IMG/VR virus record: IMGVR_UViG_3300012920_000113
Coordinates: 1-35,908 of that record
DNA length: 35,908 bases
Strand: one strand, 5' to 3'
Source of the DNA: a virus
A model generated the notes under the pieces. That model was not told the DNA's origin, did not search any database, and saw only the letters and a list, made by a program, of their open reading frames with translations. Of the stretch, positions 1 to 35,908 are shown piece after piece; position 1 is the first letter of the stretch; every line of letters begins with the position of its first letter. Made by a program: the position numbers and the translations under genes.

Positions 1-102
1 ACAGTTTCTTGGTTAGTAATTGGTGAAAGACATGACCAACACATGAAAGATACTGATTGGACTGATTCTGATGGTAAAGTAATAGTAGAGCCTACAAAAT
101 GA
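1..102 (+). CDS. C-terminal end of a tail-fibre-like protein (partial)
   Basis: Frame 1 is open from the first base and ends at TGA 100-102. The 33 visible residues include TVSWLVIGER and an acidic DTDWTDSDGKVIVEP segment. The SWLVIGE stretch looks like the last beta-strand of a lectin-like fibre tip (H-type lectins end in a similar pattern). Its position just upstream of small fibre-associated genes and a coiled-coil tail supports a receptor-binding or fibre protein. The start lies outside the window, so length and domains cannot be judged. It could also be another tail appendage protein. Confidence 0.5.
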   Translation, partial: TVSWLVIGERHDQHMKDTDWTDSDGKVIVEPTK

Positions 103-176
103 TAAAAGCTATACAAGAACAACAAGAACAGATTGATGCCTTACAATCTGAAATTAACTTACTAAAAGGAGAATAA
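99..176 (+). CDS. 25-residue coiled-coil peptide, fibre-tail-like
   Basis: The start ATG overlaps the stop of the fibre gene as ATGA, so translation is probably coupled. The product (MIKAIQEQQEQIDALQS then EINLLKGE) is a single amphipathic helix. It resembles the coil that ends many phage fibres carrying an intramolecular chaperone, where the last residues typically read LIKAVQEQQ..IE.L. Here it sits in the -1 frame relative to the fibre, so it is either a separate peptide or the product of a frameshift at the ATGA overlap. The ribosome binding site of the next gene (AAAGGAG) lies in its last codons. Confidence 0.4.
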   Translation: MIKAIQEQQEQIDALQSEINLLKGE

Positions 177-178
177 AT

Positions 179-526
179 ATGGCAATATCTTACGAATGGG
201 ATTGTAAAACTTGTGATACATACCCAACAAAAAGCGGTAAATCAAATGTAGTGTATAACGTACATTGGAGGCTCACTGCAACAGACGATACTAATAAAGA
301 TAGTAATGGTAATAATTGGACTGCTGAGACATACGGCTCACAAGCCGTTAGCACAGATGATTTGTCTAATTTTATTAACTGGTCAAGTCTTACTAATGCT
401 GATGTACAAGGCTGGGTTGAAGCTGCATTAACTGCTGATACTGTCACTGCTATGAAAACATCATTAGATGCACAGATAGCTGAAAAAGTATCACCAACAA
501 GTGTTTTAAAAACTTTAAGTGAGTAA
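179..526 (+). CDS. small conserved phage protein next to the tail fibre (DUF7936-like)
   Basis: 115 residues, preceded by AAAGGAG. It has an N-terminal beta-rich half (ISYEWDCKT, VVYNVHWRLTATDD) and a helical C-terminus (DVQGWVEAAL, MKTSLDAQIAEK). The pattern VV..VHW.L...D...A.TYG.Q plus VQGWVEAAL is one I know from short proteins beside tail-fibre genes in marine phages (DUF7936 type, from memory). A virion or fibre-assembly role is inferred from position. No signal peptide or membrane segment is visible. Confidence 0.6.
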   Translation: MAISYEWDCKTCDTYPTKSGKSNVVYNVHWRLTATDDTNKDSNGNNWTAETYGSQAVSTDDLSNFINWSSLTNADVQGWVEAALTADTVTAMKTSLDAQIAEKVSPTSVLKTLSE

Positions 527-528
527 AA

Positions 529-777
529 ATGACTAAAGAAAACCAAGAACCAATAGTTATGTTAAATGATAAAGAAATGAAAGTTTCTGATTTAACTCCA
601 CAACAACAATATTTTCATTCGCAGATACTAGATTTATCGAATCAAGAATCACGAATACAATTTCAACTAGACCAAGTTAAGGCTAGTAAAAGCGTTTTTG
701 AAAAAGCATTTGTTGACTCAACAAAAGAGCAAGCAAATGAAATTTTAGAAACAGAAACCAAAACCCTAGAAAACTAA
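529..777 (+). CDS. small coiled-coil phage protein (DUF6447-like)
   Basis: 82 residues, two bases after the previous stop. The N-terminal strand VMLNDKEMKVSDLTPQQQ followed by a long helix (FHSQILDLSNQESRIQFQLDQVKAS) matches small DUF6447-type proteins seen beside fibre genes in marine phages (from memory). The acidic C-terminal half is a predicted coil. Its function is unknown; co-transcription with the fibre region suggests a structural or assembly accessory. Confidence 0.55.
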   Translation: MTKENQEPIVMLNDKEMKVSDLTPQQQYFHSQILDLSNQESRIQFQLDQVKASKSVFEKAFVDSTKEQANEILETETKTLEN

Positions 778-785
778 GGAGATAT

Positions 786-1064
786 ATGAAACATATAATA
801 ATATTAATAGGTGCTGTATTTATAACATCATGCGCGACTGTGGGTGCTGTTATAGATGGCGGTAAAGATTTAACAACAAGCGTTATAGATTCAACTGTCA
901 AAACAGCAGGTAACATAACAACTTCTGCTTTAGAAGATGTAAGTGGTGTCATTGATACTGTCGCAGAATCAACTGAAGGAATAGTTGATAATGTAGTAGA
1001 AGAAATAGACGAGCAAACAAATGAGTTGCAAGATACAGAAAAAGAGAAAGAGCAACAAAAATAA
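786..1064 (+). CDS. small lipoprotein
   Basis: 92 residues preceded by AAGGAGATAT. MKHIIILIGAVFITSC is a lipoprotein signal with the lipidated cysteine at residue 16. The mature part is a repetitive amphipathic helix (TTSVIDSTVKTAGN, TTSALEDVSGVIDT) ending in a Glu/Lys-rich tail. Together with the membrane proteins that follow it could be an outer-membrane spanin subunit or an entericidin-like lysis lipoprotein, but no partner inner-membrane spanin is clearly identifiable. The lipobox is seen directly; the role is inference. Confidence 0.6.
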   Translation: MKHIIILIGAVFITSCATVGAVIDGGKDLTTSVIDSTVKTAGNITTSALEDVSGVIDTVAESTEGIVDNVVEEIDEQTNELQDTEKEKEQQK

Positions 1065-1071
1065 ATAAATT

Positions 1072-1257
1072 ATGACTACAGTAAAAGAAGCTATGAGTCA
1101 TATTCAAGGACACGAAAGAGAATGTGCCATAAGATATGAGTACATAGAAAAAAGATTAGATGAAGGCTCTGCTAAATTTAAAAAATTAGAAATGCTTATA
1201 TGGGGCATTTATCCTTTTATAGTTGGTTCAGTATTTATAGCTAATTTACTTAACTAA
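1072..1257 (+). CDS. small membrane protein, holin-like
   Basis: 61 residues. An N-terminal coil (VKEAMSHIQGHERECAIRYEYIEKRLDEG) is followed by one C-terminal transmembrane helix (LIWGIYPFIVGSVFIANLLN). This HEKECAIRYENIEKRL plus one-TM layout is common among XhlA-like/holin-associated proteins of marine phages. It lies between the lipoprotein and a nuclease and may be an accessory lysis or superinfection-exclusion protein. A separate, better three-TM holin candidate lies at 6777. Confidence 0.5.
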   Translation: MTTVKEAMSHIQGHERECAIRYEYIEKRLDEGSAKFKKLEMLIWGIYPFIVGSVFIANLLN

Positions 1258-1258
1258 T

Positions 1259-1678
1259 ATGTACGAGTATGGTTGTAAAATTACAAGAGTAGTAGATGGA
1301 GATACTGTTGATGCTGATATTGATTTAGGATTTAGCATAAAATTTCAATCTAGAATTCGTTTGTATGGTATAGACACACCAGAAAGTAGGACTAGAAACT
1401 TAGATGAAAAAGCTAGAGGTAAGCTAGCATCTAAGTTTCTAGAAGATTCCATACAAAAAGCCTCTTCTGTAAAAGTTAAAACTAAACTAGATAAAAAAGG
1501 TAAATTTGGTAGAGTTCTTGGTTCTATAATTGCTGATGACATTGACTTAAATCAAGCCATGATTGATAAACATTTAGCTGTAAAATATTTCGGTCAATCA
1601 AAAGAAGATATAGAGTCAGAACATTTAGTAAATAGACAAAAGCTAATAGATTTAGGATTATTTAATCCAGATGAATGA
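1259..1678 (+). CDS. thermonuclease (staphylococcal nuclease fold)
   Basis: 139 residues covering a complete SNase domain. The signature motifs are all present: RVVDGDTVDADID (residues 10-22), RIRLYGIDTPE with Arg34, Asp39 and Glu42, and KGKFGRVLG with Arg85. These correspond to the catalytic Arg35, Glu43 and Arg87 of the staphylococcal enzyme, so it should be an active Ca2+-dependent DNA/RNA endonuclease. There is no signal peptide, so it would act in the cytoplasm, for example on host DNA or RNA. It starts two bases after the previous stop without a clear Shine-Dalgarno and overlaps the next gene by 8 bp. Confidence 0.88.
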   Translation: MYEYGCKITRVVDGDTVDADIDLGFSIKFQSRIRLYGIDTPESRTRNLDEKARGKLASKFLEDSIQKASSVKVKTKLDKKGKFGRVLGSIIADDIDLNQAMIDKHLAVKYFGQSKEDIESEHLVNRQKLIDLGLFNPDE

Positions 1679-2021
1679 AATAGTAGTATTTATTCAAGAA
1701 GTTGGTTTTCCTATAGCAGCAGCCATAGGTTTAGGTTGGTTTATTTATAAACTTGTTATAAGAATTGTTGACGGCATGGAAACAAAATTAGATATTGTTG
1801 ATGAAAAAGTAGCACAACAAATCAATGCTATAGAGGAAAGGTTAGGCACAAAACTTGATACACAACATGGTATTTTAGTAGCATTAATAGATAGAGTTAG
1901 AAGTTTAGACAATGAAATTATACGACAAGATACTTTAATTAAAACTATATTAGGAGTCCCACAACTTATAGATAGTAATAAAATAGCTAAGGCAGATAGA
2001 GATGACCAAAGAAAAGACTAA
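1671..2021 (+). CDS. membrane-anchored coiled-coil protein
   Basis: 116 residues. A single N-terminal transmembrane helix (VGFPIAAAIGLGWFIYKLVI, residues 11-30) is followed by a long coiled coil (DGMETKLDIVDEKVAQQIN to IDRVRSLDNEIIRQD). Topology suggests a holin-accessory or DUF-type phage membrane protein. It overlaps the nuclease before it by 8 bp and csgF after it by 20 bp, so it belongs to the same coupled operon. No specific function is recognised. Confidence 0.55.
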   Translation: MNEIVVFIQEVGFPIAAAIGLGWFIYKLVIRIVDGMETKLDIVDEKVAQQINAIEERLGTKLDTQHGILVALIDRVRSLDNEIIRQDTLIKTILGVPQLIDSNKIAKADRDDQRKD

Positions 2022-2511
2022 ACAAAAAATACAAGATGAAATAGTAAAAACTAAAATAGCTACGTGGTTTTTACTTATGGGATTAATTATGTTTGTTTTT
2101 ATTCTTGCACAAAATATATATGCAGATACCATAACTTTTAAATTTAAATCTCCTAGTTTTAATGGAGTAGGAACATCAAGTCACTACTTAACTATAGAAA
2201 ATCAAGAATACACTCGTAAGTTGACTATAAAAGAAGAAATAAAAGCTTTGCAAGATGAGATAGAAAGAGAAAAAGAGAATTCTACACTTGCTAGGTTTAT
2301 GCGTAATCTGGAATCAAGAGTCTATGCAGAACTATCAAGACAGTTAGTAAATAATTTATTTGGTGAAACACCGCAAAGCGAAGGTGTCATTACTTTAGAG
2401 GGCAATACTATTGAATATACTAGTGATGGCGTAACATTAACTTTAAAAATAACGGAAGCAGATGGGACAGTCACAGAAATTGTTATACCTATTGGTACCT
2501 TTACTTTCTAG
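2002..2511 (+). CDS. csgF: curli secretion accessory protein CsgF
   Basis: 169 residues. A charged 18-residue N-terminus and one hydrophobic segment (WFLLMGLIMFVFILAQNIYA) form a long signal peptide, probably cleaved before DTITF. The mature start TITFKFKSPSFNG matches the CsgF start TMTFQFRNPNFGG, the part that inserts into the CsgG pore. It is followed by a helix (RFMRNLESRVYAELSRQLV, like the CsgF NFTQAIQSQIL helix) and a beta C-terminal domain (GNTIEYTSDGVTLTLKITEADG). CsgF couples the CsgG pore to curlin nucleation at the cell surface. The last 50 bp also encode the csgG signal peptide in another frame. Assignment is by motif order and by the csgG neighbour. Confidence 0.85.
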   Translation: MTKEKTKQKIQDEIVKTKIATWFLLMGLIMFVFILAQNIYADTITFKFKSPSFNGVGTSSHYLTIENQEYTRKLTIKEEIKALQDEIEREKENSTLARFMRNLESRVYAELSRQLVNNLFGETPQSEGVITLEGNTIEYTSDGVTLTLKITEADGTVTEIVIPIGTFTF

Positions 2512-3334
2512 TTGTTCTATATTTAATCAGTTAGAGGATACTTACGAACATAGATTTCAAGAACATAACATAGTAAATATATCTGAATTACAATCAGTTG
2601 AACTAGCAAATGTTCCAAAGCCAATTATAAAACCTGTAGTAGCTGTATATCCAATGGCATTTACAGACCAAACAGGTCAAAGAAAAAGCAATAGTGAATT
2701 CGCTTTATTTAGCACTGCTATAACTCAACAACCAAATGCCTTACTCATAAGAGCATTAAAACATGCTGGAAATGGAGATTTTTTTACAGTAGTTGAAAGA
2801 GTTGGATTAGATAATTTAACAAAAGAAAGACAGCTAATAAGGTCTGCAAGAGAACAAAGTATTTCAGAAGATGAAAAGAAAAAAGCACTAAGACCTTTAT
2901 TATTTGCAGGAGTTTTAATCGAAGGTGCAGTTATATCTTATGAAACTAATCTTGCTACAGGAGGCATTGGAGCTAGGTATTTAGGTATTGGTTCTAGTGT
3001 TCAGTATAGAGAAGATAGTATAACTATAACCTTACGCATGGTATCAGTAGCTACAGGAGAAATACTGATAGAAGTAATGACTGAAAAAACCATATTTAGT
3101 TATGGTAAATCAGAAGATGTATTTCGATTTATAGAAGCGGGAACAGAACTAGTTGAAATAGAAATGGGTAACTCCAGAAATGAATCAACAACTATAGCTT
3201 TAATGAAAGCAATAGAAAGTGCTGTATTAAAAATTATAAATGTCGGTTATGACAGGAGTTTTTGGAAACATGAAAAAATTAAAATTAATGAGCCTGATTG
3301 TGATGATGACTGCATTGCAAACATACGGGGCTGA
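2462..3334 (+). CDS. csgG: curli secretion pore lipoprotein CsgG
   Basis: 290 residues. The signal ends in the lipobox LLSSC with Cys18. The body follows CsgG closely: VAVYPMAFTDQTGQRK, FSTAITQQPNALLIRALK, FFTVVERVGLDNLTKERQLI, GAVISYETNLATGGIGARYLG, QYREDSITITLRMVSVATGEI, then VFRFIEAG and IESAVLKIINVGYDRSFW. CsgG forms a nonameric outer-membrane channel that exports curli subunits (type VIII secretion). By eye the constriction Phe (E. coli mature Phe56) is kept in LFSTA, while Tyr51 and Asn55 appear to be Ser and Leu. It starts inside csgF and overlaps the next gene, so translation is coupled. Confidence 0.93.
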   Translation: MGQSQKLLYLLVPLLSSCSIFNQLEDTYEHRFQEHNIVNISELQSVELANVPKPIIKPVVAVYPMAFTDQTGQRKSNSEFALFSTAITQQPNALLIRALKHAGNGDFFTVVERVGLDNLTKERQLIRSAREQSISEDEKKKALRPLLFAGVLIEGAVISYETNLATGGIGARYLGIGSSVQYREDSITITLRMVSVATGEILIEVMTEKTIFSYGKSEDVFRFIEAGTELVEIEMGNSRNESTTIALMKAIESAVLKIINVGYDRSFWKHEKIKINEPDCDDDCIANIRG

Positions 3335-4001
3335 TAACGAAATATACGTAGACCAATCTGGTACAGGTGCAAATATAGACCTAGAACAGCTTGGTATATC
3401 TAATATTATAGGTGGTTTAAATTCAACAGCAGGCAGTTTAAATCCTTTTGATTTAGACGGTAATACTATGACACTTGATATTAATATGATTGGTGCTACT
3501 AATAAATTTTTAGGTGACATATTTGCTGATAATTTTACTGGTTTTTATGAGTTTGATGGTGGAACTAATACTTTTACTATACAAGTAGACCCAACAGATA
3601 CTTACAGTTCTGATGGTTCTAATCAATATGTAGATGTAACTGGTAGTGGAAATACATTTACTCTTAATCAAGGAACTAGTGCTATGGCAACAAACTTAGA
3701 CTTAGATTGGATTATAAATGGTTCTAATAATAGTATTACATCAAATATAAATATTGATGGTGCTACAAACTATATGGATATAGATGGTTCTGATAATGCA
3801 GTGACATATACAGGAACAGGTGTAACTGCTTCTGCAGGTGGATATTTTTATTTAGACCACACAGGCGGTTCACGAACATTTAATATTTCACAATTAAGCA
3901 CGCAAGATAATGACTGGCTCAAAATTATATCCGTTTCTGGCACTGCTGCTTCTACTGTTTGCGTCATTCAAAACGACCAAGGTACAAGCACAAGCTGTTA
4001 A
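3270..4001 (+). CDS. secreted curlin-like repeat protein, candidate CsgG substrate
   Basis: I start at ATG 3270 because MKKLKLMSLIVMMTALQTYG is a proper signal peptide; the frame also has an ATG at 3240 that would bury it. 243 residues. The mature N-terminus reads NEIYVDQSGTGANIDLEQLG then ISN, which is the curlin pattern N.I.V.Q.G..N....Q.G..N. The rest is Asn/Gly/Thr/Ser-rich with repeating TFTLNQGT, NNSITSNINID, DNAVTYTGTG and TFNISQLSTQ strands and almost no Lys or Arg. It ends in two Cys. Position directly after csgG makes it the likely exported amyloid-type or adhesive subunit. This is inference; it is longer and less regular than CsgA. Confidence 0.65.
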   Translation: MKKLKLMSLIVMMTALQTYGADNEIYVDQSGTGANIDLEQLGISNIIGGLNSTAGSLNPFDLDGNTMTLDINMIGATNKFLGDIFADNFTGFYEFDGGTNTFTIQVDPTDTYSSDGSNQYVDVTGSGNTFTLNQGTSAMATNLDLDWIINGSNNSITSNINIDGATNYMDIDGSDNAVTYTGTGVTASAGGYFYLDHTGGSRTFNISQLSTQDNDWLKIISVSGTAASTVCVIQNDQGTSTSC

Positions 4002-5028
4002 TATAGGAGATATATCTGAATTAAACGGCACAGCACAAATCATAAGAGATAAACCTTATGATGCTAATTTAAAATTTGCAGTACAAAGTAATGATGAAGC
4101 CATAACTACTGATGGTAGAATGGCTATAACATTTTTAGATGAGTCTACAGTAAGATTGACAGAGCATAGTCAATTACTAATAGATGAATATATTTATGAC
4201 CCAGACCCTTCTAAAACAAAAATGGCACTTACTTTTGGATTAGGAACTGCAAGATTTATAACAGGTAATTTAAATCGTATAGATAAACAAAACATTAGTT
4301 TAAAAACTCCAACTGCAAACATAGCTATACGTGGAACAGACTTTACAGCAACCGTAGATGAATTAGGTCGAAGCCTTATAATACTTTTACCTGATGCTTT
4401 TGGTTTATCAAGTGGTGAAATAGAAGTGGTAACTGCTATGGGAACTGTGGTATTAAATAAACCCTATGAGGCTACTACAGTAAGCGTGTTTGAATCTGCA
4501 CCTACTAAACCAGTTATTTTAGATTTAACTTTAGACGTTATAGATAATATGCTTATCGTAACTCCACCTAAAGAAGAAATAGTTTTAGAGGAAGAAACTA
4601 CAACATCAAAAACTGATAGTGTTTTAGATTTTAATGATTTAGATATAGATTATCTTGCAGAAGATTATTTAAAAGAAGATAGTCTTGAATTTACAGAACT
4701 AGATATAAATTATTTAGATGTAAATTATTTAGAAGATTTATTAAACGTTATAGATGCCTTAGCAATAGAAGAAGAAGAAGATGTGCTAGCTCAAGCTACT
4801 ACTACACAAATAACAGGCACTTTATTAGGTAAAGACCCAGATACTCAGATAACAACTTTTATTACAGGTAATATTGTTAGCTTACGTAGAGAGGTAAATG
4901 AAAGCGTTAGAATAGATGTAAATGGTAGTAATGCTTATACTGTAATATTAATACAAGATGGTGTTTCTAATGTAGTAAAAATTAATGGTGGTAGTGATTC
5001 TATAATAACTATAACTCAGAGTGATTAA
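3910..5028 (+). CDS. secreted FecR-domain protein with a curlin-like C-terminus
   Basis: 372 residues with a cleavable signal (SKLYPFLALLLLLFASF...VQAQA). Residues about 30-200 form a FecR-type domain: IGDISELNGTAQIIRDK, AITFLDESTVRLTEHSQLLI, GLGTARFITGNL and TPTANIAIRGTDFTATVDE. An acidic linker with repeated DxDYL motifs (LDIDYLAEDYL, LDINYLDVNYL) follows. The last 60 residues (RIDVNGSNAYTVILIQDG then VSNVVKINGGSDSIITITQ) again show the curlin N.....Q.G..N spacing. FecR proteins often neighbour CHASE2 cyclases. Here it may be a periplasmic sensor or a second curli component. It overlaps the previous gene by 92 bp. Confidence 0.75.
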   Translation: MTGSKLYPFLALLLLLFASFKTTKVQAQAVNIGDISELNGTAQIIRDKPYDANLKFAVQSNDEAITTDGRMAITFLDESTVRLTEHSQLLIDEYIYDPDPSKTKMALTFGLGTARFITGNLNRIDKQNISLKTPTANIAIRGTDFTATVDELGRSLIILLPDAFGLSSGEIEVVTAMGTVVLNKPYEATTVSVFESAPTKPVILDLTLDVIDNMLIVTPPKEEIVLEEETTTSKTDSVLDFNDLDIDYLAEDYLKEDSLEFTELDINYLDVNYLEDLLNVIDALAIEEEEDVLAQATTTQITGTLLGKDPDTQITTFITGNIVSLRREVNESVRIDVNGSNAYTVILIQDGVSNVVKINGGSDSIITITQSD

Positions 5029-6780
5029 ATGAATAAATTAATATTACCATTAATCATATTACTTAGTTTGCCTTTGTTATTTAAATCTACACCTACAGAA
5101 ATTATAAAGCTAAAAACGTTTGACGCTTTTATAAAAACACCAAAACCTTCAGATAATTTTGTCATACTTAATATTACTGAAGAAGATGTAGAAAGAGAGG
5201 GTGGTTATCCACTACCTAGAAAAAGACTTGCAGAGATACAAATAGATTTACTAAACAATGGTGCAATAGGTGTGGGTTGGGTTATAAGTTTTCCACAACC
5301 AGATAGAACTGGAGGTGATGAAATATTTGCCTCAGCACTAGGATATGCACCATCAGTTTTAGCAATGTTTGAAGATGGTAAAGGTAATTATCCAAAAGCT
5401 TCAGGAACAGTTGTAAAAGGTAAAGATAATGGTGGTATAATAAGTTTGGGAGTTAAGGAGAACCTACCTCTTTTATCCAATCAAGCACTACAAGGTTTAG
5501 CCATTGCTCCCACTGATATAGACCAGCTTGTAAGAAGAATACCTTTATTAGTAAAAACACCAAACAACGAGTGGATACCTAGTTTTGGTACACAAATATA
5601 TAAATCATTGCTAGATGTAAAAACTTACATTATAAAAACAAATGATAATGGTATAGAGGAAATATCAATACAGGGAATACCACCTGTTAAGACAGATAGC
5701 TTAGGGCGTAAATGGATAAGTTGGGTTAATACAGAGCAGACAACATTAGAAGAAATGTATGTAGCAGGTAAGTTTGTATTTATAGGTGTTACTGCTAACG
5801 GAGTTATGCCACAAGTAGCAACACCTGTAGGTTTGTTAGAGCCTCATAAAATACAAGCAGCACTTGCTGAATCAATATTAATACAAGATAGTCCTTATAT
5901 ACCTGATTGGAGTTTAGCTCTTGAATTATTAATTCTAGTGATAACTGTAATTTTAGTTTGGTATTCAATAAATATTTTTGGAGTATGGTTAGGATTAGTA
6001 TTCACTGGTGTATATTTTTTATCTACTGGTTTTATAGGCTATAAACTCATAACTAGTAGTTTATTAATAGATGTAACATGGACTCTAATATCACAGTTTA
6101 TTACAGGATTTATAGGATTTTATTTAAGATTTAAACAACAGTATCAATTAAGACAACAAATAAAAAAACAGTTTGAACATTATCTAGACCCAAGACAAGT
6201 AAAACAATTACAAGATAATCCAGAATTATTAAAACTTGGAGGAGAACGTAAATACTGTACTTTTTTATTTACAGATGTTAGAGGTTTTACTAATCTATCT
6301 GAAAAATTAGAGCCTGAAGAAGTAACAAAAATTATGAACAAAGCTCTTACCATACAAGCTAATGCTGTAAAAAAATATGGTGGTATGGTAGATAAGTATA
6401 TTGGCGATGCAATGATGGCAATTTTTAATGCACCAATAGATTTAGATATGCACGAAGATAGAGCAATATTAACTGCTATAGAAATAAAAAAAGAAATGCA
6501 AAAAGCAAATTTAGGTATTGCCATAGGAATAGGAATTAATAGCGGTAATGCTGTGATAGGAAATATGGGTAGCGATACTAGATTTGATTTTACTGCAATA
6601 GGAAGTGATGTAAATTTAGCAGCTAGATGTGAAAGTAGTTGTAAAGAAGTAGGAGAAGATATAATCATTGCACAGAATACTGCTACACAAACGGATATAA
6701 AATTAATGAAATTAAAACCTATAGCAATGAAAGGCATTGCTAAACCAGTTGAAATTTATACAGTACAGGAGTCAACATGA
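5029..6780 (+). CDS. CHASE2-sensor class III adenylate/guanylate cyclase
   Basis: 583 residues. N-terminal TM (about 4-20), extracytoplasmic CHASE2 domain (about 21-290, with ITEEDVEREGGYPLPRKRLA and NNGAIGVGWVISFPQPDR), three TM helices (about 293-365), and a C-terminal class III cyclase domain. Metal-binding Asp are in FTDVRGFT (about 416) and KYIGDAMMAIF (about 460). GIGINSGNAVIGNMGS and DFTAIGSDVNLAARCE supply nucleotide-binding and transition-state residues. The Asp of DFTAIG favours ATP. It should make cyclic nucleotide in response to a periplasmic cue. It starts immediately after the FecR stop and overlaps the holin by 4 bp (ATGA). A copy of the dispersed palindrome lies in the codons of its second TM. 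Confidence 0.9.
   Translation: MNKLILPLIILLSLPLLFKSTPTEIIKLKTFDAFIKTPKPSDNFVILNITEEDVEREGGYPLPRKRLAEIQIDLLNNGAIGVGWVISFPQPDRTGGDEIFASALGYAPSVLAMFEDGKGNYPKASGTVVKGKDNGGIISLGVKENLPLLSNQALQGLAIAPTDIDQLVRRIPLLVKTPNNEWIPSFGTQIYKSLLDVKTYIIKTNDNGIEEISIQGIPPVKTDSLGRKWISWVNTEQTTLEEMYVAGKFVFIGVTANGVMPQVATPVGLLEPHKIQAALAESILIQDSPYIPDWSLALELLILVITVILVWYSINIFGVWLGLVFTGVYFLSTGFIGYKLITSSLLIDVTWTLISQFITGFIGFYLRFKQQYQLRQQIKKQFEHYLDPRQVKQLQDNPELLKLGGERKYCTFLFTDVRGFTNLSEKLEPEEVTKIMNKALTIQANAVKKYGGMVDKYIGDAMMAIFNAPIDLDMHEDRAILTAIEIKKEMQKANLGIAIGIGINSGNAVIGNMGSDTRFDFTAIGSDVNLAARCESSCKEVGEDIIIAQNTATQTDIKLMKLKPIAMKGIAKPVEIYTVQEST
5993..6023. repeat. dispersed palindrome copy in the cyclase gene
   Basis: GATTAGTATTCACTGGTG then TATATTTTTTATC. 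The first 18 bases match the reverse complement of the 30471-30503 copy with one mismatch. In frame it encodes VFTGVYF of a TM helix. Confidence 0.55.
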
Positions 6781-7256
6781 AAGGATTGTTTAAAAATATT
6801 ATTGGTGCAGTAGCTCCAACATTAGGAACAGCAATAGGAGGTCCTATGGGTGGCATGGCTGCTAATATGATTGCAGATGTTTTAGGTGTGCCTAATGACC
6901 AAAAGTCTATAGAAACAGCTATACAAAATGCTACTCCAGAACAAATGTTGGAGCTCAAAAAAGCAGAACAAGCTTTTGAAGTACAAATGAAAGAGCTTGA
7001 CGTAGATGTTTTTGAGTTAGAAGTAGCTGATAAACAAAATGCAAGAAGCATGTTTAGTAAAGATTGGACAGCAAGAATTATAGGTATAGCTACTATAGCT
7101 GGATTTTTGGGTTACATATTTTTAGTTACTTTACAACCACCAGAGCAAAACAGCGAAGCATTAATTAATTTAGTGCTTGGTTATTTAGGAGGATTAGCGA
7201 GTGCAATTATTTCGTTTTATTTCGGAGCATCTCATACCCCCGATAAAGGAGAGTAA
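6777..7256 (+). CDS. holin (three-TM, gene-transfer-agent type)
   Basis: 159 residues with AGGAG five bases before the ATG. It has a Gly/Ala-rich N-terminal helix (IGAVAPTLGTAIGGPMGGMA), a charged coil (MLELKKAEQAFEVQMKELDVD), the DKQNARSMFSKDWTARIIG segment, then two TM helices (IIGIATIAGFLGYIFLVT and LVLGYLGGLASAIISFYFG). This order is that of the Holin_3TM family found in gene transfer agents and many phages. It is followed directly by the endolysin, as expected for a lysis pair. Confidence 0.8.
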   Translation: MKGLFKNIIGAVAPTLGTAIGGPMGGMAANMIADVLGVPNDQKSIETAIQNATPEQMLELKKAEQAFEVQMKELDVDVFELEVADKQNARSMFSKDWTARIIGIATIAGFLGYIFLVTLQPPEQNSEALINLVLGYLGGLASAIISFYFGASHTPDKGE

Positions 7257-7257
7257 A

Positions 7258-7740
7258 ATGCAAATATCACAAGAAGGCGTTACGCTTATAAAACATTATG
7301 AAGGTTGTCCTAAAGATGCAGATGGTAATGCCGTTTCTTACAGATGTCCTGCTAATAAACCAACAATAGGTTATGGTTCTCTAAAATTAAAAGATGGCAC
7401 ACCTGTTGAAGATAACATGACTATTACTATGGAAGAAGCTGAGGAATTATTAGCTCATGAACTTGAAGAATATGAAGGTTATATACATGATTTAGTAAAA
7501 GTAGAGTTACATCAAAACCAGTTTGACGCTTTAGTGTCTTGGGTTTTTAATCTAGGTCCAACTAATTTAAAAAACTCTACTATGTTAAAAGTTTTAAATA
7601 GCACACATGTTGACTGGTCAGACATACCATATCAAATACAAAGATGGAATAAAGTTAATGGTGAGGTAAACGAAGGATTAGTAAAAAGAAGAAAAAGCGA
7701 AGCTTTATTATTTGAAGGCAAGGATTGGACTGAGGTATAG
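7258..7740 (+). CDS. endolysin, GH24 lysozyme
   Basis: 160 residues from ATG 7258, chosen because it has AAAGGAG at the right distance; an upstream in-frame start at 7201 lies inside the holin. It cleaves the MurNAc-GlcNAc bond of peptidoglycan. Seen: GVTLIKHYEGC with catalytic Glu15, then SYRCPANKPTIGYGS with Thr36; the triad Asp of T4-type enzymes is replaced by Cys (about Cys30), a variant common in phage endolysins. ITMEEAEELLAHELEEYE, NQFDALVSWVFNLG and LVKRRKSEALLF are further family motifs. No signal sequence or SAR anchor, so it needs the holin for release. Confidence 0.92.
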   Translation: MQISQEGVTLIKHYEGCPKDADGNAVSYRCPANKPTIGYGSLKLKDGTPVEDNMTITMEEAEELLAHELEEYEGYIHDLVKVELHQNQFDALVSWVFNLGPTNLKNSTMLKVLNSTHVDWSDIPYQIQRWNKVNGEVNEGLVKRRKSEALLFEGKDWTEV

Positions 7741-7742
7741 AT

Positions 7743-9611
7743 ATGCCATTTGCTAAATTTGTATTTAAACCAGGCATAAATAAAGAAGGCACTAACTATT
7801 CAAATGAGAATGGTTGGTTTGATGCAGATAAAATAAGATTTAGAAAGGGCAGACCAGAAAAAATAGGTGGTTGGCAAAAACATTCATCTAGTTCTTTTTT
7901 AGGAACTTGTAGAAAAATACACGTTTACAGTGATATAGAATCTACTAAATACAAAATACTAGGAACACATAAAAAGTTGTATGGAGTAGAAGGAACTACG
8001 TTTAATGATATAACACCAATTAGAGAAACTACTTCTGCAGGTGATGTAACTTTTGCAGCTACAAATGGTAGCTCTACGATAACAGCTACAGATACTTCTC
8101 ATGGTGCAGTAATAGGAGATTTTGTTACATTTAGTGATGCGTCTAGTTTAGGTGGTAACATTACAGCAGCAGTATTAAATCAAGAATACGAAATAGCATC
8201 AGTTCCTAATGATAATAGTTTTACTTTTACTGCTAAAGACACTAGTGGGACTGAAGTAACAGCAAATAGCAGTGATAGTGGAAATGGTGGCTCATCAGTT
8301 GTAGGGACATATCAAATAAATGTTGGACTAGATACTTATGTTTCTTCTACAGGTTGGAGTGTAGGTTCTTGGGGTGCTGGAGGATTTGGTTCTACAACAC
8401 CTTTATCTTTAACTAATCAATTAAGATTATGGACAATAGATAATTTTGGAGATGATACTATAGCAGCACCTAGAGGTGGACCTATATACTATTGGGATGA
8501 ATCTGGTGGTTTATCTACTAGAGCAGTATTAGCAAGTAGTAGAGCAGGAGCAAGTAACACACCAGTTGCTGTATTACAATTATTAATGTCAGATGTAGAT
8601 AGACACGTAATAGCTTTAGGTTCTAACCCAATAGGTTCTAGCACTATAGACCCACTATTAGTAAGATTTTCTGATAAAGAAAATGCAGTAGATTGGACAC
8701 CAACTGCGACAAATTCAGCAGGTGGTGTCAGGCTTTCTACAGGTAGCACAATTATAGGTGGTTTACAAACAAGACAAGAAATACTTATTTGGACAGATGT
8801 GGGTATAGTTTCCATGCGTTTTGTTGGTGCTCCATTTGTGTTTAGTTTTAATGAAGTAGCAACTGGTATGTCACTTATATCTCCTAACGGAGCAGCTACT
8901 GCAGGTGGTACAGTTTACTTTATGGACGATGGTGCTTTTTATCAGTACTCAGGTTCTGTGCAAAGATTGCCTTGCACTGTGTTAGACCACGTATTTAATG
9001 ATTTTAATAAAAGTCAAGCATACAAAATTTTTGCAGCAGCTAATCCTAAATACAATGAAGTAATGTGGTTTTATCCTAGTGAAAATAGTCAAGAAATAAA
9101 TAGATATGTAATCTATAATTATTTAGAACAAAGTTGGAGTATAGGAACTACTAGTGATAACTTTGTTAGAACAGCATGGAATCCTGCATACACATTAGAT
9201 TATCCATTGGCTGCAAGTAAAGATGATGACTCTGGCTCCAATTATTTGTATGACCAAGAGTTTGGATATTTAGCAGACGGTAATGGATTTACTGCTTTTA
9301 TAGAATCTTCTGACTTTGATTTAGACCCAGATGGAGAAAACTTTATGTTTATATCCAAGTTAATACCAGACATACAATTTAGAAAATCTACTGATACAGG
9401 CGATACTGTCAATGTAGTGATAAAAGGTAGAGAATATCCGCTTCAAGATTTATCCACATTATCTACTGTAGCTGTAACACCTAATTCTACTTTTACTAAT
9501 ACTAGAAGTAGAAGTAGACAAAGTGCTATTAGAGTAGAAAACTCTACAGGAGATTTTGGTTGGAGATTAGGTGATTTAAGATTAGAACTTAGAAGAGACG
9601 GTAAAAGATAA
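7743..9611 (+). CDS. tail hub / DNA-stabilisation-type virion protein
   Basis: 622 residues, beta-rich. The N-terminal FVFKPGINKEGTNYSNENGW followed by DADKIRFRKGRPEKIGGWQK is the standard start of a protein found in many marine podoviruses and annotated as a P22 gp10-like stabilisation or tail protein. Later segments (LWTDVG-like ILIWTDVGIVSMRF, GGTVYFMDDGAFYQYSG, VMWFYPSENSQEINRYVIYN) look like beta-propeller blades. Role: probably part of the tail hub closing the head after packaging. Family role is from memory of related annotations. Confidence 0.75.
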   Translation: MPFAKFVFKPGINKEGTNYSNENGWFDADKIRFRKGRPEKIGGWQKHSSSSFLGTCRKIHVYSDIESTKYKILGTHKKLYGVEGTTFNDITPIRETTSAGDVTFAATNGSSTITATDTSHGAVIGDFVTFSDASSLGGNITAAVLNQEYEIASVPNDNSFTFTAKDTSGTEVTANSSDSGNGGSSVVGTYQINVGLDTYVSSTGWSVGSWGAGGFGSTTPLSLTNQLRLWTIDNFGDDTIAAPRGGPIYYWDESGGLSTRAVLASSRAGASNTPVAVLQLLMSDVDRHVIALGSNPIGSSTIDPLLVRFSDKENAVDWTPTATNSAGGVRLSTGSTIIGGLQTRQEILIWTDVGIVSMRFVGAPFVFSFNEVATGMSLISPNGAATAGGTVYFMDDGAFYQYSGSVQRLPCTVLDHVFNDFNKSQAYKIFAAANPKYNEVMWFYPSENSQEINRYVIYNYLEQSWSIGTTSDNFVRTAWNPAYTLDYPLAASKDDDSGSNYLYDQEFGYLADGNGFTAFIESSDFDLDPDGENFMFISKLIPDIQFRKSTDTGDTVNVVIKGREYPLQDLSTLSTVAVTPNSTFTNTRSRSRQSAIRVENSTGDFGWRLGDLRLELRRDGKR

Positions 9612-9814
9612 TGGCAGATAAATCAGCAGTACCACTTCCTATAGCAACTACAGAATATGATGAAATAAATGAAACTATTACAAGAAGAACAATAGAGCAA
9701 ACGTTTCAAGATATAAACTCTGACATAGGAAATGCTAAAAGAAAACAAGATACTATAAGCAGTAAGGCTATACGCAGACATCAATTTTTGTTAATGGGAG
9801 TTACAGGTGGCTGA
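9611..9814 (+). CDS. small conserved virion-cluster protein
   Basis: 67 residues. Its start overlaps the stop of the hub gene (TAATG) and its end overlaps the next gene by 8 bp. Sequence: IATTEYDEINETITRRTIEQ, then a Lys/Arg-rich helix KRKQDTISSKAIRRHQFLLM. Short helical proteins with this RRTIEQTFQDI pattern sit next to the hub gene in related phages. Function unknown; an assembly or tail adaptor role is inferred from position. Confidence 0.6.
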   Translation: MADKSAVPLPIATTEYDEINETITRRTIEQTFQDINSDIGNAKRKQDTISSKAIRRHQFLLMGVTGG

Positions 9815-10145
9815 TAGTTTAAAAGTTTTAGGGCAACTTGACCCAGCAGCAACAACTACAACTGTTTTATATACAGTGCCAGATAAAACTCAAACAACAG
9901 TGAGTTCTATAGTTGCTGCTAATAGGACAGGTTCAGCAATAACGTTTAGATTAAGTGTACATGTAGCAGGTGCTACTGCAGATGATAAACAGTTTTTATT
10001 TTATGATAAATCTGTAGCAGCAAATGACTCTTTTTCTATAGTTATAGGAATTACTTTAAATCAAGCAGATGTTATAAAAGTACGAACAAGTGCAGTAGAC
10101 ATGAGCTTCAATATATTTGGTTGTGAAACAACCGAGGAAAGATAA
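9807..10145 (+). CDS. small beta-sandwich virion protein
   Basis: 112 residues starting at GTG 9807 behind GGAG. LKVLGQLDPAATTTTVLYTV, then TTVSSIVAANRTGSAITFRL, is the typical pattern of a small tail/decoration-type protein in marine phages: a TLYTVP...TTVSSI..CN followed by beta-strands. All-beta and without charged coils. It is likely a tail or head-tail component. It is coupled to both neighbours. Confidence 0.6.
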   Translation: MADSLKVLGQLDPAATTTTVLYTVPDKTQTTVSSIVAANRTGSAITFRLSVHVAGATADDKQFLFYDKSVAANDSFSIVIGITLNQADVIKVRTSAVDMSFNIFGCETTEER

Positions 10146-10146
10146 T

Positions 10147-12699
10147 ATGGATTTAAAACAACAAGCAAAAAACGTAGCAGCACAAGGTCGTTTTGGCGAT
10201 TCTATGCTGCTTCATGTAAATCCTGCAGAAATGAAAGGTATTGCATCGGCGATGCCTATAACTATAAATCCTGAAACAGGACAACCAGAAGCTTTTTTAC
10301 CATTCTTGGCACCTATTTTAGGTAGTCTAGGATTTAGTGCTTTAGCAGGGACAGGTGCTTTAGGTGCAACATTAGCTGCTAAACCACTGCTTGCATCAGC
10401 GATAGGTTCTGGTCTTGCACAAACTGCAGTCACAGGAGACCTTAAAAAAGGTATATTAGCTGGTATAACTGGTTATGGCGTTGGTTCTGCATTACAAGGA
10501 GCAGGAGCAGCAGCACAAGGAGCACAAGCTTCTGAGGCAGCTACTCAAGCTATAACTGATGCTGCAACAGATGCAGCAACAAGTTCTGCTTTACTTGACC
10601 CTAACTTAGTCAATCCTAGTATTTCTGGACCTGTAATGCCAGGTGCTGCAGGAGTAGGTTTAAATCAAGCAGGTATGGATGCAGTAAATATCGCTACTAA
10701 TCAAGCTCTAACAACAGGTCAGCCAATTATAAGTCAAGCAGCAAAAACAGGTTTTGGAGATGTTATAGGTTCAGAAGCTTATCTTGCATCTAATCCTACA
10801 CTTGGACAAGCTTTCCAAGATGCTGGAGGATTTAGTTTAGAAGGTGGTACAAATTTACTTACTAGTTTATCACAGCCTAGTTCCTACTTGCCTATAGCAG
10901 GAGGTATGGGAACCACAGGAGTAATAATGTCTCAAGAAGCTTTTGAAGAACAATTAAAACAAATGGGTATAGATGCAGAAGAAAGAAAAAGAAGAATAAG
11001 AGAAATGTACCCAGAAAATATACCAGTAGCCTCTGGGGGTGCTTTGAGTTTTCAAGAAGGTGGTATTACATTTGATGAAAGAATGTTTTTGCCAAGGATG
11101 AATCCAAATGTTATGAATACACAGGCTATACAAAGAAGAACTGTTCCCATAGACCCTAATTTTATGCCAGGGTTTCAACCAGAATTTAACTATTTTCAAA
11201 ATATAAATCCTAGTGCAACAGCTTTACAAAGTGGAGCTCAAGGTATTATGGCAGTTAATCAACCTAGTGTAGGTCCTTTTAACCCAACAGCAACACCAGG
11301 ATATAATCAGTTTTACAGTGCTGCATTAGGCGCTGCTCCACAAGTATTAAATCCTTTTGCTCCAGTAACACCATTTACACCAATACCCCCAGCAATACCA
11401 ACAACACCTCCAGATGATGGCACAGGTGACAGAGATGACACACCTCCTCCACCACCACCCCCAGATGATGTACCACCTCCAATAGATATACCTATAGATG
11501 GACCTATAATACCACCTATAGGCAAAGGCGGTCCTGGTTCTGTTCCACCTTCTATAGGTAGAATAGATGATTTTGTAGATTTACCTACACCTCTTGTTCC
11601 ACCAACAGATGGTCCAATAATACCTAATATACCTAACATACCAACTGGAGGAGACTTTTCTATACAAAGAGAAGAAATAGATATGAGAGATATGATGCCT
11701 CCTTCTGTAGGTAGAATAGGCGGTGATATAAATCAAGATAATTTTATACCTATGCAGCCTCCAGTCATAACTCCACCTATAGACACACCTCTATTGCCAC
11801 CAATGACACCGCTTGAAAAACCAATAATAACTCCTCCTCCTTTAGAGGATTTTGGTTTTGGTCCAGGAATAAGACCAACAGAAGATTTTTTAATAAATCC
11901 TGAGCCTATGCCGATTGCTAGACAAATGCCTGTTGGCAATCCAATACCTTTTGTGCCACCAGTAATGCAACCTGAGCCCGTCATACAGCCTGCACCTATG
12001 GTGCAACCTGAGCCTATCCCTGTTACGGCTCCAACTGTGCCATTTGTGCAGCCTAATATACCATTAATAAATCCAAGCATTTTACCTACACCAGTGAATA
12101 TGATTCCGCAAATGCCAATTATGTCACCTCGTATGCGTATGGCAGAAGGAGAAAGCACAGAAGTACAAGTTGATAAATTACCTGAAGGATTAAAAGCTAT
12201 GTATGATTCTGGACCAAAAGGTCGTGAAGGTGTAGAAAAGATAGCAGCTAAAACAGATAAATTTCAAGAAGGTCGTTCTACTTCTATAATGCAAGATGAA
12301 GTCACCATAGAACTCGTAAAGTTTTTAAGAGGTGAAACAGATGATGATAGTATTATTGCTAAGTTTTTAGAAAAATATGGCAATGAAGCGTTTATGCAAG
12401 TCAGGCAAGCCGTGCTACAAAATATTATTCCAGGGGCACAAACTCAAGGAATGATTCAAGGTAACAATCAAGGCGGTATGGATGATGATATAAACGGACT
12501 AATAGGTGCTACTCAACCTGTAGCAGTATCGCAAGATGAATACATAATTCCTGCAGATGTAGTGTCAGATTTAGGAGATGGTTCTTCCGATGCTGGTGCT
12601 AAAAAGCTAGACCAATTACTTGATAGAGTTCGTATGGCAAAAACAGGAACTACAAAGCAAGCATCACCTATAAAAGATAAAGAGGTTATGCCAGCATGA
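10147..12699 (+). CDS. large virion protein with proline-rich centre
   Basis: 850 residues from ATG 10147, which has GAGGAAAG upstream; a longer frame from TTG 10117 lies inside the previous gene. Order: hydrophobic Ala/Gly-rich segment (FLAPILGSLGFSALAGTG, about 55-130), a helical stretch, a strongly Pro-rich linker (about 410-690) with PPPPPPP and two near-copies of PPSIGRI/PPSVGRI, and a C-terminal domain containing QPVAVSQDEYIIPADVVSDL and GAKKLDQLLDRVRMAKTG. That C-terminus is shared by a family of phage virion proteins in this gene position. A copy of the dispersed palindrome lies in the Pro-rich coding region (12089). Confidence 0.65.
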   Translation: MDLKQQAKNVAAQGRFGDSMLLHVNPAEMKGIASAMPITINPETGQPEAFLPFLAPILGSLGFSALAGTGALGATLAAKPLLASAIGSGLAQTAVTGDLKKGILAGITGYGVGSALQGAGAAAQGAQASEAATQAITDAATDAATSSALLDPNLVNPSISGPVMPGAAGVGLNQAGMDAVNIATNQALTTGQPIISQAAKTGFGDVIGSEAYLASNPTLGQAFQDAGGFSLEGGTNLLTSLSQPSSYLPIAGGMGTTGVIMSQEAFEEQLKQMGIDAEERKRRIREMYPENIPVASGGALSFQEGGITFDERMFLPRMNPNVMNTQAIQRRTVPIDPNFMPGFQPEFNYFQNINPSATALQSGAQGIMAVNQPSVGPFNPTATPGYNQFYSAALGAAPQVLNPFAPVTPFTPIPPAIPTTPPDDGTGDRDDTPPPPPPPDDVPPPIDIPIDGPIIPPIGKGGPGSVPPSIGRIDDFVDLPTPLVPPTDGPIIPNIPNIPTGGDFSIQREEIDMRDMMPPSVGRIGGDINQDNFIPMQPPVITPPIDTPLLPPMTPLEKPIITPPPLEDFGFGPGIRPTEDFLINPEPMPIARQMPVGNPIPFVPPVMQPEPVIQPAPMVQPEPIPVTAPTVPFVQPNIPLINPSILPTPVNMIPQMPIMSPRMRMAEGESTEVQVDKLPEGLKAMYDSGPKGREGVEKIAAKTDKFQEGRSTSIMQDEVTIELVKFLRGETDDDSIIAKFLEKYGNEAFMQVRQAVLQNIIPGAQTQGMIQGNNQGGMDDDINGLIGATQPVAVSQDEYIIPADVVSDLGDGSSDAGAKKLDQLLDRVRMAKTGTTKQASPIKDKEVMPA
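12089..12105. repeat. dispersed palindrome copy in the 850-residue virion gene
   Basis: CACCAGTGAATATGATT; the first 13 bases are identical to the 32782 copy. It lies in the codons of the Pro-rich region. Confidence 0.4.
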
Positions 12700-13160
12700 C
12701 GGAAGCAGCAGTGCAAATATCTGAAGAATATAAAATATCTTTAATACCATCACAAGAATTAATTAAGATATGGGACCAATGTGAACCTATATTATTTAAA
12801 TCTTGTAAACGTTCAGATGGTAGAGATAGACCTGTAGATATTTTTTATCGTTGTACTAGAAATCAATCAAGTTTATGGATTATTTTTGATGATTCAGATT
12901 TAAACATAATAGGTTGTGTTGTTACAAATTTACATGATTATCCATCAGGAAAAAGAATGTTGCATATAGAACACGTTGCAGGCAAACAAATGGATAAGTG
13001 GGCAGACTTAGGATTAGAGTGTATGTATAAATGGGCAGCAGAAAATAAATGTGAAGGCATTGAAGCTGTTGGTCGCACAGGATTTGTGCATTGGATAAAA
13101 GATAGAGAAGAATGGCGAGAAACATCTCGTTTTTATGAAATGAAACTAAAAGGAGAATAG
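12696..13160 (+). CDS. T7 gp13-like internal protein (GNAT-fold-like)
   Basis: 154 residues, overlapping the previous stop by 4 bp (ATGA). The strand-helix order IIFDDSDLNIIGCVVTNLHD, MLHIEHVAGKQMDKWADLGL and CMYKWAAENKCEGIEAVGRT resembles the acetyltransferase-like fold of small virion-assembly proteins found just before the large internal proteins (as T7 gp13). The acetyl-CoA P-loop (Q/R-x-x-G-x-G/A) is not evident, so enzymatic activity is doubtful. Confidence 0.55.
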   Translation: MTEAAVQISEEYKISLIPSQELIKIWDQCEPILFKSCKRSDGRDRPVDIFYRCTRNQSSLWIIFDDSDLNIIGCVVTNLHDYPSGKRMLHIEHVAGKQMDKWADLGLECMYKWAAENKCEGIEAVGRTGFVHWIKDREEWRETSRFYEMKLKGE

Positions 13161-13161
13161 T

Positions 13162-14346
13162 ATGGGTGGAAGAAGTGGCGGTAGCAGTTCAGCACCAACA
13201 GAACAAACCGTATACAGCACCGATTTACCAGAATACGTAGAACCGTATTTTACCCGTCTTTTAAGTAGAGGCGAGGGAGAATCGTTACAACAGTATACGC
13301 CATACGGTGGACAAAGACTGGCTTACTTTTCGCCAGACGAATTAACTAGTCAATCCATGACCAGAGGTTTTGCTATGCAAGGTACTCCTATGCAGTATCA
13401 ACAAGCACAAAATATTTTAGGACAAATGGGTGGTTATGGTTCTACTTATCAAGCAACTCCTTTTACTTCTAGTTATGACCCTAGTGTAAGAGGTTCTGAA
13501 TATCAGGCTGGTCAGTTTACACCGCAAGCACAAAGTATGACTTTTGAACAGGGCATCGGTAGATTTATGTCTCCGTATCAGCAAGCAGTTACTGATATTG
13601 TCAAAAGAGAAGCAACAAGAGGCTCAGAAATACAAGCTGATAAAATATCAGATGCTGCAGCCATGTCAGGCGGATTGGGTGGTTATCGTGAAGCGATATT
13701 ACAAGCAGAACGAGAAAGAAATCTTGGACAAAGATTAGATGATTTACAAACACGCGGCAGTCAAGCAGCCTTTGATAGAGCAGCAGCACAATTCGATAGA
13801 GAAAGAGCAGCAGACCTACAAGAACAAAGATTAGGATTGCAAGCTTTTCAACAAGGAGAACTTGGCAGACAACAACAAGAAAGACTAGCACAACAAGCAT
13901 CAGTTGCAGGTGAACAAGCAAGACAGCAAGCAGCTAGATTAGGTCTTACTGCACAACAAGCAGAAGATAGAGCAAGACAAGCACAAGAACAATTTGCACA
14001 AAGAGCTTTTGATATTTCTAGCCAGCTAGGTTTGCGTACTGCTCAAGGACTTTCTGGTCTAGGAGATACTATACAAAGAGATGCTTTAGCAAGAATAGGT
14101 GCCTTGTCAGATATAGGCGGACAACAAAGAGCTTTGCGACAAGCTAGTCTTGATTTAGGTTACGAAGATTTCTTGCGTCAGCAGGGCGAAACACAAAGAC
14201 AACTTGGTGTATTAAGTAATATACTAAGAGGTGTACCAGTGCAACCGCAAAGAACAGTAAGCACGTTCCAGCAACAACCTGGATTATTTCAACAAGCAGT
14301 AGGTCTTGGTTTACAAGGTCTAGGTTTATATAGAGGATTATCGTAA
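13162..14346 (+). CDS. internal virion protein, gp14-like (Gln/Ala-rich)
   Basis: 394 residues. It opens with a Gly/Ser-rich MGGRSGGSSSAP then TDLPEYVEPYFTRLLSRGEG, followed by a very Gln/Ala/Arg-rich helical core (about 150-300: DRAAAQFDRERAADLQEQRL, QQAARLGLTAQQAEDRARQA). This composition and the LPEYVEPYF start are typical of an ejected or tail-tube-associated internal protein located before the giant internal protein in marine podoviruses. Low complexity in the core can mislead homology searches. Confidence 0.65.
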   Translation: MGGRSGGSSSAPTEQTVYSTDLPEYVEPYFTRLLSRGEGESLQQYTPYGGQRLAYFSPDELTSQSMTRGFAMQGTPMQYQQAQNILGQMGGYGSTYQATPFTSSYDPSVRGSEYQAGQFTPQAQSMTFEQGIGRFMSPYQQAVTDIVKREATRGSEIQADKISDAAAMSGGLGGYREAILQAERERNLGQRLDDLQTRGSQAAFDRAAAQFDRERAADLQEQRLGLQAFQQGELGRQQQERLAQQASVAGEQARQQAARLGLTAQQAEDRARQAQEQFAQRAFDISSQLGLRTAQGLSGLGDTIQRDALARIGALSDIGGQQRALRQASLDLGYEDFLRQQGETQRQLGVLSNILRGVPVQPQRTVSTFQQQPGLFQQAVGLGLQGLGLYRGLS

Positions 14347-15542
14347 TGTCTTTAATTAAACAAGCAGAAGAATTAGAGTTTGTACCAAAGCAACAACTGA
14401 TACAAATGGCACAAAATCCAAGAGGAGATTATCCTCCTTTCTTGGTGATTAGCGAAATAGAAAGAAGAAAACAAAATGAAAGAGCATTTGAAGCTCAACA
14501 AGCAAAAGCCAATATGCCTACAACTACTGTTGCAGAAGAATCAGTTATGGAGTTTGCAGGTAGAGGCATAGCTCCGAGTAAACCTATGCTCATGGCTGGT
14601 GGTGGCATAACACAAATGCAAGTTGGTGGTGCTTTAGGTACAGGTAGCGATAGTCTTGCTGCATCATTTAGTCCCTTTATGCAAAAACCAGAAGAAGATG
14701 AAGATGGTATTTTTAGAAAAGCTATAGATTTTGCTAAAGAAAATCCAGCACAAGCCTTATCGTATGCCTCTAATGCTCTGCTGTTTTTACCTGGAGTAGG
14801 ATTACTAGGTATGGGTGCTATAAAAGCTGGAGCAAAATTATTACCTAGAGTAGTTCAAGCCGCAAAATCTGCAGGTCAAAAAGGTTTTACAAAACCAAAT
14901 CCTGCATTTATGAGAGGTCCACAAGGAAAAGGTAGTTTTACTATGGGTGGTCCAGAAAGAACATTTAGTTTAGCAAAAACTGCAACTGTAGGTTTACCAG
15001 CAATAGGAGCTACTAAATTAGGAGTAGAAGCATTGAGTGGTAATGAAACTACTACAATGGATAACAAAGGAATTACAGCACAAGAGCAAATAGCTCAAGA
15101 ATCACAAAGTAAATTACAGCAATTACTTACAAATACTGCTACATCTACAGATACTACAGATACAGATGATAGAGATAGATTTTTAACAATAGCTCAACTA
15201 GGTGGAGTTATAGGTGCAGCTAGAAACCCGTCTGAATTATCTGCAGGTCTTGGTCAATTAGCAGGCAATATACAGCAACAAAGACGTGGCGAATATATGA
15301 GACAAGCAGAGCTACAACTTAAACAAGCACAAATAGCACAAGTGCAAAGTGCTATAGAAAACTTACCTATTGAGCAACTTAATGAAACTTACAATGCTAT
15401 TATAGAAGGTATAAATGCTGGTCAGTTAGATGCTGAAGAGTATGGACCTACGTTAAACTCAATAGTACAAAGATTGATGGCGTTGCAAAGTATAGATATA
15501 GAACAAGGAGATACCTATAAACAGTTTGTATCTAATGCCTAA
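14346..15542 (+). CDS. internal/tail virion protein with central hydrophobic segment
   Basis: 398 residues, overlapping both neighbours by one base (TAATG). The start MSLIKQAEELEFVPKQQLIQ and the segment PPFLVISEIERRKQNERAFE are a conserved signature of a virion protein upstream of the giant internal protein. A hydrophobic stretch (ALSYASNALLFLPGVGLLGM) and a Gly/Ala segment follow, suggesting membrane interaction during ejection. The C-terminal half is Gln-rich helix. Role inferred from context. Confidence 0.6.
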   Translation: MSLIKQAEELEFVPKQQLIQMAQNPRGDYPPFLVISEIERRKQNERAFEAQQAKANMPTTTVAEESVMEFAGRGIAPSKPMLMAGGGITQMQVGGALGTGSDSLAASFSPFMQKPEEDEDGIFRKAIDFAKENPAQALSYASNALLFLPGVGLLGMGAIKAGAKLLPRVVQAAKSAGQKGFTKPNPAFMRGPQGKGSFTMGGPERTFSLAKTATVGLPAIGATKLGVEALSGNETTTMDNKGITAQEQIAQESQSKLQQLLTNTATSTDTTDTDDRDRFLTIAQLGGVIGAARNPSELSAGLGQLAGNIQQQRRGEYMRQAELQLKQAQIAQVQSAIENLPIEQLNETYNAIIEGINAGQLDAEEYGPTLNSIVQRLMALQSIDIEQGDTYKQFVSNA

Positions 15543-18500
15543 TGGAAACAATAAGATTAAATGAAAGTCAGGTTTTAAATTTACCAGAAAATTTAGACCC
15601 GCAAACTAGAGCAAAGATAGCTGCAGAAGTAAAAAGAGATTTTGGTATAGACATAAACCAAACAACATTACTTGGTAGAGCAACAGAGATACCAAAAGGT
15701 ATCGCAAGAGGTGCTACTTTATTAGCTACAGATGTGCCATTAGGTATATCTGCTTTGTTTGATGTTGGTGATGATGGTGTAATAACTAAAGGATTACAAG
15801 ATTTTCAGAAAAGAGTTAGAGAAACTTCACCTTTAGCAGCAAAACCAGGCTATGAAGATTTGTGGACAACTAAACTAGCAGAAGGTGTTGGTTCTTTTGT
15901 ACCATTTTTAGGTGCTGCAAAGGTTGGTCAAGTTCTTACCAAAACACCACAAAAATTATTTACTAAAGAATACTTTAAAAGTCCTGCATTTACAGTGCCT
16001 GGTGCTTTAGGTGTAACTTCTGGTATGGCACAACAAGCCGATAGAATAGAAATGGCTAGACAGTTAGGCGAAGATGTCGGTCCTGTAGCAGAAACACTAG
16101 CAACAGTAACAGGCGGTACTATTGGAGTATCAGAAGTATTACCTGTAGCAGCGATACTAAATAAATTATCTAAAGGTGCATTACTTGATGAAGTAATGGG
16201 TAACAAAATAAAAAGAGCATTAGTATCTGGAACCCAAGAGGGTGCTCAAGAGGTGTTTGCTAGTATTGCACAAGATGCTACAGCTAGAGGTTTTTACAGT
16301 GATGAGCTACCTATAGGTGAAAGCATATTAGATGAGTTTACTATAGGAGCAACCATAGGTGCTGGTGCAGATTTAATTTTAAATAGTTTTGCTGGTAGAA
16401 GAGGTTTAGCAAATCAAAGATTTAAAGACGAAGAACAAGCTGCTAGAGAAAATAATAGAATTGCACAAGAGAATAAAAAAGCAGAATTTGAACTAGCACA
16501 ACAACAAGGAGACCTAGAGGTATTACAACCTAGAGTATCTAAAGAAACACCAGATGTTCCAGTCCCACCAATCACTACAACAGTTCCAACTTTATCTGTG
16601 ATACAAACACCAGATGGTAAATACTCTTTAATTGACCCTACTAATACTACCCAACCAGTGCTTAGAGTTTTTGACACAGAGGCAAAAGCTTTAACATCTA
16701 AAAAAAGAGAACAAAACAAATTATTCAGAGAAAAAAATCTTAGCGAACTTACAAATGACTTATACAATTTAGGTCTTATAAACAGTTCTTCTGGTCTTGC
16801 TATGGGTAACACCATAAAAGATACAAACAACCAGTTTGTAAATGCCAAATCTATTATAGACTTTGATTCCAAAGTAGACCCCAAAAAACTAAAATCAAAA
16901 GACGATTACTTTAAAAACAAAAACGTAGATGTAAAAGATGCGTATACGTTTGCAGAAGTACGTAAAATTTTAAATGCTAAAGACCTTAATTTATTATTAA
17001 GAGACAAAGCATCACAAGTGTTTGCTGCTTCAGAAAAAGCAGGAGAGCCATCTATACGTGATGATAAGAAACTAGTTAATGTTAATAACAAAGCTATAAA
17101 AGATTTAGCTGCATCTAAAAACATAGAACTAGATTTTACAGACCCTGCTGTTAGATACTTTAGCAGACAGCTAACAGGCTTTGATGATATAGCCAAAGTT
17201 AAAAACCGTGGTGCAAAAGAACTATTTGTGGCACGTTTACACTCTCTTCCTAAGTTTAATGTCAAAACTAAATTCCCAGACTTCAGACCAAGAAACTACA
17301 CAGCACAAGATATGGCTGATTTTGTAGCTAATTACAAAACAGACAACATAAAGTTTGATGTAGGCTCTTTATTAAAAGCTGGTCCAGACCCAATAAGAAA
17401 AAATAAAGTTGCTACAGAGCAATTTGTACGAGACCTTGTTAATAGTGGTAGAGCAGAAAAAATAGAGGGTACAAACAACTATCAGATAAGAGATAATTTT
17501 GAGTTTGATATTGCAAGAAGAGCAGAAGGATTCAACGAAACACCTGAAGAGTTTGGTGCAAGACTTAAATCAGAAGGTGTGTTACCAGACGAAACTATTA
17601 CACAGCTACAAGAAGCTGAACAAGTAAGACAAGAAAGATTCTTACCACCAGAAGAAGTAGCACCAAAGATGATTAACTTTGCAGAGGCAGTTGAAGAAGG
17701 TAAAGTAAACAAGTTTGCAAAAGAGGCACAAAAAGTATTAGATGGTGTAGGCTTAGGTGAAGTTGGTTTAGTAATTAGCGATGATATATTGTCAACTACA
17801 GCTTTACGTAGAAGAGATGATACATTTGCTTTTGACCCAGAGGGTGTCACTCCAGGCACAAAAAGAGTAAGAGGTGAAGTAGCAGAGTATGACAGAAATA
17901 CTGATACTATATTTATATCTTTGAGTGCCATAAATCCAGATGGGACACTATCAGAGGTAGAAATACAACAAAGAATAAATAGAGTAATAAACCATGAACT
18001 TATCCATGCTTTACGTGCCAAAGATTTAATTACAGAAAAAGATTACACCTATTTAGCTAAAGAAGTAAAACGTAGAAAAGTGCCTGCATCTGTAGACCCT
18101 AGTGCTGCAGAAAGAGGTATTACATATTACACCAGAGCAGCAGAAAGTTATTCTAATTTAGTTGATAGAGCTACTCCTGAACAAAGAGAAGATTTATTTG
18201 TAGAAGAAGCTATAGCAGAGTTATACAAAAACAAAGATAGTAAACCAGATATACCACCAAAAGCTAAAACTATTTTAGGTAAGATTACACAGTTCTTTGA
18301 GTCTCTAGGTCAAGCATTTAAACGTTCAGGTTTTAATAGAGCATCAGAGATACTACAAGAGATAGAAGCGGGCAAAGTTGGTGCTAGAGAAAGAGGTGTA
18401 TTACGTTCTGTTAAAGATGTATTGCGACCAGCAAGTGCAGGCGTACCTACTTTTGCTAGAACAGATGAACCAGAAATAGGAAAGTTTACAATAAAAAAAG

Positions 18501-21500
18501 ATGAGTTTGTTGAAGGCAATATTAATGTAGGAAAAATACTTGGATATGACGTAGAAATATTTAGAGACCCAGGTGGGATGGGAGGTCAAAACTATTCTAT
18601 GATTATTACAGACCCAAGAGTAGACATGAATATAGATTTTGCATCCATAGGCTTGTTTAGTAAAAACTTACAAGAAGCAAAAAAAGATGCTGTAGATAAA
18701 ATTCAAACATTAATTAATGATGGAGAAATTTTAGACTTTGCTTCAACTTATTTTATGAGAGGAGTAGGTAAAAGAGAAGATGCAGTATTAGCAAAATTAA
18801 AAGATACAGACTTACCTACTTTTGCTAGGGGACCAAGAGATGAATCGTCTGGTCACTTAGCTGATTTTTTACCTGCACAATATGGTCCACCTGCACATCA
18901 ACTAGATATAGTATATAGCGATGAAAAAACAAAAGATGGTTATTATCCAGTTAGTTTTGGTTTTAGATATCCTATAAGACCAACAACAAAATCAACTACT
19001 GAAGAAATACAGAGAGCTAGACAAGCATTTATGCAATATAGCACAGCTAGAACACCACAAGAACAACAAGAAGAACGTGAGTTTATAAATAAACTTATGG
19101 AAATAAAAGGCAATCCAAATGCTATTATTACTATGTATCAAGCTGCACCACAAAGAGATTTACGAGAAGGAGATTTAATAACTCCATTTTTAAGTGAAGC
19201 TAATGCTCTTATAGAAGATTCTAAAGTTACTAAACAAGAAATAAAAGAAGCAGATAGAGCTAGAAGAAGGCAAGAACAGATAGATAAAACAGGTGCAATA
19301 AATTTACAACAAGAAAAAAACTTTGCAGCAATGGATGAAATTATGGATATGTTTGGTATGCCTGAAAGAACTCCATCAAAGTTACATATTTTTAAATTAA
19401 GAGCAGGAGATGTTCGTTGGGATGGTAATAATGGCTGGGCAAGATGGGGATATTTCCCAAGAATAAAAGCTGTAGAGGATATACCTACATTTAGTAGAGT
19501 TTCAGATATAAAAAATAAATATGCAAATGAAGATATTAAACTTGACATATTTGAAACAGAAAATGAAATTAAATTATCTAAAATAGTAGTTTCTGAAAAA
19601 AATATAGGATTAGGAACTTTTGTAATGAATGACCTAACAAACTATGCAGATAATAATAATAAAGTTATTACTTTAACTCCTAGCAAAGATTTTGGTGCAA
19701 CTTCTGTAAATAGATTAAAAACTTTTTATAAAAGATTTGGTTTTGTAGAAAATAAAGGTAGAAATAAAGATTTTTCTTACAAAGATACTATGTATAGATT
19801 GCCTAAAATAAGTCAAGATATGCCTACATTTAGTAGAGATGCAGACGATGCTTATTTTGCTAATGAAAGAAAAAAAAGAAGGTTAAGTAATTTAAAAGAA
19901 CAGTTAGTATTCCGTGAAGCTGAGTTAAATGAAGTTGGCAGTCAAATGACTGACAATACTAGAACTAATTTAGAAAAACAAATATCTAATATTAAAGATA
20001 GAATAACAGAAATAGAATCAGATATACCTACGTTTAGTAAAGGTGCTAGGTATAGTAAAAGAAAATTTAGTGACTTTTATTATCACATAACTCCTACTCC
20101 AAATGTAAGAGGTATTTTACAAAGTTCAATTAATCCTTTAAAACCTTCTAATTTTATAAATGCTAGAACAGGTAATAGATTTCAAGATGAGCCTGCAGTT
20201 TTTGCATTTACTAATCCAATAGATGCAATTCAATGGTGGAGTAATACAGAATTTAATAGAGAAGATTTATCTATGTTATTGATAGATAAAAATGCTAATG
20301 ATTGGACACAAGACCCAGCTAGTATGTCATTTAAAGGTAACATTAAAGAGGACTTTAGACTTGTAAATTCTGATGTATTTGGTTTTGGCTTTAATGAACA
20401 GCCTACTTCTGTTATAACTACGCAACCTGTTCAAGCAAAAGATATTAAAGGTTCATTAACACTTCCTGATTTATTTGGAAAATTAGGAGAAATGTATGGA
20501 ACTGTATCAGGACTTGATAATATAACACCCTATTACGGTTTATTACCAACTCGTATTGATGGTAAAGAAGAACAAATTACATATATGAATCGTGTTGCTG
20601 AAGCATTAAATCCTGTGAGTGCAAAAGATAAAAAACTATTAAATAATTTAGATAAAGCTGAAGAGTATGCAAAGTCTACAAGAAAATTTCAAGTCCCTAC
20701 CTATAATACAAACTCATCCGATGTCGCTTTAGATGCAGCAATAGAATTTAATGAGGATGGAACTCCAAAAGAACCAGACATACCAACCTTTAGTGTTGGA
20801 GAAATGCCACAAGAATTACAAGCATCAGCTAGAAGAGTAATGGGTGCCTATGATGCACCAACAGAGCCATACGGTGTAAGACTTATTGAATTAGTTTCAG
20901 ACCCAATAACTAATGTAAGAAAGCTATTTAAAAATGCAAGACAGCTATACATAGACAAGTACGATAAGATTGCTAGAAAGTCTATACAGTTATCAGAAGA
21001 AAATGATGCCATTAGATTATTAAATAATACTGCAGATACTAGTGCAATAGCTGCAATACGTATGTCAGACAGAGCAAGAGGTATATTCCAAGGCTTATTA
21101 ACTACTGGTTATGCAACAGATTTAGTTGACGGTGAGACAGGACTAATAAATGTTTTACCGTTAGAGCTATCAGCAGAATACAATACTTTCTTACAACCAG
21201 AAACACAAGACACACAAGATGTAAGTGGTAGAGTCGTCAAAGAAGCTGGCAAATATTACGGAGGTCTCACACAAATACTTGCACCAGTGTATACAAATTC
21301 TAGTGTAGACGGAGAACAGATATTCAAACTGTATGGAATACTAAAAAGAGCTAAGAAAATAGATGAAACTACTGGTAAAGAAACTCCTGTAACTGCAGAT
21401 GATTTAGCTAAAATACCTTATATAGAATCAAACTTTCCAGAGATAGTAGAAGCTTACAACAATTATCAAAGATGGAACAATCAACTTATAGAACTTGCTA

Positions 21501-23578
21501 AAAACAAAGGCTTATTGAGTGAGGCACAAGCAACTCAGTGGCAAGACTATTCTGCGTATTATCCTTTCTATAGAAATATGGTTGAAGATGGTAGTATTCT
21601 TGGACCCTCGATTGGTGGTGGTGCTTTACCAACTAATCCGCTTGGGGTAAAAATGAAAGGCTCAGTAGAAGCCATAGACACAAACCCTGTAGAAGCTATA
21701 GCAAGAAACTCTTTATCTATTTTAAATGCAGCCATGAAAAACGATGGTATGCAAAAGCTAATGAGAGATTTACAACTTAACGGAGAAGCAGAGTTAGTAG
21801 ATGTAACACAAGCTAGTAGACCAGATGTTGTACCAGTTTTTGTAGATGGAGAAAAAGTTTATTACAGAGTAGATGACTTAGAGCTAGTAGAAAGTATGCA
21901 AGGCATGGGAGTTACAAGTCTAAGTGGATTATCTAAGTTCTTGGCTATGCCAGCATCTTTCTTAAGAGATGTTGTAACAAGAGACCCAGGCTTTGTGGTT
22001 GTCAACTTATTAAGAGATACATTATCTGCATCAGTAACATCAGGTGTGCCAATAAATAGTGAAGAGGGTGGATTTAAACCAGTTATTACTACTGTTAGAA
22101 ATATGTTTAGAGACATGACTGAATTAGAAAGGTTTGGTGTGTTGGGTGGTTACGACTTCCAAAATGATGAAGGCTCGGTGAAACAATTTGTTGATAGAGC
22201 CATAAGGAAAGAAGGCATAAACCCAGACAATAGTATGAGTATGTCAAACTTATTCTATAAAGCTTGGGATGGTTTGGGTGCATTAACAACTAAATCAGAT
22301 GGTGCTACTAGATTAGGTGTCTTTGATGCGGTATACAAAGACATAAAAGAAAGAGGCGGTACAGAAGCACAAGCACAATCAGAAGCTGCTTATCAAGGAT
22401 TAGAAATAATTAACTTTGGAAGAAGAGGCTCAGACCCACTGTTTAGAACAATCACAGCAGCTATTCCTTTTTTAAATGCCAGAATACAAGGTTTAGATGT
22501 ACTTTACAGAAGCTTTGGCACTGGAGAATATTCAGCAGTACAAAAATTAGAAGCAGCGTCTCCAGAAGCTGCGGCAAATCTCAAACAAGATATTTTTTAT
22601 ACTGCAATGTCCAGGGGTATGTTTATTACATTCCTAACTTTATTATATTACTTAATGGTTTCTGATGACGAAGAATATCAAAACATAAGAAGAGAAGTTA
22701 GAGACGATAACTGGATAATACCTTTAGGTAACGACATACCTGCAGTAAAAATACCTATACCTTTTGAGGTTGGTATGGTGTTTAAAGCGATACCAGAAAG
22801 AACTTTTGATTTAGCTATGGGAGAAACATCTCTAAGCGAATACTCTAAATCACTACGAAGGCAGTTAGGCACATCTGCAAACATACCTTTCTTTGATGGT
22901 AGTGTTGCATTTCAGGTTATTAAACCTATAGCTGATGTAGTTGCAAATAGAAATAGTTTTACAGGCACGGATATTGTTCCTTACTATCAAACTAAATTAG
23001 AACCAGCATATCAACAAAGAGCAACAACAAATGAGTTAGCACGTGTCATTGGAGAAACGTTTAACGTATCGCCAATCAAACTAGAATACATAGTAAGAGG
23101 TTATACAGGAACTCTTGGTGGTTATTTATTAGATGCTGCAGATTCTGTAACAAGACTAGGAACAGGTACACCATACATACCACCTAACATAAACTCAGTG
23201 CCAGTAGTAAAAAGGTTTTTATTAGACTTAGATAAAGGCGGTGGCTTGCAACAACAGTTTTATGACTTAAGAAACGAGGTTGATAGAGCAGTGCAGACTA
23301 TGAATAAACTTAAAAAAGCACAAAGGTTTGATGAACTGCAAGCATATAGAACTAATATGCAAGGTGTGTTAAATGTCAAAGGTCAAATCAGAGCAATAGA
23401 AAGATACATGGACAACTGGAGAAAACGTAGAGATGTTTTACTTGCAAGAACTGACATCAATCCATTAGTAAAAGCTGAATTACTAGAACAATTAGAGATG
23501 GAAAGAGATAAAAGGTTGTCGATAATTACAGAACTTAAAAAGAAAGCAAACGTTCCTGCTTACCAGATGGGATTATAA
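15542..23578 (+). CDS. giant polyvalent internal virion protein (gp16-like) with zincin, ART-like and GNAT-like modules
   Basis: 2678 residues. Seen in order: N-terminal Ala/Gly hydrophobic region (about 50-290); helical region; zinc-protease motif INRVINHELIHALRA with His818-Glu819-His822; six copies of a (V/L/I/M)PTF(S/A) linker with Pro at about 969, 1092, 1315, 1428, 1496 and 1748. The pieces between linkers are: small alpha/beta (974-1088); ART-like (1097-1312, ITMYQAAPQRDLREGDLIT...VRWDG...WGYFP); GNAT-like (1319-1424, VSEKNIGLGTFVMND...FYKRFGFVENKGRN); coiled coil (1433-1492); a second ART-like piece (1500-1745, YYHITPTPNVRGIL). The 930-residue C-terminus resembles the large polyvalent-protein domain of ejected proteins. 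It probably enters the host with DNA. Confidence 0.82.
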   Translation: METIRLNESQVLNLPENLDPQTRAKIAAEVKRDFGIDINQTTLLGRATEIPKGIARGATLLATDVPLGISALFDVGDDGVITKGLQDFQKRVRETSPLAAKPGYEDLWTTKLAEGVGSFVPFLGAAKVGQVLTKTPQKLFTKEYFKSPAFTVPGALGVTSGMAQQADRIEMARQLGEDVGPVAETLATVTGGTIGVSEVLPVAAILNKLSKGALLDEVMGNKIKRALVSGTQEGAQEVFASIAQDATARGFYSDELPIGESILDEFTIGATIGAGADLILNSFAGRRGLANQRFKDEEQAARENNRIAQENKKAEFELAQQQGDLEVLQPRVSKETPDVPVPPITTTVPTLSVIQTPDGKYSLIDPTNTTQPVLRVFDTEAKALTSKKREQNKLFREKNLSELTNDLYNLGLINSSSGLAMGNTIKDTNNQFVNAKSIIDFDSKVDPKKLKSKDDYFKNKNVDVKDAYTFAEVRKILNAKDLNLLLRDKASQVFAASEKAGEPSIRDDKKLVNVNNKAIKDLAASKNIELDFTDPAVRYFSRQLTGFDDIAKVKNRGAKELFVARLHSLPKFNVKTKFPDFRPRNYTAQDMADFVANYKTDNIKFDVGSLLKAGPDPIRKNKVATEQFVRDLVNSGRAEKIEGTNNYQIRDNFEFDIARRAEGFNETPEEFGARLKSEGVLPDETITQLQEAEQVRQERFLPPEEVAPKMINFAEAVEEGKVNKFAKEAQKVLDGVGLGEVGLVISDDILSTTALRRRDDTFAFDPEGVTPGTKRVRGEVAEYDRNTDTIFISLSAINPDGTLSEVEIQQRINRVINHELIHALRAKDLITEKDYTYLAKEVKRRKVPASVDPSAAERGITYYTRAAESYSNLVDRATPEQREDLFVEEAIAELYKNKDSKPDIPPKAKTILGKITQFFESLGQAFKRSGFNRASEILQEIEAGKVGARERGVLRSVKDVLRPASAGVPTFARTDEPEIGKFTIKKDEFVEGNINVGKILGYDVEIFRDPGGMGGQNYSMIITDPRVDMNIDFASIGLFSKNLQEAKKDAVDKIQTLINDGEILDFASTYFMRGVGKREDAVLAKLKDTDLPTFARGPRDESSGHLADFLPAQYGPPAHQLDIVYSDEKTKDGYYPVSFGFRYPIRPTTKSTTEEIQRARQAFMQYSTARTPQEQQEEREFINKLMEIKGNPNAIITMYQAAPQRDLREGDLITPFLSEANALIEDSKVTKQEIKEADRARRRQEQIDKTGAINLQQEKNFAAMDEIMDMFGMPERTPSKLHIFKLRAGDVRWDGNNGWARWGYFPRIKAVEDIPTFSRVSDIKNKYANEDIKLDIFETENEIKLSKIVVSEKNIGLGTFVMNDLTNYADNNNKVITLTPSKDFGATSVNRLKTFYKRFGFVENKGRNKDFSYKDTMYRLPKISQDMPTFSRDADDAYFANERKKRRLSNLKEQLVFREAELNEVGSQMTDNTRTNLEKQISNIKDRITEIESDIPTFSKGARYSKRKFSDFYYHITPTPNVRGILQSSINPLKPSNFINARTGNRFQDEPAVFAFTNPIDAIQWWSNTEFNREDLSMLLIDKNANDWTQDPASMSFKGNIKEDFRLVNSDVFGFGFNEQPTSVITTQPVQAKDIKGSLTLPDLFGKLGEMYGTVSGLDNITPYYGLLPTRIDGKEEQITYMNRVAEALNPVSAKDKKLLNNLDKAEEYAKSTRKFQVPTYNTNSSDVALDAAIEFNEDGTPKEPDIPTFSVGEMPQELQASARRVMGAYDAPTEPYGVRLIELVSDPITNVRKLFKNARQLYIDKYDKIARKSIQLSEENDAIRLLNNTADTSAIAAIRMSDRARGIFQGLLTTGYATDLVDGETGLINVLPLELSAEYNTFLQPETQDTQDVSGRVVKEAGKYYGGLTQILAPVYTNSSVDGEQIFKLYGILKRAKKIDETTGKETPVTADDLAKIPYIESNFPEIVEAYNNYQRWNNQLIELAKNKGLLSEAQATQWQDYSAYYPFYRNMVEDGSILGPSIGGGALPTNPLGVKMKGSVEAIDTNPVEAIARNSLSILNAAMKNDGMQKLMRDLQLNGEAELVDVTQASRPDVVPVFVDGEKVYYRVDDLELVESMQGMGVTSLSGLSKFLAMPASFLRDVVTRDPGFVVVNLLRDTLSASVTSGVPINSEEGGFKPVITTVRNMFRDMTELERFGVLGGYDFQNDEGSVKQFVDRAIRKEGINPDNSMSMSNLFYKAWDGLGALTTKSDGATRLGVFDAVYKDIKERGGTEAQAQSEAAYQGLEIINFGRRGSDPLFRTITAAIPFLNARIQGLDVLYRSFGTGEYSAVQKLEAASPEAAANLKQDIFYTAMSRGMFITFLTLLYYLMVSDDEEYQNIRREVRDDNWIIPLGNDIPAVKIPIPFEVGMVFKAIPERTFDLAMGETSLSEYSKSLRRQLGTSANIPFFDGSVAFQVIKPIADVVANRNSFTGTDIVPYYQTKLEPAYQQRATTNELARVIGETFNVSPIKLEYIVRGYTGTLGGYLLDAADSVTRLGTGTPYIPPNINSVPVVKRFLLDLDKGGGLQQQFYDLRNEVDRAVQTMNKLKKAQRFDELQAYRTNMQGVLNVKGQIRAIERYMDNWRKRRDVLLARTDINPLVKAELLEQLEMERDKRLSIITELKKKANVPAYQMGL

Positions 23579-23580
23579 AT

Positions 23581-23600
23581 AATATTCACTAGTGATTATA
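23581..23600. repeat. dispersed palindrome copy at the convergent gene junction
   Basis: AATATTCACTAGTGATTATA, with the perfect core CACTAGTG. It supplies the TAG stop of the minus-strand gene and lies three bases after the stop of the giant virion gene. Confidence 0.7.
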
Positions 23601-23960
23601 AACTCCTGGATATAAATTCGGTACGTTGTAACCAGCTTTTTTTATTTCTGCAATAGCCTTTTCTTCTTTTAAAGGTTTAATACTAAAGAATCCTTTGTAT
23701 TGAGGATAACGTGCGTGAAACAAACGTGCGTAAAAACAAATGTAATCATTACTAATTTTAAAATCCCCACCCTTAGTTTCTATCTCTTCATTCCAACGAA
23801 TCCTATTTATGATTGCCCATTGAGAATACTTTTTTCTACCACTTTGTATAGCTTGGAAAGTATACTCTTCAAACTTTTGCCATACTTTAGGATTTTCTTT
23901 ATGCCATGCCCACCATTTTTCTTTACGTTTCTTTAATTTATTTTCATAGTATTCTTTCAT
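23589..23960 (-). CDS. conserved phage protein of the recombination/early cluster
   Basis: 123 residues. It starts with a Lys-rich helix and then VWQKFEEYTFQAIQSGRKKY, SQWAIINRIRWNEEIETKGG and FKISNDYICFYARLF. This pattern (FE.FTF.AI..GR...S.W.I.NRIRWE) is a frequent phage hypothetical near replication genes. Function unknown. It overlaps the HNH gene by 4 bp. Its stop TAG is the centre of a dispersed palindrome (23581-23600), ten bases from the convergent end of the giant virion gene. Confidence 0.65.
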   Translation of the reverse strand: MKEYYENKLKKRKEKWWAWHKENPKVWQKFEEYTFQAIQSGRKKYSQWAIINRIRWNEEIETKGGDFKISNDYICFYARLFHARYPQYKGFFSIKPLKEEKAIAEIKKAGYNVPNLYPGVYNH

Positions 23961-24259
23961 TCTGCACCTACCATTTTATTCACCTGTTTTAATAATTCTT
24001 CTTCCGTGCCATAAGCATCTTCAAATCTTCTTTTATATGGATGTCTGCTTATAGGTCTAAATCTATTGCCTTTGCGATGATGCTCAAAGCAAAGAGGTAA
24101 TACAGAAAAATGTGCATTTGGTTTTGTTTTGCCAATAACATGATGAATTTCTGCAGGCACTCTGACACCTGTTGTATTTAAACAAACTATACATCCAAGT
24201 TCGCTAACAGCTTCCATGTGTTCAGCTTCTTTTTTAGTTGGATTTCTACCTTTGAGCAT
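23957..24259 (-). CDS. HNH nuclease of the Ref (RecA-dependent nuclease) type
   Basis: 100 residues. NPTKKEAEHMEAVSELGCIV CLN, AEIHHVIGKTKPNAHFSVLP and LCFEHHRKGNRFRPISRH show the Cys pair plus HH and HH motifs of an HNH/beta-beta-alpha-metal nuclease. The arrangement LGC.VC...IHH...PLC..HHR matches P1 Ref-like recombination proteins found in many phages. Located at the end of an operon with an annealing protein and an exonuclease, consistent with recombination or DNA processing. Confidence 0.8.
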   Translation of the reverse strand: MLKGRNPTKKEAEHMEAVSELGCIVCLNTTGVRVPAEIHHVIGKTKPNAHFSVLPLCFEHHRKGNRFRPISRHPYKRRFEDAYGTEEELLKQVNKMVGAE

Positions 24260-24365
24260 AACGTCTCTTTATTTTATTTTTCTTTTTTTTATTTCCAAAT
24301 ATTTTCTCAAAGTTTTTGTCAAACTTATCTTTATCAAAGGGTCTTTGTCTACTACCCTTAGTCAT
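24246..24365 (-). CDS. 39-residue basic phage peptide (KGSRQRPFDKDKF type)
   Basis: The product begins MTKGSRQRPFDKDKFDKNF and is followed by a Lys-rich tail. Short proteins starting M(T/S)KGS..RP...K.F..N...IF are very common in phage early regions. No Shine-Dalgarno precedes it. Instead its ATG sits inside the stop of a possible tiny upstream gene (24358-24429), consistent with translational coupling. It overlaps the HNH gene start by 14 bp. Function unknown. Confidence 0.6.
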   Translation of the reverse strand: MTKGSRQRPFDKDKFDKNFEKIFGNKKKKNKIKRRYAQR

Positions 24366-24429
24366 ACATAGACATAAAAATAAATAAAGCACATAGAACT
24401 ACTGCGGATAACACATTTATATCAATCAA
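24358..24429 (-). CDS. possible 23-residue membrane peptide (TTG start)
   Basis: A TTG at 24429 lies six bases after GGAG (in the last codons of the upstream gene). The product, MIDINVLSAVVLCALFIFMS then MYD, is essentially one transmembrane helix. Its stop overlaps the start of the 39-residue gene, which would explain that gene's missing ribosome binding site. Without an ATG start the call is tentative. Confidence 0.35.
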   Translation of the reverse strand: MIDINVLSAVVLCALFIFMSMYD

Positions 24430-24430
24430 A

Positions 24431-24772
24431 CTATACTCCGTATTTCTTACGTTCTTCTCGTTCATTAACTACTCTAGTTCTCCATTCATCAAATCCTATC
24501 TCTCTACCTTTAACTTCTAATTTTACAGACTCTACAATACCTGAACACTTAGCATAGTTTAAACGTGCCTCATAAAGTTCAGGTTGATTCTCTGCATAAT
24601 TGTCTTGTGCAACTGCGGTCTTATGTCCTTGTTGCACAGCTAAAGTCATAAGCTTTGCTTTGATACGTTTAACATCAGCATCAGCAATCATCTTTTCAAC
24701 TATTGCTCTCTCTAATACAGGAGCCATACTACGTATATGCTCCATCCAATTTTCTACTTGTTCGTCCATCAT
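24431..24772 (-). CDS. helical early-region protein, unrecognised
   Basis: 113 residues, all-alpha by eye: MDEQVENWMEHIRSMAPVLE, AIVEKMIADADVKRIKAKLM and EARLNYAKCSGIVESVKLEV. Starts at ATG 24772, overlapping the stop of a 28-residue gene as ATGA; a second ATG follows at once. It belongs to the minus-strand recombination operon. No family recognised with confidence; no membrane segment. Confidence 0.55.
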   Translation of the reverse strand: MMDEQVENWMEHIRSMAPVLERAIVEKMIADADVKRIKAKLMTLAVQQGHKTAVAQDNYAENQPELYEARLNYAKCSGIVESVKLEVKGREIGFDEWRTRVVNEREERKKYGV

Positions 24773-24855
24773 CTTGCTCTAAACAAATAATACAAAGCTT
24801 TGATTTTCCACTCTTCTAAATTTAATTCAGCTAAGTGTTTTGGTAACTGATTCAT
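24769..24855 (-). CDS. 28-residue peptide in the recombination operon
   Basis: Encodes MNQLPKHLAELNLEEWKIKA then LYYLFRAR, an amphipathic helix with an aromatic end. It is linked to both neighbours by ATGA overlaps (24852-24855 and 24769-24772), which is why I accept so short a frame. Function unknown; a small host-interacting peptide is possible. Confidence 0.5.
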   Translation of the reverse strand: MNQLPKHLAELNLEEWKIKALYYLFRAR

Positions 24856-25064
24856 ACGTTTAACCTACTCTGCAACTCTTCATCTCTATCTGTAATTATG
24901 GAGTTAGTTAAGTAATCCATTAATATTGCATGACTAGTAGTTGCAGTAAATTTTTCTAAAGGTTTAAGTTGTTGTAATAGTTCTAAGTAGTTTTTCTTAA
25001 ACTCCCAAAAAACTTGTTCATCAACTTCTTCATCTATAAGTTGTAGTAAGTCTTTACCATACAT
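24852..25064 (-). CDS. 70-residue helical protein, unrecognised
   Basis: I start at ATG 25064 (MYGKDLLQLIDEEVDEQVFW), four bases after the stop of the SSB-like gene; the longer frame to 25154 lies within that gene. Acidic and helical, with KKNYLELLQQLKPLEKF. No Shine-Dalgarno is visible, so it is probably translated by re-initiation. Function unknown. Confidence 0.5.
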   Translation of the reverse strand: MYGKDLLQLIDEEVDEQVFWEFKKNYLELLQQLKPLEKFTATTSHAILMDYLTNSIITDRDEELQSRLNV

Positions 25065-25068
25065 AATT

Positions 25069-25383
25069 TTAGAATGGTGGTTCAATGCCTTCATCTTCTT
25101 CTCCCACGTTTGTATTAAAATCTTCTTCAATATCTTCTTTAGGTTTTGGAACATAACACTCTATTTTAGTATAGAGGTATTTATTACCCGCCTTAGATAC
25201 TCTCTCCCATTGTGCTATACCAACTTGTACTTCTTCATTTGGTGACTCTTTAATTTGAGTTACAAATTCTTTAAGTAGTTCTTTGGTCATAGGTATTTTC
25301 CCAGTCCAATCAGGCTGTTGACTTCCAACCTTTTTAAAACCATTGATACCTACTGGTCCTTCAATTACTGCCTTATCATCCAT
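25069..25383 (-). CDS. SSB-like protein with acidic C-terminal tail
   Basis: 104 residues from ATG 25383, which has GAGGAG upstream; the longer frame to 25440 runs through the DUF1071 gene. The body has WTGKIPMTKELLKEFVTQIK and EEVQVGIAQWERVSKAGNKY, a pattern seen in small phage proteins beside annealing proteins. It ends in an acidic tail closing with DEGIEPPF, similar to the DDIPF tip by which SSBs recruit partners. ssDNA binding is inferred from tail, length and position between recombination genes. Confidence 0.5.
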   Translation of the reverse strand: MDDKAVIEGPVGINGFKKVGSQQPDWTGKIPMTKELLKEFVTQIKESPNEEVQVGIAQWERVSKAGNKYLYTKIECYVPKPKEDIEEDFNTNVGEEDEGIEPPF

Positions 25384-26044
25384 CGTTTTTCTCCTCAAGT
25401 GTTGCGATATACTCTTTGCAATAGTTATCAATATCTGCAAGCATATCAGGGTTTATAGATTCAAGTCTTTTTATAGACTTGCCATTGCTTTTATAATAGT
25501 TTTGCACTGACTCTCTAGTCTTATGTGTCTTTACTAAATTTTTGAATCCTTTAACAAAAGTATTTGCCCATCCAATATCTTCATCAACATCATTCTTTTG
25601 CACTTCTTGTTTAGTATCTTTTATATTATCTGAAGATACTTCATCTTGTGGTAAATCCTCATTTGCATAAATATAATGTCCTAGACCATATATGCCAAAA
25701 CATTTAGTTAAACACCTCTGCTTTGCAGTATTTATTTGAAAAGCATTAGGATTTATTATGGGTTTAAACCCAATAGATAAAGGCAATGATTGTGTCCTAG
25801 ACAAGTTACCTATATTAACTGTGCATCTAACCTCTGCACTACCGTCAGGCAAAGAAACATAGGGTAAACCATCTTCTGTTTCATAAAAACTAAATTGAAA
25901 TTCAGGATAGTATTGCATCATAATACCCCATGCCCACGCCCAAGAAAGATAAGTTAAACCTTGTTTTTCGTCTGTATGTTCATTTACATTTACAGCAGAC
26001 AAAGTTTTCCATACTTCTTCAAATGTATATTTTTGTTCATTCAT
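25376..26044 (-). CDS. single-strand annealing protein, DUF1071/Sak3 type
   Basis: 222 residues. LTYLSWAWAWGIMMQYYPEF, the DGSAEVRCTVNIG strand, NPNAFQINTAKQRCLTKCFG and IYGLGHYIYANEDLPQ are the core motifs of DUF1071, a Rad52-superfamily annealing family (Sak3). The C-terminal 80 residues are a separate helical extension (WANTFVKGFKNLVKTHKTRE). It should pair complementary ssDNA in phage recombination, with the exonuclease encoded just upstream. One base separates it from that gene. Confidence 0.87.
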   Translation of the reverse strand: MNEQKYTFEEVWKTLSAVNVNEHTDEKQGLTYLSWAWAWGIMMQYYPEFQFSFYETEDGLPYVSLPDGSAEVRCTVNIGNLSRTQSLPLSIGFKPIINPNAFQINTAKQRCLTKCFGIYGLGHYIYANEDLPQDEVSSDNIKDTKQEVQKNDVDEDIGWANTFVKGFKNLVKTHKTRESVQNYYKSNGKSIKRLESINPDMLADIDNYCKEYIATLEEKNDG

Positions 26045-26045
26045 T

Positions 26046-26813
26046 TTATACCCTCAGTTCTGAATTATAATTTTTGACTAATTTCCAATAGCTTAATAAA
26101 TAATTAAACATATCAGTATGTTTGGAATGTGACTCTTCATCCCATACATGACAAGCTATTACACCTGTTTCACTTCTATCAACAAAGATAGAAACTCTTT
26201 CAGCAGTATCAAAGCCACACCCTTGAGCATAAGCTGACAACTGCATACCATGTTCATCGTATACTAATCTCTTTGGGTCTTTGCCCTCAAGATTATCTTT
26301 TGTTTTAAAATCAACAAAGATACCGCTTTGTGAATACAAATCTATTTTGCCTCCATATCCTTGCTTTGCACAAAAAGAATCTTCTGCTATCCACACCTCA
26401 TTAGGATAGTGTTCATCTAACCAATCCTTAACGACCTCGTAAGGCTCTGTAACAATATCTGATACAAAACCTTGCTCTATCATTGCGTGTACCTCTGTGC
26501 CTCTCTCAGAGGCTTCCTTGCCTATCAAACTAGAATGATGTTTAATTCTAATAAGATAGTCCTCTAAGCTTTCATCTTCCTCTTTATCTAGTTCCATACA
26601 AGAATAAATAGTTTGTGACATCTTCCAGTTCTCAAGACCAGGTTTTGCCAACAAAGATAATACAGTTGTTACAGAGGGAACTAGATTTAGTTTCTTAGCA
26701 TCAGCTAATGTAGTATTTCTTTCTTTACCATTCTTGCCAACAACTGTATACATAGGAGTACCAGTTTGCGTATACCAGTGACCTGCTTCTGAAGTATATT
26801 TAGATTCACTCAT
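26046..26813 (-). CDS. PD-(D/E)XK exonuclease (RecB/Cas4-like)
   Basis: 255 residues from ATG 26813, which overlaps the previous stop as ATGA; a TTG at 26825 is possible. Motifs: KEASERGTEVHAMIEQG (motif with His), YGGKIDLYSQSGIFVDFKTK (Asp...Asp-x-Lys) and HGMQLSAYAQGCG (Gln...Tyr). These are the RecB-type nuclease motifs of phage 5'-3' exonucleases. No Cys cluster is visible, so the Cas4 Fe-S version is unlikely. It probably resects DNA ends for the annealing protein. Confidence 0.83.
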   Translation of the reverse strand: MSESKYTSEAGHWYTQTGTPMYTVVGKNGKERNTTLADAKKLNLVPSVTTVLSLLAKPGLENWKMSQTIYSCMELDKEEDESLEDYLIRIKHHSSLIGKEASERGTEVHAMIEQGFVSDIVTEPYEVVKDWLDEHYPNEVWIAEDSFCAKQGYGGKIDLYSQSGIFVDFKTKDNLEGKDPKRLVYDEHGMQLSAYAQGCGFDTAERVSIFVDRSETGVIACHVWDEESHSKHTDMFNYLLSYWKLVKNYNSELRV

Positions 26814-27055
26814 GCTATTCGCCAAACACCTACACCATCGTCAATCATCCTAACACTAAACTTTTTATGAGGATTCTTATGTGTATAACGTAAAACGTAA
26901 TTACTAATTATTTTCTTTTCTTGATATATTTTTGTTTTAGGTAATGCTATAGTAATACTTTGATTTACTTGCATTTCATGTAGAGGCAAATCATATTTAG
27001 GGGGTCTACCTCTTGATGCTGGAAGTGGAATACCATCTTCTATTTTAAAGTTCAT
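26810..27055 (-). CDS. first gene of the recombination operon (DUF7303-like)
   Basis: 81 residues. FKIEDGIPLPASRGRPPKYD then LPLHEMQVNQSITIALPKTK and a C-terminal FSVRMIDDGVGVWRI match small phage proteins with a IP.P..RGR..KYP...M..G.S pattern and a C-terminal R.....G.RVWR. I know these as DUF7303-type, from memory. Function unknown, possibly DNA-associated. GGAG precedes the ATG, and it is the first gene after promoter 27087-27115. Confidence 0.6.
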   Translation of the reverse strand: MNFKIEDGIPLPASRGRPPKYDLPLHEMQVNQSITIALPKTKIYQEKKIISNYVLRYTHKNPHKKFSVRMIDDGVGVWRIA

Positions 27056-27086
27056 AAATACTCCAATATTTAATTATGATTTAATT

Positions 27087-27115
27087 ATGTTAATTTAATG
27101 TATTGATAATGTCAA
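27087..27115 (-). promoter_or_regulatory. sigma70-type promoter of the recombination operon
   Basis: On the minus strand: -35 TTGACA (27110-27115), 17-bp spacer, -10 TAACAT (27087-27092). Expected start near 27080, giving a leader of about 25 nt with GGAG before ATG 27055. The -35 box is perfect. Confidence 0.75.
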
Positions 27116-27131
27116 TAATATGTTTTAATAT
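27103..27131 (+). promoter_or_regulatory. sigma70-type promoter, divergent, probably leaderless transcript
   Basis: -35 TTGATA (27103-27108), 17-bp spacer, -10 TAATAT (27126-27131). The next ATG begins at 27138, six bases after the -10, so transcription should start at or next to the start codon. The two -35 boxes of the divergent pair interlock in the inverted repeat TTGATAATGTCAA. Confidence 0.75.
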
Positions 27132-27137
27132 AATTTA

Positions 27138-27428
27138 ATGCAAACTAACTCACAGATAAACAGAGTCAAAAATTACTATCAAAGAATAGAGTTATCTGTA
27201 ATAAGACAAGCGATTCGTGATATGGCAAGCAAAGAGCCACAGAAAAACGAGGATGCTTTCAACTATTTTAAATCATCAGACTTTAAAACTTTATGTGTAA
27301 GGCACTCAATAGATAATGAGTTGTTTGTAAAAAGTATGGAACTACTTATTGACTATCCACTCATAACAAGAAAACGAGAAGTTAATAAGTTAGTTAAAGA
27401 GTTTAACAAAGAATTTAAAAACCCTTAG
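27138..27428 (+). CDS. small early protein, unrecognised, leaderless
   Basis: 96 residues, helical and basic: VKNYYQRIELSVIRQAIRDM, EDAFNYFKSSDFKTLCVRHS, then ITRKREVNKLVKEFNKEFKN. No family recognised; the charge pattern would suit a DNA-binding or host-takeover protein. No ribosome binding site is present and the promoter -10 ends six bases before the ATG. It is closed by its own terminator, so it is expressed separately from the primase. Confidence 0.6.
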   Translation: MQTNSQINRVKNYYQRIELSVIRQAIRDMASKEPQKNEDAFNYFKSSDFKTLCVRHSIDNELFVKSMELLIDYPLITRKREVNKLVKEFNKEFKNP

Positions 27429-27461
27429 TAACTTACTGTCTAGTAACTTACTAGGTTTTTT
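27417..27461 (+). terminator. rho-independent terminator after the first early gene
   Basis: AAAAACC plus TAGTAA pairs with TTACTA plus GGTTTTT (13 bp with a 2-nt CT bulge), followed by the T run. The direct repeat TAGTAACTTACT occurs twice inside it, allowing an alternative inner hairpin CTAGTAA/TTACTAG. Confidence 0.7.
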
Positions 27462-27509
27462 ATATATAGATTATATCTATTAAATAGATTATAACTATGG
27501 AGGAAAAAA

Positions 27510-29282
27510 ATGCAAGCACAGGAGATTATCAAATCTAAAGCCTACAATCTATCAAACGGACAACACAAAGTAGAGTGTCCCTTTTGTCAAAATGATAGAA
27601 AAAAACACAAGCACGATAAACCATTGTCTATCAAAAAAGAAGGACAAAAAATAGTGTATCATTGTCATCACTGTAACGAAAAAGGTATTTATGATGAGAG
27701 TTTTGGGAGAGGTATGAGTGTCGTAAAAAATGGTGAACAGCCTGGGCAGCCTGAAGCTGCGAAAAATAATATTCACCAGTGTATGAATTTTACTGAGCAA
27801 ACTGATGGTGCATCGTACGAATGGATAAAAGCTAGAGGATTAGATGTAGAGGTTGCCAAAAGTTGTGGAGTTCGTTTTGGAGAGTATAAAAACAGACCAG
27901 TTATAGGCTTTGATTTTAATAACGAAGAAGGTTTAGAGGCAGTAAAGTACAGGAGTGCTAATGGTTCTAAAAGTTTTTGGTGGGACGGTAATGCTAAAAA
28001 GCTATGGGGCAACAACGAGATAGTTGAAAATTTAGATACACTAGAGAATACAATTATTATTACAGAGGGGGAACTAGATACAGTAGCAATTAAAACTGCG
28101 TTTAAGGATTACGCTAATGTAGAGGTATACAGTGTTCCTAATGGTAGTCCAAGTAAAATTACTGACAACAAAGTAGACCCAAGCGAAGATGGTAGATTTA
28201 AATACGTATGGGAAGAAAGAGAAAAGTTTAAAGACAAACAAAAGATTATACTAGCTACAGATACAGACCATGCAGGGGATGTGCTTGCACACGAACTATC
28301 AAGAAGATTAAACAAGGCAAGATGCTATAGAGTTAATTATTTAGATTGCAAAGATGCCAACGAGTTGTTACAAAAACATGGTATTGAATCTACTATCAAA
28401 CAAGTATTAGATGCTGAACCTGTAGAAATACACGGACTAAACACAGTAGACCATTATGCTTTGGATGTTCAAAGTTTATATGACAAAGGACTACCTAGTG
28501 GTGTATCAACTGGTTACGAGTCACTTGATAAAATCTACACTGTTTCTACGGGTATGTTAAATATTGTTACAGGCTATCCAGGTGACGGCAAATCTGCATT
28601 TATAGACCAATTAATCGTAAATTTAGGTAAGCAACATGGTTGGAAAACTTGTTTTTGTTCGTTTGAAAAACCACCACAACTGCACGTGGTACAACTATCA
28701 CAAGTATTAGTGGGCAAACCTTTTTTTGAAGGGTTCAATGCACGTATGACACAAGAAGAAAAAGACTATGCGGAGGGTTGGATAAAAGAACATATCTTAT
28801 TTCAAGACTATCAAGACGGAGGTCTACCAACTATAGAGGCAATCCTAGAAAAAGGAGCAAGTGCTGTCATGCGTAGTGGCATTAGAGTCTTAGTTATAGA
28901 CCCATATAACTTTATACATAATGATTCTAAAAATGGGTTGGAGACTGACATGGTTTCAGAGATGTTGACTAAGGTTCAACTCTTTGCAAAACAACATGAC
29001 GTGCTTGTAATTTTTGTTGCACATCCTACAAAGCCATTTCAAAGAGACGGAAAAAAGAATGTATGCACAGGTGTTGATGTCGCTAAATCAATGGCTTGGT
29101 TTAGCAAAGCTGACATGGGGTTGACTGTCTATCGTGGAGATAGCGGGGTTGAGATACATAACTGGAAGTGTCGTTGGGGTTGGCAAGGTAGCTTGGGTAA
29201 TGTTAAGATGTCTTTCAATCCTATTAATGGGAGATATAAAGAGTTAGAGGAGGTTGAAGATAACTTTGACTGGAACTTTTAA
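27510..29282 (+). CDS. primase-helicase, T7 gp4-like
   Basis: 590 residues with AGGAGG-like GGAGG before the ATG. Zinc-binding primase domain: CPFC and CHHC around residues 18-57. TOPRIM core: IIITEGELDTVAIK and IILATDTDHAGDVLAHEL. RecA-type DnaB helicase: Walker A VTGYPGDGKSAFIDQL, Walker B VLVIDPYNFIH, then VIFVAHPTKP. It primes lagging-strand synthesis and unwinds DNA at the phage fork. The linker between zinc and TOPRIM domains contains a copy of the dispersed palindrome (27768). It overlaps the next gene by 29 bp. Confidence 0.93.
   Translation: MQAQEIIKSKAYNLSNGQHKVECPFCQNDRKKHKHDKPLSIKKEGQKIVYHCHHCNEKGIYDESFGRGMSVVKNGEQPGQPEAAKNNIHQCMNFTEQTDGASYEWIKARGLDVEVAKSCGVRFGEYKNRPVIGFDFNNEEGLEAVKYRSANGSKSFWWDGNAKKLWGNNEIVENLDTLENTIIITEGELDTVAIKTAFKDYANVEVYSVPNGSPSKITDNKVDPSEDGRFKYVWEEREKFKDKQKIILATDTDHAGDVLAHELSRRLNKARCYRVNYLDCKDANELLQKHGIESTIKQVLDAEPVEIHGLNTVDHYALDVQSLYDKGLPSGVSTGYESLDKIYTVSTGMLNIVTGYPGDGKSAFIDQLIVNLGKQHGWKTCFCSFEKPPQLHVVQLSQVLVGKPFFEGFNARMTQEEKDYAEGWIKEHILFQDYQDGGLPTIEAILEKGASAVMRSGIRVLVIDPYNFIHNDSKNGLETDMVSEMLTKVQLFAKQHDVLVIFVAHPTKPFQRDGKKNVCTGVDVAKSMAWFSKADMGLTVYRGDSGVEIHNWKCRWGWQGSLGNVKMSFNPINGRYKELEEVEDNFDWNF
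27768..27790. repeat. dispersed palindrome copy in the primase-helicase linker
   Basis: ATAATATTCACCAGTGTATG. In frame it encodes NNIHQCM, between the zinc and TOPRIM domains. Confidence 0.45.
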
Positions 29283-29781
29283 TGGATTACAAATCAATGA
29301 CATAGGCTCTCCCTATGTTCACAAACGTCATAAAGTTGGCGTGGTTAAGATTGGCAAAAGCAAAATGGGTCGTGCAGTGGTGTATGACCAACACTTAATA
29401 GACAATCTATACCTAGACAATCTAATAACAGATAGAGAACACATGATACTAGACAAGTATCTTTATATGATTGCAAAAAGTGGGGCGTTTTTACCATCGT
29501 GTTTTCCATCAGATATAAAAATATTCACTGGTGGATATAATTCTGAGCTTCTGCCAAGGTCTGTAATGTTAGTTAGAGTGCAAAGATTCTTGCGTGAAGA
29601 AACCAGTAATGCTTTGGAACAAAAGTTTTGGAAACTAATGATAAGAAATCCAAAGACTTACAACGATTTAGATGTAGCAGTAGTGCAAAGGTGTGGTAAT
29701 GCTTTACAAAGTTATTGGTATGTTAATCAACAGTCTCCTGTTTCATTGTTTCAGCAAGCGATTGCAAGCCAACCAATTTAA
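29254..29781 (+). CDS. unrecognised protein following the primase-helicase
   Basis: 175 residues from TTG 29254; the true start is unclear because there is no in-frame ATG early on. TTG 29266, 12 bases after GGAGG, or a GTG at VGVVKIG are alternatives. Visible segments: RHKVGVVKIGKSKMGRAVVY, DQHLIDNLYLDNLITDREHM and VMLVRVQRFLREETSNALEQ. No family recognised. A palindrome copy lies inside its codons (KIFTGGYN). Its 3' end overlaps the convergent ribbon-helix-helix gene by 59 bp. Confidence 0.55.
   Translation: MKITLTGTFNGLQINDIGSPYVHKRHKVGVVKIGKSKMGRAVVYDQHLIDNLYLDNLITDREHMILDKYLYMIAKSGAFLPSCFPSDIKIFTGGYNSELLPRSVMLVRVQRFLREETSNALEQKFWKLMIRNPKTYNDLDVAVVQRCGNALQSYWYVNQQSPVSLFQQAIASQPI
29517..29540. 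repeat. dispersed palindrome copy in the 29254 gene
   Basis: AAAATATTCACTGGTGGATA then TAA; encodes KIFTGGYN. Confidence 0.6.
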
Positions 29782-29968
29782 CCTCTTGACTATCAACTGA
29801 CTCATCTTCTACAGTTGTTGGTTCTGAATTAATAACAACATTATTTGCATCAGCCATGCTATGTATCATGTGGATTATTTGTTTATTTAGACTTCTATTT
29901 TCTTTTTTCGCTAGTGCGTGTGCTAGTTCGTAAGTCTCTTCTGCACATCTAATGTAAAGATTTTTCAT
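29723..29968 (-). CDS. ribbon-helix-helix type DNA-binding protein candidate
   Basis: 81 residues from ATG 29968 with AGGAG six bases upstream; a GTG one codon earlier is also possible. KNLYIRCAEETYELAHALAK then KENRSLNKQIIHMIHSMADA gives a short strand, helix, SLNKQI second helix: the Arc/MetJ layout. The C-terminal 40 residues are acidic. RHH dimers bind short palindromes, so it is a candidate reader of the dispersed CACYRGTG palindrome or regulator of its own operon. The fold call is by pattern only. Confidence 0.55.
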   Translation of the reverse strand: MKNLYIRCAEETYELAHALAKKENRSLNKQIIHMIHSMADANNVVINSEPTTVEDESVDSQEVKLVGLQSLAETMKQETVD

Positions 29969-30248
29969 CACTGTCTCCTTTAAAAACTATATCTATTTTA
30001 TCTTCTACTTTGCCAACAGCTACACTTTCCCTACCTACTTGCCAAAATTTACCTGTTTGTAAAGTTTCTATGGCGTGTGCCAAATAGTGTTCGTTAGCTA
30101 TCAACAAAGGGTTATCAAGTAAAGTAATAGCATAGGTCATAGCCTCTTGTTCAGTGTCAAACAACCAAACTCTATGTTTCCATTCTCCATAAGAATTGTA
30201 TTTATCACTAACGTCAATCTCAAAAGTGTGTCTGATTACAGCATACAT
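29949..30248 (-). CDS. small early protein, unrecognised, leaderless
   Basis: 99 residues: YAVIRHTFEIDVSDKYNSYG, EWKHRVWLFDTEQEAMTYAI, then a C-terminal KVEDKIDIVFKGDSDEKS. Mixed alpha/beta, no family recognised. An extended -10 (TGATATAAT, 30255-30263) ends six bases before the ATG, so the mRNA should be leaderless. A parS site lies just upstream of the promoter. It overlaps the RHH gene by 20 bp. Confidence 0.6.
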   Translation of the reverse strand: MYAVIRHTFEIDVSDKYNSYGEWKHRVWLFDTEQEAMTYAITLLDNPLLIANEHYLAHAIETLQTGKFWQVGRESVAVGKVEDKIDIVFKGDSDEKSLH

Positions 30249-30254
30249 ACAAAG

Positions 30255-30263
30255 ATTATATCA
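30255..30263 (-). promoter_or_regulatory. extended -10 promoter of the 30248-29723 operon
   Basis: Minus strand TGATATAAT is a perfect extended -10 element. The -35 region (ATTTCA at 17 bp) is weak. Six bases separate TATAAT from the ATG at 30248. Confidence 0.65.
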
Positions 30264-30287
30264 AAAAGCAAGCAAATTGAAATACAT

Positions 30288-30303
30288 TGTTCCACGTGAA
30301 ACA
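30288..30303. other. parS: parS centromere-like site (ParB binding site)
   Basis: The 16 bases read TGTTCCACGTGAAACA, a full match to the bacterial chromosomal parS consensus TGTTNCACGTGAAACA. Chromosomal ParB (a CTPase clamp) loads at this sequence and spreads. It lies in a non-coding stretch, just upstream of the 30248 promoter and next to the palindrome array. No parA or parB gene is visible in the window, so host ParB would be the reader. No second copy was found. A 16-bp exact match is very unlikely by chance in 36 kb. Confidence 0.85.
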
Positions 30304-30362
30304 CAATATCTAGTATTAAAAATCCTACTGCAACACAAGATACTGTGGTGTTGTCCTGCTCT

Positions 30363-30390
30363 AAAATATTTTCACTGGTGAATATAATTT
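30363..30390. repeat. dispersed palindrome copy, array member 1
   Basis: AAAATATTTTCACTGGTGAA then TATAATTT. Centre 113 bp from member 2. Confidence 0.75.
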
Positions 30391-30470
30391 GTTCCTATTC
30401 CAACATTACCATTTTTATAAATACGCATGCCTTGACAAACTCTACCGATTGCAGTGTTATGTGCCTTCGG

Positions 30471-30503
30471 GATTAAAAATATTTTCACTAGTGAATACTA
30501 ATC
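30471..30503. repeat. dispersed palindrome copy, array member 2 (33 bp, best defined)
   Basis: Bounded by GATTA and TAATC ends around the perfect core TTCACTAGTGAA. Thirty-three bp, a multiple of three, separating two in-frame fibre fragments and introducing TAG. Confidence 0.78.
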
Positions 30504-30581
30504 AGTCTTTCGTTGACCTACTGCTGTATTATCGTAACCTATCGCTGTGTTTTGTTGACCTCCATCTCCGTCATCTCCTAC

Positions 30582-30608
30582 AAAAAAATATTTTCACTGG
30601 TGATTAAG
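30582..30608. repeat. dispersed palindrome copy, array member 3
   Basis: AAAAATATTTTCACTGGTGA then TTAAG. Centre 109 bp from member 2. Confidence 0.75.
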
Positions 30609-30631
30609 AATTTAGTGGTTGGTTCTACAGA

Positions 30632-30671
30632 CATAAAAAAAGGGCAAAGACCTAGGGGGTTAGCTTTGCCC
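30632..30671 (-). terminator. strong rho-independent terminator of the small-gene operon
   Basis: AAAGGGCAAAG (30638-30648) pairs perfectly over 11 bp with CTTTGCCCTTT across a 14-nt loop. On the minus strand it is followed by seven or more T. It closes transcription from 31894 down to 30706. Confidence 0.88.
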
Positions 30672-30705
30672 TTTAGTTTCATTATGGAGGTAATGAAAAG
30701 CTTTA

Positions 30706-30912
30706 TTAGTTTAGTTTATCTTTTTTTAATTCGTTTGCAAGTTCATCTTGCAATGAGTTTAGTTGTGCTGTTAATAAGAATCTAGTTTCCTCTTGTGTTT
30801 TAATTACTTGCCCTAGTATTTTTATAAGACTTTCAGTTACAACAAGCCAGTTACTTAATGATTCATTAAGTAAATGTAAGACTTCTTTATCAACTTTTTT
30901 TAGTTTTAACAT
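30706..30912 (-). CDS. small coiled-coil protein
   Basis: 68 residues, one long amphipathic helix with heptad spacing: LKKVDKEVLHLLNESLSNWL, LIKILGQVIKTQEETRFLLT, NSLQDELANELKKDKL. The ATG is preceded by AGGAAAAAG. Last gene before the terminator. Its 5' end overlaps the upstream gene by 59 bp. Function unknown. Confidence 0.5.
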   Translation of the reverse strand: MLKLKKVDKEVLHLLNESLSNWLVVTESLIKILGQVIKTQEETRFLLTAQLNSLQDELANELKKDKLN

Positions 30913-31042
30913 TTTTCTTTTTCCTTTTCTTTGGTTTATCTAAATCAAGTGACTCAATAATCAAGTGACTTTTCATCCACTCGTTACTAACTCCTTGCTC
31001 GTTAAGTGCTTTCTTAAAAGCTTGTTCTATTTTTTTTGACAT
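30854..31042 (-). CDS. 62-residue lysine-rich peptide
   Basis: Starts at ATG 31042 with an ideal AAGGAG seven bases upstream, inside the last codons of the previous gene. Product: MSKKIEQAFKKALNEQGVSN then EWMKSHLIIESLDLDKPKKR followed by a run of Lys. The basic tail suggests nucleic-acid or host-protein binding. Overlap with the 30912 gene is long (59 bp), so its 3' end may be shared coding or one of the two may be spurious. The strong ribosome binding site favours this one. Confidence 0.5.
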
Positions 31043-31386
31043 AATTTCTCCTTTTGTTTTGGATATAAATAATCAGCATGATATTCTAAAGTGTCCCAAG
31101 AAATACCTAATTCTGCATCATGTTTTCTGTCTGCAAAATTTAATACTTCCAAACATTCATCATCATTTAAATCGGGTCTTATGTTTTTTACATCTTCTAT
31201 TTCCCAAATAATTGCTACAGAATTGCTATCATCATAACCATAACCATAGTTCTTTTTTTCTTTTACTATATTCCAAGCATTGTTTAATTCTTTTAGTGCT
31301 TTTTTATCAGAAGATATACCCTCTTCTGCATAAAACATTAAAGCATTTTCAACAATTTCAATAGCCTCTTTTACTTCTTTTGCCAT
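31027..31386 (-). CDS. 119-residue acidic early protein, unrecognised
   Basis: Starts at ATG 31386 behind GGGAG. Contents: VKEAIEIVENALMFYAEEGI, ALKELNNAWNIVKEKKNYGY and LNDDECLEVLNFADRKHDAE. All-helical and acidic, without membrane segments. No family recognised. It is coupled to the genes before (stop at 31389) and after (overlap 16 bp). Confidence 0.55.
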   Translation of the reverse strand: MAKEVKEAIEIVENALMFYAEEGISSDKKALKELNNAWNIVKEKKNYGYGYDDSNSVAIIWEIEDVKNIRPDLNDDECLEVLNFADRKHDAELGISWDTLEYHADYLYPKQKEKLCQKK

Positions 31387-31388
31387 AA

Positions 31389-31559
31389 TTATTGCTCCCT
31401 TATTTCAATATTTTTAATATGTGATTTATCTATTTCAAATAAATCTCCGCAAGTATTGTTATATTCTTTGATAAGTTCTTTAACGAATTCCTGTTTATTG
31501 TTAGCTTTTCTAACTGGATTAACTGTCCCCAGTTCAATAATACATTCAAATAATTTCAT
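31389..31559 (-). CDS. 56-residue small early protein
   Basis: MKLFECIIELGTVNPVRKAN then NKQEFVKELIKEYNNTCGDL: a short strand followed by a helix, in the style of small alpha/beta phage proteins. AGGGG lies before the ATG. Its start overlaps the stop of the 30-residue membrane gene (TAATG), and it ends two bases before the next ATG. Function unknown. Confidence 0.55.
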   Translation of the reverse strand: MKLFECIIELGTVNPVRKANNKQEFVKELIKEYNNTCGDLFEIDKSHIKNIEIREQ

Positions 31560-31651
31560 TATTTTCCCCTTATATTTTTTTCGTTTTTAATTATGAAAGC
31601 TATCAATACTATTGAAAGTATTGAGTAGCTAATTATTTCTATAGGTGTCAT
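31559..31651 (-). CDS. 30-residue single-TM membrane peptide
   Basis: MTPIEIISYSILSIVLIAFI then IKNEKNIRGK: one transmembrane helix with a basic tail, so probably N-out/C-in. AAGGAG is seven bases before the ATG, in the end of the upstream gene (TAAATG junction). The stop overlaps the next start. The tight coupling makes it convincing despite its length. A superinfection-exclusion or host-membrane role is possible but unproven. Confidence 0.6.
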   Translation of the reverse strand: MTPIEIISYSILSIVLIAFIIKNEKNIRGK

Positions 31652-31894
31652 TTATACTCCTTGATTATTAGAACTTTGAGAATCATCATGTCCAATAAGT
31701 TTTAGCCAATCTTTATTCTCATTAATAAAATCAATACAATCATCCATACACTGTCTAAAATGTTTTGTCCTGTAATCGCTTGGAGTATCTTCATCTGCTT
31801 GACAAACCATTTCACTTAGCAATTCTATTGCTGTATTAAATTTATTTTTGTAGTTTATTATTAGGTCTCTTTGTTTTAAATTTACACTACTCAT
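31652..31894 (-). CDS. 80-residue small early protein, first of operon
   Basis: Helical: LKQRDLIINYKNKFNTAIEL, LSEMVCQADEDTPSDYRTKH, CMDDCIDFINENKDWLKLIG. Three Cys. GGAG precedes the ATG; promoter at 31925-31952. No family recognised. Confidence 0.55.
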   Translation of the reverse strand: MSSVNLKQRDLIINYKNKFNTAIELLSEMVCQADEDTPSDYRTKHFRQCMDDCIDFINENKDWLKLIGHDDSQSSNNQGV

Positions 31895-31924
31895 TTATTG
31901 CTCCATAAAATTAATAAAGTAAAA

Positions 31925-31952
31925 GTATTACATAAAACATTACACAATGCAA
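31925..31952 (-). promoter_or_regulatory. promoter of the 31894-30706 small-gene operon
   Basis: Minus strand: -35 TTGCAT (31947-31952), 16-bp spacer, -10 TAATAC (31925-31930). It points away from the plus-strand RNA promoter at 31977. Confidence 0.55.
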
Positions 31953-31976
31953 ACATAAATTAATCATAAAAAACTA

Positions 31977-32004
31977 TTGCATTTATATTTCATAGTGCTA
32001 TCAT
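31977..32004 (+). promoter_or_regulatory. promoter P1 of candidate structured RNA 1
   Basis: -35 TTGCAT (31977-31982), 16-bp spacer, extended -10 TGC-TATCAT (31996-32004). The sequence GTGCTATCAT recurs exactly at P2 (32330-32339). Expected start about 32011. Confidence 0.65.
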
Positions 32005-32010
32005 TGTATT

Positions 32011-32309
32011 TGTAAGGTTAGCGGAAAAGTGGATAGCTATTAAAGTATAAATCCAGTTTTACCACCTAGCAAAGTATAGGGATAACTTGGAATGTATCAC
32101 GCCAAGGGTTCGTTGATGATACACGCTTTGCATATAGGAAAAGAGTAAAGGGGTTGCAAGACCTAGGTAGTATGAACAACGCCTTACTAGACTGATTTTT
32201 TCTCATGTGCGAGGGTGTTTCAATGTCGATAAATAACAAAACACAGCATTGCGGGTCTAGTGTTTTGCTAGTTTTACAATTCCCAAATCAAAAAAAACTA
32301 GCACTTTTT
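32011..32309 (+). ncRNA. candidate structured RNA 1 with an H-type pseudoknot
   Basis: About 300 nt between promoter P1 and a terminator, with no credible ORF. Helices seen: GGAAAA-g-TGGAT (32023-32034) with ATCCA-g-TTTT-a-CC (32051-32063); GCAAAG (32069-32074) with CTTTGC (32126-32131), enclosing a pseudoknot made of CTTGG/CCAAG (32086-32090/32102-32106) and GTATCA/TGATAC (32094-32099/32117-32122); TAGTA/TACTA at 32168-32172/32185-32189. It does not show RNase P, tmRNA or 6S hallmarks. No family recognised. Confidence 0.55.
32266..32309 (+). terminator. terminator of structured RNA 1
   Basis: TGCTAGTTTT (32266-32275) pairs perfectly with AAAACTAGCA (32294-32303), followed by CTTTTT. Confidence 0.7.
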
Positions 32310-32329
32310 GAATAAAATAAAAAATTTAT

Positions 32330-32339
32330 GTGCTATCAT
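32330..32339 (+). promoter_or_regulatory. promoter P2 of candidate structured RNA 2
   Basis: GTGCTATCAT, an extended -10 identical to that of P1. A TTGAAT lies 20 bp upstream (32308-32313), a long spacer, so the extended -10 probably carries recognition. Confidence 0.55.
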
Positions 32340-32345
32340 AATGCT

Positions 32346-32402
32346 ATGACAAAAAAGATACATATTAGAGGATATATAACTCCTATTTCTCGTGGTCTGT
32401 AA
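32346..32402 (+). CDS. 18-codon leader peptide, leaderless start
   Basis: ATG 32346 is six bases after the P2 -10 box, exactly the spacing seen at 27138 and 30248. It encodes MTKKIHIRGYITPISRGL and stops at TAA 32400-32402. The helix ACATATT/AATATGT (32360-32366/32405-32411) uses its codons, so a ribosome translating it would open that helix. It could regulate folding of the downstream RNA. It is too short to be sure it is translated. Confidence 0.35.
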   Translation: MTKKIHIRGYITPISRGL

Positions 32403-32676
32403 ACCAATATGTGTTGGGTTGCGAAACTTTATTGATACTGTAATTGTGAAGAGAAAAGGTTATTGTTACAGCGATAGCACTCGTTCTATAAAATGGTTCA
32501 ATATTAACTGCGGTTGTAAACTGGTACATTTACAATAACCAAAGAGGCTGACTTAATTTGTCATAGTTTTTTGATTAGACTATAGAGGCAGTGTAATCCT
32601 CGCATCCTTTAGGATGTTACTTACACCAATAAAAACAACTATTAATTAGTTGTGTTCATAGCCACACTGCCTCTAT
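32346..32676 (+). ncRNA. candidate structured RNA 2 with competing helices
   Basis: Downstream of P2. Helices: ACATATT/AATATGT enclosing AGGA/TCCT and GGT/ACC; GGTTATTGT (32457-32465) with ACAATAACC (32532-32540), competing with TTGTAAA/TTTACAA (32513-32519/32529-32535). The 3' domain is closed by a 13-bp perfect stem, ATAGAGGCAGTGT (32582-32594) with ACACTGCCTCTAT (32664-32676). It holds two inner hairpins, CATCC/GGATG and ACAACTA/TAGTTGT. GTGTAA can instead pair with TTACAC (32621-32626). No U-run ends it. Function unknown. Confidence 0.5.
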
Positions 32677-32680
32677 TCTT

Positions 32681-32743
32681 AGACTATCTATACCAACTCA
32701 AAGACTATCTATTACAATCAATAGACTATCTATAAAAACCAAA
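32681..32743. repeat. three 21-bp tandem iterons, with a fourth copy at 32820-32840
   Basis: AGACTATCTA starts at 32681, 32702 and 32723, exactly 21 bp apart (two helical turns). The consensus is AGACTATCTAT followed by an A/C-rich 10 bp. A fourth copy starts at 32820, and AGACTAT also occurs at 32577. The flanks are A-rich. The layout suits a replication origin or a cooperatively bound regulator site. Confidence 0.65.
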
Positions 32744-32781
32744 AAAAAATCAAACACACCAATCGTGTCTCCTGACGGCAT

Positions 32782-32815
32782 AAAAATATTTTATAATCAC
32801 CAGTGAATATCAATC
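32782..32815. repeat. dispersed palindrome copy between iterons
   Basis: AAAAATATTTTATAATCACC then AGTGAATATCAATC. This copy is in the opposite orientation to the others (CACCAGTG on +). It lies between the third and fourth AGACTATCTA iterons. Confidence 0.7.
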
Positions 32816-32877
32816 TTTCAGACTATCTACAATCAACACAAAAGCTTAACGACTGACAATCAACCTGACAAAAATGC

Positions 32878-32922
32878 AAAAAAAAAGGCGGAACACCACC
32901 ATAACAGTAGCATCCCGCCTTT
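32878..32922 (-). terminator. rho-independent terminator of the VWA/DUF3150 operon
   Basis: AAAGGCGG (32884-32891) pairs with CCGCCTTT (32915-32922). On the minus strand the stem is followed by nine T. It ends transcripts from 35672 to 32933. Confidence 0.82.
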
Positions 32923-32932
32923 AATTATTTAT

Positions 32933-33196
32933 CTAAGTATTATAATTTTTATCTAATGTGATTTTTGAATCAACTAACTCATCACACATTTGAATAAATG
33001 TTTCTGAATCAAAAGACTCATAATCACATTCAAAGTATGATTTTAAAAACATACTCAACTCAACAATAAATCTATGCGAACGCATAACTATTTGAGTCTT
33101 AGTTTCCCTAGCATCAGGATTTATACTTGTCTCATTGCTACATTTTGCAATCACACTAGCTAAATCAATTAGATTTTGATTAGTTATTTTTTTCAT
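32933..33196 (-). CDS. 87-residue helical protein, unrecognised
   Basis: I start at ATG 33196 (MKKITNQNLIDLASVIAKCS) because GGAGG precedes it at the right distance; the longer frame to 33253 has no ribosome binding site. Contents include TQIVMRSHRFIVELSMFLKS and SETFIQMCDELVDSKI. All-helical, acidic C-terminus. Lies between the VWA gene and the operon terminator. No family recognised. Confidence 0.55.
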   Translation of the reverse strand: MKKITNQNLIDLASVIAKCSNETSINPDARETKTQIVMRSHRFIVELSMFLKSYFECDYESFDSETFIQMCDELVDSKITLDKNYNT

Positions 33197-33331
33197 AATA
33201 TTTACCTCCAATATGAAAATTATTTTTAAAAACAGTTTCATGCCTTTTGGCAATCATCAGTAGAAAACACACATTTTCTATACAGTTTTTACAAAATTGA
33301 CTTCGTGAGACCTCGCCTATTGCAATACTTT

Positions 33332-33372
33332 GGCAAGGGTAAGGGTTTAGCATCCCTTAATAATCCCTTGCC
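33332..33372. repeat. long GC-rich inverted repeat between genes
   Basis: GGCAAGGG-TAAGGG pairs with CCCTTA-ataat-CCCTTGCC: 14 bp with a 5-nt bulge and an 8-nt loop. No U-run on either side, so it is not a standard terminator. It could be an RNA processing or stabilising hairpin after the VWA gene. Confidence 0.65.
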
Positions 33373-33384
33373 TTGTATCGTTAG

Positions 33385-34722
33385 TTATCTAAAATTTGCT
33401 ACATCTATATAAACCTTTTCGCCAAAAGGTACTTCTGAATCATAGGAACGTCCTCTATAAGTTGAAACCGCCCATATTACTGGAACATCAGGTTCAACAT
33501 CTTCAGATACATAGCCTTGCAAATCAGTAAAGTAGATAAACGCACAGACATTATCAGTATCTTCAGTGTGTTCATTATATAGATTAAAGGGCGGGTCAAA
33601 TCTAGTGTAGCCTCCGCCTCTTAAAACAAATTCTAAATCCTCCCCGCTAGATAAGTCGAACGAATCCCACCACTCGCCCGCATCATTTTTGCGAACTGTA
33701 TCATCACAGTAGCAAACTCTGATTTTATCTATTCCGCATTTCTCACAGAGACTTTGCAATTCGCTAGCGAATATATTTAACTCTTCTTGAGAAACTGACA
33801 TTGAAGTATCAAGGGCAACTACAATTTCGCCACCCTCAACAATCTTGTCTCTAGTTGGTAAGTAAATACCTCGCCAACTATGTCTGCGGTTAGGTCTATT
33901 CCATGTATTACAACCCTCGAGAGTTGACTCTAACATTTCAAGTAAGACTGATTTCCAGTCAACTTGAGTCTGCTTTAATTCATCAACTCTGCCTCGCAAG
34001 TCTGAACCTCCAGTTCCAAAGCTTGCAATTTTATCAGCCATAATAACTTGTGAACGTATTTGTGAAGATAACTCTTCCAACTCTTCAACGTTAAGCTTTT
34101 CGCCTTGGTCATTAGTTGGTTCGATAACCTCGCCCGCTAAAGTTGGCAAGTCATCATATTTATCTTCAGCTTGTCCGCCACTTGATGATTCATCTGCTGG
34201 TTCATCTTGTGATTCAGAAATATTTTCACTGGTGGATATATTTTCATCGTCACTTTCTTCTGAATCAGAATCAGAATCATTTTGTGCTTGGGCATTTTTG
34301 ATAGCATCTTCAAGGGCATCATCGTTAGTATCTAGTTCCCTATATACTTCCTCTGCTGTCCATTTGTGATACTTAGTATCAAAAAGTCCGCCTTGGGGTA
34401 AAGACATATTTAAGTCTAAAATCAGATAGCTATTGATTACATAATCAGTAGCATAATTCCATAACTTATGATGCCTACTTCCTTTTCTCAAAGGATGTTC
34501 CCATATTACGTGACAACACTCGTGAATTAAAACTCCCTCAACTTCATCATCTGAAATTGAATCTACGAAATCGGGATTCCATAAAATTTGAGTTCCATTA
34601 GTTGCCATGGTATCAATGCTAGTAGTCTCAACAAATTCAAGGTTAAGTAACATAGATGCTATACCTATGTTACCTTTCATTAACCTTGCCTTTGATTTTT
34701 CTACTCTCTCTAACGCGGTCAT
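33385..34722 (-). CDS. VWA-like protein with N-terminal HExxH domain (DUF2201 type)
   Basis: 445 residues. N-terminal metallopeptidase-like domain with VEGVLIHECCHVIWEH (His67-Glu68-His71) and LWNYATDYVINSYL. An acidic Ser/Asp/Glu linker (about 140-200) follows, then a VWA-like domain with MIDAS motif VVALDTSMSVS (about 305) and IYFTDLQGYV. DUF2201 proteins occur in phages with a MoxR-type AAA+ ATPase and DUF3150 protein; as a set they are thought to act like a chaperone or remodelling machine. Start overlaps the upstream stop (ATGA). A dispersed palindrome encodes part of the linker (ENISTSENIS, about 163-172). Confidence 0.85.
   Translation of the reverse strand: MTALERVEKSKARLMKGNIGIASMLLNLEFVETTSIDTMATNGTQILWNPDFVDSISDDEVEGVLIHECCHVIWEHPLRKGSRHHKLWNYATDYVINSYLILDLNMSLPQGGLFDTKYHKWTAEEVYRELDTNDDALEDAIKNAQAQNDSDSDSEESDDENISTSENISESQDEPADESSSGGQAEDKYDDLPTLAGEVIEPTNDQGEKLNVEELEELSSQIRSQVIMADKIASFGTGGSDLRGRVDELKQTQVDWKSVLLEMLESTLEGCNTWNRPNRRHSWRGIYLPTRDKIVEGGEIVVALDTSMSVSQEELNIFASELQSLCEKCGIDKIRVCYCDDTVRKNDAGEWWDSFDLSSGEDLEFVLRGGGYTRFDPPFNLYNEHTEDTDNVCAFIYFTDLQGYVSEDVEPDVPVIWAVSTYRGRSYDSEVPFGEKVYIDVANFR
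34218..34244. repeat. dispersed palindrome copy inside the VWA gene linker
   Basis: GAAATATTTTCACTGGTGGA then TATATTT. On the minus strand it encodes ISTSENIS in the low-complexity linker, so it does not break the gene. Confidence 0.7.
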
Positions 34723-35672
34723 TTGCCACCCCCAAAAAGTTCATCTTTTAAAGGGTCAATGGCTCTAGATAATCCCTTAGCAACTGATTCTCTTTTAGAT
34801 GAACCTAATTCAGAATCATCCCTAAGATTATCAACTGAATTAATTTTTGCTAATACTGAAACAAGACTTTGATGTGCTTGTTTAATAGTTGGGTCATTAC
34901 CTAACATGTCCTCGTTAATAGCGGGTAGCATATCAACTGCGGTACGCAATTTATCAAAACTAGATGTATGAAAAGAACCGCTTTTTTGCTTGTTCTTTGG
35001 GTCATAGCTTTTTAGCTTATCCGCAATATGGTCTACTTGTTCAACAAGAGCATCAACTGTAGTAATCATAATGTTCTTAACATTGTTCTTAATATTGTTC
35101 TCCGCTTGTTGTTTGATTCTCTTTTTCATAGAATCAGAAACCCCACGTATAAGTTCACTGCCCTCTTCATTTCCTAATAATGAAATCTCAAAATCAAATA
35201 CAAACTTTTCTCTAACATCTTCTACGTTAGGATAATCACATTCATTAAATGCTTTACCTAATTTAGATTTAGCCTCGTTTATATTCTTAGGATATTCTTT
35301 ACAAAAGGTTTCAACCTCTTGTTCAAATTTCCTTTTACATTCATCCATTGCGGATTGAAGTTCATCCAGTTTTTGTGAGGGACATAACCTCCACCCGCTA
35401 ACAACTTTCCCAGTGTAATCATCTGTCGAATTATCTAAGAAAGGAACTGTCATTGGATAGTAATGCTCGTGCCTAATCTTGTCTAAGATTCTACGAAAAT
35501 ACTTATTGCAATTCCTACCCAATAAATGTTTAGAAACGTGTAAGTAATTTTCTCTAGCATTTACATTTTCAGCTAAATCCCCACGTAAGACCTTATCAGC
35601 TTTAATGCCACTCCAAAATTTAGCATGAAGTCGCACTTTCACTGCGGTCTCTTGTAATGTACTTTTTTCCAT
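34719..35672 (-). CDS. DUF3150-like partner of the AAA+/VWA module
   Basis: 317 residues with GGAGG before the ATG. VKVRLHAKFWSGIKADKVLR near the N-terminus, RHEHYYPMTVPFLDNS, GWRLCPSQKLDELQSAMDEC, EVETFCKEYPKNINEAKSKL and DYPNVEDVREKFVFDFEISL follow the DUF3150 pattern. The C-terminal part is helical. In this family's usual setting it sits between a MoxR-like ATPase and a VWA protein, which fits the downstream gene. Molecular role unknown. A palindrome copy lies directly upstream of its ribosome binding site. Confidence 0.75.
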   Translation of the reverse strand: MEKSTLQETAVKVRLHAKFWSGIKADKVLRGDLAENVNARENYLHVSKHLLGRNCNKYFRRILDKIRHEHYYPMTVPFLDNSTDDYTGKVVSGWRLCPSQKLDELQSAMDECKRKFEQEVETFCKEYPKNINEAKSKLGKAFNECDYPNVEDVREKFVFDFEISLLGNEEGSELIRGVSDSMKKRIKQQAENNIKNNVKNIMITTVDALVEQVDHIADKLKSYDPKNKQKSGSFHTSSFDKLRTAVDMLPAINEDMLGNDPTIKQAHQSLVSVLAKINSVDNLRDDSELGSSKRESVAKGLSRAIDPLKDELFGGGK

Positions 35673-35697
35673 AATTTATACCTCCATATAGAAAAAA

Positions 35698-35735
35698 ATT
35701 AGTATTCACTAGTGAATAAAAAATATTCTCTAGTA
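35698..35735. repeat. dispersed palindrome copy plus degenerate second copy upstream of the DUF3150 gene
   Basis: ATTAGTATTCACTAGTGAAT then a degenerate ATATTCTCTAGTA twenty bases on. It lies directly upstream of the ribosome binding site at about 35680, where a promoter or operator would be expected. Confidence 0.7.
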
Positions 35736-35803
35736 CCAATATGCGAACGCACAGTTTTTTGTGAGTCCGCATTTCATAGCATTTCAGCTAATCATCAGTT
35801 GGT

Positions 35804-35908
35804 TTAATACTCTAAGTTTTGATTCTCAACTTTGAAATCATTGTAAGCGGATGTATCTTTTAAATCTTCGTTAGAAGATACACATTGTCTCACAAAGAAT
35901 ATTGAGAA
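35804..35908 (-). CDS. C-terminus of an upstream gene, possibly the AAA+ ATPase (partial)
   Basis: A frame is open from the window edge to TAA at 35804-35806, giving 34 residues ending YNDFKVENQNLEY. DUF3150/VWA modules normally have a MoxR-type ATPase just upstream, so this may be its tail, but the visible residues show no ATPase motif. The call rests on position. Confidence 0.35.
   Translation of the reverse strand, partial: FSIFFVRQCVSSNEDLKDTSAYNDFKVENQNLEY

Follow-up and report, generated by a model that had tools for sequence, protein, structure and literature searches.

Fragments of tail-fibre genes beside a repeated AT-rich element in the non-coding islands of a phage family

Non-coding islands in a family of tailed phages contain short pieces that derive from coding tail-fibre DNA, and the association of these pieces with a repeated AT-rich element recurs across the family. 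The fibre likeness of the pieces is not due to chance, and the arrangement is one of repeated capture or conversion, not of one decaying gene. As to its origin, we put at about one in two the probability that scraps of coding fibre sequence, partly foreign, have repeatedly been captured or converted at slots beside the element by short-homology annealing through the annealing protein Sak. No published description of recurrent fibre-specific capture beside a repeated motif was found.

The DNA analysed (the window) is a complete IMG/VR virus record of 35,908 bases from a tailed phage that has no close relative in culture. Sequenced phages, including the Pelagibacter phages HTVC027P and HTVC023P, have proteins that match its stabilisation-type structural protein at no more than about 39% identity, and no DNA similar to the window was found among sequenced phages. 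The genome collection held a single distant relative, on a betaproteobacterial MAG contig, and no host was assigned from this match. An Rfam scan and a tRNA search of the window gave no match. Among its genes, 15542-23578 encodes a 2,678-residue protein, and ORFs of comparably giant size, roughly 2,300 to 3,300 residues, are present in relatives. The 583-residue ORF 5029-6780, which judging by its sequence resembles an adenylate cyclase with a sensor domain, would be unusual for a phage structural region. For 33385-34722 the labels disagree: it resembles a metallopeptidase and VWA-like protein (DUF2201), and the PHROGs label is HNH endonuclease. The island under study is 0.46 kb of non-coding DNA between the minus-strand genes 29949-30248 and 30706-30912 (Table 1).

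An earlier note on this DNA had described three palindrome copies about 110 bp apart that bound two tail-fibre segments sharing one frame, separated by a TAG and devoid of a start or ribosome-binding site. This description was borne out. The repeat is a near-palindrome, the start-to-start spacing of its copies is 113 and 109, and the repeats are approximately 81-84 percent identical to each other. Between them, the minus strand carries the fibre motifs NTAIGYDNTAVGQ, NTAIGR, and MRIYKNGNVGIGT; the translations NTAIGYDNTAVGQ and NTAIGRVCQGMRIYKNGNVGIGT lie in one frame, which is split by the TAG in the middle palindrome. Their open frames comprise only 31 and 41 codons (31 to 52 for all piece-bearing frames), and no plausible start with a ribosome-binding site was found for the fragment frames of the window. 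A 15-residue profile built from the fibre genes of relatives scored 18.6 bits at 30551, and no score reached 10 in ten dinucleotide shuffles of 100 kb of non-coding sequence. The 21-mer GATAATACAGCAGTAGGTCAA of fragment A occurs exactly and in frame (DNTAVGQ) in one other IMG/VR record, within a 511-aa fibre ORF. A short-peptide tblastn search against sequenced phages gave no match with queries too short to be decisive, and the exact pattern NTA-GY-NTAVG was not found in IMG/VR. Beyond what the earlier note reported, the window holds a fourth fragment, a parS-like 16-mer just outside the interval considered there, and further palindrome copies elsewhere.

Table 1. Positions of the features discussed, in the coordinates of the window.
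Feature	Position	Strand	Basis
Fibre fragment A, GDDGDGGQQNTAIGYDNTAVGQR	30511..30578	-	Profile match; 21-mer GATAATACAGCAGTAGGTCAA
Fibre fragment B, HNTAIGR	30441..30461	-	
Fibre fragment C, MRIYKNGNVGIGT, motif preceding the fibre chaperone domain	30390..30428	-	20-mer scan
Fibre fragment D, DNTTVSCVAVGFLIL, outside the interval of the earlier note	30311..30355	-	12 bits on first profile
Element copy 1 (AAATATTTTCACTGGTGAATA)	30364..30384	+	
Element copy 2 (AAATATTTTCACTAGTGAATA)	30477..30497	+	
Element copy 3 (AAATATTTTCACTGGTGATTA)	30586..30606	+	
Element copy at convergent gene junction	23583..23598	.	
Intergenic element copy	32794..32809	.	
Intergenic element copy, directly upstream of the 35672-34719 gene	35703..35718	.	
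Element-like copy within ORF 29254-29781; in relatives also within the same gene	29519..29537	+	
Element-like copy within ORF 33385-34722 (minus)	34220..34238	+	
Short Arc-like protein, candidate element binder	29723..29971	-	Weak PHROG Arc-like matches; two-helix model
Sak single-strand annealing protein, proposed mover of fragments	25376..26044	-	PF06378 3e-36
Exonuclease, likely partner of the annealing protein, adjoins Sak	26046..26825	-	PHROG 298, 1.7e-14
Conserved gene, left border of island	29949..30248	-	Comparison with relatives
Strong hairpin with a T run behind it (minus strand); likely terminates the minus-strand genes 35672-30706	30642..30671	-	Sequence
Likely 3' end of the phage's own fibre gene (MIKAIQEQQEQIDALQSEI)	1..157	+	
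parS-like palindrome TGTTCCACGTGAAACA, one copy in the window	30288..30303	.	Exact 16-mer

The islands of relatives were compared over the 600 bp that follow the start of the gene at 29949, which is conserved, and this gave 64 distinct islands, the window included. Short fibre motifs numbered 68 in these islands, compared with a mean of 1.06 and a maximum of 4 in 50 shuffles, and 31 of the 64 carried at least one. Over the same islands, the reversed motif gave 0 matches and four scrambles gave 0-3. A first profile, taken from the fibre genes of two relatives, was scored on 14 genomes and gave 13 matches of at least 12 bits in their non-coding DNA, compared with none in five dinucleotide-shuffled sets; a second, with 293 fibre sites and 27 genomes, gave 15 matches of at least 11 bits and none in ten shuffle sets. 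The 20-mer GGTAATGTTGGAATAGGAAC (GNVGIGT) is common to fragment C and the fragments of several relatives. Across IMG/VR, 74 of its 81 analysed matches lie in open frames of at least 100 codons; six of the seven non-coding matches belong to the window's phage family and lie beside the element. Likewise, GGTCAACAAAACACAGC lies within coding sequence in three records; in one further record, a member of the window's family, it is non-coding and beside the element. Distinct fragments lay within 60 bp of the element in 26 of 30 cases, compared with 15.5 expected from random placement within the same non-coding segments (p 2e-5).

The pieces are 20-70 bp long, irregular in length and position, and occur on both strands and both sides of the element. 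An antisense RNA to fibre mRNA was ruled out, as no strand preference was seen. By type they are shaft repeats (NTTGxxNTAVG) and the pre-chaperone motif (MRIxxxGNVGIGT), not receptor-binding tips. No recognisable piece of a non-fibre gene was found in a search sensitive only to about ten or more well-kept residues. One way to account for such pieces, offered in the earlier note, is the decay in place of a fibre copy that once occupied the island and was invaded by the element. The two window pieces in one frame and their fibre-like order agree with it, but no fibre gene was found in the relatives' islands examined, the pieces lie on both strands and both sides, they are swapped between near-identical phages, and G014 and G019 hold pieces without an NTAVG-type fibre gene. 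The family comparison thus already largely refutes an in-place relic, which we regard as extremely improbable. Runs of AAYACN repeats (encoding NTNTNT) occur in the islands of L006, L103, and L113 and are possibly expansions grown from fibre pieces.

Variation of the array between relatives and resemblance of the fragments to fibre genes were the two observations on which the earlier note had staked its reading, and both were found. The islands of near-identical phages differ inside the pieces, often as copies with other codons. L066 and L067 carry AATACAGCAGTAGG and AATACTGCTGTTGG, with three silent changes in NTAVG; L040 and L039 are nearly identical except that unrelated bases in L039 take the place of GNVGIG in L040; G003, G005, and G007 have the same flanks with three different contents; and L044/L046/L042 are a further case of turnover. 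Identical islands were recovered in contigs of independent samples and are therefore not assembly chimeras. Over aligned pairs, 23 of 37 differences fall at third codon positions (p 3e-4), a test that is biased by the omission of wholly replaced pieces, for which no alignment is possible, so that it gives support and not proof. The same excess would be expected of short translated peptides under selection, with the synonymous changes reflecting coding constraint. Stops directly beside the pieces and the lack of starts speak against such peptides, and one-base slips inside pieces of G003, G007, L048, and L049 argue against translation; of all the readings considered, we give this one the least credence.

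The sequences also bear on where the pieces came from. The near-complete genomes G014 and G019 possess pieces and no NTAVG-type fibre gene, and elsewhere the match of pieces to the phage's own fibre is not clearly better than that to the fibres of other phages or to codon-shuffled fibres. On the latter ground, an origin of the pieces as copies of the phage's own present fibre was not supported. Taken together, these two findings imply that the donors are apparently at least partly other phages. In the window, the record starts within what is likely the end of the phage's own fibre gene, with stops close by in the fibre frame; this end may be damaged or mis-read.

The earlier note had also suggested a store of receptor-binding variants. 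Such variants would be switched into the working fibre gene, and the fibre identity of the pieces and their variation between relatives are what such a store would display. Of the earlier interpretation, fibre pieces, a repeated element, and variation among relatives stood, while neither the store nor the relic was supported. The pieces are too short and come from shaft repeats or the pre-chaperone motif, the element is absent from the two fibre genes checked (those of G010 and G012), and the own-fibre match is no better than others. Moreover, the machinery of switching was not detected in 13 genomes, where neither a reverse transcriptase (PF00078; control positive in 3), nor a serine recombinase (PF00239; control positive in 10), nor a tyrosine recombinase (PF00589; control positive in 14) was present. 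A variant store is very improbable on these grounds. Diversity-generating retroelements resemble the islands in keeping part of the gene for a receptor-binding protein as a non-coding copy, but they differ in their reverse transcriptase and template/variable pair, neither of which was seen here, and in adenine-limited differences, whereas those in the islands are of all kinds and mostly at third positions. The serine recombinase of an invertible fibre switch of the Gin/Cin type and the tyrosine recombinase integrase of an integron-like cassette array were likewise not found in the 13 genomes, and the element, as a would-be crossover site of the Gin/Cin type, was not found in the G010 and G012 fibre genes, the two inspected.

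The element itself is a family-wide feature. In the window, a family element, AAATATTT(A)CYRGT (also written AAATATTT..CYRGT), takes the form of the palindrome AAATATTTTCACYRGTGAATA. The right-hand symmetry of the family element is weaker than that of the window's palindrome, and 313 distinct copies of it were counted in the loci examined. At up to three mismatches, the palindrome matched the window five times compared with 0.06 expected. Six perfect copies of the element in the window are all intergenic, and three one-mismatch copies lie in ORFs. The element-like copy at 29519-29537, in the gene 29254-29781, is present in relatives as well, and that part of the coding sequence may be constrained by the element. 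The slot corresponding to 23583-23598 contains a fibre fragment in G003 and G005. The window's exact version is absent from 13 relatives (57-64% helicase identity) and was not found elsewhere in IMG/VR, where the only matches to the element-plus-motif pattern were three copies of a single stretch, which lies in an open frame and is apparently coding and unrelated. Spacing between copies in relatives is 41-398. In eight genomes studied in detail, the early and replication half carries most of the copies; they occur in either orientation, both intergenically and at certain conserved positions within genes.

The element is probably a regulatory or DNA-binding site. A promoter was considered because copies occur just upstream of genes, some of them 15-31 bases from a start codon; an ordinary gene promoter was rejected, since a start with a ribosome-binding site is found within 60 bp for only 14 of the 123 intergenic copies. 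A search for a T7-type RNA polymerase as reader of the element gave no match, and the positive control gave none either. The Arc-like neighbour at 29723-29971 is conserved in relatives and has a two-helix core in a moderate-confidence model; it is perhaps the binder of this site, and that its product binds the element is a guess. The 32 bases upstream of the element fold better than shuffled sequence (z -0.49, s.e. 0.06; downstream, -0.09), a modest but significant stem-loop tendency.

As Arbiol reportedly described in 2010, T4-type phages carry mobile regulatory cassettes with an early promoter and a stem-loop. If the element and its upstream stem-loop moved as such a unit, the fibre pieces would be passengers at its borders. 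Consistent with this are the upstream folding, the copies close to start codons, and the element's hundreds of copies, most of them within the early and replication module, and the repeated intergenic AT-rich element, the stem-loop tendency, and a variable early region are shared with the T4-type cassettes. On the other side, the phages are unrelated, most copies are not near a gene start (the 14 of 123 above), some occupy conserved coding positions, and passengers from fibre genes only are unaccounted for; to our knowledge, fibre pieces are not part of T4-type cassettes. We consider mobile cassettes quite unlikely.

Annealing-mediated capture or conversion, the reading we prefer, draws on proteins that the family encodes. 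Sak (PF06378) was detected in 13 of 13 genomes, and in the window the exonuclease gene adjoins it. Rad52-like phage recombinases recombine short diverged stretches (De Paepe 2014, PMC3945230); the types examined in that study were Redbeta, RecT, and Erf, and did not include Sak. In the course of infection, the phage's own fibre DNA or that of a co-infecting phage, in single-stranded form, would serve as donor, the exonuclease and Sak would anneal it at short stretches of partial identity, and annealing would convert or seed pieces in the slots beside the element, where DNA would tolerate change. Fibre repeats would be the preferred substrate, since no other sequence in these phages is as repeated or as widely shared; most fibre genes found contain approximately 25-47 repeat units. 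The pieces would require no function. Sak as the agent, co-infection as the source of donors, and the neutrality of the pieces are what we infer. The likeness to the mosaicism produced by Rad52-like proteins (Redbeta, Erf, Sak; PMC3945230) lies in the exchange of short diverged stretches between phages and in the presence of Sak and an exonuclease; the difference is that genes or modules are exchanged there, and the products here are non-coding scraps of one gene class beside one element. Homologous conversion leaves unexplained how a piece is first captured, why pieces lie close to the element, and why pieces of other genes are missing. The recurrence in about half of the islands may reflect selection.

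In another reading the islands are a functional array, in which pieces of other phages' fibre genes would be collected beside a dedicated repeat as decoys, guides, or homology arms, for use in conflict or exchange with co-infecting phages, with the element as the repeat or a regulatory site. Such an array would act on DNA because strand does not matter. What fits this proposal is that the pieces come only from fibre genes, abut a repeated element, are of foreign origin, and turn over rapidly, and that the window and other islands have a repeat-piece-repeat layout, but no effector or guide-RNA gene was identified, the Rfam scan of the window was empty, piece length and position are irregular and without strand bias, and half of the islands contain no recognisable piece. 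We judge it unlikely. CRISPR arrays and phage mini-arrays share the layout and pieces apparently from other phages; they differ in that the repeats here are 81-84 percent identical, their spacing varies, and the pieces are irregular. No Cas effector was found among the proteins scanned, which were part of the ORFs, and the exonuclease has a weak secondary match to a CRISPR-associated PHROG.

The islands have other features as well. parS-like palindromes (TGTTCCACATGGAACA and others) occur in 49 of 77 relatives, one copy per genome and typically approximately 43 bp upstream of the same gene; the palindrome may be a site for ParB, the partition protein of the host, that the phage family has kept. 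At least two DnaA boxes (TTWTCCACA) within 900 bp are present in 31 of 77 islands of relatives (e.g., L044, L103-L114, and G008-G013), which suggests an origin of replication there; none was found in the window's island.

The fibre-only content and the tight link to the element need an explanation beyond general phage mosaicism. Even as a by-product of recombination, the islands would be a natural record, readable from metagenomes, of the fibre genes encountered by a phage lineage, and would offer a rare opportunity to observe annealing proteins recombining 20-40 bp pieces in the wild. If the pieces are used, they would amount to a new form of sequence memory, or of weapon, in the dealings of phages with one another.

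Follow-up and report, generated by a model that had tools for sequence, protein, structure and literature searches.

Does a stretch of some 300 nucleotides without an open reading frame, located at positions 32011 to 32309 of a viral genome record, encode one structured RNA, and if so, what might such an RNA do? The record is a 35,908-base IMG/VR virus sequence (the window, by which we mean this entire stretch of DNA), and the feature was originally predicted to be a single promoter-to-terminator RNA with a nested H-type pseudoknot. Our analysis indicates that it consists of several small pseudoknot modules strung together as separate units: module A, which holds module B and a segment M, followed by modules C and D.

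Architecture of the window array

All elements of the array lie on the plus strand. Module A (32012-32187) is closed by helix P1 (32012-32017/32182-32187) and carries the pseudoknot P2 (32019-32022/32036-32039), which joins the 5′ part to the P3 loop, helix P3 (32030-32034/32051-32055) and helix P4 (from 32060-32063/32166-32169), the last of which contains B and M. Module B (32069-32131) is the nested H-type pseudoknot, and its predicted helices proved correct to the base. Stem 1 joins CTTGG (32086-32090) to CCAAG (32102-32106), stem 2 joins GTATCA (32094-32099) to TGATAC (32117-32122), and the 6-bp enclosing helix joins GCAAAG (32069-32074) to CTTTGC (32126-32131). Segment M (32139-32167; AAAAGAG..CCTAGG), which adjoins B within P4 and is defined by sequence alone, is present only in the window and locus L040 among the loci compared for module make-up. 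Module C (32188-32252) comprises a pseudoknot (32190-32192/32225-32227), a helix (32216-32220/32239-32243) and a small hairpin (32202-32204/32211-32213). Module D (32253-32303) is a 10-bp hairpin (32266-32275/32294-32303) with an 18-nt loop and is followed by CTTTTT; pairing is possible between its loop nucleotides CCC (32282-32284) and the GGG (32253-32255) of the 5′ flank.

The signals proposed to delimit the RNA fared unevenly. Promoter-like hexamers, TTGCAT-16 nt-TATCAT, can be read from the plus strand at 31977-32004, with TG preceding the second hexamer to give the extended -10 element TGCTATCAT, but this candidate is weak and is absent from a consensus promoter scan of the window. The proposed ‘clean terminator’ is doubtful, given that module D has an 18-nt loop, goes unlisted by a terminator scan of the window, and is followed by a T-tract in only 9 of the 36 matches collected from relatives (two of the 36 being antisense artefacts of a palindrome). 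No open reading frame of 60 or more amino acids is present on the plus strand at the feature, as had been claimed. The notion of a structured non-coding phage RNA is supported; that of a single promoter-to-terminator unit is not, as its terminator is itself a module and nearly all of its relatives lie in mRNA leaders or between cistrons. The window copy nevertheless looks like a free-standing transcript.

A second structured RNA is predicted immediately downstream, on the same strand (32330-32690). The -10-like motif GTGCTATCAT of the promoter-like stretch occurs again at 32330, where this RNA starts, and a 13-bp hairpin (32582-32594/32664-32676) lies near its end. The region folds with a z-score of -3.25, and a 97-nt homologue of about 84% identity, with two compensatory pairs, is found in L097 and L050. 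Just past it are 21-nt direct repeats with AGACTATCTA (window 32680-32742 and 32820), which are possibly iterons.

From the window sequence alone, the case for structure in the array is weak. The folding energy of the region yields a z-score of -1.78, with 11 of 200 shuffled sequences folding equally well, and 18 of 200 dinucleotide shuffles contain a nested pseudoknot whose stems measure 5, 6 and 6 bp. It is homology that raises the feature above chance, through the recurrence of B, the covariation of A, C and E, and the visible changes in D.

Compensatory changes in module stems

Homologues were collected in several ways. The window gene at 31027-31386, used as a query, retrieved loci L015 and L016, whose RNA is 82-85% identical to that of the window, and an exact 17-base core of module C was found in 27 IMG/VR stretches, mostly with other neighbours. 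Pattern searches returned 105 stretches for module A (matches being listed for 80 of them), 13 for B, six of which are real, and 25 for a further module, E, from which 15 distinct real sequences were retained. For module C, 21 of 37 matches were aligned together with two C3 forms added by hand, giving 23 sequences; 14 near-duplicates and two coding matches were left out.

Covariation was counted in sequences rather than events, and the related sequences are not independent. With that reading, P2 and P3 of module A are paired in 99.8% of cells across 71 distinct sequences, with 85 double-change cells compared to 29.2 in shuffles (equalled in 0 of 500) and far above any version with slid partners. 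Because four of these five-pair P3 helices' pairs were set in advance by the search pattern, the evidence for A rests on P2 and the outer P3 pair. P2 is represented by UAGC/GCUA, GUGC/GCAC, AUGC/GCAU, UUGC/GCAA, UAUC/GAUA and GUCC/GGAC, and by GCUC/GAGC in a minimal form of the module. The remaining helices of A, for which 76/78 rows were used in the P1/P4 counts, are likewise paired beyond expectation: the first five pairs of P1 are formed in 95.1% of cases among 49 distinct flank pairs (77.8% when shuffled; 0 of 2000), and the closing flanks of P4 in 87.8% among 23 distinct versions (59.8% when shuffled; 0 of 2000). What P4 encloses is far from constant, with 61 distinct contents that consist of nothing, of short hairpins, or of the recurrent units F, J, K and B. 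The loop of P3 holds invariant letters, although part of this invariance reflects selection by the search, because the fetching pattern fixes most of those letters.

Similar results were obtained for modules E and C. The 15 sequences of E are 97.1% paired and include 27 double-change cells, compared to 10.4 in shuffles, and the knot formed between the loop and the 3′ flank appears as GAUACU/AGUAUC, GUUGUU/AACAAC and CUACU/AGUAG. The 23 sequences of C are paired in 94.5% of cells, with 27 double-change cells compared to 8.1 (0 of 500). The pairing of flank to loop in module D varies among relatives as CACAG/CTGTG, AGACAG/CTGTCT, GAGGC/GTCTC and AGG/CCT, which we give as a listing without a shuffle test. 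Module B was found in six other contigs and in four flank contexts; among five aligned sequences, stem 1 is invariant and stem 2 carries one compensatory change, from C-G to U-A.

The original prediction offered covariation among homologues as its check, and compensatory changes are indeed seen. These comparisons show the modules to be RNA pseudoknots, in which compensatory change is strong for A, C and E, visible for D and limited to one change for B. An ordinary intrinsic terminator accompanied by chance folds would be compatible with the unremarkable folding energy and with the frequency of nested pseudoknots in shuffled sequence. We consider this explanation extremely improbable, since it is contradicted by covariation in A, C and E that exceeds both 500 shuffles and slid partners.

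Re-ordering, nesting and relocation of modules

Module order and nesting vary between the contigs of related uncultured phages, and modules are also found singly. In the window, L016 and L040, module B is nested within A; in L015 it lies 5′ of A and outside it; and in L141, L143 and L145 it occurs by itself, enclosed by another closing helix. Thus B is not the core of a single RNA but one among several interchangeable modules. Units F and J are also seen in other closing helices, and L119 carries, in series, A, C3 and another A-like unit. Loci L015 and L016 are 98.8% identical over 2159 bp adjoining the array and 95.5% identical over the next 2064 bp, covering most of the array, and yet their module order differs. 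In L022, at about 9245-9280, the reverse complement of B's core (GTTAGCCAAGTTATCCCTAGCC) is found within P1 of A, perhaps as a scar of inversion or template switching.

Arrays also appear to change location. In the 11 relatives listed, the leader of the exonuclease operon holds an array, placed after a promoter that they share. At the orthologous window site (27056-27137, minus strand), a similar promoter is present and the opposed genes are about 80 bp apart, with no array between them; an array of much the same composition (A with B and M, followed by C and D), matched most closely in make-up by L040, sits at 32011. We infer that the window array moved to a site that lacks a downstream gene on the same strand. 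Overall, these comparisons of sequence reveal modules that recur in many gene contexts and are exchanged, re-ordered and nested across marine phage genomes and sites.

Gene context of the arrays

Among 112 distinct arrays (a count that leaves out L161 and L167-L169), 108 share the strand of the downstream gene, two (L160 and the window) are opposite to it, and for two no downstream gene was called. The corresponding numbers for the upstream gene are 86, 15 and 11. Nearly all arrays are located on the coding strand, either in a leader or between two genes of the same transcript. The genes that flank arrays are many, with primase-helicase the commonest downstream.

When 827 gaps from 153 loci were compared all against all, 394 proved to have a segment in common with a gap between other gene families, and the largest cluster comprises 298 segments in 49 context pairs; these figures are raw, in that some coding sequence missed by the ORF caller remains in the gaps and 1103 of the 4139 hits are antiparallel. 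Across seven loci, 29 of 69 intergenic gaps fold with z-scores below -2. Further strongly structured gaps (z about -4 to -5), outside the assigned modules, occur in module-bearing phages at L088 2460-2895, L050 3316-3630 and L103 12815-12991.

One explanation for this distribution is that the modules are mobile hairpin elements, which would selfishly copy themselves into the DNA between genes and into other modules' loops, and whose folding would serve mainly to make them tolerated. Nesting with changed closing helices is in keeping with such behaviour, as are the filled and empty sites represented by P4 and by the orthologous site in the window, which lacks the array present elsewhere, and the 49 gene-context combinations of the largest cluster. 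However, the many copies per genome expected of such elements are not seen. Module A (with at most two mismatches) is present in 12 of 18 long records and in two copies in one of these, and C is present once in each of 10 of the 18, where the records are possibly fragments; the modules do not look like a multicopy repeat and are nearly always single-copy. The orientation of arrays also tracks that of the downstream gene. On balance, we regard mobile elements as an unlikely source of the pattern.

The junction upstream of the primase gene permits a comparison that is independent of module content, because relatives were fetched by the primase protein alone. Among the best 80 of 495 such relatives, five are cut, and RNA structure is present at the junction in all 75 that can be read. 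This structure is a plain hairpin (GGCTAGG..CCTAGCC) in 60 cases, a minimal A without P4 in 14, and a full A in one, where the hairpin and minimal-A groups include identical copies and the single full A belongs to the query's own contig (L174 is the contig of L088). When phages are instead fetched by module A, one such junction exhibits six or more kinds of P4 content, enclosed by flanks that are nearly identical. The structure at one gene junction is thus interchangeable in kind.

Alternatively, each module might be a cis-regulatory switch or leader that responds to a ligand or protein and thereby controls the gene that follows. The leader or intercistronic position on the coding strand and the conserved loop letters of A (partly fixed by the search pattern) would suit such elements, and pseudoknotted leaders near start codons, for example a methionine-associated motif, are described for SAR11 (PMC2704228). 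But a given module precedes many unrelated genes, and a given gene is preceded by unrelated modules, which makes dedicated switches very unlikely.

Comparison with known RNAs and systems

The claim that the feature belongs to no known family was borne out. Rfam 15, which includes GOLLD, ROOL, ribozymes and riboswitches, gave no gathering-level match for the window or for 14 module-rich loci, and the specific comparison with GOLLD that had been suggested was negative. Three module stretches had no Rfam match at E≤1, and region 31900-32740 had only weak, chance-level and unrelated matches at E≤10. Likenesses to ribosomal RNA, group I introns, small ribozymes and SAM-type riboswitches were dropped for want of an Rfam match. 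A literature search, with most subscription journals outside its reach, found nothing on such shuffled RNA in phages.

Searches in other genomes gave equally little. A pattern search across the genomes of 84,980 species had three matches, none with module flanks, and these were attributed to chance as their surroundings look protein-coding. BLAST matches of about 50 nt between the region and named phages, nearly all staphylococcal, fell at query positions 68-119 (window 31967-32018) and were ascribed to a shared promoter-like, AT-rich composition. Distant BLAST searches in named phages found nothing for the module stretches of L097 or L026, and a match to minimal A was taken as chance.

Structures between genes of one transcript are familiar from RNase III sites of phage T7, from phage intercistronic hairpins and from REP/BIME elements. 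The arrays resemble these in that one fold can replace another, but differ in consisting of dedicated, recurrent pseudoknot families that nest and are exchanged as cassettes. Double-hairpin elements, which also occur in Allomyces, offer a second parallel. In mitochondrial genomes, double-hairpin or repetitive hairpin-forming elements are small, intergenic, variable between close relatives and thought to be mobile (PMC2800124), and it is as small hairpin-forming intergenic units with such variability that the phage modules resemble them. Relative to that description, the phage modules are distinguished by their compact pseudoknots, their compensatory changes, their adherence to the strand of the downstream gene and their occurrence mostly in one copy per genome.

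Structured RNAs with pseudoknots and obscure function are known from phages as GOLLD and ROOL, which are longer single architectures often encoded near tRNA genes (PMC12286853). The arrays share with them phage origin and pseudoknots but have no Rfam match. The marine-metagenome RNAs manA, wcaG, PhotoRC-II and Ocean-V, several of which are found in phages, each have an Rfam accession, and none of these accession-bearing families matches the feature; Ocean-VI has no accession in the table of that source (PMC2864571).

A functional precedent is provided by phage PhiTE, whose pseudo-ToxI RNA acts against the toxin ToxN and whose pseudoknot sequence turns over by expansion and recombination (PMC3475682). 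By analogy, the modules might be anti-defence decoys, i.e. pseudoknots that are produced in infected cells and capture an RNA-cutting toxin or nuclease of the host, with shuffling as diversification in an arms race. Both systems feature a phage-borne RNA pseudoknot with turnover, and small H-type pseudoknots in a phage, turnover between the close relatives L015 and L016, and the apparently free-standing unit in the window would all suit this role. In contrast to PhiTE, we found no tandem 36-nt repeats, no toxin gene among the proteins scanned and no Rfam match. Specifically, 31900-32760 lacks ToxI-like tandem pseudoknot repeats and has only the 21-nt repeat at 32680-32742, beyond the RNA, and a low-complexity row. 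PADLOC had no match among 10 neighbouring proteins from the window and relatives, and non-exhaustive Pfam and PHROGs scans name no endoribonuclease toxin. Furthermore, at the primase junction a plain hairpin is enough. We therefore consider decoys improbable.

A possible role in phage transcripts

The explanation that we favour, to which we assign slightly less than even credence, is that the modules are exchangeable structural elements of phage transcripts, probably barriers to decay or processing, that are shuffled by phage recombination. Acting in cis within phage transcripts, modules would serve as barriers or processing sites and so determine the points at which mRNA decay or cleavage comes to a halt, and one good fold could replace another at a given site. 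Annealing recombination, by a Sak-like protein together with an exonuclease, might be the agent of shuffling, and the window encodes both a Sak-like annealing protein and an exonuclease. The window array, having moved, appears to be transcribed alone. Identical copies in the presence of an annealing recombinase could also lead to deletion of the intervening DNA; if this thought is correct, each site would need a different fold. The modularity and the pseudoknots are shown; action in cis on the processing or decay of transcripts, and the part that recombination plays in shuffling, are inferred.

Some observations are not easily reconciled with barriers. The invariant letters in the P3 loop of A, partly a product of the search pattern, are more than a mere barrier requires, and a cis role on the flanking gene misfits the window copy, because that copy has no downstream gene on the same strand. 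We also count against this explanation that the cultured pelagiphages HTVC115P, HTVC027P, HTVC103P and EXVC032P Baldr, in the portions of their records searched, have no convincing module match.

A broader and more tentative idea, which we find rather doubtful, is that the modules represent a new class of horizontally exchanged RNA domains: autonomous pseudoknots that would travel as cassettes from phage to phage, insert into each other's loops and build combinatorial RNAs under a diversifying pressure. The diversifying pressure in such a class could be either a need for site-specific sequence in a recombination-prone genome or service as decoys against host RNA-cutting defences.

To our knowledge, phage mosaicism has been described mainly for genes and protein domains. 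The arrays present the same mosaicism at the level of RNA domains, with clear compensatory change, and in effect supply, at fixed gene junctions, a natural collection of RNA folds that can stand in for one another. The role of intergenic structure is thereby made testable, as a plain hairpin, a minimal knot and a long array can be compared at one site.

Candidate host and additional observations

The nearest named protein relatives of these phages include SAR11 phages. The DNA polymerase of L131, which bears modules, is 49-50% identical to those of Pelagibacter phages HTVC103P, HTVC104P and HTVC115P, and a structural protein of the window is 30-39% identical to proteins of phage DSL-LC04, roseophages and HTVC027P/HTVC023P. 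A SAR11-like host is plausible. In the EXVC032P Baldr record (L173), an unannotated gap upstream of the exonuclease gene, at about 7774-8369, looks like a coding gene.

Two other features of the window were noted. The sequence AAAATATTTTCACTNGTGAWTA is repeated at 30363, 30476, 30585, 34217 and 23577 (five matches with at most three mismatches, where 0.04 are expected), and it is possible that these are operator or origin repeats. Finally, region 2002-6780 carries genes for CsgF, CsgG, FecR and a CHASE2-cyclase, and the FecR and CHASE2-cyclase genes are also present in L131.
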